From Lactobacillus sp. ESL0677 (GTDB lineage: Bacteria; Bacillota; Bacilli; Lactobacillales; Lactobacillaceae): 64,000 nt of DNA. The position numbers were made by a program, and so were the translations under genes. The DNA lies in the NCBI RefSeq assembly GCF_029392875.1, contig NZ_CP113946.1, positions 868,001-932,000 on the forward strand, written 5' to 3'. Below the pieces are notes generated by a model that had not been told where the DNA came from, ran no database searches, and saw nothing but the letters and a program-made list of their open reading frames with translations. Below, piece by piece: positions 1 through 64,000 of this stretch. Position 1 is the stretch's first letter; every line of letters begins with the position of its first letter.

Positions 1-507
1 GATGCAGCAGCCGCCGTTGATAACCTAACTAATCATAAGGATGGCACGCCATACACTGATGCCGAAAAGCAAGCGATTAAGGATGCAATCCAACATGAAG
101 TTGATAAGGCAAATAGTTCTGATAATGGTTCAATTGATCACGCTAATACAGTTGACGGTGTTGACACTGCTAAACAAGATGCAGTTGATGCAATCAACAA
201 GATCAGAGATGATAGTGACAACAATAATGAAGATGCGTTAGCGCCAATTGTTAACAACAATACTGCCGTTCAACAAGAACGTCATGATAAGCAGGTAGCA
301 CGTGATAATATTACAGCTGCAGCTGATAAAGCGCGTCATGATTTGGGTGTTGCTAAGGGCAGTGACGAAGCAGTGAAGATCGATCAAGCAGAGCAAGATG
401 CTTTGGATGCAGTTAATAAAGTAACTGATGGCAAATATACTGCTGCCGAAAATTCAGGTTTAGCTAATGTGGTTGACGCCGAAAAAGACACAGCTAAAGA
501 TAAGTTA
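1..507 (+). repeat. Long coding repeat, copy 1 (5' end may lie outside window)
   Basis: This stretch, encoding DAAAAVDNLTNHKDG through EKDTAKDKL, is repeated at 799-1302. The copies differ by one codon in length and by scattered substitutions. The last part, from GVAKGSDEA to DTAKDKL, is almost identical at protein level. Confidence 0.9.
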
Positions 508-3441
508 GATACTGAAGAAACTGCAGCTGCGGAAGCAATTCAACATACTTCTGGTTTAAGTCAAATTGAAAAAGACGAAGCAATTGCTAATGCTAAACAT
601 AAATTAGATGCAGCTAAAGATGCAATTGATAAAGTTTCTAGTGCTGATACTGATGATAAGAATGTCAGTGGCAAACAAGATGCTATCCAAAATGCTTATA
701 ATACGGGTAAGGATGGTATCGACGAGGTATCAAGTGATACTGATAACTTGAGTAAGGCTAAAGAACAGGCTAAGCAAAATGTTGCCCAAGCTGGTAAAGA
801 TGCAGCAGCAGCTATTGACAAACTAACTAATCATAAGGATGGCACGCCGTATACTGATGCCGAAAAGCAAGCCATCAAGGATGCAATCCAACATGAAGTC
901 GATAAGGCTAACAATGAAGGCAATACAATCGACGGAGCTGATAGTATTGGTGCAGTTGATACTGCCAAGCAAGCAGCGCTTGATGCAATCAACAAGATCA
1001 AAAATGATAGTAACAACAATGATGAAGCTGCTTTAGCACCAATTGTTAATGGTGATTCAGCCGTTCAACAAGAACGTCATGATAAACAAGCAGCACGTGA
1101 TAATATTACAGCAGCAGCTGATAAAGCGCGTCACGATTTAGGTGTTGCTAAGGGCAGTGACGAAGCAGCGAAGATTGATCAGGCAGAGCAAGATGCTTTG
1201 GATGCAGTTAACAAGGTAACTGATGGTAAGTACACTGCTGCCGAAAATTCTGGTTTAGCTAATGTGGTTGATGCAGAAAAAGACACAGCTAAAGATAAGT
1301 TGGGCAGTGACTCGGCCGCCCTTGATGCAATTGCAAGTAGTGATACTAACCATGAAAATGTTAATGGTAAACAAGATGCAATTAAGGATGCTTACAATGC
1401 TGGTAAATTGGCTGCTGAAAAGAAGGCAGCTGAAGACAGATTAAAAGCAGCTTATAAAGCAGCTAAAGACAGACTTGGCAATGATGCCGATATATCTGCT
1501 TTGGATAGAAGTTATCAGGACGCACTTAACAACTTGCAAGGCGATTCTGCCGATGAACTTAACAAGTCAGAGCTGGCTGGTGAACGTTCTATTGGTAAAG
1601 GTGCCGTACAAAGTGCTTACGATACAGCAGCGAAGAAGATCGACCAAATGTGGCCTGATGATAATTCACAAACTGCTAAAGATAAGAAAAAGGCATTATT
1701 AGTTGCCGCACAAGATTTGCTTGACGATGCTAATGAAACCGATAATGGCACAATTGATCAAGCTCATCATTCAACTGGAGTTAGTGATGCTCGTAATGAT
1801 GCTATTGATAAGATTAAGGATTTGCATTCTGACAAAGATACAATCAATAACGTAGTTGACAATGATAAAGTGGTTCAAATCGACAAGGCCCATGATACTG
1901 CTGTTGCTAACGGTGCTGATCAAAACAAGGTACAACAAATTCGTGATGATACTGCTGAACAAATTAAGCATGACTTGCAAAACGGTGACCACGAAGCTGC
2001 TAAACAACATGAATTAGCTGGTGAAAAAGAAATTGCCAAGTTAACTGTTCAAGGAGCAGCTGACAGAGTTAAGGATAAAATTGACCATTTGACCAACAAG
2101 CCAGATGGTACACCGTATACTGATGCTGAAAAACAAGCTTTGAAGGATAAGGTTGATCAAGCAATTGATGATATTGTTAATAATGCAAATGGTTCTACTG
2201 GTAAACCAGGCACTATTGATCAGGCAGAGAATAAGACAGATGTCACCACTGCTGAACAAAATGCTATTCAAGAAATTACTAACTCTATTTCAGATAGTAA
2301 TTTAGCTGATATTATCAACAAGGATTCAGAAGTTGCTAAAGATAATGCCGATAAAGCGATTGACGATGCAGTTACTGCAGCCAATACAGCAATTGACAAC
2401 AACAAAAATTGGAGTAAGGATCAAAAAGACAAGCTGAAGAATCGCGTTAAGCAAGATGCCCAAAAGGGTAAAGATAAGATTAAGAATGATTCTGATATTA
2501 GTACAATTAATCGTGATCGCGATGACACTATTAATCAAATCAAGAATGATTACACTGATTCTGCAATCATTAATTCAATTATTGGTAGTAATGATTCAGG
2601 GTCTTCAATTGCAATGCCGATTCCACCAACACAGCCAACTGAAGATGTTACTTTGATGCACAATGCTTACTTATATGATGAAAATGGTAAACGTTGCAAT
2701 AAGGTTGATCTGAAAGCAGGTTCTGTGGTTACGATTTCTGGCAAGCAAAAGATTGGCGACAAGGATTACTTCGTTGTTATTGATAAGGGTGCTAATGACA
2801 AAAAGTACTACATAGTATCTACTAATGTTAATAGCGTTAATGCCGAGTTAACTCATAATGCTTATGTTTATAACAAGTATGGTCAAAGAATTAAGAAGTT
2901 ACATGACTTGAAGAAGGGCAAGACAATCCAAACTTACGGTGGTGCAATCACAATTCGTGGACAGAAGTTCTATATCATTGGCAAGGGTGAATTGGTTAAG
3001 GCTGCTAATGTTGCTGAAGCCAGTGTAATCACAACTACTGAGGTAGAAGCAACTACTAGTGACCAGACAACTGCTGCAACTGAAAAGAAGATCATGCACA
3101 ACGCCTATCTTTATGATCAAGATGGTAAACGTGCCAATGGCTTGATTTTCAATGAAGGCACAGTGATTACTACGACAGGTACTAAGTTAATTAACGGTGT
3201 AGTTTATTACGTACTTGATGATGGTTTGTATGTCAAGGCAGCAAATGTTAATGCCAAGAAGATGAAATTGAAGCACAATGCTTATGTTTATAGTCAATAT
3301 GGCGACCGTAAAGGTAAGACAGTGCTGAAGAAGCATAAGTTGGTTAAGACTTATGGTGATCCAGTTTCGATTCATGGTAAGAAATATTACATTACTGCTA
3401 AAGGAAAATATGTTAAGGAAGCTAACTTCATTAAGAAGTAA
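1..3441 (+). CDS. Giant repeat-rich surface protein with two C-terminal SLAP domains (5' end outside window)
   Basis: The frame is open from base 1, so the gene starts upstream; 1146 residues are visible. Roughly residues 1-860 are acidic, Ala/Asp/Lys-rich helical repeats resembling DUF1542/FIVAR-type spacers. They include three copies of a DG-x-x-YT-x-x-E-K motif (near nt 31, 829 and 2092). A short Pro/Thr linker leads to two SLAP (S-layer protein A type) domains at about 2650-3013 and 3082-3438, each made of two MHNAYxY/KHNAYVY half-repeats. SLAP domains are known to bind cell-wall polymers without a covalent bond, and no LPXTG sorting motif or C-terminal membrane segment is present. The protein is therefore inferred to be a surface fibre or adhesin stalk. 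It is a clear paralogue of the C-terminal third of the next gene. The signal peptide and head domain lie outside the window. The family assignment is firm; the ligand is unknown. Confidence 0.9.
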   Translation, partial: DAAAAVDNLTNHKDGTPYTDAEKQAIKDAIQHEVDKANSSDNGSIDHANTVDGVDTAKQDAVDAINKIRDDSDNNNEDALAPIVNNNTAVQQERHDKQVARDNITAAADKARHDLGVAKGSDEAVKIDQAEQDALDAVNKVTDGKYTAAENSGLANVVDAEKDTAKDKLDTEETAAAEAIQHTSGLSQIEKDEAIANAKHKLDAAKDAIDKVSSADTDDKNVSGKQDAIQNAYNTGKDGIDEVSSDTDNLSKAKEQAKQNVAQAGKDAAAAIDKLTNHKDGTPYTDAEKQAIKDAIQHEVDKANNEGNTIDGADSIGAVDTAKQAALDAINKIKNDSNNNDEAALAPIVNGDSAVQQERHDKQAARDNITAAADKARHDLGVAKGSDEAAKIDQAEQDALDAVNKVTDGKYTAAENSGLANVVDAEKDTAKDKLGSDSAALDAIASSDTNHENVNGKQDAIKDAYNAGKLAAEKKAAEDRLKAAYKAAKDRLGNDADISALDRSYQDALNNLQGDSADELNKSELAGERSIGKGAVQSAYDTAAKKIDQMWPDDNSQTAKDKKKALLVAAQDLLDDANETDNGTIDQAHHSTGVSDARNDAIDKIKDLHSDKDTINNVVDNDKVVQIDKAHDTAVANGADQNKVQQIRDDTAEQIKHDLQNGDHEAAKQHELAGEKEIAKLTVQGAADRVKDKIDHLTNKPDGTPYTDAEKQALKDKVDQAIDDIVNNANGSTGKPGTIDQAENKTDVTTAEQNAIQEITNSISDSNLADIINKDSEVAKDNADKAIDDAVTAANTAIDNNKNWSKDQKDKLKNRVKQDAQKGKDKIKNDSDISTINRDRDDTINQIKNDYTDSAIINSIIGSNDSGSSIAMPIPPTQPTEDVTLMHNAYLYDENGKRCNKVDLKAGSVVTISGKQKIGDKDYFVVIDKGANDKKYYIVSTNVNSVNAELTHNAYVYNKYGQRIKKLHDLKKGKTIQTYGGAITIRGQKFYIIGKGELVKAANVAEASVITTTEVEATTSDQTTAATEKKIMHNAYLYDQDGKRANGLIFNEGTVITTTGTKLINGVVYYVLDDGLYVKAANVNAKKMKLKHNAYVYSQYGDRKGKTVLKKHKLVKTYGDPVSIHGKKYYITAKGKYVKEANFIKK
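799..1302 (+). repeat. Long coding repeat, copy 2
   Basis: Second copy of the repeat at 1-507, with a period of about 798 bases. After it the sequence diverges to GSDSAALDAIASSD, while copy 1 continues into DTEETAAAEAIQ. This marks the end of the duplicated block. Confidence 0.9.
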
Positions 3442-3456
3442 TTAGCTTGAATAAAT

Positions 3457-3501
3457 AAAAATGTCTCAAATTGTTAGAAATAACAGTTTGAGGCATTTTT
3501 T
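3457..3501 (+). terminator. Rho-independent terminator of the first SLAP gene
   Basis: The arms aaaaatgtctcaaa and tttgaggcattttt pair with one G-U wobble and are followed by a T run. It starts 15 bases after the stop codon. Its sequence resembles the terminator of the second SLAP gene at 18305. Confidence 0.9.
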
Positions 3502-3584
3502 GTATGCAGTTGTAATCTAATAATTATCTAGGTTTCTACATTTTAAGTAAATTTTTCTAAAACTAACAATTAATTAGTTATAGT

Positions 3585-3910
3585 TAATAACTTTAAAATT
3601 TATAATATTGTCCTATTATTACAAGTTACCTTTACTAAGGAGTCAATTTAAATATATTACATTAACTAGAATTTTAAAATTTACTTACATAAAATCATTA
3701 ACTATGTTATATCAGCAATTTTTACTTGGCTAAGTAAAAATTTTAAAATAAATAACTATGCAAATTATACATATTATTTATATGTTTAATTATAATGAAA
3801 ATAATAATAAATATAATCCAAATAATTGCTGGATTTTATCTGATTTCTTAATTGAAATAGACTACTACCTAGTCATAAAATTATGATTAATTATAATTTT
3901 AAAGTTATTA
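3585..3910. repeat. Distant 16-base perfect inverted repeat pair
   Basis: The left arm TAATAACTTTAAAATT (3585-3600) is the exact reverse complement of 3895-3910. The arms are 294 bases apart, inside the AT-rich gap. Chance is possible in such biased sequence. Confidence 0.5.
3717..3742. repeat. Perfect 11-bp hairpin, AT-rich
   Basis: AATTTTTACTT, loop GGCT, then AAGTAAAAATT. The stem is perfect but has a single G-C-type pair per arm, so it is a poor terminator. It could be a protein-binding site, a DNA cruciform or nothing. Confidence 0.6.
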
Positions 3911-4119
3911 CAATATTTTGGCAATTAGTAGTGTTATAAGCAAAATGATTAACAATAAAAATAAGCTGCCAATTATTTTTTATTGATAAAATGCTGTTAT
4001 ATAGGCGTTCTTAGCTTTTGAACAATAATTTGAAAGTTGGAGCTATGATATTTTTGCATAAATGAAGAAGTTGATTTTTTATAATAAAAATCATGTTTTG
4101 CTAATTGCTAACTATTAAT

Positions 4120-4149
4120 TTGCACATTTGTAACTATTATTTATATATA
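4120..4149 (+). promoter_or_regulatory. Candidate promoter of the giant SLAP gene
   Basis: TTGCAC at 4120-4125 is followed after 16 or 18 bases by TATATA-type hexamers (4142-4149). That gives an untranslated leader of about 85 bases. In this AT-rich sequence many -10-like words exist, so confidence is low. Confidence 0.35.
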
Positions 4150-4240
4150 AAATAATATAATTAATAATGTATTATATTTGAAATTATCTAGCTATGATTT
4201 ACAATGGTACATGTTCAATTTTATGTAACAAGGAGTATTT

Positions 4241-7200
4241 ATGTTAGGAAAAAATAATTTTAACGAAAGATTACGAAAGATGGAAATGCAAGCTAAGCAG
4301 GACCATTTTTCAATCCGTAAATTAAGTATTGGTGCTGCCTCGGTATTGCTTGGCTTTACTTTCTTTGGCTTAAATAGCCAAAGTGTACAAGCAGATACAT
4401 TGACTTCACAACCTCAAGTAAAAGAAGCAACTCCTAATACATCTACAGGTAATAAGTTACTGACGGATAAGCAAGTAACGTTGGCTAAAAATACTGCCCC
4501 AACTACTACGCAGCAGTCAGCAGAAAAAACTACTAAAAGTACACAAAAACTGGATACTTATACCAAATTAAGTAAGTTTTTACGTGATTCAAATGTTGCA
4601 ACTGTTACGGCTAGCGCTGGTAATGTAACAGAGTCAAGTAAGCCAAGTACTGTTAATACCGCTGCATCAGCAACTGCTGCAAGCGTTAAACCTGAGCAAA
4701 AGCCAATAGATAATCAACCTACTGATATTACTAACAGTGTAGCAGTCACACCTACTACTACTGATAAACCGGTGGCTGCCAAGCCTGAGCAAAAACCAGC
4801 TGTTGCTGCTGCAAGCACAGTAGATATTGCAACGCCAGGACAAGCCATATCTACTAATAAGCCAGTCACAGTTGATCCTGATGGGCAGCCGATTGTACAA
4901 GATGGAGTAGCAGCTTATAATGGTTTGTCTGAACTTACGAGTGAAGAAAAACAAGCTGGTAAGGTTTTGCATAATTATGATACGACTAATGATTCGACAG
5001 TTTATATTGGTAATTGGGATGACTATGTAAAGGCGTTAGCTAATCCTAATATTCATAATATTGAGCTTATTAATAATATTAATGCCCCAACTAATAATGC
5101 TGATCATCCTATTGCCACAGCACAGCGGCAACTAGTCATTGAATCTAGTAATAAAGATGGTAAGATGCCTGAAGGTGGATATATCATTAACTATAAAGGG
5201 TATGATTCGCGTAACAATAGTAAAGGGGCTAATGGTACATTAGATGTAACTTACCGGAACTTACGACTATATTCACAGACATACTTGGGCTTATGGAATA
5301 CTGTTGATGGTGGGATGGTTGGTAATTTTCCTAAGAAAATTACTTTAGAAAATATTACTTACCAAGGGGCCCAGATTATTTATGCAGGTAACTATACGGA
5401 AGTACATATTAAAGGCAAAGTTGATGTGGCTTCAGTACCAACTTATGTTTCACCACTTGATAATTTAACTTATAAGTCACAAGAAAATAGTCAACAAGTT
5501 TTTGAATTATCACATCAAGGTGACAGCTTAATTTTTGAAGCGGGATCACAATTTACAGGAACTTCTTCACGTGATAACGTTATCGAAATGAATAACGGAT
5601 CAAGTGGTACAACAGCTTGGAAAGACCCACAAGGTATAGTTCATCAGCTAGATAATGAGTCCAAGATTGTTCTGTCAGGTGCTAACGGTGACTTGCCAGC
5701 AGCTCAAGTAACTTTAAATCCTCGGGGAGTTTCAGCAGTTAGTAATGCAAGTCCGTCAGCAACAGGTATGGCTGCGGCAATTAATATTTCTGGTGATAAT
5801 ACTGTTGGGGAGGTTAATATTGAAAATGGTGCTACATTAACAATTAATAACACACCTGCTGTTAACACTAGCATTAAAGATAATGGTTCCGCAGCTGCAA
5901 TCATGTTAGTCTCACCTAAGGTTAATATGAATGTGCAGGGAACAATTGACATTAAGACTAATAGTAATATTAATACTGTTTCAAAAGATAATGGTGTTCC
6001 TAAAGCAGGCTATTTAGTTTACGATGGTGGTAATTTAACGATTAGACGTGGTGGAGTAATTGATATTGCCGGATCGCAAATGGGTACTTATTCCGGAACT
6101 TTACTTTACATTGGACAAAAAGCTTATCTAGATAACGGTTCAATAAATATTCATCTAGATGGAGATAATACTGTTGATGGTGCCGGAACTGGTGCAATTA
6201 TCTTAGTTGACGTTTCTAATTCAGGATCGTTAACGGTTGATAACCCTGAAAGTTTGATTTTAAATGCGTCTAATAATACTAATCCTGGCACCAGTATTAT
6301 CGGTGATAGTGAAATTGATATTACTAACATTCGGCAACAGTTTGATTTTAGTAAAATAATTCCCGGCTTCCCTAAAATAACTTTACCGCCATTTCATGTT
6401 TTACGAGTTAAGAAAACAAACGGCTCTATCAGTGTAGTTCAAGATGATAAAACGAAAAAGTTGGGAATCGAAGTCTTAAATGGTAAGTCCCATATTGACG
6501 ATGCCCATATTAAGAAGCTTACTGATGCTTTAAAAGGAGAGCCAACAGTTGCCGTAGTTCTTGCTAAAGCCTTGGGACAGGATGTTCCAACTAATCCAAC
6601 GCAATTAACACCAGATATAGTTAATAGCATTGTTGCAGGAGTCAAAACTGCCTTAGAAAATATGAAAGCGGTTAGTTTTGACCAAGTTTTTGCGCAAATT
6701 ATCACTCAGGCATTTTCAGATCCTACTAACCCTGGTTATAACAACATTACAATGTTACCAGCTAACCAAAAGGGATTCTTGGATATCGCAGATGATGATG
6801 GTAATTTAGGTAAAGCCTCATACCACCAAAATGATGATGGCTCGATGACAGTTAGTGGTAAGGTTGTTAACTTCAGTAATTATGCGGTAGATGAACCAGA
6901 TAACTTATTCAATGATGTAATGCCAACAGGAACTAATGCTTACGTTGCCGTAAGTGTTAATGGTGGTAATTATTATCAAGATGACAAGAATCAAGTAGCC
7001 GATCCTTACCAGTATACTGATGACGGTGAGGATGGTGTAACCAACGATTTGCCGCACACTTATGTAGTTATGGCTAACATGGATGCTAAGAGTCCAAAGT
7101 ATGGTACTTTTAGTTTTACTTTACCAGCAGATGCCTATCATAAGGGGGATCAACTGCAAATTGTTCCTGAAGCCAACTTTATTAGTTATGATCCTAATGA

Positions 7201-10200
7201 TCCTGCAGGTACACACCAAACGGTGGGATTAAATAATGGGATTCTAACTACAGAAGAAAAGCAGGATCAGGCAGCCAATACTGTTATGCAAGCAGCTAAC
7301 GCAGCAGTGAGTCAAGTCCAAGCTGCGGCAGCAGCTGATCCGGATAAATCACCAGCACATCAGCAAAAGTATACAGACTATGAAGCAGCCATTAATGCGG
7401 CAGCTAACGTGGCTACTGCTAAACCGACACTGGCAGATGGTACGGCTAATCCTAATTACGATGCAGCAAAATCTGTCTATGGTGCAACTGATTTTGCCAT
7501 AATCAACCAAGCTAGAGATAGAGCTAAAAACAGCATTAATACGGCGACTAACCAAGCACAAGCTTATAGTGCTGTTCAGCAATACTTACAAGCTGGCAAG
7601 GACGACTTAGCTAAGCTCGGTCTAACTACTGGTTTTCCAAGTGAAAAATTAGTTGAGCAAATCAATGATGAAATTGCTTCGGTTAAAGCTGATGGTTCTA
7701 ACAAGGATAGTGTTGAAACTGACCTTAAGAATCAGATACTTGACGAATATCAAACTGAAGTTAAAAATTCACTAACTTCATACGGCCCAAGTGATGCAGA
7801 TTTAAGTAAGTTGAATTTGCCGGATCAAGCCTATGTTGCTTCTATTGATAAGTTACGAAATCCTGATAATATTGCGCAACAATTAGCAAGTACACCATCA
7901 ACAGGTACTACTGCCGATTTCCAAGGTAGTCAGTTGATTAATAAGAACAAGACTGCAATTGATTTAGCAGCAGCTCAGGCACAGGCTACCTCAGAGTTAA
8001 ATAATTATGCGCAAGCACAAGCTGGCGCTTATCCTGATTTTGCCACGGCAATTAGTCAAGCACAAAATAATTATCAAACAGTTATCAATAATGAAACTAC
8101 TCTTAATAATTTACAAGATGCTAAAGGCAGTAACGCTAATGCAACTAACCGAGATCAAGTTACGGATGTTAAGAATGGGATGGCCGCTGTTGATCAGGTA
8201 ATTACAAGTTACAAGTCCAATTTAAAGCAACACTTGCAACAGCAACTTACCGGTGGTACCGAAGGTACTACCACTTATCCTAACTTGACTGATGAAATTA
8301 ATGATTTACAGGGTTATTTGAATGGTACAGGGATAGGTACTAACCTTGATATTTTAGCTGGAATTAAGCGGCTTAAGCAAGAACTTAGTGATGCCACTGA
8401 AATTGCTGCTAATGGTGGCGCGATTGATAGTGCTGCTACAGGACAAGATACTGCTAAACAAAACCAAACAGCTCAAGCTTTAATTGACGATGTTACTAAG
8501 CGGATCGCAGCTCTTAATAAGTTAAAGGCTGCTGCTGATCAAGCTAAGCACGATGCACCAAAGCAAACACCAGCTATTAATGAAGCATTAGCTCAAGCTG
8601 CTAAAGATGTCTTTGCTGCTGCTAATGATACTAATGGTAAAACACCAATTGAAACTGCAGCTAATCAGGGAGTAACTGCAATTAATAATACTGTTAAATA
8701 TAGTCAAGCAGAAGATACAATTGATAAAGCCTATGATGCTGCTAAGCAAAAAATTCAAAGTTCTGGCTTGAATGCTGCTGCTCAGAAACCATATTTAGAT
8801 GATCTGAATGCAGCATATCATGCAGCAACGGACAAGAACAGTAAGAATTCAATTTTTAATACAACAAATCCTGCTTACATTATTAACAGACAAAATGCAG
8901 CACTTAATAAGTTTAATAGTGCTGCAGCTAAGGCAGAAGTTGCTAACTATGCTAACCAAGTAAAGCATGATTTAGAGATCACAGGTTCTAATGCTGATAT
9001 TGATCAGGCATTAGCTGCAGCTAATAATCCTAATTCTGGTACCCTTGATCAAGCCGCAGCAAATAGCACTGGTAACTCGACTGATATTACGGATAACGCT
9101 ACGGGTATTACTCAGGCAGCTGCTGCAGCTAAGGCCAAAATTTTAGCTGCAGCTAAGCGAGTTGCTAAACAACAATTAGTTGATAAGGAAAACGCTGTTG
9201 AGGCAGCATTAGATAACCTTTCAACTTTGAAGGATCCGGAATTAAGCAAGGCTAAACAACAAGCTAAGGATGTGATTAGTAAGGGTGATGGCACCGGTGC
9301 CCAAGAAAAAGTAGACGCAGCAACAGATGAAAGTACTGTAGCGTCTGCATATCAAGACGGTATTGCGGCACTTAATAATATACTTAGTCAACAAACAGAT
9401 GCAGATAATCGTGCGCAAGCTATTCAGGCCGTTAAGGACGAGCAAAGTAAAGCTATTGCTGATTTAGCACAGACTACTGGCAAATATGCTGATTTAACGC
9501 CTGAACATCGTCAAGATTTAGTTAATGCGGTTAATACTGCTGCAGCAGCAGGAATAACTGCAATTAATAATGCAGCCAATGATCAGGTTGAAACAAACAA
9601 AAATACTGCAATTAATAATATTAATAAGGTTTTAGCTAATGCTGCAACAGAAAATAAAAATGATAAGCAGGATAAGGATACTGCAATTAATAATGCGCGT
9701 AATGATGCCCTTAGCAATTTAAAGGACGCTTATGTTGCTGCACAAAATGCAGTTAATTCATTCCCTGCGGATCAAGTAAGTTCTACTAAAAAGAATAAGA
9801 TTTTAGCTAAGATTGATCAGGATTATAAGGCCGCACAAAATGCAATTAATACTGCAACAAATAAAGATGATATTACTAGTGCAGAAGAATCAGGTGCGTC
9901 GGCTATTAACGCTGATGCTAAGGCGGCTGAACTTGAAGCAGCTAAGGCAATTGCTATTACTTCTTTGAATAATGAACAAGCTAAGGATACTAAGACGGTT
10001 GATGATGCTCTTGCTGCTAATAAAATTACGCAGCACCAACATGATCAGATGATTGATCAAATTAATAATTATCATGATACTGGCGTTAATGATATTAATA
10101 GTGATGCAACAACTACTACCGATCAAATTAACAAGTACTGTGGCACCTCTATTGATGCTATGTCGGGTGTAGCGATTGGTGTTAATAATACGGCTTTGGC

Positions 10201-13200
10201 TAACGCTAAGGATCAAGCTAAGCAAGATCTTAAGGCACTTGCTAGTCAAGTTAAGCAACATATTAATGATTTGGCCAGTCTAGGATCCGATGAAAAGAAT
10301 AGCCAATTAGCGCAAGTTGATGCTGCATTGGCAGCAGCTACAAGTGCTGTTGATGGTGTTAATAGCACTAATGATATTAATACAGCTTATAACGAAGGTA
10401 AAAGTAATATTTTATCTGTTCAGTCAGCAGCTGATTTGCAGAATGCCAAAAATGCAGGTAAACAAAAATTAGATAATCAGCAAGCAACGGTTAATAATGC
10501 AATTGATGCGTTAACTAGCTTGGATGAAGCAAGTAAGGCTGCTCTAAAGCAAAGTGTTCAACAAGCGTATGACGCTGCCCTTAATAAAGTAAACAATCCT
10601 AGTCCAGCAAGTCCAACTCAAGTTGCTAAGGATACCGATGCTGGCTACAATGCCATGCAGTCAATTTTAGATAATGCACAGGGGCTTGATATTGTTAAGC
10701 AAAATGATAAAACAGCTCTAGATAATGCTGCTCAAGAAGCTAACGATCGGATTGATCAATCTGATTTAACTACAGAACAAAAAGCTGCTGCTCATGAGGC
10801 AATTAATCAAGCACGTGATGCTGCTAAGAATGAGGTTGATAAGGCAACTATCGATACAATTGCTAAGGTACATGCTGCTAAGCAAACAGGAATAGACAAT
10901 ATTACGGCAGCAGAAAATAAAGCCAACAGTAAATATCTCGCTGACTTAAAACAACAGGCTGATCAGAAAATTGATGCCGCTTGTGATACTGCTAAACAAG
11001 ATTTAGCAACTGAATTTAATGATTTAACTCCTGATGAACAAGCAGAAGCTAAGCCAGCTTTTGATGCAGCTAATGCGGCAATTGAAACCGCACGGACTCA
11101 AGGTAAACAGGCAGTTGCGGCTTCTAATAATAAACAGGAAATTGATGCGGCAACTAATACCGCTGTCACGACGGTTCAAACTGCTGAAACTCCAGCATAT
11201 TTGGTTTCAGCTCAAGTTAAAGGCAAGCATACGATTAAAGATTATGGTGACCAAATTAAGGGTGAGTTACCTAATCCTGATAGTACTGATGGTGCAGCAG
11301 CAATTGCTGACTTAGTAAATAATGCAATTGCTGAAATTACTACCACTGATAAAACACCTACTGACGTAAAGAATACTGTCAAAAAATATCAAGATAAGAT
11401 TGATGGGATTAAGGCAACAGCTGATTCAACCCATAAAGATGAAATTGCTAAAGCTAAAGATGCTGCTTATACTGCTTTAGAACATAAGTTAAATGGCGAT
11501 GGCACTAATAAGGGAACACTTGATGAGCTTGAGGGCTTAAAGGATCAATTAACTGGCAGTCAATTAGCCGCTTATGAACAACAAATCAAGAATATCCTTG
11601 ATACTACACAAGATAATGTTAAGGGTGATGCTGATATTCCGTCCATTAATCGTGATCGTGATAATGGTCTTGATAATATTCAACAAGCATTAAATGATGC
11701 CAAATTGCAGGCTGCCAAGAATGCTGCTAATAAGCAATTAAGTCAAGATGCCCAAAATGCAATTAAGCAAATTAACGGTATGTCTAACTTAACTAACAAG
11801 CAAAAGCAGGACGCAATTGACAAGATTAATAATGCGATTGCTAAAGATAAAGCTAGTGGTAGTGAATATCAAATTAATGCTGCCCAAGATAAGAATACGA
11901 TTGATGGCATTGTCACAAGTACTGAACAAGCAATCAACGGCATTGTTAATAATGCATCAAATACTGATTTCACTACTGCTCAACAAGCAGCTAAAGATAG
12001 TTTAGCCGCAGAAGCTGACAAGCTTAAAAATAGGGTTAAGGATGACTTGGCTGCTAAACCGCAGAAATTAAGTCAGACACAAGCTGCTGATTTAACTACA
12101 CAGATTACTAATGCGTTAAATACTGCAGAAGGTAAAATTGATAAGGCAACGAGTCAGTCTGAAATTAACCAAGCTGAAGCTGCTGGTGAAACTGCCTTGG
12201 CAACAGTAGGTGATAATATTGATAAAGATGAAGCACAACAATCAAATTTAGAACAGATCAATGCTGCTGTTAATGCTGCTAAGGATAAGGCTGAAGCCTA
12301 TCTTGCTGAACACTCGAATATGACAGAGGAACAAAAGCAACATGTTTATAATCAGCTAGCTGCGATTAGTAATGCTGCTAATGAAAGTATTAATCATCAT
12401 CGTGAAGATAACAATGATGCAATTGCAAGTATGAATCAGTCAGCTATAGATGGTATTAACCAATTAAACAATTTAATGAGTAATTGGGATGCTAAAGAAC
12501 AGGCTGTGCAGAAATTGAAGGGCCATGCTCAGTCGGCTAAGGATACAGTAGTAACTAGTAATCCAGATTATGCGACCTTGACACCTACACAAATTGCTGC
12601 AGCGCAAAATGCCATTCATGAAGCACAACATCAAGGTGAGAATACAATCTTTGGTTTGGATACTTCTAAGAATAAGCTTGATTCTGCTGAACAAGATAGT
12701 GAAGTTGCAATTGATAATGCTTTATTGCCATATAAGTTACTAAGCAAACAAAATCAAGAGACTAGTGCCCTTAATCAACATGCTAAGAAGCAGTTGGCAG
12801 CTCTTGAAAGTTTGGCGCAAAGTCCCGATAATCCAGAAGGTTTAACGCCTGAAGAACTAGCATCTTATCAACAGCAAATCGAACAAGCCCAAAATGCTGC
12901 TGCTGAAAGTATTGGTCAAGTAAGCTTGCCAACTCCGGCTGGTGCGGCTGATTATGAGACAGGTAAAAATAAGGTTGATCAAGCTGAAACCGCTGGTGAG
13001 ACTGCAATTGATCAAATTATTAATAGTGCTAAACAGGGTGCTAAGAAGCGGCAAGAAATTGCAGCGGTTCAACAGGCAGCTCAACAAGCTGACCAAGTAA
13101 ATGGTGTTGATCAAGCTGCCGTTGCAGCAATTGTAAATGCAGCTACAACAGCAATTAATGCTACCTCAGATACGACAGGAGCTAATGCACCTGAAGGAAT

Positions 13201-16200
13201 TAAGGAAAATGCCGTTGCAGCAATTAATAAGCTGGTTGATCAAGCTAAAATTAATAGTTCTCAACATGATACGACTAAGTCATTAGACCAAGCAAAAGCA
13301 GATGCTGAAGCAATTATTAATCGTTCACAATTAACTGCTGAACAAAAGGCTGCTGCTAAAGAAAAGATGGCTAGTCTTTATGATAATGCTCAAAAGCAAC
13401 TAATTGCTGCTAATAAAGATCAAAATGGTCAAGTTCTTCCAGCAGATGCTTATCAGGCAGCAGCTAAGCAAATTGTTGCTGGTTACCAAAAGTTGGTCGA
13501 TCGAGTTCTTAATGAAAATAGTGATACTTCGTATCCGTGGTTTAACAATGAAGCTACTAATGCTTATAACGATTTGAATGGTAAATGGCAAGGGATTGAG
13601 CAAGGATTAACTGCTGCAGAGCAAGATAAATATCAAGACTTAATTAATACTGTCAATGATAGCTTGGCTAAACTTGATAAGACGCAAACAGGTCATAACA
13701 ATACAATTAAGGATGCAACAGAAACTTATGATGCTGGACTAACTGCTTTTAATAAGTTGCAGGCTATTAAAGACATCGAAGCTGCTCAAGCAGCCGCTAA
13801 TGCAGCGATTGCTGAAAATTCAAGTTTAAATGCTGCTCAAAAGCAACCATATCAAGAACAAGTTAATACTAATGCCCAAACAGCTATTAACAATATTCTC
13901 GGAGTAACCCCAAGTTCTAATGATACGGTGGGTAACCAAGATAAGATTGTAGCAGCTGAAGGCAATGTTATGAATGATCTTAATACGATTGTCAATGGTG
14001 CTAAAGATGAAGCAGCTGGTCACCTAGTTGATGCTAAAACAGCGCTCAAAGCTAAGCTGGATGCTGCTTATGCAGCAGCTAAAGCCAAGTTAGGAACAGC
14101 TTACATGCCCGGCAGTGAATTAGATCAAGTGCATGAACATGAAGTTGAGCAGCTTAATGGATTGTCATTAGCTGGACTTAATGATCCTAAAACGGCTGAA
14201 CAGGCAATTAAGAATATTAACAAGGCTGCCGTTGTCGAAGCAGCTGCTTATGCTAATGATCAGATTGATCATTTAAAGCACGAAGATGGCTCAGATTATA
14301 CTTCAGATGAGAAGGCTGCATTGAAAGCTGCAGTTAATGGTGAAGTCACTAAGGCTAACGATGATACTCAGGGTACAATTTCTACTGGTACTACTATTCC
14401 AGATACGGTTACAACTGCACGTAACGACGCTATTGATCAAATAGGTAAAGATTATACTGATCCAGATGTGATTAACCAGATCTTGAATAATAATGAACAA
14501 GTTCAAGTTGACCGTGCAAAAGCACAGGCGCAAGCAGATATAGCTGCTGCTTATGAAGCAGCTCAGGCTAACTTACCTGATGGTGCTGATACGACTAACT
14601 TAGATAATGCGTACCTTAACCATAAGATAGTAATTGGCAATAGTGTTGCTGCTATTAAAGAAGCTGCACGAAAAGCCGAACAAGCAATTGCTCAGGGTGC
14701 TGTGCAAGATGCTGCTCTAGCGGCTAAGAATGAGATTAAGAATTTAAAGCATGAAGATGGTTCAGCTTATACTGATCATGAACAAGCAGCTTTGAATAAC
14801 TTAATTGATAGTAATATGCACGATGCTGCTCAAGCGATTGCAGCAGCCCAAGCTAACCCAAGCAGTATGACAGCTCTGCAAGCTTCTAAGACGAAAGATG
14901 GTTCGATTGTCAGTGGTGCATTAAACAATGCCTTAAATGTCATTAGTGCTAATGGTACTGGTAATTCAAATGCTGATAAAGCAGCTTTGAATAGTGATCC
15001 TGCTGTTTTAGCTGATGCTAAAGACAAGGCTAAGAAAGATATTGCCCAAGCTGGTAAAGATGCAGCAGCTGCAGTTGATCAGCTGACTAATCATCAAGAT
15101 GGGACACCTTACACTGATGCTGAAAAGCAGGCAATTAAGGATGCAATTCAAGAGGAAGTTGCTAAGGCTAATGGAACTAAGGCTGATCAGGGCACTATTG
15201 ATAATGCTAATTCAGTACCTGATGTCAATACTGCTAAGCAAAACGCCCTTGATCCTATTAATAAGATTAAGGATGCATGTACGAATAATAATGGTAGTGT
15301 TCTGGATCCAATTATTAGTGCTAATGAAGTTGTTCAACAAGAACAAAAGAATAAGCAAGCTGCCCAAACAGCTGTCACTGCAGCTGCTAATAAGGCTCGT
15401 CAAGACATGGGCGTTGCTAAGGGTAGTGATGAAGCTAAGGCAATTGACCAAGCAGAGCAAGCTGCCTTGAATACAATCAATCAGGTAACAGATGGCAAGT
15501 ATAATGATGCAGAAAATACTGGCTTAGCTGGTATAGTTGATTCCGAAAAGCAAACAGCTCAAGCACAATTAGCCGCAGCAGAGAATGTCGTTGAAAGTGC
15601 GATTGCTCAGGATACTGGCTTGAGCACGGCTGATAAGGCAGCAGCTAAGCAAAGTGCACAGGCAGCTTTACAAGCAGCAGTGGCCTTAGTTAATCAAGTA
15701 GAAAGTACTGATACAACGGGGGCAACCGTAAATGCTAAGCAAGATGAGTTGAAGAATGCTTATAATTCAGCTAAATCACAATTTACACAAGTTACTACTA
15801 ATGCTGGTAATTTAAGTAATATTAAGCAAGCTGCTAAAGCTCGGCTACAAGCAGCTCACGATGCAGCGATTGCTAATGGAGTAGCTAAGACAGCTGCTGA
15901 TAGAGTTCAAGCAGCTGCTAACAATATGATTGATCAGGCACAAGACGAAGCAGGAATCAATCGAGCTGAAGTTAATGGTGAAAAAGAATTAGCTAAGTTA
16001 GAAGTTCAAGCGGCAGCTGATGCAGCTAATGATAAGATCGACCATTTGAAGCATGAAGATGGCAGTAATTACACTGAACATGAAAAGCAGGCCTTAAAGG
16101 ATAAAGTTAAACAAGATCAAACTGCTGCCGAAGCCGCTATTGATGCGAGTGAGACAGTGGCTGAATTAGGACAGTCCAAGAATGATGGCATTAAGCAAAT

Positions 16201-18292
16201 TAATCAAGATAGTGCTAATTTAGAAACAGTTAATAATATTCTTGATCATAATAAGCAAGTACAACTTGATCGGGCACTGACTACCGCTAAGAATAAGTTG
16301 CAGTCAGCCTACAATTCTGCTAAGAATAAATTAGGTAAAGATGCTGATACCACTAAGCTTGATGCTGCTTACCAAACTGCTCTTACTAATTTACAAGCAG
16401 ATTCACTAACTGATCTTAAGCAAACAGAACTAAATGGTGAGAAGACTATTGCTAAAGGTGCTGTTGCGAGTGCCTATGATACAGCAGCTCAAAAGATTGC
16501 CCAAATGTGGCCGAATGACGATTCACAAACGGCTAAAGATAAGAAGCAAGCTTTGTTGAATGCAATTTCAGCTTTACTGCGTGATACCAATTTCCCTACT
16601 AGTGGTAGCATTGATCAGGCAGATGAATCAGGAGCTATTTCGAGTGCTCGTGATACTGCTATTAATATGATTAATGAGTTAAATGGTAATCAAGATAAAG
16701 TTACTGATATTATTAATCATGACCAAGTAGTACAAATTGACCAAGTGTGTGATCAGGCTGTTGCTAATGGTGCTGATCAAGATAAGGTTCAACAAATTCG
16801 CGATGAAACTACTGATAAAATTAAGCAAGCTTTGCAAAATGGTGACCATGAAGCAGCTCAAAAGTATGAACTAGCGGGTGAAAAAGAAATTGCTAAACTT
16901 GAAGTTCAAGCAGCAGCTGATCAGGCTAAGGATAAAATTGATCATTTGACAACCAAGCCAGATGGTAAACCTTATACTGAAGCCGAAAAGAATGCATTGA
17001 AGAATAAAGTTATTCAAGAAATTGCGCAAGCTGAGACTACCGGTGATACTAAGATTGATGATGATCAGACTGATACGTCTGACAAGGTTAATCTAGCTAA
17101 ACAGGAAGCAATTGCTCAAATCAATCAGGTGCTTGCTGGAGATCATTTAACTGCAATTGTTAATAATAGTATTGCTGTTGCTAAAGATAATGCTAATCAA
17201 GCAATTGCAGCAGCCGTTGCAGCAGCAAATGCAGCAATTGATGCTAATAAGAATTGGAGTGAAGTTGAGAAGCAAGAACTAAAAGATCGCATTAAGCAAG
17301 ATGCCGAAAAGGGTCAAGCTAAGATTAAGACGGATCAAGATATTATTACTATTAATCATGATCGTGATACGACTATTAATCAGATTAAGCAGGATTACAC
17401 GGATCAAGCAACGATTATTAGTATTATTGGCACTAATTCATCTACCGCACCAATAATTAATACTTTGCCAGCTGCTAATAAGGTAACTTTAATGCACAAT
17501 GCTTATCTTTATGATGAAAATGGTAACCGTGCCAACAAGATTGACTTGAAGGCTGGCTCAGTAGTCACGACTTATGGTAAGCAAAAGATTAATGGTACAG
17601 AGTACTTCGTCTTGATTGACAAGGGTGCTAATAACAAGAAGTATTACGTGGTAAGCACGAATATAACTAGTGTGCACAAGACTTTGACGCATAATGCCTA
17701 TGTCTACAATAAGTATGGTCAAAGAATTAAGTCTCGTCATGCATTGAAGAAGGGCACGACAATTGCTACATTCGGAAGTGCTGTTACTATTGAAGGCCGC
17801 AAGTACTACATCACTGGTGAAAACAAGTACGTGAGAGTAACTAACTTTGCTAGTGATTCGACAGCTGCAACTAAGACGGTTAAGACACAAGCGACAGTTG
17901 CTCCAATTAGTGACAAGCCTGATGCTCCAGTTGAAAAGAAGATTATGCATAATGCATATCTTTATAATGAACAAGGTGTTCTGACTACTGGATTGATCTT
18001 TAATGCTGGTTCAGTAATTACCACGACTGGCACTAAGTCAATTGATGGCGAAATTTATTACGGACTTGAAGACGGCTTGTATGTCAAGGCTGCTAATATT
18101 GATGCCAAGAAGTTAAAATTGAAGCACAATGCTTACATTTACGGCCAATATGGTAATCGTAAAGGTAAAAAGGTGCTTAAGAAGTCTAAGTCAGTTAAGA
18201 CTTACGGCAATGCAATTTCTGTTCAAGGTAAAAAATATTATATTACAGCCAAAGGAAAATTAGTTAAGAAAGCTAACTTCAACAAGAAGTAA
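4241..18292 (+). CDS. Giant YSIRK/SLAP surface adhesin, 4683 aa
   Basis: Residues 1-52 form a YSIRK-type signal peptide (core FSIRKLSIGAASVLLGF, cleavage expected after SVQA). A Thr/Ser/Pro-rich linker with two KPEQKP repeats follows, to about 220. Around 240-720 lies a beta-rich head starting near VYIGNWDDYVKALANPNI, which resembles the pectate-lyase-like adhesive domain of lactobacilli. A further beta domain spans about 845-1000. From about 1004 to 4400 runs a helical stalk of DUF1542/FIVAR-like repeats. Five copies of the DG-x-x-YT motif sit in its last third (near residues 3347, 3504, 3617, 3938 and 4238). Two SLAP domains (about 4414-4683) end the protein. There is no LPXTG, so attachment to the wall is inferred to be non-covalent. 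A few cysteines (such as YCGTS and AACDTA) are unusual for such proteins. AAGGAG lies 5 bases before the ATG. It is probably an adhesion fibre; the ligand is unknown. Confidence 0.93.
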   Translation: MLGKNNFNERLRKMEMQAKQDHFSIRKLSIGAASVLLGFTFFGLNSQSVQADTLTSQPQVKEATPNTSTGNKLLTDKQVTLAKNTAPTTTQQSAEKTTKSTQKLDTYTKLSKFLRDSNVATVTASAGNVTESSKPSTVNTAASATAASVKPEQKPIDNQPTDITNSVAVTPTTTDKPVAAKPEQKPAVAAASTVDIATPGQAISTNKPVTVDPDGQPIVQDGVAAYNGLSELTSEEKQAGKVLHNYDTTNDSTVYIGNWDDYVKALANPNIHNIELINNINAPTNNADHPIATAQRQLVIESSNKDGKMPEGGYIINYKGYDSRNNSKGANGTLDVTYRNLRLYSQTYLGLWNTVDGGMVGNFPKKITLENITYQGAQIIYAGNYTEVHIKGKVDVASVPTYVSPLDNLTYKSQENSQQVFELSHQGDSLIFEAGSQFTGTSSRDNVIEMNNGSSGTTAWKDPQGIVHQLDNESKIVLSGANGDLPAAQVTLNPRGVSAVSNASPSATGMAAAINISGDNTVGEVNIENGATLTINNTPAVNTSIKDNGSAAAIMLVSPKVNMNVQGTIDIKTNSNINTVSKDNGVPKAGYLVYDGGNLTIRRGGVIDIAGSQMGTYSGTLLYIGQKAYLDNGSINIHLDGDNTVDGAGTGAIILVDVSNSGSLTVDNPESLILNASNNTNPGTSIIGDSEIDITNIRQQFDFSKIIPGFPKITLPPFHVLRVKKTNGSISVVQDDKTKKLGIEVLNGKSHIDDAHIKKLTDALKGEPTVAVVLAKALGQDVPTNPTQLTPDIVNSIVAGVKTALENMKAVSFDQVFAQIITQAFSDPTNPGYNNITMLPANQKGFLDIADDDGNLGKASYHQNDDGSMTVSGKVVNFSNYAVDEPDNLFNDVMPTGTNAYVAVSVNGGNYYQDDKNQVADPYQYTDDGEDGVTNDLPHTYVVMANMDAKSPKYGTFSFTLPADAYHKGDQLQIVPEANFISYDPNDPAGTHQTVGLNNGILTTEEKQDQAANTVMQAANAAVSQVQAAAAADPDKSPAHQQKYTDYEAAINAAANVATAKPTLADGTANPNYDAAKSVYGATDFAIINQARDRAKNSINTATNQAQAYSAVQQYLQAGKDDLAKLGLTTGFPSEKLVEQINDEIASVKADGSNKDSVETDLKNQILDEYQTEVKNSLTSYGPSDADLSKLNLPDQAYVASIDKLRNPDNIAQQLASTPSTGTTADFQGSQLINKNKTAIDLAAAQAQATSELNNYAQAQAGAYPDFATAISQAQNNYQTVINNETTLNNLQDAKGSNANATNRDQVTDVKNGMAAVDQVITSYKSNLKQHLQQQLTGGTEGTTTYPNLTDEINDLQGYLNGTGIGTNLDILAGIKRLKQELSDATEIAANGGAIDSAATGQDTAKQNQTAQALIDDVTKRIAALNKLKAAADQAKHDAPKQTPAINEALAQAAKDVFAAANDTNGKTPIETAANQGVTAINNTVKYSQAEDTIDKAYDAAKQKIQSSGLNAAAQKPYLDDLNAAYHAATDKNSKNSIFNTTNPAYIINRQNAALNKFNSAAAKAEVANYANQVKHDLEITGSNADIDQALAAANNPNSGTLDQAAANSTGNSTDITDNATGITQAAAAAKAKILAAAKRVAKQQLVDKENAVEAALDNLSTLKDPELSKAKQQAKDVISKGDGTGAQEKVDAATDESTVASAYQDGIAALNNILSQQTDADNRAQAIQAVKDEQSKAIADLAQTTGKYADLTPEHRQDLVNAVNTAAAAGITAINNAANDQVETNKNTAINNINKVLANAATENKNDKQDKDTAINNARNDALSNLKDAYVAAQNAVNSFPADQVSSTKKNKILAKIDQDYKAAQNAINTATNKDDITSAEESGASAINADAKAAELEAAKAIAITSLNNEQAKDTKTVDDALAANKITQHQHDQMIDQINNYHDTGVNDINSDATTTTDQINKYCGTSIDAMSGVAIGVNNTALANAKDQAKQDLKALASQVKQHINDLASLGSDEKNSQLAQVDAALAAATSAVDGVNSTNDINTAYNEGKSNILSVQSAADLQNAKNAGKQKLDNQQATVNNAIDALTSLDEASKAALKQSVQQAYDAALNKVNNPSPASPTQVAKDTDAGYNAMQSILDNAQGLDIVKQNDKTALDNAAQEANDRIDQSDLTTEQKAAAHEAINQARDAAKNEVDKATIDTIAKVHAAKQTGIDNITAAENKANSKYLADLKQQADQKIDAACDTAKQDLATEFNDLTPDEQAEAKPAFDAANAAIETARTQGKQAVAASNNKQEIDAATNTAVTTVQTAETPAYLVSAQVKGKHTIKDYGDQIKGELPNPDSTDGAAAIADLVNNAIAEITTTDKTPTDVKNTVKKYQDKIDGIKATADSTHKDEIAKAKDAAYTALEHKLNGDGTNKGTLDELEGLKDQLTGSQLAAYEQQIKNILDTTQDNVKGDADIPSINRDRDNGLDNIQQALNDAKLQAAKNAANKQLSQDAQNAIKQINGMSNLTNKQKQDAIDKINNAIAKDKASGSEYQINAAQDKNTIDGIVTSTEQAINGIVNNASNTDFTTAQQAAKDSLAAEADKLKNRVKDDLAAKPQKLSQTQAADLTTQITNALNTAEGKIDKATSQSEINQAEAAGETALATVGDNIDKDEAQQSNLEQINAAVNAAKDKAEAYLAEHSNMTEEQKQHVYNQLAAISNAANESINHHREDNNDAIASMNQSAIDGINQLNNLMSNWDAKEQAVQKLKGHAQSAKDTVVTSNPDYATLTPTQIAAAQNAIHEAQHQGENTIFGLDTSKNKLDSAEQDSEVAIDNALLPYKLLSKQNQETSALNQHAKKQLAALESLAQSPDNPEGLTPEELASYQQQIEQAQNAAAESIGQVSLPTPAGAADYETGKNKVDQAETAGETAIDQIINSAKQGAKKRQEIAAVQQAAQQADQVNGVDQAAVAAIVNAATTAINATSDTTGANAPEGIKENAVAAINKLVDQAKINSSQHDTTKSLDQAKADAEAIINRSQLTAEQKAAAKEKMASLYDNAQKQLIAANKDQNGQVLPADAYQAAAKQIVAGYQKLVDRVLNENSDTSYPWFNNEATNAYNDLNGKWQGIEQGLTAAEQDKYQDLINTVNDSLAKLDKTQTGHNNTIKDATETYDAGLTAFNKLQAIKDIEAAQAAANAAIAENSSLNAAQKQPYQEQVNTNAQTAINNILGVTPSSNDTVGNQDKIVAAEGNVMNDLNTIVNGAKDEAAGHLVDAKTALKAKLDAAYAAAKAKLGTAYMPGSELDQVHEHEVEQLNGLSLAGLNDPKTAEQAIKNINKAAVVEAAAYANDQIDHLKHEDGSDYTSDEKAALKAAVNGEVTKANDDTQGTISTGTTIPDTVTTARNDAIDQIGKDYTDPDVINQILNNNEQVQVDRAKAQAQADIAAAYEAAQANLPDGADTTNLDNAYLNHKIVIGNSVAAIKEAARKAEQAIAQGAVQDAALAAKNEIKNLKHEDGSAYTDHEQAALNNLIDSNMHDAAQAIAAAQANPSSMTALQASKTKDGSIVSGALNNALNVISANGTGNSNADKAALNSDPAVLADAKDKAKKDIAQAGKDAAAAVDQLTNHQDGTPYTDAEKQAIKDAIQEEVAKANGTKADQGTIDNANSVPDVNTAKQNALDPINKIKDACTNNNGSVLDPIISANEVVQQEQKNKQAAQTAVTAAANKARQDMGVAKGSDEAKAIDQAEQAALNTINQVTDGKYNDAENTGLAGIVDSEKQTAQAQLAAAENVVESAIAQDTGLSTADKAAAKQSAQAALQAAVALVNQVESTDTTGATVNAKQDELKNAYNSAKSQFTQVTTNAGNLSNIKQAAKARLQAAHDAAIANGVAKTAADRVQAAANNMIDQAQDEAGINRAEVNGEKELAKLEVQAAADAANDKIDHLKHEDGSNYTEHEKQALKDKVKQDQTAAEAAIDASETVAELGQSKNDGIKQINQDSANLETVNNILDHNKQVQLDRALTTAKNKLQSAYNSAKNKLGKDADTTKLDAAYQTALTNLQADSLTDLKQTELNGEKTIAKGAVASAYDTAAQKIAQMWPNDDSQTAKDKKQALLNAISALLRDTNFPTSGSIDQADESGAISSARDTAINMINELNGNQDKVTDIINHDQVVQIDQVCDQAVANGADQDKVQQIRDETTDKIKQALQNGDHEAAQKYELAGEKEIAKLEVQAAADQAKDKIDHLTTKPDGKPYTEAEKNALKNKVIQEIAQAETTGDTKIDDDQTDTSDKVNLAKQEAIAQINQVLAGDHLTAIVNNSIAVAKDNANQAIAAAVAAANAAIDANKNWSEVEKQELKDRIKQDAEKGQAKIKTDQDIITINHDRDTTINQIKQDYTDQATIISIIGTNSSTAPIINTLPAANKVTLMHNAYLYDENGNRANKIDLKAGSVVTTYGKQKINGTEYFVLIDKGANNKKYYVVSTNITSVHKTLTHNAYVYNKYGQRIKSRHALKKGTTIATFGSAVTIEGRKYYITGENKYVRVTNFASDSTAATKTVKTQATVAPISDKPDAPVEKKIMHNAYLYNEQGVLTTGLIFNAGSVITTTGTKSIDGEIYYGLEDGLYVKAANIDAKKLKLKHNAYIYGQYGNRKGKKVLKKSKSVKTYGNAISVQGKKYYITAKGKLVKKANFNKK

Positions 18293-18304
18293 ACTTTAGA
18301 TAAG

Positions 18305-18346
18305 AAAATGCCCCAAATTGTTAAAATGACAATTTGGGGCATTTTT
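18305..18346. terminator. Bidirectional terminator between the giant gene and rarA
   Basis: A perfect 17-bp stem (aaaatgccccaaattgt and its complement) has a 7-base loop, with T runs on both strands. It serves the giant gene and the convergent rarA, whose stop is at 18353. Confidence 0.93.
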
Positions 18347-18352
18347 TGTTAT

Positions 18353-19654
18353 TTAGTTTTTAAGGCCGTCTTCCTGCATTTGGTGCAGAATTTGGTATTG
18401 CTCCTTGAGGGCTTTTTCGATTTTAGAATTACCTTTAGGAGCAAAGTATTGCTTGCCCACCAGTTTATCAGGTAAATATTGTTGCGCAATCCAGTCATTA
18501 GGGTAGGCATGAGGATAAGTATAACCTGTGCCGTGGCCTAACTTCTTGGCACCAGAATAGTGGGCGTCTTTAAGATCGGCTGGGATTGCGCCAATGTCAT
18601 TCTTGCGAACGTCGTTAAGGGCCGCATCAATTGCCGACATTGCACTGTTGCTCTTAGGTGAGAGAGCCAGCTCAATTACGGCGCTAGCTAAGGGAATCCG
18701 CGCTTCGGGGAAGCCTAGACTTTGAGCGGCTTGAATAGCAATGATTGCATGTTGCGCCGCTGCGGGATTGGCTAAGCCAATGTCCTCATAGGCAATAACA
18801 CTTAGGCGGCGACAGATCGAGACCAAATCACCTGATTCAATTAATCGTGCCAAGTAGTGCAGGGCTGCATCAGTGTCAGAACCGCGAATTGACTTCTGAA
18901 AGGCTGAGACAAGATCATAATGGCCATCGCCATTAGCGTCAAAGTTCTGACTGCGCATCTGGATAGAGTCAGCCATCTCTTGCTGAGTAATGGTGAAGTT
19001 GGTGTCTTCTTTTCCGGCGGCAATTAGCTCTTGCTTGGTTGACCTAACAGCCAGCTCCAAGCCATTTAAGGTTGCTCGCAAATCGCCGTTACCTTTTTGA
19101 ATTAGCAATTTTTCGGCATCATCTGTCAATTTTACTTGGTAGTCACCCAGACCATTTTCCTTATCAGTTAAGGCCCGGTTAATCGCCTGGGCGACATCAT
19201 TTTCAGCTAATGGCTTCAGCTCGAAAATTTGACAGCGGGAGCGAATGGCGGGGGAGATCGAAATATAAGGATTTTCAGTTGTTGCTCCAATCAGAATAAT
19301 TTGCCCAGATTCAAGCAGTGGCAGAAGATAATCCTGTTTGGTTTTGTCTAAACGGTGAATCTCGTCTAATAACAAAATTACGGTGCCGCTCATTTTGCCT
19401 TCAGCGGCTACTTGTTCCAGCTGCTTTTTACTATCCGTTGCGGCATTTAACTTCCGAAAGGCATACTTGGTTGAGCCAGCAATCGCGCTGGCAATGCTGG
19501 TTTTACCAATTCCCGGTGGCCCATAAAGGATCATCGAGGAGAGCAACTTGGCTTCAACCATTCGGCGAATAATCTTTCCGGGACCGATTAAGTGCTGCTG
19601 GCCGACAACTTGATCAAGATTTTGCGGACGCATGCGGTAAGCTAACGGCTTCAT
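18353..19654 (-). CDS. rarA: Replication-associated recombination protein RarA (MgsA), AAA+ ATPase
   Basis: A 433-residue clamp-loader-like AAA+ ATPase that acts at stalled replication forks. Walker A GPPGIGKTS is at residues 45-53, Walker B VILLLDEIH at about 92-100, and a sensor 1 segment (LIGATTENP) near 122-130. The C-terminal part carries the helical MgsA tetramerisation region (ARLIESGDLVSICRRLSVIAYEDIGLA). Length matches the family. The start ATG overlaps the stop of the upstream YueI-like gene by one base, so the two are translationally coupled and probably share a transcript. It ends at a terminator shared with the convergent giant adhesin gene. Confidence 0.95.
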   Translation of the reverse strand: MKPLAYRMRPQNLDQVVGQQHLIGPGKIIRRMVEAKLLSSMILYGPPGIGKTSIASAIAGSTKYAFRKLNAATDSKKQLEQVAAEGKMSGTVILLLDEIHRLDKTKQDYLLPLLESGQIILIGATTENPYISISPAIRSRCQIFELKPLAENDVAQAINRALTDKENGLGDYQVKLTDDAEKLLIQKGNGDLRATLNGLELAVRSTKQELIAAGKEDTNFTITQQEMADSIQMRSQNFDANGDGHYDLVSAFQKSIRGSDTDAALHYLARLIESGDLVSICRRLSVIAYEDIGLANPAAAQHAIIAIQAAQSLGFPEARIPLASAVIELALSPKSNSAMSAIDAALNDVRKNDIGAIPADLKDAHYSGAKKLGHGTGYTYPHAYPNDWIAQQYLPDKLVGKQYFAPKGNSKIEKALKEQYQILHQMQEDGLKN

Positions 19655-20118
19655 TAATTGCCTCCATGAAAGAGCCGGTGCCAGAAGCCAGACTTCTTTG
19701 GCGTCTGACCTAATTCTATCTTCGGCATTTCTTGTGGATAAACTTGCCCAATCTCAACGCGCGTCTTGTTGATGGCGGTCTTGGCGACAACAAGAACGGC
19801 GGTGTCTTGAGCACCGGTTCGAGCAGTATCGTTATTAACTAAGGTGAAGGGAATATTATACTGCCCGCATTTAGCTTCGATTTGATCTAAAAATTCACCG
19901 GTTAAATTGCCATTAATTAGGATTGAGTAATCACGATAATCGGCAAAATGGTCTAAAAAAGTTGCAGTCAATTCTGGCTTTTCAACTTCAGTATTGTCCA
20001 TTCTGACTAACACGCGCTCACGTAGTGATCCTAAGAAGCGCCGGCGCTCGTCAGGCTTAGTTTGTGGGGTAATTCCTTTAGCAGCATTTTCAACGCGAGT
20101 ATTTAAATCTTCTGTCAT
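19654..20118 (-). CDS. yueI: YueI family protein (DUF1694)
   Basis: A 154-residue protein of the DUF1694/YueI family, whose function is unknown. I chose the ATG at 20118 (MTEDLNTRVENA) because AAAGGAAA precedes it at normal distance. A longer frame exists, but its extra 21 codons overlap the rpsD terminator. The sequence is soluble-looking, with a compact alpha/beta core (YSILINGNL, TAVLVVAKTAIN) and a basic tail GFWHRLFHGGN. There is hardly room for a promoter between the rpsD terminator and the start. Expression therefore probably depends on read-through from rpsD, and it continues into rarA. Confidence 0.85.
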   Translation of the reverse strand: MTEDLNTRVENAAKGITPQTKPDERRRFLGSLRERVLVRMDNTEVEKPELTATFLDHFADYRDYSILINGNLTGEFLDQIEAKCGQYNIPFTLVNNDTARTGAQDTAVLVVAKTAINKTRVEIGQVYPQEMPKIELGQTPKKSGFWHRLFHGGN

Positions 20119-20145
20119 GGCTGAAAATTTCCTTTCTTGGGTAGC

Positions 20146-20173
20146 AAAAACCCCTCTCCAAAGTGGAAAGGGG
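20146..20173 (-). terminator. Terminator of rpsD
   Basis: Read on the minus strand: cccctttcca, a 3-base loop, tggagagggg, then TTTTT. The stem has ten pairs including one wobble. It lies 16 bases after the rpsD stop and before yueI. Confidence 0.88.
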
Positions 20174-20189
20174 CATGCCAATGTAGAAA

Positions 20190-20801
20190 TTAAAGTAACT
20201 TGTTGTAGTATTCAACAACTAGGGCTTCGTTAATCTCTGGTTCCATTTCATCACGTTCAGGAAGACGTACAAGAGTACCTTCCAACTTGTTGTCATCAAA
20301 TGAAACAAATGATGGACGAGTTACGACTGCTTCAAGAGCATCCTTAACTTGTTGTAAGTTCTTTGACTTTTCCTTCAAGCCAACAGTTTGACCAACTTTG
20401 ACTTCGTATGAAGGAATGTCAACGCGCTTGCCATCAACAGTGATGTGACCGTGGTTAACTAATTGTCTAGCTTGTTGTCTGGTAGTAGCTAAGCCTAAAC
20501 GGTAAACAACGCTGTCCAAACGACGCTCTAACAAGATCATAAAGTTAGTACCGTGTTCACCTTCACGGATCTTACCGGCTTGAGTAAACAGAGTTCTAAA
20601 TTGACGTTCGTTTAAACCATACATCCAACGAAGCTTTTGCTTTTCGTGCAATTGCTCGCCGTATTCTGATAAACGACCACGTGAGTTAGGACCGTGTTGA
20701 CCAGGAGCATAGTTACGACGACTAATTTCCTTGCCAGTACCTGAAAGTGAGATACCTAATCTTCTTGAGCGTTTCCAACTTGGACCTGTATATCTTGACA
20801 T
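20190..20801 (-). CDS. rpsD: 30S ribosomal protein S4
   Basis: A 203-residue ribosomal protein S4, a primary 16S rRNA binding protein of the small subunit. It begins [16 protein letters not shown], carries the S4 RNA-binding domain ([27 protein letters not shown], split here as [12 protein letters not shown] plus [15 protein letters not shown]) in its middle, and ends in YYNKLL. The N-terminal domain has no cysteines, so it is the zinc-free form. The ATG at 20801 is preceded by GGAGG; an in-frame extension of 21 codons upstream is leader sequence. The gene is monocistronic in layout, with its own promoter, a leader of about 170 bases and a terminator. In Bacillus S4 represses its own mRNA, so autoregulation through the leader is plausible. 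Confidence 0.97.
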
Positions 20802-20974
20802 AAAATCCTCCAATAAAATCTGATAACAGTTTCTGGAGTAAAATATCACACATAAGTTCAACATTCGTGCATCTTAATTTTCATTTTCGCCTGTTGCAGC
20901 GTCGGTTACTCGTTCACTAAAACGTATTAAGATGTTGACGTTCTTGTCACTTATAGCTGCAAATATTTTACACG
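20802..20974 (-). promoter_or_regulatory. Structured 5' leader of rpsD, candidate S4 autoregulatory RNA
   Basis: From the predicted start site near 20974 to the ATG there are about 170 untranslated bases. A 9-bp inverted repeat (CATCTTAAT at 20870-20878 with ATTAAGATG at 20926-20934) can close a domain containing GC-rich words. Control by S4 is inferred by analogy with Bacillus; the fold has not been computed. Confidence 0.5.
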
Positions 20975-20980
20975 AAATTA

Positions 20981-21009
20981 ATTATATCGGTGTTAAGGCG
21001 CTAAAGCAA
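20981..21009 (-). promoter_or_regulatory. Promoter of rpsD
   Basis: On the minus strand TTGCTT (21009-21004) and TATAAT (20986-20981) are separated by exactly 17 bases. The -10 box is a perfect consensus. Confidence 0.8.
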
Positions 21010-21110
21010 GGGAAAAGACAATTTTAACCACTTTTGTGCTTAAAAAGGGATATTTTCATAATTAAATTGCAGCTATCTTTAAAACCAGGCCCCACAGCAA
21101 GTAAGAAATT

Positions 21111-21119
21111 TGCTATAAT
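21111..21119 (+). promoter_or_regulatory. Extended -10 promoter of ezrA
   Basis: TGC-TATAAT at 21111-21119 is a perfect extended -10 element, 26 bases before the ezrA start. No good -35 box is visible at 17 bases upstream. Confidence 0.65.
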
Positions 21120-21144
21120 AAAGGGTAGTTTTGGAGGAGAAATT

Positions 21145-22860
21145 ATGTCACCAACCCAATCTCTAATCGTAGTAATTGCAGTTATGCTTATCTTAATTGT
21201 TGTTGCCTTTATGCTCTACATTAATCGCCGGCAATTACGGGCAATTTTGGAGTTAGACGATTTAATTACTAAAATCGAAAAAATGCATTTAAAGCAGGAC
21301 ATTGATCGGTTAAATAAGATGGATCTTGCCGGCGAGAGCCTGACCACTTTAACAACTTGGCGCAAGAGCTATGAGGAAGCAACGAGCAAGAAAATTCCGC
21401 AGGTACAAAAATTGCTGGAACAGGCAGCTGACGAGAATGTTCACTATCGCTTGTTTAAGTCGCACCAAAATATTAAACAGGCTCAGGAGATCATGAAGCA
21501 GACCTTTGATGATGCCAAGAATACCAAGGATGTTTTTACAGAATTACTTGAATCTAACCGCGAAAATCAGGTGCAGTATGATGCCTTAATCAAGGTTTAT
21601 CATGAATTGCGCAAGAATGTTTTGGCTGATTCGTTTGATTATGGCACGGCAATTGATCAGATCGAAAATGACTTGTCGAACTTAGAGAATGACTTCGCTG
21701 AAGCCAAGAATTTGTCAGCGCAGGGCGATCAAGTTGAGGCTAAACGGATTTTGTCCAAGATCAAGGCATCTTTGGCGACAATGCAGCAAGAACTGCCGCA
21801 AATTAAGAAGGATCGCCATGAGCTAGACTCTGTCTTTCAAGATCAGCTGCAGGAATTATCGGATTCTTATAAAAAGATGATTGCCGATAAGTACTACATT
21901 ACTGAAATCGATGTTTTAGGTAAGATTAAAGAGATTCGCGGACAGATTACTGAAGCAGGGCAATTTTTGACAGAATTAAAATTGACAGAATTGTCTAACT
22001 ATATTAAGGAAATCAAAAAGGAGATTGCTGCCCTCTATGATGTTCTAGCTAAAGAATACAAGGCGCGGCCATTTGTTGAAGAAAACCAAGATAAAATTCA
22101 GCGTTTATTAGCACGTGAACAGGTAGAGTCTAAGAATTTGGTTGCAAAATTACGCCACATTGATGAGAGCTATGAACTGACACACGGCGAGTTAGCTAAG
22201 AGTCGGCAGCTGGAACAGGAAGTCAACGACATGAACCGGCAATACACGGTTGACACCCAAAATGTGGCTGATGGCAAAGGTGTATTTTCTGCGATTAAGG
22301 ATTCGTGGCTGGGGATGCTGGAGCGTTTGCGCGAGATTGGTGAGCAGCAAAAGCAGATGGCGCAGGATGTCGATGGTCTGTATGATTCCGAGAATGTGGC
22401 GAACGACTCAATCAACCGCTTTAAGCAAGAAGTATCTCTTGTGTACCGGCGTTTAGAGCGCAAAAAGTTGCCGGGAAATCCTGATACCTTTGTTCAAATG
22501 TACACCTTGGTAATCAACGAGATTGGTCATGTTGCCAAGGAATTAGGTGAAGTTAGAATTAACATGGAAAAGATTTCTAACGAGTTAATTCAAATTTCTG
22601 ACGACGTTGAGCGGTTGAAGCGTGAAGCCGACGACATCATTAATTCTGCAGATTTAGTTGAGTTGACCTTGCAGTACTCCAACAAGTATTCTGACAATGA
22701 CGGAATTAAGCGAGCGCAAAAGAAGACGATGCAGCTTTACAGTCAGGACTACAATTATAAGGAAGCTTTGGACACGATTGCGACGGCAATTGAGAAGGCT
22801 GAACCTGGCTCATATCAGCGGTTAGAGAATTTATACTATTCTGATAAAAAGAATGAATAA
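21145..22860 (+). CDS. ezrA: Septation ring formation regulator EzrA
   Basis: A 571-residue membrane-anchored protein. One N-terminal transmembrane segment (about residues 5-25, SLIVVIAVMLILIVVAF) is followed by long coiled-coil, spectrin-like helices rich in Lys, Glu and Gln. EzrA is known to restrict FtsZ ring formation away from midcell and to support septum assembly in Firmicutes. I chose the ATG at 21145 because GGAGGA lies just before it and it directly precedes the membrane segment. A longer frame from 21034 would place 37 non-conserved residues, and the promoter, inside the coding region. The gene has its own extended -10 promoter and terminator. Confidence 0.93.
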   Translation: MSPTQSLIVVIAVMLILIVVAFMLYINRRQLRAILELDDLITKIEKMHLKQDIDRLNKMDLAGESLTTLTTWRKSYEEATSKKIPQVQKLLEQAADENVHYRLFKSHQNIKQAQEIMKQTFDDAKNTKDVFTELLESNRENQVQYDALIKVYHELRKNVLADSFDYGTAIDQIENDLSNLENDFAEAKNLSAQGDQVEAKRILSKIKASLATMQQELPQIKKDRHELDSVFQDQLQELSDSYKKMIADKYYITEIDVLGKIKEIRGQITEAGQFLTELKLTELSNYIKEIKKEIAALYDVLAKEYKARPFVEENQDKIQRLLAREQVESKNLVAKLRHIDESYELTHGELAKSRQLEQEVNDMNRQYTVDTQNVADGKGVFSAIKDSWLGMLERLREIGEQQKQMAQDVDGLYDSENVANDSINRFKQEVSLVYRRLERKKLPGNPDTFVQMYTLVINEIGHVAKELGEVRINMEKISNELIQISDDVERLKREADDIINSADLVELTLQYSNKYSDNDGIKRAQKKTMQLYSQDYNYKEALDTIATAIEKAEPGSYQRLENLYYSDKKNE

Positions 22861-22865
22861 AATTT

Positions 22866-22901
22866 AAAAACAGTTTTAGGGTGATCCTAGAATTGTTTTT
22901 T
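22866..22901 (+). terminator. Terminator of ezrA
   Basis: The 15-bp stem aaaaacagttttagg / cctagaattgttttt has two wobbles and a 5-base loop. It begins 6 bases after the ezrA stop. Confidence 0.85.
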
Positions 22902-22920
22902 ACTTTAAAATAATTATTAA

Positions 22921-22949
22921 TTGAAGCAAAACTATATTTAAGTTACAAT
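22921..22949 (+). promoter_or_regulatory. Promoter of the cysteine desulfurase-thiI operon
   Basis: TTGAAG (22921-22926) and TACAAT (22944-22949) are spaced by 17 bases. They lie between the ezrA terminator and the GTG start at 23001. Confidence 0.7.
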
Positions 22950-23000
22950 TTATAAGTTGAAGAAGTGGCTCAGTGGGCCTTTTTGAGGGGAGTAAAGTCT

Positions 23001-24158
23001 GTGATTTATTTTGACAATAGTGCGACAACTAAGATTGATCCGGCAGTGTTAGCTACTTATGATCAAGTTGCACAAAACATTTGGGGGAATCCGTCTAGTT
23101 TACATAAAATGGGCGACCGTGCATTTCAATTATTGACGAGTTCGCGCAAGCAAATTGCCAGTTTGCTAGGTACTAAGCAAGATGAAATTTTCTTTACTTC
23201 TGGTGGAACTGAATCCAATAATTTGGCAATTAAGGGAACGGCAATTCAGAAACGTGAATTTGGTAAGCACATCATTACTTCAAGTGTGGAACATGCTTCT
23301 GTCGCCAACGCGTTTAATGCCTTAGAGAACTTGGGCTATCGGGTTACACGGCTTCCGGTTGATAAAGAAGGTCGCGTGAATGTTAATGATTTGCGCAATG
23401 CGATTGATACGGACACAACCCTAGTTTCAATTATGGGTGTCAACAATGAAATTGGGACAATCCAACCGATTGAGGCCATCAGTGATTTGCTAACCAACTA
23501 CCCAACAATTCAATTCCACGTTGATAATGTTCAGGCTCTTGGAAAGCACATTTGGCCGCGGGTATTTACTCCGCGCGTTGACTTGTCGAGCTTATCAGCA
23601 CACAAGTTCCATGCACCACGTGGTATTGGTATTTTATACAAAAAGGAAGGCAAGATGCTGTCACCGTTGCATGATGGTGGTGGTCAAGAAAAAGGTTTGC
23701 GATCTGGTACGGAAAACTTACCGGCAATTGCGGCAATGGCGAAGGCTGTGCGATTACTTCTGACTGACGAAGCCGCTAAAGCTGACCGCGAAGCCGCAAT
23801 TAAGCAAAAAATTGTTAATTATTTGCAAGATAAGCCGGGAATCAAAATCTTCTCGCCAGTTAGTGCTGACTTTACGCCACATATTTTGTGTTTTGCACTT
23901 GAAGGGATTCGGGGAGAGACCTTGGTGCACACGCTAGAAGAGCACGACATTTATACGTCAACAACTTCTGCCTGTGCTTCAACTAAGACTGATGAAGCCA
24001 GCACCTTGGTGTCAATGCACGTTGACGACAAAATTGCAACTAGCGCAATTCGGCTAAGCTTTGATGAGAGCAATACAATAGAAGAAGCTGATGAATTTAT
24101 CGCTGTCTTTGATAAGATTTACCAGCATTTTGCTAAAATTAATCATTTGGGAGAATAA
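23001..24158 (+). CDS. nifZ: Cysteine desulfurase, NifZ-like partner of ThiI
   Basis: A 385-residue class V, PLP-dependent cysteine desulfurase that takes sulfur from cysteine as an enzyme-bound persulfide. The PLP lysine is K202 in LSAHKFHAPRG and the persulfide cysteine is C325 in TSACASTK. The GTG at 23001 is chosen because a GAGGGGAG ribosome site precedes it and the protein then begins MIYFDNSATT, as the family does. A 12-codon upstream extension is open but unlikely. The thiI gene starts 3 bases after the stop. In Bacillus subtilis NifZ in this position donates sulfur to ThiI for tRNA 4-thiouridine. The gene name rests on that context. Confidence 0.92.
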   Translation: MIYFDNSATTKIDPAVLATYDQVAQNIWGNPSSLHKMGDRAFQLLTSSRKQIASLLGTKQDEIFFTSGGTESNNLAIKGTAIQKREFGKHIITSSVEHASVANAFNALENLGYRVTRLPVDKEGRVNVNDLRNAIDTDTTLVSIMGVNNEIGTIQPIEAISDLLTNYPTIQFHVDNVQALGKHIWPRVFTPRVDLSSLSAHKFHAPRGIGILYKKEGKMLSPLHDGGGQEKGLRSGTENLPAIAAMAKAVRLLLTDEAAKADREAAIKQKIVNYLQDKPGIKIFSPVSADFTPHILCFALEGIRGETLVHTLEEHDIYTSTTSACASTKTDEASTLVSMHVDDKIATSAIRLSFDESNTIEEADEFIAVFDKIYQHFAKINHLGE

Positions 24159-24161
24159 TTA

Positions 24162-25379
24162 ATGGAATATACGGAAATTATGGTTCGTTACGGCGAGCTA
24201 TCGACAAAAGGAAAGAACAGAAAGGATTTCATTGGCAAGCTTGCTGGTAACGTAACTAAGGTGTTGCGTAATTTTCCAGAAGTTGAAATTCACCCGCGAC
24301 ATGACCGGATGCATATTGTACTTAATGGGGCACCATTTGCTGAAATCGACCAGCGTTTGAAAAAAGTGTTTGGTATTCAGACTTATTCGCCGACAATTAA
24401 GATTGAAAAAACGCTGCAGGCAATTGAAGAAACGTCGTTGGCACTGATGAAGAAAACTTTTAAAAAGGGCATGACCTTTAAAGTTAATACTAAACGCAGT
24501 GATCATCATTTTGCTTACGATACAAACGAATTAAACTCACTTGTTGGTGATTATTTATTTGAAAACATGACCGACTTAAAGGTAGAAATGAAGCACCCAG
24601 ACCTTGTTCTGCGAATTGAAGTTCGTCAAGATGCGATTTATATTTCTAACCAATTATTACACGGTGCTGGCGGGATGCCTGTTGGTACCGGTGGTCGTGC
24701 TGTTATGATGCTTTCAGGTGGGATTGACTCACCAGTTGCGTCATACTTAGCACTCAAGCGCGGCGTTGATATTGAAATGGTTCACTTCTTTAGTCCGCCA
24801 TATACTACAGAAAAAGCTCTAAACAAGGCAAAGGAATTAACCGGGATTTTGGCAAATTATGCTGGTCGCATTAATTTTATTGCCGTTCCGTTTGCGGAAA
24901 TTCAGGAAACAATCAAGGAAAAAGTGCCGGAAGGATATTTGATGACGGTTCAACGGCGGTTTATGCTGCGTCTAGCTGATAAAATTCGGGCTAAGAGAAA
25001 TGAATTGGCAATTTTCAATGGCGAATCCGTTGGTCAAGTTGCTTCACAAACCTTGGAGTCAATGCTGGCAATTAATGATGTGACGACAACTCCTGTTGTG
25101 CGGCCAGTTGCGACAATGGACAAGACCGAAATTATTCGTTTGGCTGAAGAAATTGGCACCTTTGATTTATCTATCAAGCCATTTGAAGATTGTTGTACAA
25201 TTTTTGCGCCGCCACGGCCTAAGACCAAGCCAAAAGTTGACAAGGCGCGTGAATATGAAGCACGCCTTGATGTTGACGGCTTGATTGAACGCGCTCTTGC
25301 AGGGATCAAGGTTACGGCAATTTATCCGAATGACAAGTTTTTAGCTGATAAAGCTGAAGAAGATGCTGCATTACTATAA
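24162..25379 (+). CDS. thiI: tRNA 4-thiouridine synthase ThiI
   Basis: A 405-residue ATP-dependent sulfurtransferase that makes 4-thiouridine at tRNA position 8. An N-terminal ferredoxin-like part and THUMP domain (about 1-165) precede the PP-loop domain with the pyrophosphatase motif SGGIDSPV near residue 185. The C-terminal rhodanese domain of the E. coli enzyme is absent, as is usual in Firmicutes. A vicinal pair CC occurs in [13 protein letters not shown]. It lies 3 bases after the desulfurase gene that probably feeds it sulfur. The annotation is secure. Confidence 0.95.
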
Positions 25380-25384
25380 AAACG

Positions 25385-25393
25385 TGCTATAAT
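25385..25393 (+). promoter_or_regulatory. Extended -10 promoter of the valS operon
   Basis: TGC-TATAAT at 25385-25393 is a perfect extended -10 element just after thiI and just before the T-box leader. No clear -35 box was found. Confidence 0.7.
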
Positions 25394-25399
25394 AACTAG

Positions 25400-25628
25400 C
25401 AAAGCAATAACTAAGAGGTATTAACTTTATAGACAGAGAAAGGCTAAAATGGTGCGAGGCCGAGAGTTAATTGGTAGCTTGGTTTTTAACTGATTGACTG
25501 AACTAATAGTAAGTTGATCCGGCAGAATTCGCCGTTATCACGATGCAAGAGAAGCAATAAAATGCTTAACTTAGGTGGTACCGCGGTTAGTAAATCGTCC
25601 TAGATCCAAAATCTAGGGCGATTTTTTT
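25400..25628 (+). promoter_or_regulatory. T-box riboswitch upstream of valS
   Basis: The leader carries the T-box antiterminator word AGGTGGTACCGCGG (25573-25586) followed by a terminator (cgtcctagat / atctagggcg, 25596-25620, then a T run). Uncharged tRNA is known to stabilise the antiterminator and permit read-through. Valine specificity is inferred from the downstream gene. I could not place the specifier triplet with confidence. Confidence 0.92.
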
Positions 25629-25651
25629 ATTATCAGAAAGAAGGAAATTAT

Positions 25652-28291
25652 ATGACAGATTTGGCTCCAAAATATGATCACAAGGAAGTTGAGGATGGTC
25701 GTTACCAAACTTGGCTTGATGAGGATTTATTTAAGCCTTCAGGCGATAAAAAGGCACACCCATATTCAATTGTTATTCCGCCGCCAAATGTTACGGGAAA
25801 ATTGCACTTGGGACACGCTTGGGACACAGCAATTCAAGATACATTGATTCGCTTTAAGCGGATGCAGGGCTATGACACGTTGTATTTGCCAGGAATGGAC
25901 CATGCGGGAATTGCAACGCAGGCAAAAGTTGAAGCCAAGTTGCGTAAGCAAGGTAAAGATCGTCACCAAATGGGACGTGAAGCCTTTGTCAAGCAAGTCT
26001 GGGATTGGAAGGACGAATACGCCAACATTATCAAGGGGCAATGGGCCAAAATGGGTCTGTCACTTGATTACTCCCGTGAACGTTTTACTTTAGATGAAGG
26101 TTTATCTAAGGCTGTTCGCCGCGTTTTTGTTCAATTATATAACGAGGGCTTAATCTACCGCGGGCAATATATTATTAACTGGGATCCAGCTTTACAAACT
26201 GCTTTGAGTGATATTGAAGTTATCCACCAGGATGACAAGGGTGCTTTTTATCATATTAAGTATCCGTTCGCTGATGGCTCGGGCTTTGTTGAAATTGCAA
26301 CGACGCGGCCTGAGACCATGTTTGGTGATACTGCAGTTGCGGTTGCTCCTGGGGATGAACGTTACAAGGACTTAGTTGGTAAAGAACTGATTTTGCCGCT
26401 TGTTGGCCGCCATATTCCGATTATTGAAGATCAACACGTTGACCCAGACTTTGGGACTGGTTTAGTAAAGATTACGCCAGCTCATGATCCGAACGACTTT
26501 GCCACTGGTAATCGCCATAACTTAAAACGGATTAACGTCATGAATGATGACGGTACGATGAACGAGGAATGTGGCAAATATGCTGGCATGGATCGCTTTG
26601 ACTGCCGTAAGCAATTAGTCGCAGACTTAAAAGAACAAGGTTACTTGATTAAAGTTAAGCCAATTGTTCACTCCGTTGGTCACTCAGAACGTTCTGGTGT
26701 TCAAGTTGAACCTCGTTTGTCAACCCAATGGTTTGTTAAGATGAAGCCGTTAGCTGATAAAGTGTTGGCTAACCAAAAGACTGATGGCCGGGTTAACTTT
26801 GTTCCTGAACGATTTGAACAAACACTTGAACATTGGATGGAAAATGTTCATGATTGGGTAATTTCTCGGCAATTATGGTGGGGTCACCGGATTCCAGCTT
26901 GGTACAATAAGAAGACCGGTGAAATGTACGTTGGCGAAGAAGCACCTAAGGATGCTGAAAACTGGCGGCAAGACCCTGATGTTTTGGATACTTGGTTTTC
27001 AAGTGCCTTGTGGCCATTTTCAACGATGGGTTGGCCTGATGAAGACGCACCAGACTTTAAGCGCTATTTCCCAACTAATGCACTAGTTACTGGTTACGAC
27101 ATTATCTTCTTCTGGGTTTCACGGATGATCTTCCAAAGTTTGCACTTTACGAATGAGCGTCCGTTTAAAGACGTTGTTTTGCACGGCTTAATTCGTGATG
27201 AGCAAGGTCGAAAGATGAGTAAATCATTGGGCAACGGGGTTGACCCAATGGATGTTGTTAACGAATATGGTGCCGATGCTTTACGCTGGTTCTTGTTGAA
27301 CGGTACAGCTCCGGGTCAAGATACTCGTTACAATCCAAAGAAGTTGGCTGCAGCTTGGAACTTTATCAACAAGATTTGGAACGCTTCAAGATTTGTAATC
27401 ATGAACTTGCCAGAAGACGCCAAGCCAGCTCACATGCCTGATACCAGCAAGTTTGACTTAGCTGATAGCTGGATCTTTGACCGGTTGAACCACACAGTGA
27501 GCGAAGTTGTGCGTTTATTTGATGAATACAAATTTGGTGAGGCAGGCCGCGAGGCTTATAACTTTATCTGGAATGACTTCTGCGACTGGTATATTGAAAT
27601 TTCTAAGGTTGCCTTAAACGGTGATGACGCGGAATTGAAGGCAAGAAAGCAGGATAACTTAATCTGGATTCTTGATCAAATTTTGCGGTTATTGCACCCA
27701 ATTATGCCATTTGTAACCGAAAAATTATGGTTGTCAATGCCGCATACTGGCAAGTCAATTATGGTTGCTAAGTACCCAGAAGCTCACAGTGAATTCGTTA
27801 ATGAACAAGCTTCACGTGACATGACGTTCTTAATTGATGTAATTAAGGCAGTCCGGAATATCCGCATGGAAGTTAATGCACCAATGTCATCACCAATTGA
27901 TATTATGATTCAACTTGATGATGCCGCAAATGAACGGATTTTGACCGACAACGAGGATTACGTTAAGAACTTCTTGCACCCAAAGAAGTTGGAAATTGCC
28001 ACAGAAATGACTGCGCCAAAATTAGCTAAAACAGCAGTTATTTCCGGTGCGCAAATTTTTGTTCCGTTAGCTGAATTGGTTAACATTGATGATGAACTTA
28101 AGCGGATGGCAAAAGAAGAACAAGACCTTGAGGCAGAAGTTGCTCGTTCAACTAAGAAGTTAGCTAACCAAGGCTTCGTTGCTCATGCACCAGCAGCAGT
28201 TATTGACAAGGAAAAGGCCAAGAAGGCTGACTATGAAAGTCAATTGGCTGGTATTCGTCAACGAATTCAAGATTTGAAAGAGAGTAAATAA
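25652..28291 (+). CDS. valS: Valyl-tRNA synthetase
   Basis: An 879-residue class Ia aminoacyl-tRNA synthetase that charges tRNA-Val. The HIGH-type motif is HLGH at residues 52-55, after PPPNVTGKL, and the KMSKS loop is at 521-525. An editing (CP1) domain lies between them, with [16 protein letters not shown] typical of the family. The C-terminal anticodon-binding domain ends in a coiled coil ([19 protein letters not shown]), also typical. Length is normal. It is controlled by the T-box leader. The folC start lies 2 bases after its stop, so folate synthesis and the following genes probably share the transcript. Confidence 0.97.
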
Positions 28292-28292
28292 T

Positions 28293-29570
28293 GTGATTTT
28301 TACCAAAGCGCAAGATGTGGTATCTTATTTATATTCATTATCCAAATTTCATGCAAAAGGTGACCTGACTTTTATTAAGCGGGTCTTAGCAGAATTGGAT
28401 AATCCTCAAGATAAAGTTAAGATGCTTCACGTTACGGGCACCAATGGTAAAGGTTCTACTTCGTATTATTTAAGTAATTTATTGCAAAAGGCTGGTCAAA
28501 AGACTGGCCTTTTTGTCTCACCGTACGTTTTTGCGTTTGGTGAGCGGATCCAATTAGATGGTCAAAATATTAGCGATCCTGATTTGGTAGCAACTGCTAA
28601 CCAAATTGAACAGGCTTTACAAAAAATCAGGCAAACAGACCCTGAATTTGGCTTAGTTACTTTTGAATATGAAGCAGTCATGGCTTTTATCTATTTTGCC
28701 CAAAAAAAGTGTGACTATGCAGTGATTGAGGTGGGCATCGGTGGTACGCATGATTCCACAAACGTAATTAGTCCTGAGGTTAGTGTCATTACAACCATTG
28801 GCCTTGACCATGAAAAAATTATTGGCCCCACAATCCAAGATATTGCTCGGGAAAAGAGCGGCATCATTAAATATCGGCGGCCAATAGTTTTAGGCAACGT
28901 ACCACAGACAGTTTTACCGATTATTAAAGAAAAAGCTGAGCAGGAACAGGCTCCCGTATTTCAATTAGGTAATGACTTTACGGTAAAAAGAGCCTTGCAA
29001 ACAAGTTATCGGGATGAAAGAAGAACAGTGACTTTTGCCATTAGACCCGAAGTTGAGGGTTATGATCTTGCTGTTGCGATTCGCGCCTTTAGTACCCTTA
29101 ATTTGCCGCTCAGTGATGAAAAGATTGAGGAAGCGATTAATCACACGGTAATTCCGGGTCGTTATCAGATTTTGCAGGATCAACCGCTAATTATTTTAGA
29201 TGGGGCACATAATATCCAAGCAATGCAAAATTTGCTCAATTTTGTTCACGACCAGCAGGCAAGACGCCGCGGCAAAGTACGGGTGCTAATCACAATGATG
29301 AAAGACAAGGATTTAACAGAAGTCTTTTCGCTATTTCAAGAGTCAGATCAAATCGAACTGACGACAATTGCTTATCCGCGAGCTGCTAAAAGGGTAGATT
29401 TTCCCTCTATAGTGCAAGCAAAGTATCCGTATGATGCAAGCTGGCAAGTTGCCTTTACGCAGTTAAAGCAAGATAGTCAGCCAAATGATATACTGCTAGT
29501 AACGGGGTCATTTTACCTTGTCGGAGAAGTTTTGCAATTGGAGGCCACAAATGCACGTTCAAGGCATTGA
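28293..29570 (+). CDS. folC: Folylpolyglutamate synthase / dihydrofolate synthase FolC
   Basis: A 425-residue Mur-ligase-superfamily enzyme that adds glutamate to folates in an ATP-dependent reaction. The P-loop GTNGKGS is at residues 49-55, and the C-terminal ligase domain contains ILDGAHNIQAMQNLL. The GTG at 28293 is the only good start close to valS; it overlaps the valS stop region and has only a weak ribosome site, so coupling to valS is likely. Its 3' end overlaps the next gene by 20 bases. Whether both synthase activities are present cannot be read from sequence. Confidence 0.93.
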   Translation: MIFTKAQDVVSYLYSLSKFHAKGDLTFIKRVLAELDNPQDKVKMLHVTGTNGKGSTSYYLSNLLQKAGQKTGLFVSPYVFAFGERIQLDGQNISDPDLVATANQIEQALQKIRQTDPEFGLVTFEYEAVMAFIYFAQKKCDYAVIEVGIGGTHDSTNVISPEVSVITTIGLDHEKIIGPTIQDIAREKSGIIKYRRPIVLGNVPQTVLPIIKEKAEQEQAPVFQLGNDFTVKRALQTSYRDERRTVTFAIRPEVEGYDLAVAIRAFSTLNLPLSDEKIEEAINHTVIPGRYQILQDQPLIILDGAHNIQAMQNLLNFVHDQQARRRGKVRVLITMMKDKDLTEVFSLFQESDQIELTTIAYPRAAKRVDFPSIVQAKYPYDASWQVAFTQLKQDSQPNDILLVTGSFYLVGEVLQLEATNARSRH

Positions 29571-30231
29571 TGAAGAAATCAAGGGAATACTGTTTGACAT
29601 GGATGGGCTGCTCGTTAATTCCGAGAATTTATACTGGCAGGCTAATATTCAGGCTTCAAAAGAAGCTCATTTGGGTACGCCCGATGATACTTATTTGAAG
29701 CTAGTTGGTTCGACAACCAAGGAAATGCGTTCGTTTTATGAGCGATATTTTAAAACTGAAGAAGAACGTATACGCTTTATTGAGCGAACCAACGAATTGG
29801 TGGAGCAGTGGATTGCGGCAGGTAAGCTTGAGCTTAGGCCCGGTGTCCAGCAGGCACTCGATAAATTTTATAGCCTTGATTTGCCCCTAGCCATTGTTTC
29901 CAGTAATTATGAAAAGGGCATTGAACAGGAAATGTGGGCGACTGGCATTCGAAATTACTTTCAGTTTCATTTAAATTATGATGATGTAAAAGAGCATCAC
30001 CTAAAGGCTAAACCAGCGCCAGACATTTATCTATGGGCTGCACAAAAAATAAATATTCCTAAGCAAAATTTACTGGTCTTTGAGGATTCCTCAACTGGAG
30101 TCGCTGCAGCTGCTAACGCCGGACTTAAGTGTGTAATGATTCCGGATTTGTTGCCACCAACTGACCAGGACCAAAAAAATGCGGCATTAATTTGTCATGA
30201 TTTTAATGAATTCCTAAAAAGAATTAAGTGA
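29551..30231 (+). CDS. HAD-superfamily phosphatase, beta-phosphoglucomutase-like
   Basis: A 226-residue HAD subfamily IA hydrolase. Motif I is FDMDG (residues 15-19) with the nucleophile D16, motif II lies in LAIVSSN, and the later acidic motif is VFEDSSTGVAAAANAG. A helical cap domain sits between motifs I and II. The ATG at 29551 is preferred because GGAGG precedes it and the protein then starts close to motif I; an upstream in-frame start would overlap folC further. It could be a phosphatase of small phospho-sugars or nucleotides, or a phosphomutase. The substrate is not determinable. Confidence 0.88.
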   Translation: MHVQGIDEEIKGILFDMDGLLVNSENLYWQANIQASKEAHLGTPDDTYLKLVGSTTKEMRSFYERYFKTEEERIRFIERTNELVEQWIAAGKLELRPGVQQALDKFYSLDLPLAIVSSNYEKGIEQEMWATGIRNYFQFHLNYDDVKEHHLKAKPAPDIYLWAAQKINIPKQNLLVFEDSSTGVAAAANAGLKCVMIPDLLPPTDQDQKNAALICHDFNEFLKRIK

Positions 30232-30266
30232 TTTTTGCGTAATAAATAGTGAAGGGAGTGATTTGA

Positions 30267-30890
30267 ATGGAAATCATCAAGTCCAATCACTATTTAGTAA
30301 ACACCGATATTGAATTATTAGGAAACTTATTTAATCAACTGCGAGCACATGGCATCAGCGACTTAACAAAGGTCGAAGCAAAATTAGCACAATTGCAAAT
30401 TGCTAGCTTTAATGACCTAGTTAAACATTTTTCGGGTCCCAATTGTGATTCGCAGCTAGCAGTTGTTGGTGAAGAATTAATTGACCGTTTGCGGACTGCA
30501 GTTCCCGATCGTGAAGCTGTCCTGACTTCAAGTAATGAAGTTGGCACATATTTAGCTGACAAACTAGCTGGTCATAAACAAGAAGAATTATGGGCAATCT
30601 ATATTGATAATAGTAACCATATTATTGCCGAAAAGTGCTTGTTTAAGGGGACAATTGATAAGTCGGTTGCTCATCCGCGGGAAATTTTCCGTTGGGCCTT
30701 GATTTATGCGTGTGCAGGGATATTTGTTGTTCATAATCATCCTAGTGGCCACTTGACTCCATCGCAGAGTGATCTTAAGCTAACCCGTATGCTTAAAGGG
30801 GCTGCAGATATGTTACAGATTGATTTTTTAGATCATTTTATTGTTGGCAAAAACCAATTTTTAAGTATGCGTGAGCACGAATTGTTTTAA
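30267..30890 (+). CDS. radC: RadC family protein (JAB/MPN metalloprotease fold)
   Basis: A 207-residue RadC/YsxA family protein. The conserved HNHPSG motif at residues 156-161 and a following D (SQSDLKLT) form the predicted JAMM metal site. The N-terminal helical part is short and divergent. Despite its historical name, a role in DNA repair is not established for this family. The ribosome site GAAGGGAG lies 8 bases before the ATG. It is last in the valS-folC-HAD set and next to mreB, the same neighbour as in Bacillus. Confidence 0.92.
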   Translation: MEIIKSNHYLVNTDIELLGNLFNQLRAHGISDLTKVEAKLAQLQIASFNDLVKHFSGPNCDSQLAVVGEELIDRLRTAVPDREAVLTSSNEVGTYLADKLAGHKQEELWAIYIDNSNHIIAEKCLFKGTIDKSVAHPREIFRWALIYACAGIFVVHNHPSGHLTPSQSDLKLTRMLKGAADMLQIDFLDHFIVGKNQFLSMREHELF

Positions 30891-30936
30891 AATCATCTTA
30901 AACTTGCTGCGGAATTCTTTTTTAAACAGTGCTTTG

Positions 30937-30945
30937 TGCTATAAT
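30937..30945 (+). promoter_or_regulatory. Extended -10 promoter of mreB
   Basis: TGC-TATAAT at 30937-30945 lies 42 bases before the GTG start of mreB. The -35 region is T-rich without a clear consensus. Confidence 0.65.
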
Positions 30946-30987
30946 TATTCAAGATTTAAAGACTGCAATAATTAAGGAGAGATTTTT

Positions 30988-31992
30988 GTGTTTGGATTTG
31001 GAGCAAAAAATATTGGTATCGATTTAGGAACGGCCAATACACTTGTTTATATGGAAGGTAAGGGGATTGTCCTTAGAGAACCTTCTGTTGTAGCAAAGAA
31101 CACCCGCACTGGTAAAGTGATCGCAGTTGGTTCAGAAGCCAGAGAAATGATTGGGAGAACACCCGCTACGATCGTTGCAATTAGGCCGATGAAAGACGGC
31201 GTAATTGCTGATTATGATACAACTGCATCAATGCTAAAGTATTTTATTGATAAGACTGTTGGTAACTCGAAGCCATCGGCAATGATTTGTGTACCATCAG
31301 GCGTCACTGAAGTAGAAAAGCGTGCGGTTATTGATGCTGCACGTGTTGCTGGTTCTCGCGAAGCTTATGTTATTGAAGAACCATTTGCTGCAGCAATCGG
31401 TGCTGGTCTTCCAGTAATGGATCCAACTGGTTCAATGGTTGTTGATATTGGTGGTGGTACAACTGATGTTGCCACGATTTCACTTGGTGGGATTGTTTCA
31501 TCAACTTCTATTCGTCAAGCCGGAGATAAGTTTAATTCCGCAATTGTTAATTACGTTCATTCTAACTTTAATTTGTTGATTGGGGAAAGAACTGCTGAAG
31601 ATATTAAGATTCAGATTGGTTCTGCTTCAGTTGAAAAGGCAAAGGATATTGAATCCGTAAATATTCGCGGGCGTGACTTAGTAACTGGTTTGCCGAAGTC
31701 AGTTGATGTTAAAGCAGTTGATGTTGCTAAGGCAATTCAAGATGTCGTTCAAGATATTATTATTGCGATTAAAGAAACTTTAGAACAAACTTCTCCTGAA
31801 ATTGCAGCCGATGTAATTGATCATGGTATTGTGTTAACTGGTGGTGGTGCTTTGCTTAAGAATCTTCCAGATGTTATTTCGGAAGCTACTAAAGTGCCAG
31901 TATTTATCGCACAAGATCCACTTGACTGTGTCGCAATTGGTACCGGTGAGTCACTTAAAAATATTGAATTAATGCGTAGAAGTCGCAAATAA
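30988..31992 (+). CDS. mreB: Rod-shape determining protein MreB (actin homologue)
   Basis: A 334-residue bacterial actin that forms membrane-associated filaments guiding lateral wall synthesis. It shows phosphate 1 motif [13 protein letters not shown] near the N-terminus, phosphate 2 [12 protein letters not shown] around residue 152, and the adenosine motif [13 protein letters not shown] near 285. The start is GTG at 30988, preceded by AAGGAGA. mreC and mreD follow, but a small hairpin with a T-rich tail lies between mreB and mreC and could make mreB more abundant than its partners. Confidence 0.97.
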
Positions 31993-31999
31993 TACTGAG

Positions 32000-32027
32000 G
32001 CCGGCTGTTTTTGCCGGCTTTTCTTTT
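32000..32027 (+). terminator. Possible partial terminator between mreB and mreC
   Basis: GCCGGC, a 7-base loop and GCCGGC are followed by ttttctttt. The stem is only 6 bp but all G-C. Since mreC and mreD lie downstream without an obvious promoter, it may act as a leaky terminator. Confidence 0.6.
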
Positions 32028-32041
32028 AGGAACAATCCCAT

Positions 32042-32893
32042 ATGAAAAAATTTCTACAGAACAAAAAATTATTAACGGTATGTGTTGTTATTATTGTCAT
32101 TTTTTCTGTGTTGGGGACCAGTGTTCATTTGCGCAATAAACGTAATACGCCGCTAATCATTCAGAGCTTAGGCAATGATGTTGTCGCAGTCGGCACAAGA
32201 GTGGTTGATTTTCCAATCAGTTTTGTGTCTGGCGGCCTCAGCACCGTTAATGAACTGCTGAATACACAGAATGAAAATAATTATTTAAAGAGCAAAGTAA
32301 CTGATTTACAGCAAACCAAAGCTCGTAATGAAACCTTGGAAGCCGAGAACAAGCAATTAAAGTCAGCTTTAAAGATTAAGGCAACACTATCTGATTACGA
32401 CCTGATTAATGCATCAGTTATTTCACGTTCACCTGATAGTTGGACGGACTTATTGGTAATTAATAAGGGAACCACTTCTGGTTTACGTAAAAACATGGCC
32501 GTGATGAGCGGTGGTGGTGTCATTGGTAGGATTGTCGAAGTTAGTGCTGCATCATCTAAAGTTGAATTAATTACAACTAGCGATAAGGCTGCTAACCGGT
32601 TTGCAGTTGAAGCAACAGCGACAAATGGTAAGAAGGTTCATGGAATTATTACTGTAATTGGTAATAGTACACTGGCCTTCACACAAGCCCTTGATAGCAA
32701 CAAGTTAAAGCAGGGAACGCAAATTTATACCAGCGGCATGGGTGGTAATTCGCCTAAAGGATTGCTTGTTGGCTCGATTGCGCGGACAACTCATGATTCC
32801 TTTGGCTTATCGGATTTAATTAAAATTAATCCAGCAGGTGAACTGAATGATCCATCTGTCGTAACAGTTATCAGGAGAAAGGTGGAAGACTAA
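32042..32893 (+). CDS. mreC: Rod-shape determining protein MreC
   Basis: A 283-residue bitopic membrane protein of the elongasome. One N-terminal transmembrane segment (about 10-28, LTVCVVIIVIFSVLGTSV) is followed by a coiled coil (about 75-110, NENNYLKSKVTDLQQTKA) and the beta-barrel MreC domain to the end. It bridges MreB, MreD and the penicillin-binding proteins outside the membrane. The stop codon overlaps the mreD start by one base. The ribosome site before the ATG is weak (TAGGA), so re-initiation from mreB may matter. Confidence 0.95.
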   Translation: MKKFLQNKKLLTVCVVIIVIFSVLGTSVHLRNKRNTPLIIQSLGNDVVAVGTRVVDFPISFVSGGLSTVNELLNTQNENNYLKSKVTDLQQTKARNETLEAENKQLKSALKIKATLSDYDLINASVISRSPDSWTDLLVINKGTTSGLRKNMAVMSGGGVIGRIVEVSAASSKVELITTSDKAANRFAVEATATNGKKVHGIITVIGNSTLAFTQALDSNKLKQGTQIYTSGMGGNSPKGLLVGSIARTTHDSFGLSDLIKINPAGELNDPSVVTVIRRKVED

Positions 32894-33426
32894 TGCGGTC
32901 TTTACGCAAGTTTATTTTGGCTTTTGTCTTGTATGTCGCTTTGGTACTTGATGGCAGTTTGGCACTCTTTTTGCATCAATTTATGGCGCTGGGGAATGCA
33001 GCATGCTTAATTATGCCAATTGGAATAATGTTAATTGCCTTATTTGATGATTTAAATAATAAGGAGATTTGGTTAGCCATCGGGGCTGGTATTGTCGCCG
33101 ATATTTATTTCTTCGGAATTATTGGTGCTTATACGGTTATTTTGCCAATCGTAACGTGGCTGTTGCAGAAGTCAGCGCGGTTTCTTCCGGAAGTATTCTG
33201 GGCAAGAATACTAGCTGTTTTACTGGCCATTGTTATTGTGTGCTGCTACAACTGGTTAATCTTGAGCGTTGTTGGCATAATTGATGTTCCAATTAAGGCA
33301 ATGCTAGTTAGTTTATTGCCAACATTGGCTTGGTCGTTGGTCTTTGCAATTTTATCGTATCCAATTTGGGGGCGGCTAGCTAGTAGTCATCCATTTATGG
33401 TTAACTTAGATAATTATCAACACTAA
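32893..33426 (+). CDS. mreD: Rod-shape determining protein MreD
   Basis: A 177-residue polytopic membrane protein with about five hydrophobic segments. It is the third subunit of the MreBCD elongation complex. The start overlaps the mreC stop (TAATG). Sequence conservation in this family is low; the identification rests on topology, length and position. A terminator shared with the convergent DUF4044 gene follows directly. Confidence 0.93.
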   Translation: MRSLRKFILAFVLYVALVLDGSLALFLHQFMALGNAACLIMPIGIMLIALFDDLNNKEIWLAIGAGIVADIYFFGIIGAYTVILPIVTWLLQKSARFLPEVFWARILAVLLAIVIVCCYNWLILSVVGIIDVPIKAMLVSLLPTLAWSLVFAILSYPIWGRLASSHPFMVNLDNYQH

Positions 33427-33456
33427 AAAAGCGCGAGAATTTTCTCACGCTTTTAT
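33424..33456. terminator. Bidirectional terminator between mreD and the DUF4044 gene
   Basis: aaaagcgcgagaa and ttctcacgctttt form a 13-bp stem with one C-A mismatch on the plus strand, which becomes a G-U pair on the minus strand. T runs flank both sides. Confidence 0.85.
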
Positions 33457-33458
33457 TT

Positions 33459-33596
33459 TTAACCAAATGTACCGTTATTAACTAATACCATTGCTACTTG
33501 AGCAATAATTGCCGCTAAAGTGATGAATGCCATCAGCCATGCCATCACGATAGTTAACTTTTGAAATCCTGATTTCTTTTTCTTTCTCCGTGCCAT
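33459..33596 (-). CDS. Small membrane protein, DUF4044 family
   Basis: A 45-residue protein with a very basic start (MARRKKKKSG) and one transmembrane helix (about residues 14-38, LTIVMAWLMAFITLAAIIAQVA). It matches the DUF4044 pattern of lactobacilli, whose function is unknown. The ATG at 33596 has a strong AAGGAGG ribosome site; a longer upstream frame would cross this site and is rejected. It is transcribed against mreBCD and divergently from the DUF3397 gene, with its own good promoter. Confidence 0.85.
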   Translation of the reverse strand: MARRKKKKSGFQKLTIVMAWLMAFITLAAIIAQVAMVLVNNGTFG

Positions 33597-33621
33597 TAAT
33601 TGACCTCCTTGTTTGAACAAT

Positions 33622-33650
33622 ATTTTATTCTTATTAGGAGTTTTTTTCAA
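33622..33650 (-). promoter_or_regulatory. Promoter of the DUF4044 gene
   Basis: On the minus strand TTGAAA (33650-33645) and TAAAAT (33627-33622) are separated by 17 bases, directly upstream of the AAGGAGG site. Confidence 0.75.
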
Positions 33651-33688
33651 TTGCGTAGTAAGATAAAATAAGTAATGGAGGAATTATC

Positions 33689-34015
33689 ATGCTATTTGTC
33701 TTTTTATTACCACTTGTCGGCCTCGTTCTAGCGTTTTTGCTCAATAAATTTTGGCCAAAGGCAAAATTTCGTGGTTATGACGTCTTGCCTTTCTTTTTAA
33801 TCTGGGCTTGTTACTTAATCACAGCTGTCGAAAGAAGACCTGATTTTTTGCCCTATGGCTTTTTTGTCTTCTTCTTCTTAGTAATTATCGTTGCTGTCAG
33901 TGATGCAATCAAAAATAAAAATATTTCACTTGGCAAAACGTTGTATCGGCTGTGGAACTATTTAACGGTTTGTTCTATTTTTTGGTACATTGGCTTATTG
34001 GTGATGATGATCTAA
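33689..34015 (+). CDS. DUF3397 family membrane protein
   Basis: A 108-residue polytopic membrane protein with about four hydrophobic helices (about 2-20, 32-46, 54-72 and 90-107). It resembles the DUF3397 family found next to the dcw cluster in lactobacilli. The function is unknown. The ATG at 33689 follows TGGAGGA at normal spacing. It is divergent from the DUF4044 gene; a weak promoter (T-rich -35, TAAAAT at 33664-33669) is possible. A terminator separates it from mraZ. Confidence 0.85.
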   Translation: MLFVFLLPLVGLVLAFLLNKFWPKAKFRGYDVLPFFLIWACYLITAVERRPDFLPYGFFVFFFLVIIVAVSDAIKNKNISLGKTLYRLWNYLTVCSIFWYIGLLVMMI

Positions 34016-34047
34016 TCCCCACTGTTTTTATAAAATAATCTGTCAAG

Positions 34048-34084
34048 AAAAAGGCTAAAACTCAACTGAATTTGGCCTTTTTTT
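34048..34084 (+). terminator. Terminator of the DUF3397 gene
   Basis: aaaaaggctaaa pairs with tttggccttttt (one wobble, 11-base loop) and is followed by further T residues. It isolates the dcw cluster from upstream transcription. Confidence 0.85.
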
Positions 34085-34133
34085 ACTTAAAAATAATTTA
34101 ATCATTAAATAAAGTACCTTTTTTAGGGAAACT

Positions 34134-34158
34134 GTGGTAGAAAGTGGTGAAATGTGGT
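34134..34158 (+). promoter_or_regulatory. MraZ operator: three GTGGT boxes with 10-base period
   Basis: GTGGT occurs at 34134-34138, 34144-34148 and 34154-34158, each separated by 5 bases. MraZ proteins of other bacteria are known to bind direct repeats of this kind upstream of mraZ. The boxes lie 29-53 bases before the mraZ ATG, where they would overlap the promoter. Autoregulation of the dcw cluster is inferred. Confidence 0.85.
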
Positions 34159-34186
34159 AAATTATTCATTGGAAGGGGGCTAAACC

Positions 34187-34618
34187 ATGTTCATGGGCGA
34201 ATATCACCACAATCTTGACAGCAAAGGGCGGTTAATTATCCCTGCTCGTTTGCGAGAACAGATTGGTGATAAGATGGTATTTACCCGCGGAATGGAAGGC
34301 TGTATTTTCGGCTATACCACCGAGGCATGGCAGAAAATTGAAGCTAAGTTAGCGCAACTTCCGTTGACTAAGAGAAACGCGCGTAGTTTTACGCGTTTGT
34401 TTTACTCTGGTGCGATGGAATGCGAATTCGACAAGCAGGGGCGCGTCAATCTGACCACAACATTGAAGAAGCATGCTAACCTGACAAAAGAATGTGTCAT
34501 TATTGGGGTTTCTGACCGAATTGAAATTTGGGCTAAGGAGCGTTGGGAAAGCTTCAGTGATGAAGCAAACGAAAACTATGATGACATTGCTGAAGATTTG
34601 GACGATATTGAACTATAA
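34187..34618 (+). CDS. mraZ: Transcriptional regulator MraZ
   Basis: A 143-residue protein with two AbrB-like (SpoVT-AbrB) swapped-hairpin domains, each carrying the DxxGR signature: DSKGRLIIPARLR near residue 12 and DKQGRVNL near 84. MraZ forms a ring-shaped multimer and controls the dcw operon. GTGGT boxes directly upstream fit autoregulation. The ribosome site is GGAAGGGGG. A second ATG lies two codons downstream (MGEYHHNLD), so the exact start could be either. It is the first gene of the cluster, and rsmH starts 3 bases after it. Confidence 0.97.
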   Translation: MFMGEYHHNLDSKGRLIIPARLREQIGDKMVFTRGMEGCIFGYTTEAWQKIEAKLAQLPLTKRNARSFTRLFYSGAMECEFDKQGRVNLTTTLKKHANLTKECVIIGVSDRIEIWAKERWESFSDEANENYDDIAEDLDDIEL

Positions 34619-34621
34619 ATT

Positions 34622-35569
34622 ATGGAATTCAAACACACCAGTGTACTCTTACACGAAACAATAGATAATTTAAAACCAAAAAACGATGGTCTATACGTAG
34701 ATGCTACTTTTGGCGGTGGTGGACACGCAAGATATTTGTTAAGTAAGCTTGAACGAGGAACATTGATTGGTTTTGACCAAGATGAATACGCAATAAAATC
34801 GGCTAAGTTGAACTTTGCTGATTTATTGCAGGCTGACAGTAATCCTAAGTTAGAGTTAGTTCATGACAATTTTAGTCATTTGCAGAAGAATCTGGTTGAG
34901 CTAGGTTATACAGATGGCATTGACGGAATTTACTATGATTTGGGCGTTTCTTCACCTCAGTTTGATCAGGCAGGACGTGGCTTTTCGTACCGCTTTGATG
35001 CTCGGTTAGATATGAGGATGGATCAAAGCCAGACTCTTGATGCTTATCAATTAGTGAACAACTCAAGTCAAAAGGACTTGGCAGCTATTTTGTACAAATA
35101 TGGCGATGAAAAGTTTTCACGTCAAATTGCCCGTAAAATCGTTGAAAGAAGGCAGATTAAGCCAGTTGAAACGACGTTTGAACTGGTTGATCTGATTAAG
35201 GAAGCAATTCCTGCATATGCAAGACGAACGGGAGGACATCCAGCGAAGAAAACTTTTCAGGCACTGCGAGTGGCTGTTAATCATGAGCTTGATGTCCTTA
35301 GAGAATCTCTTGAGGAAGCTATCGAACTTTTACGACCTAATGGTAGAATTAGCGTGATTACCTTTCAGTCTGACGAAGACAAGATTGTTAAGAATATCTT
35401 CAAAAAGTATTCTGAGGTTGAGGTGCCACGTGGGATGCCAATGATACCAGACAGTATGAGGCCAATGCTTCGTTTGGTTAATCGTAAACCGATTGTTGCT
35501 TCTGCTGAAGAGTTAGATAACAATAATCGCTCACACAGTGCAAAATTGCGAGTTGCGGAAAAATTGTAA
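34622..35569 (+). CDS. rsmH: 16S rRNA m4C1402 methyltransferase RsmH (MraW)
   Basis: A 315-residue S-adenosylmethionine-dependent methyltransferase that modifies N4 of C1402 in 16S rRNA. The SAM motif [15 protein letters not shown] is near residue 27, and [12 protein letters not shown] near 105. The family's helical insert is present ([20 protein letters not shown], residues about 200-219). Length is normal. There is no strong ribosome site; the start lies 3 bases after mraZ, so translation is probably coupled. Confidence 0.97.
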
Positions 35570-35581
35570 AGAGGAAAAAAG

Positions 35582-35944
35582 ATGGCTGATAATTTAGCGA
35601 GAAAAATAGAGTTTAATCCTAATAAGCAAACGGAAACCGAAACTCATCAGCGATTGGTTCTTGACCATCGTCGCGTTACTTGGTCTGCTTTCGAAAAATC
35701 TTTGCTTGTATTAGGAGCCTTAATAACTTTGGGTTTAATGACCCTGTTAGTTTCTTCTAGTATTTCTGCTACTTCAGCTCAGCATGAACTCACCAACGTG
35801 GAACAGTCTGTTGCTAAAAAACAGAGTCAAGTTAGTGACTTACATCAAGAAATAGGTGAGTTAACCTCAAGTGCGCGCATGAATAAGATTGCCCGCAGCA
35901 AAGGGTTAACTTTAATTGAAAAGAATATTAGGACTATTCACTAA
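35582..35944 (+). CDS. ftsL: Cell division protein FtsL
   Basis: A 120-residue bitopic divisome protein. A cytoplasmic N-terminus of about 40 residues is followed by one transmembrane segment (about 40-62, LLVLGALITLGLMTLLVSSS) and an extracellular leucine-zipper-like coiled coil. FtsL acts with DivIB and DivIC to activate septal wall synthesis. GAGGAAAAAAG precedes the ATG. Its stop overlaps the start of the pbpX gene (TAATG). The family is poorly conserved; position and topology support the call. Confidence 0.92.
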   Translation: MADNLARKIEFNPNKQTETETHQRLVLDHRRVTWSAFEKSLLVLGALITLGLMTLLVSSSISATSAQHELTNVEQSVAKKQSQVSDLHQEIGELTSSARMNKIARSKGLTLIEKNIRTIH

Positions 35945-38109
35945 TGAAAAGACGCATTAGTAATTTAAATGTACAAAAATCCAAAGCACACAGCTACCGC
36001 TTCACAGTAGGGAGATTTCTCCAAGTAGCTGTAGCTTTGGTTTTTCTTGTATTTACAGGTAGATTTTTATATATTGGTATCTCTCAGAAAGTTAGTGGTG
36101 AGAATTTAAGCCAGCGCACGGAGCAACTTTATAAGCGCAATGAGGTGCTGAAGGCTAATCGTGGGACAATTTATGACCGTAACGGCTTGGTAGTTGCTCA
36201 GGACTCACATTTATATACTGTGTATGCCATCTTGGATAAATCTTCCATCAATTATCACAATAAACCTGAATATGTGGTTAATAAAGAAGAAACTGCTGAG
36301 AAATTAGCTAAGGTCTTGCCACTTTCAGCAGATAAAATTTTGCATTACTTAAATCCTGCTCGTACGGCCTTTCAAGTACAGTTTGGAGCTACTGGTAGTA
36401 ATTTAACTAAAGAAGAAAAAAGTAAAATTGAGCAGATGAAGTTGCCGGGGATTAAGTTCTTTGAAACGCCTGCACGATTATATCCGAACGGCAACTTCGC
36501 CTCACACGTTGTTGGGATTGCCACGCCTGAATATAATAAGAAAGCAAATTCGGAAAATTTGACGGGTACAATGGGACTAGAAGCTTGGTATGATAAGCTC
36601 TTGACGGGTAAAGATGGTTACCGTATTTCATCAGTTGATGCATCTAACTATCAAACGCCCAATAACACACAGAATTATCAAGCTCCCAAAAATGGTGATA
36701 ACCTTTATCTAACAATTGATTCGCAACTGCAAGATTATTTGGAAAATCGGCTAACCTATGTGCAAAGGACCTATAACCCAGTTTCGATGACGGCAGTTGT
36801 TGAAGATATGAAAACGGGTAAGGTACTGGCAGCGTCTCAGAGACCAACGTTTAATCCGCAGACTAAAAAGGGGATGTCCAAGTCGTATCGGGATATTTTA
36901 GTTCAGGATGTCTATGAACCCGGCTCTGTTTTTAAAGTCTTAACTTTGTCGGCTTCAGTTAATAGTGGTAATTTCCATCCAAATCAATATTATAATTCTG
37001 GCTCGGTCACTGTTAGTGGCTCGACAATTCATGACTGGCAGACTTCTGGATGGGGCAGTATTCCGTTTTCCCAGGCTTTTCCGCGATCAAGTAATACCGG
37101 TTTTGTTCATATTGAGCAGCAGATGGGCGCTAAGACTTGGCGTAAATACTTGCGCAAGTTTCATATTGGTAAAAAAACTGGCGTCACCTTGCCCGGAGAG
37201 CAAGTGGGACTGCTAGCTTTCAAGTCGCCGATTGATCAAGCAGTAACTAGTTTTGGTCAGGGTGTTAACGTTAATGTTATGCAAATGATACAGGCGTTTA
37301 GCAGCTTGGCCAATGATGGTCAGATGGTTAAGCCGCAGTTTGTCGAAAAAGTAACGGATCCCGATGGCAAAACAATTACTGGCTATCAAATTAAAAATGT
37401 TGGCCAGCCGGTATATTCTGCAGCGACGGCGCAAACAGTTTTGGCTAATATGCGGCGCGTCTTGAATAAGCGCATTGGTACGGGTTATGCCTATAAGATG
37501 AGCAACGCAAGTATTGCCGTTAAAACAGGAACGGCCCAGATTGCTAATCCTAAAGGCGGTGGCTACTTAAAAGGAGACAGCAACTATGTCTTTTCAGTGG
37601 TTGGTGTAACTCCAGCTAAGCACCCGCGTTACTGCATTTATATCACCATGAAGCAGCCACGACGGATGGTAAAGCCAGCAGAAACTATTCTGTCATCAAT
37701 TTTCAAGCCAATGATGAGACAAACCATTTTAATGGCAAAAAACGCTCAAGATGATTCGACTGTCGTCAAAGTTCCTAATTTAAAGGGTTTAACTTATTCT
37801 GCCGCTGAGCAAAAAGTGCAACAGATTGGGTTACGAATTGTTAAGATTGGCACAGGTAATAAAATTATCTCTCAGTCGTATGCTAGGGGGCAAAAAAAGC
37901 AGTCAGGTCAGCGAATGTTTGTTTTGACTTCTGGTAAGATTATCTGCCCAGATATGAAAAACTGGACACTTGATGACTTGCATCAATTTGCAGACCTAAC
38001 TGGTGTTAAGCTGAAAGTTGTCGGCAGCGGCGTTGTCAAGCGGCAAAGCATACCACCAAAGACCAAACTTAAGTCAAAGACCAAAATTGTAATTAATTTA
38101 AAGGAGTAA
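35944..38109 (+). CDS. pbpX: Septal penicillin-binding protein 2X-like transpeptidase (FtsI) with PASTA domains
   Basis: A 721-residue class B PBP that crosslinks septal peptidoglycan. A transmembrane segment lies at about 25-45, followed by the PBP dimerisation domain and the transpeptidase domain. Active-site motifs are S328-V-F-K331, S382-S-N384 and K527-T-G529. Two C-terminal PASTA domains run from about 605 to the end ([18 protein letters not shown] starts the first). This architecture matches PBP2X of lactic acid bacteria. It overlaps ftsL by one base, and mraY starts 7 bases downstream. Confidence 0.96.
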
Positions 38110-38116
38110 ACACAAT

Positions 38117-39079
38117 ATGCTCATTATTAGCATCATTGCATTAGTTAGTTCATTAGTTTTAACGGCAATCTTTTTGCCGTGGATGATTATTTTTATGCGT
38201 TCGCATCATGAGGGGCAAGAAATTCGTGATGAGGGACCCAAATGGCACCAAAAAAAGTCTGGCACCCCAACAATGGGTGGTGTTATTTTCGTTTTAGCAG
38301 CAGCGATTTCCTCTGTATGGGTTTCTGCTTGGCAGCATAATATTAACAAAACCATTTGGATTTTGGTGATTAGTCTTCTGGGATACGGGATTATCGGCTT
38401 TCTGGATGATGGGATTAAGCTCTTTTATAAACGGAATTTAGGTTTACGAGCTTGGCAAAAGTTATTACTGCAAATTTTGATTGCAGTAGTTATTGTGGGA
38501 ATTGCGATCACTGACAACTTTAAATTTAATTTGTTTATCCCATTCTTTGGCGTAATTAGTAGTGTGCTTTTGTTTACGCTGTTTATCATTTTTTGGTTAG
38601 TTGGGTTCTCAAATGCAGTTAATCTTTCAGATGGCCTTGATGGCCTAGCAACAGGTCTTTCAATTGTCGCCTACGGAACATATGCTTATTTGGCTTTTAA
38701 GCAAAATAACTTTGCTATTTTAATTTTTTGTATGAGCGTGATTGGCGGTTTAATTTCGTTCTTCATTTTTAATCATAAGCCTGCTAAAATCTTTATGGGT
38801 GATGCTGGGTCACTTGCTTTAGGTGGGGGACTTGCAGCCGTCAGCGTCTTCTTAAATCGGCCGTGGTCACTGCTTTTAATCGGTATTGTGTTTGTATGTG
38901 AAACTGCAAGTGTTATTTTACAGGTGATTTCATTTCAAACAACTGGCAAGCGGATTTTTAAGATGACACCAATCCACCATCATTTTGAAATGCTGGGCTG
39001 GTCGGAATGGAAGGTTGATATTGTCTTCTGGTTAGTTGGATTGATTGGTAGTATGTTGTATTTAGTAATCTGGGGTTAA
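38117..39079 (+). CDS. mraY: Phospho-N-acetylmuramoyl-pentapeptide transferase MraY
   Basis: A 320-residue integral membrane enzyme with about ten helices. It transfers phospho-MurNAc-pentapeptide from UDP to undecaprenyl phosphate and so forms lipid I. Signature segments are seen: [10 protein letters not shown] near residue 51, FLDDGIK near 95, [12 protein letters not shown] near 172, and the [15 protein letters not shown] motif near 285. Length is typical. It lies between pbpX and murD in the usual order. Confidence 0.97.
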
Positions 39080-39089
39080 GATAGTAAAA

Positions 39090-40469
39090 ATGAAACAGAT
39101 TGACACTTATAAGAATAAGAATATTTTGGTTTTAGGGCTGGGAAAGAGCGGTTTTGCAGTAAGTACGTTATTGCTTAAACTTGGTGCAAAGCTGACTTTG
39201 AATGATAAGGCCGATTTAACGCAAAATGAACACGCACAGGAATTGGAGAAGATGGGAGTTCGGGTAATTGGCGGACACCATCCAACCGAATTATTTGACC
39301 AAGAACACTTTGATTATTTGGTTAAAAATCCGGGTATTCCTTACGAAAACCCAATGGTGCAAAAGGCAACTGAATTAAAAGTGCCAATTATTACCGAGCC
39401 TGAAATTGCATTAAGCGTTAGTGAAGCACCGTACGTTTGTGTTACTGGATCAAATGGTAAAACAACAACTGTGATGTTAACACAACAAATTTTGGATAAT
39501 CATTTGGCTAAAAGTGGCCATCATGCCTATGCTGTAGGTAATATTGGTGTTCCGATTTCTAAAGTAGTCACTACGGCAACTAAGAATGATATTCTTGTAG
39601 TTGAAATTTCTAGCTTCCAATTACTGGGAGTAACCGATATTAATCCGCGAGTTGCAGCAATCGTTGATATTTATCATAATGTTCACCTCGATTATCATAA
39701 AACTTTTGCCAATTACGTTAATGCCAAGTTGAACGTGACAAGAACTCAGTCTGCAGATAATTACTTTATTGCTAACCTGGATCAAAAAGAGATTTTGACT
39801 CAAGAACAAGCTGCTACAAAAGCTCGAATTCAAACTTTCTCAGAAACTGATCGAACTGCTGATTATTTTATTGCGGATGGCTATTTGCAAAGTCAATCAG
39901 AAAAGATTATTAAAACTAGTGCAATGAAATTGCCGGGGATTCACAATCAACAAAATGCCTTAGTTGCAATTGCGATTAGTAAGTTGATGGGAGCAGATGA
40001 CGAAGATATTCAAGCGGTTCTAACTACTTTTACTGGTGCAAAGCACCGTTTGCAATATGTTATGACCCTTGATAACCGTAAAATTTACAATGATTCCAAG
40101 TCAACTAATATTGAAGCAGCAACTGTAGCAATTCCATCATTTACTGAGCCTGAAGTGTTAATTGCTGGTGGTCTTGACCGTGGCTTTACCTTTGATTCCT
40201 TAGTGCCGCTATTTAAAAAGCACGTTAAAGCAATCGTGCTTTATGGTGAAACGCGCTATTTATTGGCTGATGCTGCTCGTAAAGCTGGAATTAAGCAAAT
40301 TGTAATTGAAAACACGTTGCAAGAAGCAGTGCCTAAGGCATACGAACTGACTGCTGCTGGAGATGTTTTGTTGTTTTCACCTGCATGTGCTTCATGGGAT
40401 CAGTTTAAGACCTTTGAAGATCGTGGTAATTACTTTGTAAAGTTTGTTAAGGATTTAAAGACAAAATAA
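39090..40469 (+). CDS. murD: UDP-N-acetylmuramoylalanine-D-glutamate ligase MurD
   Basis: A 459-residue cytoplasmic Mur ligase that adds D-glutamate to UDP-MurNAc-L-Ala. The N-terminal Rossmann-like domain has VLGLGKSGFA, the ATP-binding P-loop is G120-S-N-G-K124-T, and the C-terminal domain has the Mur-ligase pattern IYNDSKSTNIEAA and LIAGGLDRG. Length is normal. The ribosome site is weak. murG follows after one base. Confidence 0.97.
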   Translation: MKQIDTYKNKNILVLGLGKSGFAVSTLLLKLGAKLTLNDKADLTQNEHAQELEKMGVRVIGGHHPTELFDQEHFDYLVKNPGIPYENPMVQKATELKVPIITEPEIALSVSEAPYVCVTGSNGKTTTVMLTQQILDNHLAKSGHHAYAVGNIGVPISKVVTTATKNDILVVEISSFQLLGVTDINPRVAAIVDIYHNVHLDYHKTFANYVNAKLNVTRTQSADNYFIANLDQKEILTQEQAATKARIQTFSETDRTADYFIADGYLQSQSEKIIKTSAMKLPGIHNQQNALVAIAISKLMGADDEDIQAVLTTFTGAKHRLQYVMTLDNRKIYNDSKSTNIEAATVAIPSFTEPEVLIAGGLDRGFTFDSLVPLFKKHVKAIVLYGETRYLLADAARKAGIKQIVIENTLQEAVPKAYELTAAGDVLLFSPACASWDQFKTFEDRGNYFVKFVKDLKTK

Positions 40470-40470
40470 A

Positions 40471-41577
40471 ATGAGAATTATTTTTACTGGTGGTGGCACT
40501 GGCGGCCATATTTATCCAATTATGGCAATTATTGAGCGCTTAAAACAGCGGCAATTGGCGACAAATGATGAAATCTTGTTTGTCGGTACTAAACGTGGCT
40601 TGGAATCTAAAATTGTTCCAGCAGCTGGAGTTAAGTTTACAACTATTGAAATTCAGGGTTTTAACCGCAAGCATTTGTTAAAAAATTTCAGTACCATTAA
40701 TATGTTTGTTAAGGCAACTAAATCTGCTAAAAAGATTTTACAGGAATTTAAGCCGGATATTGTCTTGGGAACTGGTGGTTATGTTAGTGGCGCAATTGTC
40801 TATGAAGCTGCCAAGATGGGCATTCCGACAATGATTCACGAATCAAATTCGGTCGTCGGCGTTGCCAACAAGTTTTTAGGGCATTATGTGGACAAGATTT
40901 GTTACACCTTTGATGATGCCGCTAACCAATTTTCAGAAAAGAAAAAACTGGTTAAAACAGGCAATCCGCGTTCACAACAAGTTTTAGGTTTGAATGAGAG
41001 ACATATTAATTTAGAAGCTGAATGGAACTTTAATCCTAAAATTCCAACTGTGCTTGTGTTTGGCGGCTCACGTGGTGCTTTGGCAATTAATCGGGTGATG
41101 TTGCAGTCGATATTAAAACTGAAAAATAAACCATATCAAATTGTTTGGGCAACGGGCAATTTGTATTATGATAAAGTGCAGGAGAAGCTGCAGGGAATCG
41201 ATTATGGTACTAACATTAAAATCTTGCCGTATATCAAGGATATGCCTGCAGTATTACCTGAAATGACTTGTGTGATTTCACGTTCTGGTGCTACCAGTAT
41301 TGCGGAATTTACCGCATTGGGTGTTCCCGCAATTTTAATCCCTAGTCCTAATGTAACTCATAATCACCAAATGAAAAATGCAACTGATTTAGAAAAAGCG
41401 GGTGCGGCATTAGTAATTGCAGAAAAGGATTTAAATCCTAATAGTTTCATTTCTTCAATCGATCATATTTTACTTGACACAAAATATGCAAATGAAATGA
41501 GCAAATCATCTAAGCAATTAGGCGTACCTGATGCTTCTGATCAGGTAATCAAAGTGATGCAAGCAATTGCTAAATAA
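40471..41577 (+). CDS. murG: N-acetylglucosaminyltransferase MurG
   Basis: A 368-residue GT28 glycosyltransferase on the inner face of the membrane. It adds GlcNAc to lipid I to give lipid II. The N-terminal glycine-rich loop GGGTGGHIYP is at about residues 6-15, and the UDP-GlcNAc site contains VFGGSRGA and ISRSGATSIAE. The start lies one base after the murD stop, so translation is coupled. It is followed by divIB. Confidence 0.97.
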   Translation: MRIIFTGGGTGGHIYPIMAIIERLKQRQLATNDEILFVGTKRGLESKIVPAAGVKFTTIEIQGFNRKHLLKNFSTINMFVKATKSAKKILQEFKPDIVLGTGGYVSGAIVYEAAKMGIPTMIHESNSVVGVANKFLGHYVDKICYTFDDAANQFSEKKKLVKTGNPRSQQVLGLNERHINLEAEWNFNPKIPTVLVFGGSRGALAINRVMLQSILKLKNKPYQIVWATGNLYYDKVQEKLQGIDYGTNIKILPYIKDMPAVLPEMTCVISRSGATSIAEFTALGVPAILIPSPNVTHNHQMKNATDLEKAGAALVIAEKDLNPNSFISSIDHILLDTKYANEMSKSSKQLGVPDASDQVIKVMQAIAK

Positions 41578-41598
41578 TAGGTAAGGGAGGCGAAGCGG

Positions 41599-42453
41599 AT
41601 GTCAAAAAAACGGGTAACCAAGATTGATCCTAACGAAAAATTAGCACATTATCTGGATCATCGGGCTGACCAAAACAGGCATCAGCACCATAAAAATAAG
41701 GTTTCTGCCTCGCTTAATCACTTACACAGTGAGCGTAAATCAGCATTAGTTAGACGCTTAGGCTTGATTATTGGTATTGCTTTGGTGGCAATTATTGGTT
41801 TAGGTTATTATATTTCTCCTCTAGCTGATGTTAGAAGTGTTCAGGTTCAAGGCAGTGATGACTTACCAGTTAAAGAAGTGGTTGCAACATCAGGAATTAA
41901 GGCTAGTGGTAAGGTTTGTGATTATCTACTTAAACAGTCGGTAATTAGTCAAAAGTTAGCCAATAAATATACAGAAGTTAAAAATGCTCGGATTACGATC
42001 CAAAATTTTAATCACCTAATTATCCATATCAATGAATTTAAAACAATTAGTTATATTAAAACGGATAATAGGTACCGTAAAATTCTTTCACATGGTAAAC
42101 TAGGTACAAGGCTCTTACCATGGAACATGGTGGATCATGATAAGCCGATTTTTGTAGGTTATAGTCATAAAGTTTCTTTAAAACAGGATCTTTCGTTATT
42201 TAATAGTTTACCCGACGATTTTCAGGAACAAATTAAGTTATTAAGTGGTAATACTAGACGTAAATCTCAGGTTATTTTTGTAATGAAGGATGGCAATGTA
42301 ATTACCGGCAATATTTCTACTCTCAAAGATAAAATAAAGTACTATAATAAAATCAAATCTAAAGTAAAGAAGAATAGTTTAATTGATTTAGAAGTAGGGG
42401 TTTTTAGTAGACCGCTAACAGCAAGTGAGAAGAAGGCTTATGGCATATCGTAA
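41599..42453 (+). CDS. divIB: Cell division protein DivIB (FtsQ)
   Basis: A 284-residue bitopic divisome protein. A basic cytoplasmic N-terminus of about 50 residues, rich in His and Lys, precedes a transmembrane segment (about 53-74, LGLIIGIALVAIIGLGYYIS). A POTRA domain follows (VRSVQVQGSDDLPVKEVVATSGI), then the FtsQ/DivIB beta domain. It works with FtsL and DivIC. A strong AAGGGAGG site precedes the ATG. A longer gap of 56 bases separates it from the chosen ftsA start. Confidence 0.93.
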   Translation: MSKKRVTKIDPNEKLAHYLDHRADQNRHQHHKNKVSASLNHLHSERKSALVRRLGLIIGIALVAIIGLGYYISPLADVRSVQVQGSDDLPVKEVVATSGIKASGKVCDYLLKQSVISQKLANKYTEVKNARITIQNFNHLIIHINEFKTISYIKTDNRYRKILSHGKLGTRLLPWNMVDHDKPIFVGYSHKVSLKQDLSLFNSLPDDFQEQIKLLSGNTRRKSQVIFVMKDGNVITGNISTLKDKIKYYNKIKSKVKKNSLIDLEVGVFSRPLTASEKKAYGIS

Positions 42454-42509
42454 ACTTGATTAGCATTTTATTAAGAATTTACTAGTTGAGCATCGATGGG
42501 GGGTTAATT

Positions 42510-43871
42510 TTGGACAATTCAAATTTATTAGTAGGCCTTGATATAGGTACTACAAGCGTGAAGGCAGTAGTCGCCGATTCCGGTAAAGTGATTGGCGCGG
42601 TTGCAATTCCTAACAAGGGGATGCGGCATGGTAATATCGTTGATATTGATGAGACAGCAAGTGCGATTAGTCGTGCACTGAAAGAAATTGCCGATAAGAC
42701 AAATGCGCGGATTTATAGCGTGGTTACGGGAATTCCTGTAGGCCTTTTGCAACTTGAAACAGCCAGTGATCTGATTAATGTTAGTGATAATGGTCAAGAA
42801 GTTGGTAATAGCGACGTTAAGCGTGTTTTACGGGCTGCAGTCAAATCTGCAGTTAAAAATGAACGGGAGCCAATAGCGTTTTTACCGAGTCGATTTTTAA
42901 TTGATGGAAAAACCGAAGTTGATGACCCCCGGAAGATGATTGCGCATTCCCTTGCAGTTCAAGGAATTTTGCTGACGGCTCCAGCTAGTCCATTGCATAA
43001 TATTAAAAAAGCAATTGAACGTGCTGGCTACCAGAACAATTTCTTTGTGCCAACCCCTCTGGCTATTGCAAGTGTTGCTCTTGACGAAAGTGAACGTACT
43101 TTTGGATCAATTATCCTTGACTTAGGCGGCGGTGTGACTACCGCGACTGTTATTCATGACGGTCAAATTAAGTATGCAAACATTGATTTTGAAGGCGGCA
43201 GTGATATTAGCAATGATATTTCGGTTGTCCTTAGTACTTCCAAAAAGGATGCAGAGCAGATTAAACTCGATTATGGCTATGCTGATCCGGAATTAGCTTC
43301 AGAAAAAGACAAGTTTGCAGTTAACAGTGTTGGCACTGATGGTCAGCAAATGGTTGATGAGGTGTACTTGAGTAATATTATTAACGCTCGTTTAATGCAA
43401 ACAATTGGGCGAATTGGTAAAGGTTTAGCTAAGCATGATGCATTAAAATTACCGGGTGGGATTATTATCACCGGTGGTAACAGTTTGCTTCAAGGAATTG
43501 ATAACATCGTTGCTAATACTTTAAAGGTGAAAACACGGATTTATCAGCCTGATCAGATTGGTATGCGCAATCCTGTATATTCTGCAGCCTATGGTATTGT
43601 TAACTACTCGTATAAAATGTCTGATATTGATTTTTTGGTTATCAGTGCAATTTATGGTAAGAGTCTCGTTGGTCAAACTGACGATGAGCCCAAGCGGGAG
43701 AATGTAAAAAAATCGCAAAGACCGACGACTGCTAGTGAAACCAAAGTAAAAGAAGAATATAATAGACATGAGTTGCGAAAACAAGATAAAACAGCGCAGC
43801 ACAAACAAACAAATAATAATCAAAATAAAAATAAAGGCATTAAGAACTTCTTGAAAAAGTTCTTTGATTAA
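42510..43871 (+). CDS. ftsA: Cell division protein FtsA
   Basis: A 453-residue actin-family protein that tethers FtsZ to the membrane. LVGLDIGTTSVKAVV opens the protein, the phosphate 2 motif is IILDLGGGVTTATV near residue 200, and the adenosine motif is ITGGNSLLQGI. A Lys/Asn/Gln-rich linker leads to an amphipathic membrane-targeting helix at the C-terminus (GIKNFLKKFFD). I chose TTG at 42510 because the GGGGGG run ends 6 bases before it and the protein then starts at the conserved core. An alternative TTG at 42486 would add 8 residues and has no ribosome site. Confidence 0.93.
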   Translation: MDNSNLLVGLDIGTTSVKAVVADSGKVIGAVAIPNKGMRHGNIVDIDETASAISRALKEIADKTNARIYSVVTGIPVGLLQLETASDLINVSDNGQEVGNSDVKRVLRAAVKSAVKNEREPIAFLPSRFLIDGKTEVDDPRKMIAHSLAVQGILLTAPASPLHNIKKAIERAGYQNNFFVPTPLAIASVALDESERTFGSIILDLGGGVTTATVIHDGQIKYANIDFEGGSDISNDISVVLSTSKKDAEQIKLDYGYADPELASEKDKFAVNSVGTDGQQMVDEVYLSNIINARLMQTIGRIGKGLAKHDALKLPGGIIITGGNSLLQGIDNIVANTLKVKTRIYQPDQIGMRNPVYSAAYGIVNYSYKMSDIDFLVISAIYGKSLVGQTDDEPKRENVKKSQRPTTASETKVKEEYNRHELRKQDKTAQHKQTNNNQNKNKGIKNFLKKFFD

Positions 43872-43886
43872 AGGTGGTTAATTTAG

Positions 43887-45209
43887 ATGGATTTTACGTT
43901 CGATTCAGACGACAATAAAAATGCTGTCATCAAAGTAATTGGTGTCGGCGGTGCAGGTGGCAACGCTGTCAATCGAATGATTGATGATGGCGTGCAAGGA
44001 GTTTCCTTTGTTGCTGCAAACACAGATGTTCAGGCGCTTAACAGTAATAAAGCAGAAACCAAAATTCAGTTAGGGCCTAAATTGACTAGAGGACTGGGTG
44101 CTGGCTCGCATCCAGAAGTTGGTCAAAAGGCAGCTGAAGAAAGTGAACAAACAATTGAGGATGCCCTTAAAGGTGCTGATATGATCTTTATCACTGCCGG
44201 AATGGGTGGTGGTACCGGTACTGGTGCCGCTCCAATTGTTGCTAAGATTGCCCGTGAAACTGGCGCTTTGACTGTTGGGGTAGTAACCCGCCCATTCACT
44301 TTTGAAGGCCCTAAACGTTCTAAGAACGCAACTGAAGGTATTGCTCAATTAAAGCAATATGTTGATACATTAGTTATTATCGCTAATAATCGCTTACTTG
44401 AAATGGTTGATAAAAAGACACCAATGATGGATGCCTTTAAAGAAGCCGACAATGTCTTAAAGCAGGGCGTTCAGGGTATTTCTGATTTGATTACCTCAAC
44501 TGACTATGTTAACTTGGACTTCGCTGACGTTAAGACAGTGATGGCTAACCAAGGTGCTGCTTTGATGGGAATTGGCCGTGCTAGTGGCGAAAACAGAACG
44601 GTTGAAGCTACTAAATTAGCAATTTCCTCACCACTACTTGAAGTTTCGATTGATGGTGCTAAGCAAGTATTGTTAAACATTACTGGTGGTCCAGACTTAA
44701 CATTGTTTGAAGCTCAGGATGCTTCCGAAATTGTATCTAAGGCAGCTGGCGACGATGTTAACATTATCTTTGGTACATCGATTAACCCTAACTTGGGTGA
44801 TGAAGTTGTCGTAACTGTAATTGCAACTGGAATTAGTTCTCAAGCTGAAGAAGAAGCTTCTAAGCAGCTTCCAGGTCGCAGTCATCAAGTTAAACCACAA
44901 CAGCAGGTAAGTGATGTTACTCGTGAAAAGGCAAAACTGCAAAACCAACAAGTAAATCGTGAACAGGCTGCAGAACAAACACAGGTTAAATCTGCCCCAA
45001 AACATGAACCGATGGTTGATCCAACTAGTGTTTGGGGATTGAATAATGACAGTCACGAAACAAGACGATCAACACCAAATATTAGCCAAAATGATGGTTT
45101 TGATTCATTTGATGATGATGATCAGAGCAGTATTTCACAAATTGAAACTAGTGCCCAAGATGATGATACTGATGATATTCCATTTTTTAGGCACCGTAGT
45201 GAGAACTAA
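43887..45209 (+). CDS. ftsZ: Cell division protein FtsZ
   Basis: A 440-residue tubulin homologue that forms the cytokinetic ring. The GTP-binding tubulin signature GGGTGTG is at residues 107-113, and the N-terminal [17 protein letters not shown] is typical. The GTPase core ends at about 320. A Gln/Asp-rich, presumably disordered linker leads to the C-terminal peptide [12 protein letters not shown], which binds FtsA, SepF and EzrA. AAAGGTGG precedes the ATG. Confidence 0.98.
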
Positions 45210-45224
45210 TAGGAGGCAAAAGAA

Positions 45225-45665
45225 TTGGCTTTTAGTAAAATAGGTAAATTTTTCGGCATTTCTGATGAAGACGATGACATGCTTGATGGTGAAGAATATC
45301 TTGATGATCAAGAAATTGGCAACGACACTATTCCAGCCAATACGATTGATCATGATAAGGTGGTTTCGATTAAGTCAGGGATGAATGCTGCTAAAAGTAA
45401 AATTGTCCTCTATGAGCCACGAGTTTATTCTGATGCTAAGGATGTCGCCCAAAATTTGCTGAATAACAAGGCAGTAATCATTAATTTTAGTAGAATGGAA
45501 GATACATCTGCTAGACGAATTGTTGATTTTATCACAGGAACGGTATATGCTCTTAATGGTGAAATTCAACGCATTGGTGATAAAATATTTTTAGCAACAC
45601 CGCCTAAGTTTGTCACTAATGGGAAAATTAGTGAATTAGTTGATAAGAAAGATAACTTAAGTTAA
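45225..45665 (+). CDS. sepF: Cell division protein SepF
   Basis: A 146-residue protein with an N-terminal amphipathic membrane-binding helix (MAFSKIGKFFGI), an acidic linker, and the SepF ring-forming domain at about 55-140 (VVSIKSG through FLATPP). It bundles FtsZ filaments and can serve as a second membrane anchor. The start codon is TTG at 45225, supported by AGGAGG at 45211. The Bacillus genes ylmD and ylmE that usually separate ftsZ and sepF are absent. The stop overlaps the start of ylmG. Confidence 0.95.
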   Translation: MAFSKIGKFFGISDEDDDMLDGEEYLDDQEIGNDTIPANTIDHDKVVSIKSGMNAAKSKIVLYEPRVYSDAKDVAQNLLNNKAVIINFSRMEDTSARRIVDFITGTVYALNGEIQRIGDKIFLATPPKFVTNGKISELVDKKDNLS

Positions 45666-45970
45666 TGCTCACAATAATTTCTTATATTTTAAGTGTAATC
45701 AACTGGCTGATTTGGCTTTACAGCATCATTATGGTGATTGATGCAATCATGAGTTGGGTACCGTTCTTACGGGATTCAGCTGTTGGTAGAATTCTTAATC
45801 GCATAATTGATCCTTACCTGAATATTTTTCGTAAGGGGCCAGTTCAAAGATTATCTTACGCAACTGGGTTAGATTTGTCTTTCCTATTAGGATTATTAGT
45901 TCTTTATTTCGTGCAGGATTACGCTCTTAATTGGTTAGCTAACATTCTCTTTCGGGTGCTAGGCTTATGA
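45665..45970 (+). CDS. ylmG: YggT family membrane protein YlmG
   Basis: A 101-residue protein of the YggT family with two hydrophobic segments (about 2-27 and 70-99) and the family pattern DPYLNIFRKGPV. Its role is not well defined; relatives are linked to cell division and membrane protein assembly. The start overlaps the sepF stop, and its last codon overlaps ylmH, so it is embedded in the operon. Confidence 0.93.
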   Translation: MLTIISYILSVINWLIWLYSIIMVIDAIMSWVPFLRDSAVGRILNRIIDPYLNIFRKGPVQRLSYATGLDLSFLLGLLVLYFVQDYALNWLANILFRVLGL

Positions 45971-46776
45971 TGAAAAGACAGGCAAGCAGCTTTTACCCAC
46001 ACTTTGATTCGGAAGAAAAGTCGACTGTTGACAAAATGGTCGGCTTTTTTAATCAAGTTATTTTTAAGCACGAGGCAATTCTAACGAACTTTTTAGATCC
46101 AGCACAAAGGGATATTTTAAAAACGGTCACTGGTGGTGACTTGTTGGTGCAGGAATTTGGTGGTTACACCGATGCGGAGAAAAAGCGCGTTTATTTAAGT
46201 GAAGATTGGGTCAATTTAATGCCTGCAGATTATCAGGTAACGGCTTGTGAAATTCATTATCCTAGTAAATTTACCCAGTTAACTCATAGTTCAATTTTAG
46301 GAACATTGGCTAATTCTGGTGTTGAGACAGATAGTTTTGGGGATATTATTACTGATGGCGCTGGTAAATGGCAGTTTTTTGTAAAAAGTGAACTGCTCGA
46401 CTTTTTTACGCAGCAGATTGACCGCATTGGGCGCACGCAGGTTAAGGTACGTTCAGTTTCACCAAAAGAAATTTTAGTGCCAGAAGATGATAGTCAAATT
46501 GTTTCGCTAATTGTTGCTTCGCTTAGAATTGACGCGGTTTTAGCTGGTATTAGTAAGAATAGTCGGGGGCAATTAAAAGACGCAATTAATGCTAATTTGG
46601 TAAAATTAAATTGGCATGGAGTGAAGGATTCTAATATAATAGTAAAAGTAGGTGATGTTCTCAGCTTAAGGCACTTTGGAAGAAGTCAAGTTATGGACAT
46701 TACAACAACTAAAAAAGGTAAATATAGGGTGGTGCTAAAACTGTGGCAGACAAAAAAACACAAGCAAAAAGATTAA
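45967..46776 (+). CDS. ylmH: YlmH, S4-domain RNA-binding protein
   Basis: A 269-residue protein. An RRM-like N-terminal region (about 1-160) is followed by a C-terminal S4 domain (SLRIDAVLAGISKNSRGQLKDAI, here at about 176-198). Family members bind ribosomal RNA and have been implicated in rescue of stalled large subunits in Bacillus. It overlaps ylmG by 4 bases and divIVA by 34 bases in a different frame. Confidence 0.93.
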   Translation: MMKRQASSFYPHFDSEEKSTVDKMVGFFNQVIFKHEAILTNFLDPAQRDILKTVTGGDLLVQEFGGYTDAEKKRVYLSEDWVNLMPADYQVTACEIHYPSKFTQLTHSSILGTLANSGVETDSFGDIITDGAGKWQFFVKSELLDFFTQQIDRIGRTQVKVRSVSPKEILVPEDDSQIVSLIVASLRIDAVLAGISKNSRGQLKDAINANLVKLNWHGVKDSNIIVKVGDVLSLRHFGRSQVMDITTTKKGKYRVVLKLWQTKKHKQKD

Positions 46777-47519
46777 CGCCAATGGACATTCATAATCAAG
46801 AATTTAAAAAGCGTGGACTTAACGGTTATGATCGCCGAGAAGTCGACAGTTTTTTAGATCAGGTTGTTGATGATTATGGTGATGCTTTAGATCAAACGGT
46901 TGATTTAAAAAATAATATTATTAGCTTAAAGGATCAAGTTGCAAACTTGCAAACGCAGATTGACCAATATCAGCAGACTAAAGAGGAGGCTGAGCAGGCA
47001 GTTGTTCGTGCGCAAGAGCAAGCACAAAAAATTATTCAAAATGCTACGCAACAGGCAGCAATTAATACTGATTATGAAAAGCAGCAGCAAAGAACCATTA
47101 ATAATGATTATGAACGGCTAAAGAAAGAGATAGCTGGTTATCGCAATCATCTTCAAGATTTGTTGCAAACAGCGATTGATAATTTAAGTGACGAAAAATG
47201 GCAAAAGGCGCTTGATAAATATTTTTCAACGGAGCGCTTTTACCCGCCAGATGGCTCAGAACCAATAACTTTGGTCGATGATGACGAAGATATGGAAGAC
47301 GATGAAGAGCTAGATGAGCTTGACAATGATGATGAAGATGACGTAAACTTTGAGGAAGACATTGAAGAGGATCAGGATCTAGATGATTCGGACCAACCAC
47401 AGCCAATGACTGGTGATAGTCCGAGTCATGAAACTGTTAATCCGCAAACGTCTAATTTATCAGATAATGGATCTGGACCAACAATTGTTTTTCCAGATGA
47501 TTATAAAGATCATAATTAA
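46743..47519 (+). CDS. divIVA: Cell division initiation protein DivIVA with long acidic tail
   Basis: A 258-residue coiled-coil protein that recognises curved membrane at poles and septa. The conserved N-terminal lipid-binding region LTPMDIHNQEFKKRGLNGYD is at residues 11-30, and coiled coils follow to about 170. A very acidic tail (about 180-225, mostly Asp and Glu) is a notable addition. The GTG at 46743 is used; it overlaps ylmH, and GGTGGT lies before it. An internal ATG at 46782 would remove LTP, which argues against it. Confidence 0.93.
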   Translation: MADKKTQAKRLTPMDIHNQEFKKRGLNGYDRREVDSFLDQVVDDYGDALDQTVDLKNNIISLKDQVANLQTQIDQYQQTKEEAEQAVVRAQEQAQKIIQNATQQAAINTDYEKQQQRTINNDYERLKKEIAGYRNHLQDLLQTAIDNLSDEKWQKALDKYFSTERFYPPDGSEPITLVDDDEDMEDDEELDELDNDDEDDVNFEEDIEEDQDLDDSDQPQPMTGDSPSHETVNPQTSNLSDNGSGPTIVFPDDYKDHN

Positions 47520-47520
47520 T

Positions 47521-47727
47521 AATAGACCGGCAGTAAAACTTGCAGGCAATTCAGCGAATTAGCGTTGGTGGGAGGCTAATGTAAGAGCTTAATAGTTGAT
47601 CAGCTGCCTTATTTGGTCTATTTACGTCGATTGTACGATACGCAATACATAAGTGGAGCTTAGCAGCTCAATTTAGGTGGTACCACGATGATAAACCTCG
47701 CCCTAATTTAGGACGAGGTCTTTTTTT
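47521..47727 (+). promoter_or_regulatory. T-box riboswitch upstream of ileS, specifier probably AUU
   Basis: The T-box word TTAGGTGGTACCACG is at 47673-47687, and a terminator stem (cctcgccct / aggacgagg, one mismatch, then T run) at 47696-47727. Stem I closes through AATAGACC (47521-47528) with GGTCTATT (47615-47622) and GGCAG with CTGCC. The loop TTATTT between the two 3' arms holds ATT, an isoleucine codon, as likely specifier at 47611-47613. Uncharged tRNA-Ile would then permit ileS transcription. Confidence 0.92.
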
Positions 47728-47745
47728 ACAGAAAGGAATCTAACA

Positions 47746-50535
47746 ATGAGAGTAAAAGATACACTCAACTTGGGTAAGACGAAATTTAAGATGCGGGGAA
47801 ATCTTCCAGTTCGCGAAGCTCAATGGCAGAAAGAATGGGAAGAAAATAAATTATATGAACAAAGATTGAAGTTAAATGAGGGCAAACCTCGCTTTGACTT
47901 ACACGATGGTCCTCCATTTGCCAATGGTAATATTCACATGGGTCACGCAATGAACAAGGTTTCGAAAGATATTATTGTTCGTTATAAGAATATGGACGGC
48001 TATTATGCACCATACGTTCCAGGTTGGGATACTCATGGGTTGCCAATTGAACAACAATTAGCTAAGCAGGGAATCGACCGCAAAACAATGGATCGGGCAG
48101 AATACCGTAAACTTTGTGAAGAATTTGCTAGAAAAGAAATTAAAAAGCAAATGGAAGACTTTAAGCGTCTAGGAGTTATGGGTGATTGGGATCACCCATA
48201 TATTACGCTGCAGCCTGAATATGAAGCCGAAGAAATTCGCGTCTTTGGTAAAATGTACGAAAAAGGTTACATTTACAAGGGCAAGAAGCCAGTTTACTGG
48301 TCACCATCAAGTGAATCCACCTTGGCTGAAGCCGAAGTTGAATATCACGATATTAAATCACCAGCAATTTACGTTGCTTTTCCTGTTAAAGATGGTAAAG
48401 GTATTTTAGCTGAAAAAGATACGTATTTTGTAATTTGGACAACTACGCCATGGACAATTCCTTCAAACTTAGGGATTATTGTTAATCCTAAATTTGATTA
48501 TTCCGTTGTTCAGGTTGGTGCTAAGCGTTATGTTATTGGTACCGATCGCTTAGAAGCGGTTGCTAAAGACCTAGGATGGGAAGACTACAAGGTTGTACAG
48601 CACATGCAGGGTACTGAAATGGAATACATGGTAGCTAAGCACCCACTGTATGACCAAGACTCCTTGTTGATGAATGCACTTTATGTTACTGCCAGTGATG
48701 GTACCGGACTAGTTCATAGTGCGCCTGGTTTTGGTGAAGATGACTATAATGTTGGTCAAAAATATGGCTTACCAGTGTTTAGCCCAATGGATAACAAGGG
48801 CTGCTTCACTTCAGAAATTCCTGATCCTGATTTGGTAGGGATGTTCTATGATGACGCTAATAAAGTTGTTAGTGAAAAGCTGAAGAAATCTGGTAATTTA
48901 CTTAAGTTAAGTTTCTTTACGCACTCATATCCACACGACTGGCGGACTAAGAAGCCGGTTATTTATCGGGCAACAACTCAATGGTTTGCTTCAATTAAAA
49001 AGTGTCGTGAACAAATCCTTGAACAAATTGATCAAGTCAACTTCACACCTTCTTGGGGTAAGTTACGTTTGCACAATATGATTAAGGACCGTGGTGACTG
49101 GGTAATTTCACGTCAACGGGCGTGGGGCGTGCCATTGCCAATTTTCTACGCTGAAGATGATACACCAATTGTTACTCCAGAAACGATTGAGCATATCGCC
49201 CAAATCTTTGCCAAGGAAGGTTCAAATGCTTGGTACACGCACACTGCTAAGGAATTGCTTCCAGAGGGATTTACTTCAGAACATTCACCAAATGGCGAAT
49301 TCAGAAAAGAAACTGACATTCTGGATGTTTGGTTTGATTCTGGGTCATCACATCAAGCAGTTATGGCTCACCGTAAAGATTTGCGTTTCCCAGCTGACCT
49401 TTACCTTGAAGGTAGTGACCAATATCGTGGTTGGTTTAACTCAAGTTTAATTACAGCTGTTGCAGCAACTGGTCAAGCTCCTTACAAGGAAATTTTATCG
49501 CAAGGATTTGTTCTTGATGATAAAGGCCATAAGATGTCGAAGTCTTTGGGTAACGTTATTTCTCCAAATGATGTAATTAAGCAAATGGGGGCCGAAATTA
49601 TTCGCCTGTGGGTTGCTTCAGTTGATACAACTTCTGATGTTGCTGTTTCTCAAGATATTTTGCGTCAAACTTCTGAAAGTTACCGTAAAATTAGAAACAC
49701 ATTTCGTTACATGCTTGCCAACACTAGCGACTTTGATCCAAGTAATAACCGTGTAGCCTACAAGGATATGAATTCAATTGACCAATACATGGAAGTTAGA
49801 TTGAATGACTTGGTTAAGGAATGTCTTGACAGTTACGATAGATATGACTTTAATAATGTTTATAAAAAGGTCTTTGCCTTTATTTCTAATGATTTGTCAG
49901 CTTTTTATCTGGACTTTGCCAAGGATGTTTTGTACATTGAGAGTGAAGATGGTCTTGCAAGAAGATCAATGCAAACAGTGATTTATGATGCTGCCGTTAA
50001 ATTGGCTAAAATTTTAACGCCGATTTTGCCACACACAATGGAAGAAATCTGGTCATTCTTAAAAGAGCCGGAAAACTACATTCAACTTGCAAATATGCCA
50101 GAAGTTGAGGACTTTGCTAACCGTGAAGAATTGCTCGATAACTGGAAACACTTTATGCATCTGCGCGATGATGTTTTAAAGGCATTGGAAGAAGCACGGG
50201 ATAGAAAGTTAATTGGTAAGTCATTTGAAGCTGCCGTTACTATTTACCCAACTGAAGAAACTAAAACGGTTCTTAATGAATTGAATGCTAATTTCAGACA
50301 GATTCTGATTGTTTCTAAGTTGACAGTTGCCGATGGCGAAGCACCAGATGCAGCTGAACAACTGCCAAATGCGGCGATTGTTGTTGAACATGCAGCAGGA
50401 GAAGTTTGTCCACGTTGCCGGATGATTAAGACAGATATTGGTAGCGATACTGATCTGCCTTTGCTCTGTGCACGGTGTGCAGCGATTGTTAAAGAAGACC
50501 ATCCTGAAGCAGTTCAAGAAGGATTAGAAGAATAA
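47746..50535 (+). CDS. ileS: Isoleucyl-tRNA synthetase
   Basis: A 929-residue class Ia synthetase. The HIGH-type motif HMGH is at residues 64-67 in [15 protein letters not shown], and KMSKS is at 596-600. The editing domain contains [11 protein letters not shown]. The C-terminal zinc site has two CxxC pairs, CPRC and CARC. It is the eubacterial form with normal length. It is T-box regulated and lies behind divIVA, the usual place at the end of the dcw cluster. The stop overlaps the start of the next gene. Confidence 0.98.
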
Positions 50536-50756
50536 TGCGCTTAGGAACAGTAAAACAATTTGATCATGACAGCAGTTTTGGCTTTATTGAGGATGACGAA
50601 AACCATAAGTCGTACTTTGTATTTTATACAGCGATTAAAGAGGAGGGCTATCGCCGTCTTCAAGTCGGTCAAAAGGTTAAGTACCAACTTGCGCAAGGTA
50701 AAAATGGGTTACAATGTGTCAATGTATATTTAGCTGATACGCAAGAAAGTGAGTAA
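50535..50756 (+). CDS. Cold-shock-domain protein, atypical
   Basis: A 73-residue single cold-shock domain. It opens [20 protein letters not shown], in which SFGFI corresponds to RNP1, and the RNP2-like part is YFVFY. It is clearly more divergent than housekeeping CspA proteins (for example no KWFN start and no VFVH). A nucleic-acid-binding role is inferred. Its start overlaps the ileS stop, and the Nudix gene follows immediately, so all three are probably cotranscribed. Confidence 0.88.
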   Translation: MRLGTVKQFDHDSSFGFIEDDENHKSYFVFYTAIKEEGYRRLQVGQKVKYQLAQGKNGLQCVNVYLADTQESE

Positions 50757-51320
50757 ATGGATTTAATAGAAACTGAAATTTCTTCAAAGCAAATTTTTAA
50801 GGGGCGAATTGTCGATCTTGCTGTTAGAACAATTAAATTGCCTAATGGTGCTAGTGCAACTCGCGAAGTAGTCAATCATCAACCAGCTGCAGCTGTGATT
50901 GCGGTTAATAGCAAGCAAGAAATGTTGCTGGTTGAACAATGGCGTGAACCAATTAAAGAATTGACGTTGGAGATTCCAGCTGGGTTAATCGATGAAACTG
51001 ACGCAAGTCCACTTGATGCGATGAAGCGTGAACTCAACGAAGAGGGCGGCTATCGTGCTGATTATTGGGAAAAAGTTGCTGAATTTTATTCATCACCCGG
51101 TTTTACTAATGAAAAATTGCATTTATTTTATTGTGATACATTAACTAAGTTAACCGACAAACGGCCGCTTGATATGGACGAATTTTTAACCAGTCATTGG
51201 TATAATTTAGCTGATTTAAAGCAGTTGTCTGCTCAAGGTAAAATTGTTGATGCTAAAACCTTGTATGCAATGAGCGTGTGGGAAAACATGCTGCTAACAG
51301 GTGAAAAAGCAAAGGAATAA
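50757..51320 (+). CDS. Nudix hydrolase, ADP-ribose pyrophosphatase type
   Basis: A 187-residue Nudix protein resembling YqkG/NudF ADP-ribose pyrophosphatases. The Nudix box region GLIDETDASPLDAMKREL is followed by NEEGGY. Compared with the classical spacing, one residue appears inserted before the RE-x-x-EE core, and the first glutamate is an aspartate. LEIPAG precedes the box as in ADP-ribose enzymes. The start directly follows the previous stop. Substrate is inferred from family resemblance. Confidence 0.88.
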   Translation: MDLIETEISSKQIFKGRIVDLAVRTIKLPNGASATREVVNHQPAAAVIAVNSKQEMLLVEQWREPIKELTLEIPAGLIDETDASPLDAMKRELNEEGGYRADYWEKVAEFYSSPGFTNEKLHLFYCDTLTKLTDKRPLDMDEFLTSHWYNLADLKQLSAQGKIVDAKTLYAMSVWENMLLTGEKAKE

Positions 51321-51321
51321 T

Positions 51322-51672
51322 ATGACTGAGAAACGATCCGATTACCGCAAACAAATTAAACGTAAAAAGAATAGTGGCCTTTTACATACAATTAAGTCAG
51401 CTTTTGATGATAGCGATGAAGCAGTTGATGTTAATCCTGACTTTATGCGTGAATCTGAAGAAAAAGAGCAAGTAGCGCCAAAAGCTGCTGCAAGATCTAA
51501 ACGTAAAAGGCAGCATCACGCTACTCGTGAATCTAGTGTGCGAACTAATGCGAAAACGGGCAAAAAGCAGGATACTGACAAGGCCCTGTTTTTAAAGAAA
51601 AAGCTGAATCGAGCAATTTTGATTGTAATTGTTTTAATTGTTCTGGTATTATTGGCATTGTTTCATTTATAA
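51322..51672 (+). CDS. Small tail-anchored membrane protein, unknown function
   Basis: A 116-residue protein not assigned to a family by me. It starts MTEKRSDYRKQIKRKK and has a highly charged, presumably disordered cytoplasmic part rich in Lys, Arg and Glu. A single C-terminal transmembrane segment (about 96-116, AILIVIVLIVLVLLALFHL) ends it. I chose ATG 51322, with AAAGGA before it, over an upstream in-frame GTG that would overlap the Nudix gene. Its place between Nudix and mtnN suggests a conserved operon member. Confidence 0.8.
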   Translation: MTEKRSDYRKQIKRKKNSGLLHTIKSAFDDSDEAVDVNPDFMRESEEKEQVAPKAAARSKRKRQHHATRESSVRTNAKTGKKQDTDKALFLKKKLNRAILIVIVLIVLVLLALFHL

Positions 51673-51698
51673 AGATAAATTTTTATTTGAGGATTAAG

Positions 51699-52394
51699 AT
51701 GAAGATAGCAATTATTGTCCCAATGGCAATTGAGGCAGAATATTATCGTAAAAACTTTCACTCAGGTAACAAGGAAATGTTCGGATCAACCGTATTCGAG
51801 CATTTTTGCGTTAAAGACAATGATATTTACTTGGGCTTGAGTGGAATTGGCAAGGTGCAAGCGGCAATGAACTTGTCTAGCTTATTAAGCAAGGTTGAGA
51901 TTGATTTAATTTTGATGACGGGGACTGCCGGGTCATTGGCTGCTGATGTTCACAGAGAAGACTTGCTGCTAGCTGATTCGTTCACCTATCATGATGCGCA
52001 TAATACCCTAGCTGGTGATTATGTTGAAGGTCAAATTCCGGGAGAACCAGCAGAATTTAAGCTGGATTCTGTTGCTAGAAACAACTTTAAACACTTCCTG
52101 ACGGAGGAAAATGTGCCATTTAAAGAAGGATTGATCGTTACTGGTGATGCTTTTATTGGCTCCGATGTTCAAAAAGAGACGATTAAACATAATTTCCCTA
52201 AAGCCTTGGCTGTGGAAATGGAAGGCGCTGCTTTTGCGCAAGTTGCTTACCACTTTAATAAGCCGCTGATTGCTTTACGGGCAATTTCTGATAATGGTAA
52301 TGACGATGCTAATGAAGATTTTGACAAGTTTGCCCAAAAAGTTGGTGCTAAAGCCGCTGAACTGATTTGTGCTTATTTAAAGAAGATGAATTAA
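51699..52394 (+). CDS. mtnN: 5'-methylthioadenosine/S-adenosylhomocysteine nucleosidase
   Basis: A 231-residue enzyme that hydrolyses methylthioadenosine and S-adenosylhomocysteine, recycling products of SAM use and leading towards autoinducer-2 precursors. It begins MKIAIIVPMAIEAEYY, and the catalytic-site motif VEMEGAAFAQVA and RAISDNGNDDA are typical. The ATG at 51699 is preceded by GAGGA; a TTG four codons upstream is less likely. The next gene begins at the base after its stop, so it is in the same operon as the second cysteine desulfurase. Confidence 0.95.
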   Translation: MKIAIIVPMAIEAEYYRKNFHSGNKEMFGSTVFEHFCVKDNDIYLGLSGIGKVQAAMNLSSLLSKVEIDLILMTGTAGSLAADVHREDLLLADSFTYHDAHNTLAGDYVEGQIPGEPAEFKLDSVARNNFKHFLTEENVPFKEGLIVTGDAFIGSDVQKETIKHNFPKALAVEMEGAAFAQVAYHFNKPLIALRAISDNGNDDANEDFDKFAQKVGAKAAELICAYLKKMN

Positions 52395-53543
52395 ATGCAA
52401 GAAATTTATTTAGATAATGCCGCGACCACGCCAATGTCACCGCAAGTGATTGATGTCATGACCAGTGAAATGAAGAACGACTTTGGTAATGCATCAAGTA
52501 CTTACGAATTGGGCCGTAAGGCGCGACACGCAATTGATCATGCGCGCAGTCAAATTGCAGCAGCAATTAATGCCGATGATAATGAAATTATTTTTACTTC
52601 CGGTGGCTCGGAGAGTAATAATACTGCTATTTTTGGCGTTGCCCACAGTCGCAAAGAAATTGGTAGGCAAATTATCACGACTAAAATTGAGCATCCGTCA
52701 GTTTTGAATCCGATGCGTCAGTTAGAGCGCGAGGGTTACGAAGTGACATACCTCGATGTTGATGAGAACGGTCATATTTCACTTGACGATCTCAAAAGCG
52801 CCTTGACACCAGCAACGATTTTAGTATCAGTCATGGCTGTCAATAATGAAGTTGGTAGTATTAATCCGCTGGCAGAGATCGGCGCCATTGTCGCAGATAG
52901 CAATGCCTATTTTCATGTTGATGCAGTTCAGGGTCTTGGTAATATTGACCTTGATGTTAAGAAAATGCAGATTGACTTGTTATCAACGTCAGCTCATAAA
53001 ATTAATGGACCTAAGTTTTTAGGCTTTTTATACGAAAATAAGCAAATTAATTTACCACCCCTAGTTTTAGGTGGTGAGCAGGAAACCAAACGTCGGGCTG
53101 GTACTGAAAATGTGCCGGGAATTGCTGGCTTTGGTGAGGCTGTTAGTGAAATTGCCGCAATTGACAAAGCAGCTTTGCAGGCCAAGTATTCGCATTGGCA
53201 AGAGATGATTTTGCAGGCACTTGACGAGAGTAATGTCCAGTATGAAGTTAATGGCGGCCGCGGCGAGCACGTATCACATCATGTTCTTAATCTGCATATC
53301 ATTGGTGTCAGCACGACGATTTTACAAGCAAACCTTGATTTGGCAGGCTTTGCCGTCTCTGGTGGTTCTGCTTGTACCGCTGGTTCACTTGAGCCTTCGC
53401 ATGTTTTGATGGCTTGTTTTGGTAAAAAGTCTCCGCGAGTTAATGAGTCAATCCGAATTTCTTTTGGGCGGTATAATACGGACGAGGAAGTAGTTGCTTT
53501 TGCGCAAGAATTATGTAAAATTGCCCATAAGGTACAAAAGTGA
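52395..53543 (+). CDS. yrvO: Cysteine desulfurase, YrvO-like partner of MnmA
   Basis: A 382-residue PLP-dependent cysteine desulfurase, paralogous to the enzyme at 23001. It begins MQEIYLDNAATTPMS. PLP lysine K202 is in STSAHKINGP, and the persulfide cysteine C327 is in GGSACTAGSLEPSHVL. It is followed by a DUF1831 gene and mnmA. In Bacillus, YrvO next to MnmA supplies sulfur for tRNA 2-thiouridine, and the name here rests on that synteny. It starts directly after mtnN, with no promoter gap. Confidence 0.92.
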   Translation: MQEIYLDNAATTPMSPQVIDVMTSEMKNDFGNASSTYELGRKARHAIDHARSQIAAAINADDNEIIFTSGGSESNNTAIFGVAHSRKEIGRQIITTKIEHPSVLNPMRQLEREGYEVTYLDVDENGHISLDDLKSALTPATILVSVMAVNNEVGSINPLAEIGAIVADSNAYFHVDAVQGLGNIDLDVKKMQIDLLSTSAHKINGPKFLGFLYENKQINLPPLVLGGEQETKRRAGTENVPGIAGFGEAVSEIAAIDKAALQAKYSHWQEMILQALDESNVQYEVNGGRGEHVSHHVLNLHIIGVSTTILQANLDLAGFAVSGGSACTAGSLEPSHVLMACFGKKSPRVNESIRISFGRYNTDEEVVAFAQELCKIAHKVQK

Positions 53544-53572
53544 TTGCTTTTTCTAGCAAGTTAACTTATTAT
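53544..53572 (+). promoter_or_regulatory. Promoter of the DUF1831-mnmA unit
   Basis: TTGCTT (53544-53549) and TATTAT (53567-53572) are separated by 17 bases. They lie immediately after the desulfurase stop and 20 bases before the next ATG. Confidence 0.65.
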
Positions 53573-53591
53573 AAGTAAGTGAGGTAAAATT

Positions 53592-53933
53592 ATGGCAAAT
53601 ACAGTTATAATTAATGGCGACCAGCGTAAATTTACACTAAGTCCCGATTTAAAACTTTATGCGTTGATTGATGCCGGTTTTGTCAAAACCGTTAAGGGCA
53701 ATTTCAATTATGAACATCCACTTTATAATGATTCTCCTTATGATGCACCAACTAAACTTAAAATGACAATTAACAAGGACATGACGCGGTTAACAATGGT
53801 GGTAACCGATCGCAGTGGCCTGCAAAAGGTAAATATTTTTAAGAACAAGCAATTAGCACAAACTGTAGAACTGTTAGACTATATTTTAAAAGATCTCGAA
53901 GAACGTAAAATTATTGTTCCAGTAAAGGATTGA
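53592..53933 (+). CDS. DUF1831 family protein
   Basis: A 113-residue soluble protein matching the DUF1831 family of lactobacilli; function unknown. It has no transmembrane segment or cysteine. The ribosome site GTGAGG precedes the ATG. Its conserved place between the cysteine desulfurase and mnmA suggests some link with tRNA thiolation, but this is only context. Confidence 0.88.
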   Translation: MANTVIINGDQRKFTLSPDLKLYALIDAGFVKTVKGNFNYEHPLYNDSPYDAPTKLKMTINKDMTRLTMVVTDRSGLQKVNIFKNKQLAQTVELLDYILKDLEERKIIVPVKD

Positions 53934-53936
53934 TGA

Positions 53937-55064
<1,128 letters not shown>

Positions 55065-55072
55065 TTTGATCT

Positions 55073-55106
55073 AAAAAAGGAAAGCATAATTTGCTTTTCT
55101 TTTTTT
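55073..55106 (+). terminator. Terminator of mnmA
   Basis: aaaaaaggaaagca pairs with tgcttttctttttt (one wobble, 5-base loop), followed by more T residues. It starts 9 bases after the stop. Confidence 0.88.
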
Positions 55107-55132
55107 GTTTTGCTCTCATTAAATGATAAACT
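55105..55132 (+). promoter_or_regulatory. Weak promoter candidate for the histidine phosphatase operon
   Basis: TTGTTT (55105-55110) and TAAACT (55127-55132) have a 16-base spacer, in the short gap after the mnmA terminator. The match is moderate. Confidence 0.4.
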
Positions 55133-55170
55133 AGACAAGTAACAGCAATAGAAAAGAGATAAAATTACTG

Positions 55171-55830
55171 ATGCAGATTTATTTTGTACGGCATGGAAAA
55201 ACAGAGTGGAATCTTGAAGAACGGTTTCAAGGAGGACATGGGGACTCCCCGCTATTGTCACAAAGTTTAATTGATATTAAAAAGTTGGGTCAGCACCTAA
55301 AAAATATTAAATTTAGGGCAATTTATGCTAGTCCGCTAAAACGGGCCTTTAATACAGCGCAAGGAATTGATGATGCAATGAATGCTGAATTACCGGTGAT
55401 TATTGATGAACGTCTGCGTGAATTTAACTTAGGTAAAATGGAAGGCATGCAATTTAAGGCAGCCGAGCAAAAGTATCCTACACAAGTTAATGACCTGTGG
55501 CATCATCCTGAGCGCTATGATGGGCACCAGATTAGTGGTGAAAATTACCCTGAAGTGATTGCTCGTGGTCAAAGCTTTGCCCGTGAAGTTGCGCAGAAAT
55601 TTTCTAATCCAGATGATAAAGTTTTGGCAGTTAGTCATGGTGCTGCTTTGTCAGCAATTATGGGTGGTTTGTTAGGCTTTTCACTTAAAAATTTGCGCCA
55701 AAAGGGTAGCCTAAATAATACTAGTTTGACAATTTTATCTACCGATGACCAAGGCCAAACATGGCACTCATTAATTTGGAATGAGACCGACTTTTTAGAC
55801 CGTAAACTTTCAGAAACGGATGCATTATAA
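55171..55830 (+). CDS. Histidine phosphatase family protein (GpmB-like)
   Basis: A 219-residue member of the histidine phosphatase superfamily. The phosphorylated histidine is H8 in FVRHGKTEWN, and the second catalytic histidine is H156 in VSHGAAL. Such proteins include cofactor-dependent phosphoglycerate mutases and broad phosphatases; this length and sequence fit a phosphatase better than the glycolytic mutase. The ribosome site is weak. The next gene starts at the base after its stop. Confidence 0.9.
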   Translation: MQIYFVRHGKTEWNLEERFQGGHGDSPLLSQSLIDIKKLGQHLKNIKFRAIYASPLKRAFNTAQGIDDAMNAELPVIIDERLREFNLGKMEGMQFKAAEQKYPTQVNDLWHHPERYDGHQISGENYPEVIARGQSFAREVAQKFSNPDDKVLAVSHGAALSAIMGGLLGFSLKNLRQKGSLNNTSLTILSTDDQGQTWHSLIWNETDFLDRKLSETDAL

Positions 55831-56469
55831 ATGGCGAAACAGGATAAGCGGCAAGCAGACATTGACCAAAAAATTCACCAATTAATAACCAAAATCGATC
55901 AACAGCCGCAAAAGGCGGATAATTATTTGCAACTGGCAACTTATTTACTAAATGAGGGTAGTTTTGCTCAAGCAACGCAATTATTGGAGCAGGCCAAGCA
56001 GGTAGTGAAAAAGCCGCAGGACTTAGATTATGATTTAGCGGTTTGCTATTACATGCAAGGAGATTTTGATAAGGCACTAACCTTGCTAGACCAAATTCCA
56101 AATGATGATTTAGTTTTATACCAAAAAGCACTAGTCTACCTCAAAATTGGGCAGCAGCAAAAAGCCTTGGCTTATGCGTTGACAATCAAGAAACTGGATA
56201 AGCGAGTACAAGAATTATTGGGCGATATTTGGCTTAGCCTGGGTCAATTAAAGGAAGCGCGCACTAGTTATGAGCAAATTCCACCAGCTGCTAGAAGTGC
56301 GAAAGTTAATTTCTTACTTGGAATTACGGTTTTGGAAGATGACCGCGAGAAGGCACAAGAATTTTTGCAAACAGCGAAAAAATTGGACCCGAAATATTAT
56401 CAGCAGGCACTTGACCAGTATTCATCAATTCTTAAATTAGTTAAGGATAAGGGCAATAGTAATGACTGA
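55831..56469 (+). CDS. Tetratricopeptide repeat protein
   Basis: A 212-residue protein made of helical pairs that fit about five TPR units, for example NYLQLATYLLNEGSFAQATQLLEQA and ALVYLKIGQQQKALAYAL. It has no signal peptide or membrane segment and is presumably a cytoplasmic scaffold. It overlaps recD2 by 8 bases, a common arrangement in lactobacilli and bacilli. Specific partner unknown. Confidence 0.9.
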   Translation: MAKQDKRQADIDQKIHQLITKIDQQPQKADNYLQLATYLLNEGSFAQATQLLEQAKQVVKKPQDLDYDLAVCYYMQGDFDKALTLLDQIPNDDLVLYQKALVYLKIGQQQKALAYALTIKKLDKRVQELLGDIWLSLGQLKEARTSYEQIPPAARSAKVNFLLGITVLEDDREKAQEFLQTAKKLDPKYYQQALDQYSSILKLVKDKGNSND

Positions 56470-58825
56470 ATTTGTAGGCAAAATTAACGGAATTGTTTTT
56501 GAAAATAATCAGGATTTGTACAAAATTCTTGACGTGACGATTAGTGGCAAACTGGCTGATTATGACCGGGACGAAATTAAAGTCACTGGTAATTTCGGTG
56601 ATGTGCAAATCGGTGGCACCTATCAGTTTTCAGGTAAATTGGTGGTTCATAATAAATTTGGCTTGCAGTTTCGCTGTGATCGTTATCAGCAGGCTCTGCC
56701 ACATGAGGAGGGCAGTCTGAGCCGCTATTTGAGTTCAAGTAAGTTCCCTGGCATTGGTAAAAAAGCCGCTAATACAATTATTGCCGAATTAGGAGTCAAT
56801 GCCTTGGCAGTGCTGAAGGACAATCCAGCCAAGATTGCTACATTGCCTTTAACGCAAAAACAAAAGGATAGTTTGCTTGCTGGCGTAAATTCGATGGATT
56901 CTTATTCAGAAATCATTTTGAAGTTGACCCAGTTTGGTTTGAATAAAAAGGTCGCTAGTCGTTTTTACCAAATCTATCATGGGGAAACACTGATTAAGCT
57001 GCAGGAAGATCCTTATGCCTCAATTGATGAGGTCACTGGTTATGCTTTTAGGAGTGCTGACCGCATGGGGCAAGAGCTGGGAATTCCAAATGATGATCCC
57101 CGCAGAATTAATGGTGCCATTTTTCAAGTTTTGCTTGATGAGCTAAGTAAAGAAGGTAACACCTACGTTAAATTGGCACAATTATTGACGGACACTAGTA
57201 AACTTTTGCAAATTAACCAGTTCGACCCAATTGCTAATTGTGTTAATCAACTCCAACATGACGGTAAAATTGTTGTTTCTGGCGAAAATGCGGCGCTGCA
57301 AAATATTGCACAAGCCGAAAATGATATTGCTTTAACGATGAAAAATTTAATTGAGCGGCGAGTTGAGCAAGATGAGGATGAGCAATATAGTGATCGCAGT
57401 GTTAATCAAGCAATTAAAAAGGCGGAAAAAGAGCTAAAAATCAAGTATGATGACACGCAAAAGGCAGCCATTAAAAATGCTTTAACTCACCCGATTTCGA
57501 TTTTGACAGGTGGCCCCGGTACCGGTAAGACGACAATCATTAACGGAATTTTGCTGGCACTGCGCGATTTGGCAGAGATACCAGCTTCTGCGCTTTATAG
57601 CAGTGATCCACCGTTTCTATTGGCCGCGCCCACTGGTCGTGCTGCTAAAAGAATGGAAGAAATAACTGGCATTACTGCCAAGACAATTCACCGCATGTTA
57701 GGATTAGGCATTGGTGAAAATGATGAAGCCGACCTGAATGAGCTTAATGGTGAAATTTTAATCATCGATGAAATGTCCATGGTTGACATGTTCCTGTTTA
57801 AGCAGCTAATTTCAAGTATTAATCAAACTAAGCACGTTGTTTTTGTTGGTGATAAAGATCAGCTACCATCAGTTGGTCCGGGCAATGTCTTTAGTGATTT
57901 GATTAAATCAGCAGCGCTGCCAACGACTGTGTTAACGCAAATTCACCGGCAAGGTGATGATTCAAGTATTATTACCTTGGCTCATGATATTAATGAGGGG
58001 ACTGATCAAGATGCCTTGTTCCAAAAGACAAAAAATTATTCCTTTATTTCTTGCCCGCCGTACGAAATTGGCCACGTGGTCAGTCAAATTGTTGAGCGTG
58101 CGCTAAAGAAATTTAAACCAGATGATATTCAAATTCTTGGGGCAATGTATCACGGCGAAGGCGGGGTTACTAACTTAAATAATTTGATTCAGGAAATTAT
58201 GAACCCAGCTCAACCTGATAGCAAGTATCTTGAAGTCCATGATGAAATCTTTCGGATTGGTGACCGGGTTTTACAATTGCAGAATAACCCGGAAAAAGAT
58301 ATTTATAACGGTCAAATTGGGAAAATTGTTGCTATTGATTCTAAAAATACTCAAAAATGTATGACTGCTGATTTTGATGGTCGAGAAATCAATTTTAGTA
58401 AAAAAGACCTGTTTGACCTCACTCGTGCTTATGCCATCACAATTCATAAGTCACAAGGATCAGAATTTCCGTTGGTCATTCTAAATTTAACTATGCAAAA
58501 TTATGTGATGCTCAAGCGTAATCTGTTATATACGGCAGTTACGCGGGCAGAAAAAAATTTGGTTTTAGTTGGTGATCCACGGGCTTATGTGATGGCACTC
58601 AATACATCGGGCAATGACCGAAGAACTGGTTTGACTGCCAAACTGCAAAAATTACTTGAGCAGGAGCCTGATAAAACTGCCGGTGAACAAGTTGTTGCTG
58701 AAGCTTCGACTAAAGAGCAAAATAGTGAGCCGAAGGATTATATTTTGACACCAGAACTGATTTATTCTGGTGAAATTGATCCGATGATTGGTATGCGCGG
58801 CATTAAATTGGTGTCACGCACATAA
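56462..58825 (+). CDS. recD2: ATP-dependent DNA helicase RecD2
   Basis: A 787-residue superfamily 1B, 5'-3' DNA helicase of the RecB-independent RecD2 type. An N-terminal OB-like and helix-hairpin-helix region (FPGIGKKAANTIIAELG near residue 98) precedes the motor. Walker A GGPGTGKTT is at 350-358, Walker B is LIIDEMSM, and helicase motif VI is YTAVTRAEKNLVLVG. The C-terminal SH3-like and UvrD_C_2 parts include TIHKSQGSEFPLVIL. It acts in DNA repair and replication-fork processing. Confidence 0.95.
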   Translation: MTEFVGKINGIVFENNQDLYKILDVTISGKLADYDRDEIKVTGNFGDVQIGGTYQFSGKLVVHNKFGLQFRCDRYQQALPHEEGSLSRYLSSSKFPGIGKKAANTIIAELGVNALAVLKDNPAKIATLPLTQKQKDSLLAGVNSMDSYSEIILKLTQFGLNKKVASRFYQIYHGETLIKLQEDPYASIDEVTGYAFRSADRMGQELGIPNDDPRRINGAIFQVLLDELSKEGNTYVKLAQLLTDTSKLLQINQFDPIANCVNQLQHDGKIVVSGENAALQNIAQAENDIALTMKNLIERRVEQDEDEQYSDRSVNQAIKKAEKELKIKYDDTQKAAIKNALTHPISILTGGPGTGKTTIINGILLALRDLAEIPASALYSSDPPFLLAAPTGRAAKRMEEITGITAKTIHRMLGLGIGENDEADLNELNGEILIIDEMSMVDMFLFKQLISSINQTKHVVFVGDKDQLPSVGPGNVFSDLIKSAALPTTVLTQIHRQGDDSSIITLAHDINEGTDQDALFQKTKNYSFISCPPYEIGHVVSQIVERALKKFKPDDIQILGAMYHGEGGVTNLNNLIQEIMNPAQPDSKYLEVHDEIFRIGDRVLQLQNNPEKDIYNGQIGKIVAIDSKNTQKCMTADFDGREINFSKKDLFDLTRAYAITIHKSQGSEFPLVILNLTMQNYVMLKRNLLYTAVTRAEKNLVLVGDPRAYVMALNTSGNDRRTGLTAKLQKLLEQEPDKTAGEQVVAEASTKEQNSEPKDYILTPELIYSGEIDPMIGMRGIKLVSRT

Positions 58826-58839
58826 AATAGAGGTAAGTA

Positions 58840-59226
58840 ATGGTAAAAGAACTAACAAAGCCGGTGCAACTTAAACAAGCAATTGGCGATTGGATTGCAA
58901 ATCACACTGGTATTATCGCCGTTAGCAGCGATACTTGGGAAGTAGCGACGACTGCAATTGATTCCTATGGTGATACAGTTTATTGTTTTGTCCAACAAGT
59001 TGGCGAGGATTACTTAGTAACCGACGATGGGCGGATTTTATTTAAACTTGATCCCGGAATTAGTGACGCGGATTTATTTGAAACAACCGCTGAGATTGCT
59101 TTAGGGGCGGGCTATGATTTCAATGAAAAAACTTGTGAAATTTCCGTTCAGGTTAAACAGGAAAACTTGGCTCAGGCAATTATAAAATTAGCGCAGCTGC
59201 AAGTTGCTATTTCATATTTAGGTTAA
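58840..59226 (+). CDS. DUF1828 domain protein
   Basis: A 128-residue soluble protein. The central stretch EDYLVTDDGRILFKLDPGI resembles the DUF1828 pattern, in which a beta strand ends in a TDDG turn. Longer relatives carry a second DUF1829 domain that is absent here, so this is either a short form or a truncated one. Function unknown. AGAGG precedes the ATG, and the gene follows recD2 by 14 bases without a terminator. Confidence 0.8.
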   Translation: MVKELTKPVQLKQAIGDWIANHTGIIAVSSDTWEVATTAIDSYGDTVYCFVQQVGEDYLVTDDGRILFKLDPGISDADLFETTAEIALGAGYDFNEKTCEISVQVKQENLAQAIIKLAQLQVAISYLG

Positions 59227-59304
59227 AAAAGCGATGGCAGTTTAAGTTAGTGTTGTGCCAAATTTATTTTTTGCGTTTGGTTGCGGTTACCTTGATTTTG
59301 ATGC

Positions 59305-59332
59305 TTGACATTTATACCAGAAGGGGCAAAAT
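59305..59332 (+). promoter_or_regulatory. Candidate promoter of the permease gene
   Basis: A consensus TTGACA (59305-59310) is followed after 16 bases by CAAAAT (59327-59332). It predicts a short leader ending at the GAGG ribosome site at 59347. Confidence 0.6.
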
Positions 59333-59358
59333 TAACTTTATGAAATGAGGTAATAAAA

Positions 59359-60954
59359 ATTAATAAGCAGAAAATTGGGTTAGTATCACTAACTCTTTTG
59401 TCATTAGGTTCGATTATTGGCTCGGGTTGGCTATTTGGTGCCGGAGAGGGTGCACATTTAGCGGGACCTGCGGCCATTTTTTCTTGGCTAATTGGTGCCG
59501 TTATCATGGGATTTATTGCCATTGTTTATACTGAAATGGGGACAATGTTTCAGCAGAGTGGGGGCATGAGTCGGTTTGCACAATACACTCACGGGTCACT
59601 GCTGGGATTCATTGCTGCGTGGGCTAATTGGGTTTCACTTGAGACAATTTTGCCAATTGAAGCCGTGGCTGCAGTTCAATATTTAAGTTCATGGCCATGG
59701 CCGTGGGCCCGCGGTTTTCACCAATTAATGCATCACGGACAAATCACGGGACTAGGTCTATTAGTGGTGTTTGCTTTTATGGGCATTTTTACATGGATTA
59801 ATTATTATTCCGTTAATTTGATGGCGCGTTTTTCCAATACCATCACGTGGTTTAAAATTATCATTCCAACTTTAACCTTTATTTTGCTGTTGATGTCAGG
59901 CTTTAATGCACATAACTTAGCGTTGACAACTACAAATTGGTTTCCTAACGGGACAGCGCCGATTTTAACGGCAACTACTAGTGCAGGGATAATTTTTTCT
60001 TATGATGCGTTCCAAACGGTTATTAACTTAGGGAGCGAAATTGAAAATCCGCAGAAAAATATGCGGCGAGCGATTATTATTTCACTGGGATTAAGTGCGT
60101 TATTATATACGCTATTACAATTTACGTTTGTAGCCAGTATGCCGCACCACTTGATTCAGGTAAAAGGCTGGTCAGGAATTAATTTTAGTTCACCATTTGC
60201 TCAATTGGCAGTGTTATTAGGACTTAATTGGTTATCTATTTTGTTATATATCGATGCGTTTGTGTCACCGTTTGGTACAGGAATTGCGTTTATGGCAACA
60301 ACGAGTAGATCACTTGCCGCAATGGCTGAAAATCGTCATTTACCACAATTTTTAACTAAATTAGATGCTAAATATCACACGCCGCACAAGGCAATGCTGG
60401 CAAGTTTGATTGTTAGCATCATTCTTGTAACCTTGTTTCCAAATTGGGGTCAGCTGGCAAGCGTGATTGCCACTTCTACTTTAATTGCGTATTTAACTGG
60501 ACCGGTTTCGACAGCGGCCTTGCGTAAGTTAGCACCGAAGTTTAACCGCCCGATTAAGTTACGTCACTTGAAGGTATTGGCACCCATCACCTTTGTTTTA
60601 ACGAGTTTAGCAGTTTACTGGGGCCAGTTTCCAACCACTTGGGAAGTAATGCTGGTCATTTTGGCAGGGATGCCAATTTATGCTTATTATGAGTGGAAGA
60701 ATAACGATCATCAGTTTAAGCAAGCTCTCCGTGGTAGCTGGTGGCTAATTTGTTACCTAATAATGATGGCTGGGCTGTCTATTTTGGGTGCTAAAGAATT
60801 TGGCGGACTTAATTGGCTGCATTATCCCTGGGATTTGGTAATTGTGGTGATAATTAGCATCGGCTTTTACTATTGGGGTGTCCATAGTGCTTATGCTGGT
60901 CCTGATTTAGAACGAGCTGCACAAATTAATCAAAAAGCTCAAATAGAAGAATAA
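59359..60954 (+). CDS. APC-superfamily amino-acid permease, apparent ATT start
   Basis: A 531-residue polytopic transporter with about 12 hydrophobic segments. It shows the APC glycine motif SIIGSGWLFGAGEGA in helix 1 and a cytoplasmic SRSLAAMAENRHLPQF loop typical of amino-acid permeases; the substrate is unknown. The frame opens after a TGA at 59341 and has no ATG, GTG or TTG until TTG 59398, which lies inside helix 1. GAGG at 59347-59350 is 8 bases before ATT 59359, giving the family-like start (M)NKQKIGLVSLTLLSLG. Either ATT is used as initiator, or an ATG was mutated or misread, or a TTG start gives a shortened helix. The following terminator is shared with the convergent lipid kinase gene. 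Confidence 0.85.
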   Translation: MNKQKIGLVSLTLLSLGSIIGSGWLFGAGEGAHLAGPAAIFSWLIGAVIMGFIAIVYTEMGTMFQQSGGMSRFAQYTHGSLLGFIAAWANWVSLETILPIEAVAAVQYLSSWPWPWARGFHQLMHHGQITGLGLLVVFAFMGIFTWINYYSVNLMARFSNTITWFKIIIPTLTFILLLMSGFNAHNLALTTTNWFPNGTAPILTATTSAGIIFSYDAFQTVINLGSEIENPQKNMRRAIIISLGLSALLYTLLQFTFVASMPHHLIQVKGWSGINFSSPFAQLAVLLGLNWLSILLYIDAFVSPFGTGIAFMATTSRSLAAMAENRHLPQFLTKLDAKYHTPHKAMLASLIVSIILVTLFPNWGQLASVIATSTLIAYLTGPVSTAALRKLAPKFNRPIKLRHLKVLAPITFVLTSLAVYWGQFPTTWEVMLVILAGMPIYAYYEWKNNDHQFKQALRGSWWLICYLIMMAGLSILGAKEFGGLNWLHYPWDLVIVVIISIGFYYWGVHSAYAGPDLERAAQINQKAQIEE

Positions 60955-60956
60955 CC

Positions 60957-60997
60957 AAAAAACGTTTTCGTGACGATTAATCACGAAAACGTTTTTT
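60957..60997. terminator. Bidirectional terminator between permease and lipid kinase genes
   Basis: A perfect 17-bp stem (aaaaaacgttttcgtga and its complement) has a 7-base loop, with T runs on both strands. It slightly overlaps the stop codon of the minus-strand gene. Confidence 0.93.
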
Positions 60998-61943
60998 ACT
61001 TTAATAGATTAAAATGACTGACCTTTAATTTTAAATTAAAGGGTCGCTGGTATATTTCTTCACCGTCTACTTGCGCAAATTCTTTTTGCTCAGTCTTAAC
61101 AATTATTTCCTTAGCTTCAATGTAATGAAATTGCGGATCAGTAACATGAGAACCATCCTTAAGCAAATGATAGAGCAGATTGATTAGTTTAGGAATGCTA
61201 AACTTTTCGATAACAATCGTATCGATCTGGTGGCTTGTAATCTTAGCACTTGGCAATAGCGGGAAGCCACCGCCAAAGTAGGGATGATTAGTAGTAGTTA
61301 CTAAAAAGGCGTCATCAAATTGCATTTTATTAGTTGCACTGCGAACTTCTACACTAAAGATGTTTTGCCTGCGCAGAGCACGTAAAATGTTAGCACCGTA
61401 AATTAGTTTACCCTTATTTATTTTGTTAAGCATTTCTTTTAATTTTGAGTGGTTGCTAAAATGATTAACATAAGCATCAAAGCCAATACCAAAGCTATTG
61501 GCGAAGTAACTGGTTTGATCTTTATAGCCAGCTAGTTGGAACTGGCCGCAGTCAATTTGCTTAGGTGTTAAATTCTTTTGTAAGCTTGCTAGCAATTTTT
61601 CCGGATTAGTTGTCAATTTAGCAGCTCGAGCAAAATCATTACCGGTACCAGCAGGTAAGTAGGCAAAAGGGGTTTCGGGATTAGCAGAGCGCTTAATACC
61701 ATTTAATACTTCATTAAGCGAGCCGTCGCCGCCAATAATTAATAAGACATCACTTGAAGAATGCTTTTTGTCACTATAATCTTGGGCCAGCTTAATTAAT
61801 TCACCGGCGTAGGTACTTTTTTGAAAGTTAAAATTAATATTAGCATCAATTAGTAGTTGTACTAATTTGCTAAAACTTTTTTTACCTTGGCCGTTACCAG
61901 CTATTTCGTTAACCAGCAGGTGTAATTTCATTTTGGTATTCAT
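60996..61943 (-). CDS. dgkB: Diacylglycerol / lipid kinase (DgkB/YegS family)
   Basis: A 315-residue soluble lipid kinase of the DAGK catalytic family. The nucleotide-binding signature GGDGS is at residues 71-75, with PAGTGNDFARA near 97-107. Such enzymes phosphorylate diacylglycerol and return it to phospholipid synthesis. A shorter start at residue 5 (MKLHLLVNEIAGNG) is possible; neither start has a strong ribosome site. The rnjA terminator lies 10 bases upstream, so expression by read-through or from a promoter within rnjA is likely. Confidence 0.9.
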   Translation of the reverse strand: MNTKMKLHLLVNEIAGNGQGKKSFSKLVQLLIDANINFNFQKSTYAGELIKLAQDYSDKKHSSSDVLLIIGGDGSLNEVLNGIKRSANPETPFAYLPAGTGNDFARAAKLTTNPEKLLASLQKNLTPKQIDCGQFQLAGYKDQTSYFANSFGIGFDAYVNHFSNHSKLKEMLNKINKGKLIYGANILRALRRQNIFSVEVRSATNKMQFDDAFLVTTTNHPYFGGGFPLLPSAKITSHQIDTIVIEKFSIPKLINLLYHLLKDGSHVTDPQFHYIEAKEIIVKTEQKEFAQVDGEEIYQRPFNLKLKVSHFNLLK

Positions 61944-61952
61944 CTTTATATA

Positions 61953-61975
61953 CTAAAAAAGCCCTAACGGGCTTT
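61953..61975 (-). terminator. Terminator of rnjA
   Basis: On the minus strand aaaaagccc, loop gtta and gggcttttt form a perfect 9-bp stem followed by T residues, a few bases after the rnjA stop. Confidence 0.88.
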
Positions 61976-61978
61976 TTA

Positions 61979-63658
61979 TTATTTCTTTTCAACAATCATT
62001 GGCAAAATCATTGGCCGTCTCTTGGTTCTTGAATATAAAAAGTCAGAAAGATTTTCAACAATTGCCTTACGGATAATGCTATCCTTAGGATGATCAGTCT
62101 TATCCATTTCTGATTTAAGTACGTGATAGATATGTTTTTGAGCCTGACTGATTAAGTCAGTTGACTCACGCATATAGACAAAGCCACGGCTTAAAACATC
62201 GGGTCCAGCTAAAACTCGCTTGTGCTTGTAATCAACGGTTGCAACTGCAACTACTAAGCCCTCTTCAGATAGAACCTGACGGTCATGGACAACGACGTTG
62301 CCAACATCAGCAGTTCCTGAAGTATCAACATAAACATCGCCTGCTGGAATATGACCAGCAATTCTGGAACCTTCGGGACCGAAGCAGAGTACTTCACCGT
62401 TTTCCAAAACAAAAGTATGGTCTGCTGGCACCCCAGCAGCTTGTGCTAATTCTGTATGGATTACTTGCATGCGGTACTCGCCGTGAACCGGAATCATATA
62501 TTGCGGGTGGGTCAAGCGAACCATCATTTTTAGTTCTTCTTGACCACCATGACCAGAAGTATGAACGTTATTAACCCGGCCGTGAACAATATTAGCGCCG
62601 CCTTCCATCAACTTATTGATTAGGTGGTTAACGCTCAAAGTATTCCCAGGAATTGGATTAGACGAGAAGATAATTGTATCTCCGGGCTGCAAACTGATTT
62701 GTCTGTGAGTACCATTAGCAATTCGTGAAAGGGCAGCTAATGGTTCCCCTTGCGAGCCAGTACATAAAATCATGGCCTGATCAGCTGGTGTATGGTTAAT
62801 TTCATTGGCATCGACAATTAATCCTTCGGGAACATTCAGATAGCCAAGGTCGATACCATTTTGCACGCCATTTTCCATACTACGGCCGAAAATGGCCACC
62901 TTACGTCCCGTATCAATGGCAGCTTGAATAGCTGTTGATACGCGATAAAGGTTAGAAGCAAACGTGGCAAAAATAATTCGCCCGTGAATCCCGGTAATAA
63001 TGTCGTGCAGCGATTTCGCTACAAAACGTTCAGACTTGGTAAACTGGGTAACTTCTGCGTTAGTCGAGTCGGAAAGAAGGGCTAAGACGCCATCTTTGCC
63101 TAATTTAGCCATCTTTTGAAAGTCTGGAGCTGGTTGGTTCATTACTGGGGTTAAGTCGAACTTAAAGTCACCAGTAAAGACAACTGCACCAAGTGGCGTA
63201 TGAACAGCAATTCCTAAGGTGTCAGGAATTGAGTGGGTGGTTCTGAAGAATTCAACGGATAACTTCTTGAATTTGAGGACAGTGTCTTCGTGTTCCTCGT
63301 GAAGTTCGGTTGTTCTTAAGATACCATGTTCTTCAAGCTTGCCCTTAATCAAGGCCAAGGCAAACGGAGTAGCGTAAACCGGAATTTCTGGAATTTTTTC
63401 TAGTAAAAACGGGATACCACCAATGTGGTCTTCGTGACCGTGACTGACAACTAACGCCTTAATTTTCTTGCGATTCTTAACTAAGTAAGAATAGTCAGAA
63501 ATAACGTAGTTAATCCCCAGTAAATCATCTTCTGGGAACTTAATCCCGCAATCCATGATGATAATTTCATCTTGATATTGAACACAATACATATTTTTGC
63601 CGATTTCGTGCAACCCCCCGATTGCAAAAACGGCAACTTCATTATTTTTAATGCGCAC
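61979..63658 (-). CDS. rnjA: Ribonuclease J (RNase J1)
   Basis: A 559-residue metallo-beta-lactamase/beta-CASP ribonuclease with 5'-3' exonuclease and endonuclease activity, central to mRNA turnover in Firmicutes. The metal motif HGHEDH is at residues 73-78, beta-CASP motifs appear as DSTNAE and CTGSQGEP, and the C-terminal metal-site region is VHTSGHGGQEEL and PVHGEYRM. The start is GTG at 63658. The gene lies 5 bases after rpoY, the usual pairing in this group. A terminator follows. Confidence 0.96.
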   Translation of the reverse strand: MRIKNNEVAVFAIGGLHEIGKNMYCVQYQDEIIIMDCGIKFPEDDLLGINYVISDYSYLVKNRKKIKALVVSHGHEDHIGGIPFLLEKIPEIPVYATPFALALIKGKLEEHGILRTTELHEEHEDTVLKFKKLSVEFFRTTHSIPDTLGIAVHTPLGAVVFTGDFKFDLTPVMNQPAPDFQKMAKLGKDGVLALLSDSTNAEVTQFTKSERFVAKSLHDIITGIHGRIIFATFASNLYRVSTAIQAAIDTGRKVAIFGRSMENGVQNGIDLGYLNVPEGLIVDANEINHTPADQAMILCTGSQGEPLAALSRIANGTHRQISLQPGDTIIFSSNPIPGNTLSVNHLINKLMEGGANIVHGRVNNVHTSGHGGQEELKMMVRLTHPQYMIPVHGEYRMQVIHTELAQAAGVPADHTFVLENGEVLCFGPEGSRIAGHIPAGDVYVDTSGTADVGNVVVHDRQVLSEEGLVVAVATVDYKHKRVLAGPDVLSRGFVYMRESTDLISQAQKHIYHVLKSEMDKTDHPKDSIIRKAIVENLSDFLYSRTKRRPMILPMIVEKK

Positions 63659-63663
63659 GAAAA

Positions 63664-63888
63664 CTACTTCTTACTCTCAAACGACGTTAATTTAAAATCA
63701 GCGTGTTCTTTTTCGTAATCTAATGAATTACCTGCGAGTTCTTGGATGAGTTCGATGTTGTAGGGGGTATTTTCCTCAACCAATGTCCGGGCACTGACCA
63801 TGTTGTCAGCTTCCATATAAAGAGTTTCGGTTGTTTCTCTACGTGGGTTAACAACCTTGTCTTTTTGATACAAAACTTTGTAGATCAT
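63664..63888 (-). CDS. rpoY: RNA polymerase epsilon subunit RpoY (DUF1447)
   Basis: A 74-residue small RNA polymerase-associated subunit (epsilon, DUF1447). It begins [18 protein letters not shown], contains the family pattern [13 protein letters not shown], and ends in [14 protein letters not shown] precedes the ATG at suitable distance. It is cotranscribed with rnjA, a conserved arrangement in Firmicutes. Confidence 0.94.
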
Positions 63889-63963
63889 CTTTGTATTCTC
63901 CTATTCAGTTATAAAAACGTTCTTAAGATGAATATTTGCAAAAATATTCAATAGCTAATAAAA

Positions 63964-63972
63964 ATTCTACCA
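63964..63972 (-). promoter_or_regulatory. Extended -10 promoter of rpoY-rnjA
   Basis: On the minus strand TGG-TAGAAT is seen, about 75 bases before the rpoY start. An 8-bp hairpin (63930-63949, gaatattt / aaatattc) lies in the leader. No clear -35 box at normal spacing. Confidence 0.55.
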
Positions 63973-64000
63973 TAATTGCAATGGCAAGTATAGAAACAAG

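Follow-up and report, generated by a model that had tools for sequence, protein, structure and literature searches.

A tandem pair of giant SLAP-ended YSIRK proteins in a Lactobacillus genome with no detectable sortase

RESULTS

Two neighbouring giant genes share one architecture

The window, by which we mean the whole 64,000-nt stretch that was analysed, lies at 868001-932000 of the genome of Lactobacillus sp. ESL0677 (G000), a single contig of 2,028,798 bp that is 98.91% complete. ORF2, a giant adhesin candidate, occupies 4241-18292 (+) of the window as an uninterrupted frame of 4683 codons. The preceding gene, ORF1, overruns base 1 of the window and contributes 1146 aa within it; when joined to the upstream DNA of its own genome, it becomes one open frame of 5422 aa (G000:C1:855173-871441). 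The features of the two genes are as follows, in window coordinates unless marked G000.

1..3441, +: 3' part of ORF1, comprising the end of the stalk and two SLAP regions (domain search and upstream extension)
2335..2550, +: DUF1542 repeat of ORF1 nearest the anchor (G000 870335-870550)
2638..3006, +: first SLAP region of ORF1, two PF03217 repeats (G000 870638-870781 and 870821-871006)
3067..3417, +: second SLAP region of ORF1, two PF03217 repeats (G000 871067-871243 and 871241-871417)
4178..4205, +: promoter-like site of ORF2, TTGAAA-16-TACAAT (consensus match only)
4295..4369, +: YSIRK signal peptide of ORF2 (Pfam, 6.7e-9)
4982..6217, +: beta-solenoid head of ORF2 (structure match; PF20585 inside it at about 5000-5383)
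7418..17410, +: stalk of ORF2, DUF1542-type repeats (residues about 1060-4390; limits approximate)
17477..17839, +: first SLAP region of ORF2, two PF03217 repeats (G000 885477-885608 and 885657-885839)
17846..17929, +: Thr-rich, poorly conserved linker between the SLAP regions of ORF2 (by eye)
17930..18271, +: second SLAP region of ORF2, two PF03217 repeats (G000 885930-886094 and 886092-886271)
18303..18347, +: terminator-like hairpin of 20 pairs with a T tail, 3' of ORF2

A preliminary description of this DNA had proposed that the two genes end in the same way and that the complete one encodes 4683 residues with a YSIRK signal, an adhesive head and no LPXTG motif. The open frame, Pfam and a motif scan agreed with each of these points, and Pfam placed a DUF1542 stalk and two SLAP regions in both proteins. 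ORF2 matched SlpA/SLAP at 1.7e-42 (4 stretches) and DUF1542 at 4.2e-11 (6 stretches), and the visible part of ORF1 matched them at 1.2e-53 (4 stretches) and 3.1e-10 (2 stretches); in both full chains, the DUF1542 repeats are central. These E-values, together with the long open frames, exclude a chance origin of the domains. A pseudogene or frameshift origin was ruled out because the frames are intact across 4683 and 5422 codons.

We also ruled out a recent duplication of one gene from the other, given their divergence at both the protein and the DNA level. The heads are ~39% identical and the longest aligned parts of the stalk and C-terminus ~41-51% identical; the longest exact DNA match between the genes is 52 bp, and no 20-mers are common to the 800 bp upstream of each. 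Bases 1-26000 hold only three short tandem arrays at the DNA level. The AT-rich gap of ~800 bp before ORF2 contains 22 promoter-like consensus matches, compared to 10.4 expected from shuffles. MreB-like genes, recognised by eye, lie upstream of the giants (G000:C1:850520-851539) and downstream of them (window 30988-31992).

Signal, head and stalk

The YSIRK signals of ORF1 and ORF2 are nearly identical. Pectate_lyase_5 scored above the cut-off in both heads when the N-terminus was scanned alone (1053 aa of ORF2 and 1000 aa of ORF1) and was not listed in scans of the entire ORF2 chain or of residues 1-4600 of ORF1. The best structural match to the ORF2 head, at the top of both the Foldseek and the VIA results, was the binding region of the L. 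reuteri serine-rich repeat proteins (SRRPs; 5ny0 and 5nxk). Both are right-handed beta-solenoids, with an identity of 16-17% in the VIA rows. The setting of the two differs, since the L. reuteri region sits between serine-rich regions of an LPXTG protein, according to the available text of PMC6973325, and the ORF2 head tops a DUF1542-type stalk with SLAP regions. By sequence, the nearest named match to this head came from Lactobacillus sp. ESL0679 (94%), and other named relatives from L. helsingborgensis, L. kullabergensis, L. kimbladii and L. bombicola. We take these four to be bee species, and the host Lactobacillus is probably bee-associated as well.

The part of the ORF2 stalk that we modelled, residues 3856-4380, was predicted to be helical at low overall confidence (pTM 0.41). 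A PDB fold search with this model returned no significant match; EbhA (2dgj) appeared among the VIA rows, the stalk matches again not being significant. Searching the sequences of solved structures with a stalk profile gave no match at E values up to 0.1. No clear sequence period was found in the stalks of ORF1 and ORF2, and only a third giant of this genome, of 3612 aa, showed one (79 aa). The pair has DUF1542-type repeats and giant length in common with the staphylococcal Ebh-type giants.

The C-termini resemble the wall-binding domains of S-layer proteins

Each giant carries two SLAP regions of ~120 aa with two PF03217 repeats apiece, so the "two SLAP domains" of the preliminary description were counted correctly in the sense used in the literature, and the Thr-rich linker that it mentioned fits the poorly conserved stretch between them. 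A profile built from eight SLAP C-termini matched four distinct PDB sequences (E 5.8e-28 to 5.1e-14), all from entries named S-layer, S-layer protein or SlpX, with 7qeh as the best match at 5.8e-28. Reading the SLAP regions as anchors on the strength of their family, as had been suggested, is supported by this match to solved S-layer protein domains. In the accessible text of PMC11181022, the C-terminal domain of SlpA and SlpX consists of two SlpA motifs and binds teichoic acids; by that measure, each giant has two such regions. The giants share the two-motif domain (TAB) with SlpA and SlpX and differ from them in having two TAB-type regions per chain and in not being S-layer subunits. Binding of this type is micromolar for long LTA and 3.5 and 0.5 mM for short fragments (PMC11181022, available text). 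Judged from homology, the SLAP regions would hold the giants on the wall; with binding this weak, force might detach a protein of 500 kDa.

Neither an LPXTG signal nor a sortase was detected

Sortase is the enzyme that most related bacteria use to fix giant adhesive fibres. Sortase-anchored adhesins carry a C-terminal LPXTG motif followed by a hydrophobic segment and a basic tail, features that are absent from both full chains. We found no LP.T[GA] motif anywhere in full-length ORF1 or ORF2, and the last 40 residues of each are not hydrophobic, arguing against a C-terminal membrane anchor. Extension of ORF1 upstream, which the preliminary description had called for, therefore left its SLAP reading standing. 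Outside the signal, hydrophobicity over 19 residues peaks in the head region of both proteins (ORF1, 1.53 at residue 759, against 1.52 for its signal; ORF2, 1.09 at residue 648).

No match to the sortase family PF04203 was found in the single-contig genome G000. Among 61 Lactobacillus genomes drawn from a larger genus group and including G000 itself, 55 had a PF04203 match; the other six were G000, G004 (85% complete), G015, G050, G064 and G071. The valyl-tRNA synthetase (ValS) sequences of two sister genomes, G010 and G067, are 100% identical to that of G000 (rounded), and both sisters have only a divergent sortase, in a 247-aa frame (PF04203 1.7e-13 and 7.7e-13, respectively). Since these divergent sortases were detected, an orthologue in G000 should, we suggest, have been seen too. 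There were zero PF00746 LPXTG matches in G000 and in nine of the 61 genomes surveyed; these zeros are weak evidence, as PF00746 failed to detect a G010 protein that has repeated domains and ends in LPKTG (L105 144-2690, -). None of four sortases reached the cut-off of an NCBIfam sortase class, and we therefore describe sortases by frame length and topology alone.

Further SLAP-ended giants include two serine-rich stalks

The genome contains 53 PF03217 matches and six SLAP-ended giants of 5422, 4683, 3612, 2916, 6935 and 3658 aa that together take up 81,678 bp, or 4.0% of the genome. The 3612-aa giant has a YSIRK signal, 15 DUF1542 stretches and four SlpA stretches. The 2916-aa giant (G000:C1:721638-730388; L025) combines a YSIRK signal, Pectate_lyase_5, 13 Rib stretches and four SlpA stretches and is a different type of stalk on a SLAP anchor like that of the pair. 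The last two giants are serine-rich:

G000:C1:662272-683079 and 699422-710398 (L022-L024): serine-rich giants of 6935 and 3658 aa, respectively

Serine makes up 34% of the 6935-aa protein (with 29.7% alanine) and 38.2% of the 3658-aa protein, and the two genes flank an accessory Sec cluster, whose genes have Asp3, glycosyltransferase, SecA, SecY, Asp1 and Asp2 domains. Where an LPXTG anchor would be expected, both proteins end in three SLAP repeats, and no LPXTG anchor was found in either chain. No binding region was seen by eye in the parts of the two chains that were viewed.

Seven of the 61 genomes encode relatives of the first 189 aa of the 3658-aa protein. All seven belong to the clade of giant-bearing genomes described below, in which they are precisely the members that have either no sortase match or just a divergent sortase. 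Two of the 21 matches were the proteins of G000 itself, 14 had their ends fetched, and five were short or weak and were left. At the 14 fetched ends, we counted three SLAP-like repeats in eight, two in two, one in one and none in three, one of which runs off its contig. None of the 14 showed an LPxTG-type motif within its final 60 residues when searched with motif patterns.

YSIRK heads that lack an anchor precede the stalks

G000 also encodes four YSIRK proteins in which we found neither a SLAP match nor an LPXTG motif:

G000:C1:646199-649462: YSIRK protein of 1087 aa
G000:C1:654174-657899: YSIRK protein of 1241 aa
G000:C1:657989-661429: YSIRK protein of 1146 aa
G000:C1:695175-698804: YSIRK protein of 1209 aa

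The heads of three of these resemble those of the giants, with 34-38% identity to ORF2, and the fourth protein has DUF285 and Rib domains. An anchorless head lies directly upstream of each serine-rich stalk of G000. In the relatives, a YSIRK ORF was next upstream at six of eight fetched stalk starts, with none at the other two; both of the two such ORFs that were scanned, out of the six, contained Pectate_lyase_5. The upstream YSIRK ORF of L135 has 716 aa and an end resembling the Rib-type 1087-aa protein; that of L134 has 2032 aa. In G010, G064 and G067, the order of accessory Sec genes (identified by eye through their similarity to those of G000), head and stalk is the same as at the 3658-aa stalk, and two more stalks of G067 directly follow another stalk. 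Truncation of former adhesins may be the source of the anchorless YSIRK ORFs.

Giants and sortase class across Lactobacillus

Among the matches listed, giants with a nearly full quartet of SLAP repeats in frames of at least 2000 aa were present in at least 15 of the 61 genomes. G023, G044 and G055 have the quartet in shorter frames of 386-875 aa, possibly cut by contig ends. A short, strong sortase (frames of about 225-255 aa) was found in none of the 15 giant-bearing genomes vs. 41 of the 46 others, again among the matches listed; the others without it were G004, G023, G044, G048 and G055. In the 15, the matches listed comprised a sortase frame of 316-331 aa in eight genomes, a divergent sortase in two and none in five. 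A C-terminal hydrophobic segment was visible by eye in four of the longer-frame sortases (G017, the second copy of G022, G062 and G054). The 301-aa sortase of G044 (L111 610-1512, +) has an extra N-terminal region of ~90 residues with four cysteines.

Fisher's test on giants vs. short sortase gave 2.2e-10, a value from related genomes that do not constitute independent evidence and from a grouping by frame length made after seeing the data. In a tree built from the ValS of 59 genomes (ValS was not or only partly recovered from the other two, G006 and G055), the 15 giant-bearing genomes among the matches listed, plus G023, G044 and G048, fall on one side of a branch with support of 87. The tree needs only two changes to account for the pattern of giants and sortase class. 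The association thus rests on one clade and counts as one or two evolutionary events, not 15.

In G064, one quartet (G064:C1 712456-713346) lies 7.4 kb from valS, about as in the window, and belongs to a single 6902-aa frame; no second quartet was near it among the matches listed. Both the size of the giant and its number of copies appear variable at this valS-side locus.

DISCUSSION

Giants of this kind have been described before. In the available text of Ellegaard et al. 2015 (PMC4449606), bee "Firm-5" lactobacilli carry, at two genomic sites, tandem genes for proteins of 1500-4600 aa with a YSIRK signal, up to five DUF1542 domains and two SLAP domains. The pair shares the YSIRK signal, the central DUF1542 repeats, the two SLAP regions and the tandem arrangement with these proteins and exceeds their range in length (5422 and 4683 aa). 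The suggestion that such a pair would by itself be a new surface system was therefore not upheld and, with the architecture in print since 2015, the pair alone is of modest interest. The replacement of LPXTG by SLAP has precedents as well: the accessible text of PMC4667430 reports, across 213 genomes, 0 to 27 LPXTG proteins per genome, and a SLAP anchor for 17 out of 60 cell envelope proteases, and that of PMC4015849 reports that the extracellular proteins of three bee lactobacilli include SLAP-domain S-layer proteins. From these reports, the pair is of a known kind, and genomes without LPXTG proteins are known. SRRPs are described as LPXTG-anchored in the available text of PMC6973325, which calls forms without LPXTG or split over two adjacent ORFs pseudo-SRRPs and makes no use of the word S-layer.

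Identification of the adhesive head goes beyond the 2015 paper, in whose main text the words sortase, serine and SecA2 do not appear. We found no open-access paper containing both "serine-rich repeat protein" and "SLAP" and no open-access description of sortase loss together with SLAP-anchored SRRPs. As far as we have checked, a genome with no detectable sortase whose giants, serine-rich ones included, end in SLAP is new, and the missing sortase match, the six SLAP-ended giants and the anchorless YSIRK heads upstream of the stalks go beyond the literature that we found. The preliminary description was sound in its domain reading and overlooked both the absence of a sortase match and the wider set of SLAP-ended proteins.

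By homology and prediction, the pair fits the definition of fibrillar adhesins as proteins with an adhesive domain, a repeat stalk and a surface anchor (PMC9210967, available text); the search in that paper counted sortase motifs among anchor features, and the word SLAP is absent from its main text. We consider it likely that the pair are single-chain fibrillar adhesins held by SLAP regions on teichoic acid, independent of sortase and part of a set of six giants. In this scheme, the YSIRK signal would send both proteins through Sec, and the N-terminal beta-solenoid head would bind a ligand, plausibly plant pectin or bee-gut host glycans. The stalk, of roughly 40-50 predicted helical repeat units, would carry the head off the wall, presumably as a fibre and perhaps as part of the brush that the preliminary description proposed, and the two C-terminal SLAP regions, with four SlpA motifs, would hold the protein non-covalently on teichoic acids, as domain homology suggests. 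Sortase would not be involved, as the pair has no sorting signal and the genome search gave no sortase match. The pair would belong with the other SLAP-ended giants, including the serine-rich stalks beside the accessory Sec genes.

How firmly the SLAP regions hold bears on the nearest competing explanation, namely that the proteins are mainly released to act in a matrix or biofilm and are held only briefly, to which we give a minor share of the probability. The available texts note that SLAP-type binding is weak and non-covalent (PMC11181022) and that SLAP-domain S-layer proteins, with no giant named, are extracellular in some bee lactobacilli (PMC4015849), and four YSIRK proteins of G000 have no visible anchor. 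However, two SLAP regions per chain are kept in the giants of at least 15 of the 61 genomes, suggesting selection for holding on, and SLAP mediates the binding of S-layer proteins to the cell envelope (PMC4449606, available text). That the giants are instead structural parts of an S-layer lattice and not long fibres seems very improbable; SLAP-type domains do anchor Lactobacillus S-layer proteins (available text of PMC11181022), and the genome holds 53 PF03217 matches, but a head plus several thousand repeat residues are unlike S-layer proteins of 40-200 kDa (PMC4449606, available text). The heads could instead be polysaccharide lyase-like enzymes, making the giants wall-tethered pectin-degrading machines rather than adhesins, which we regard as unlikely.

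We consider it equally unlikely that the set is unremarkable and already contained in full in the 2015 description, with the missing sortase a gap in detection or assembly. The tandem architecture is indeed in the available text of that paper, and the LPKTG protein of G010 shows that profile negatives can fail. On the other hand, the genome is one contig at 98.91% completeness, PF04203 caught even the divergent sortases of G010 and G067, and G064, G071, G015 and G050 are likewise PF04203-negative.

The serine-rich proteins suggest a further arrangement, in which the lineage would have lost sortase and rebuilt its giant-adhesin display around SLAP anchors, a split SRRP among them. We hypothesize that an anchorless YSIRK head, encoded separately by the gene next upstream, docks extracellularly on a glycosylated Ser-rich stalk that is exported by the accessory Sec system and kept in place by SLAP repeats, the pair in the window being the fused, single-chain counterpart of this head; we offer this broader reading tentatively, as a possibility with the odds against it.

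YSIRK signals and SRRPs are usually discussed alongside sortase and LPXTG. A bee-gut Lactobacillus that retains both yet shows no sortase would let one ask what the signals do once covalent attachment to the wall is out of reach, and whether a small number of weak teichoic-acid-binding domains could keep an adhesin with an estimated mass of 500-760 kDa in place under shear. The sisters G010 and G067, which do have a sortase of some kind, offer a natural comparison. In G010, the divergent sortase gene (L105 5983-6714) lies ~3 kb from the LPKTG protein.
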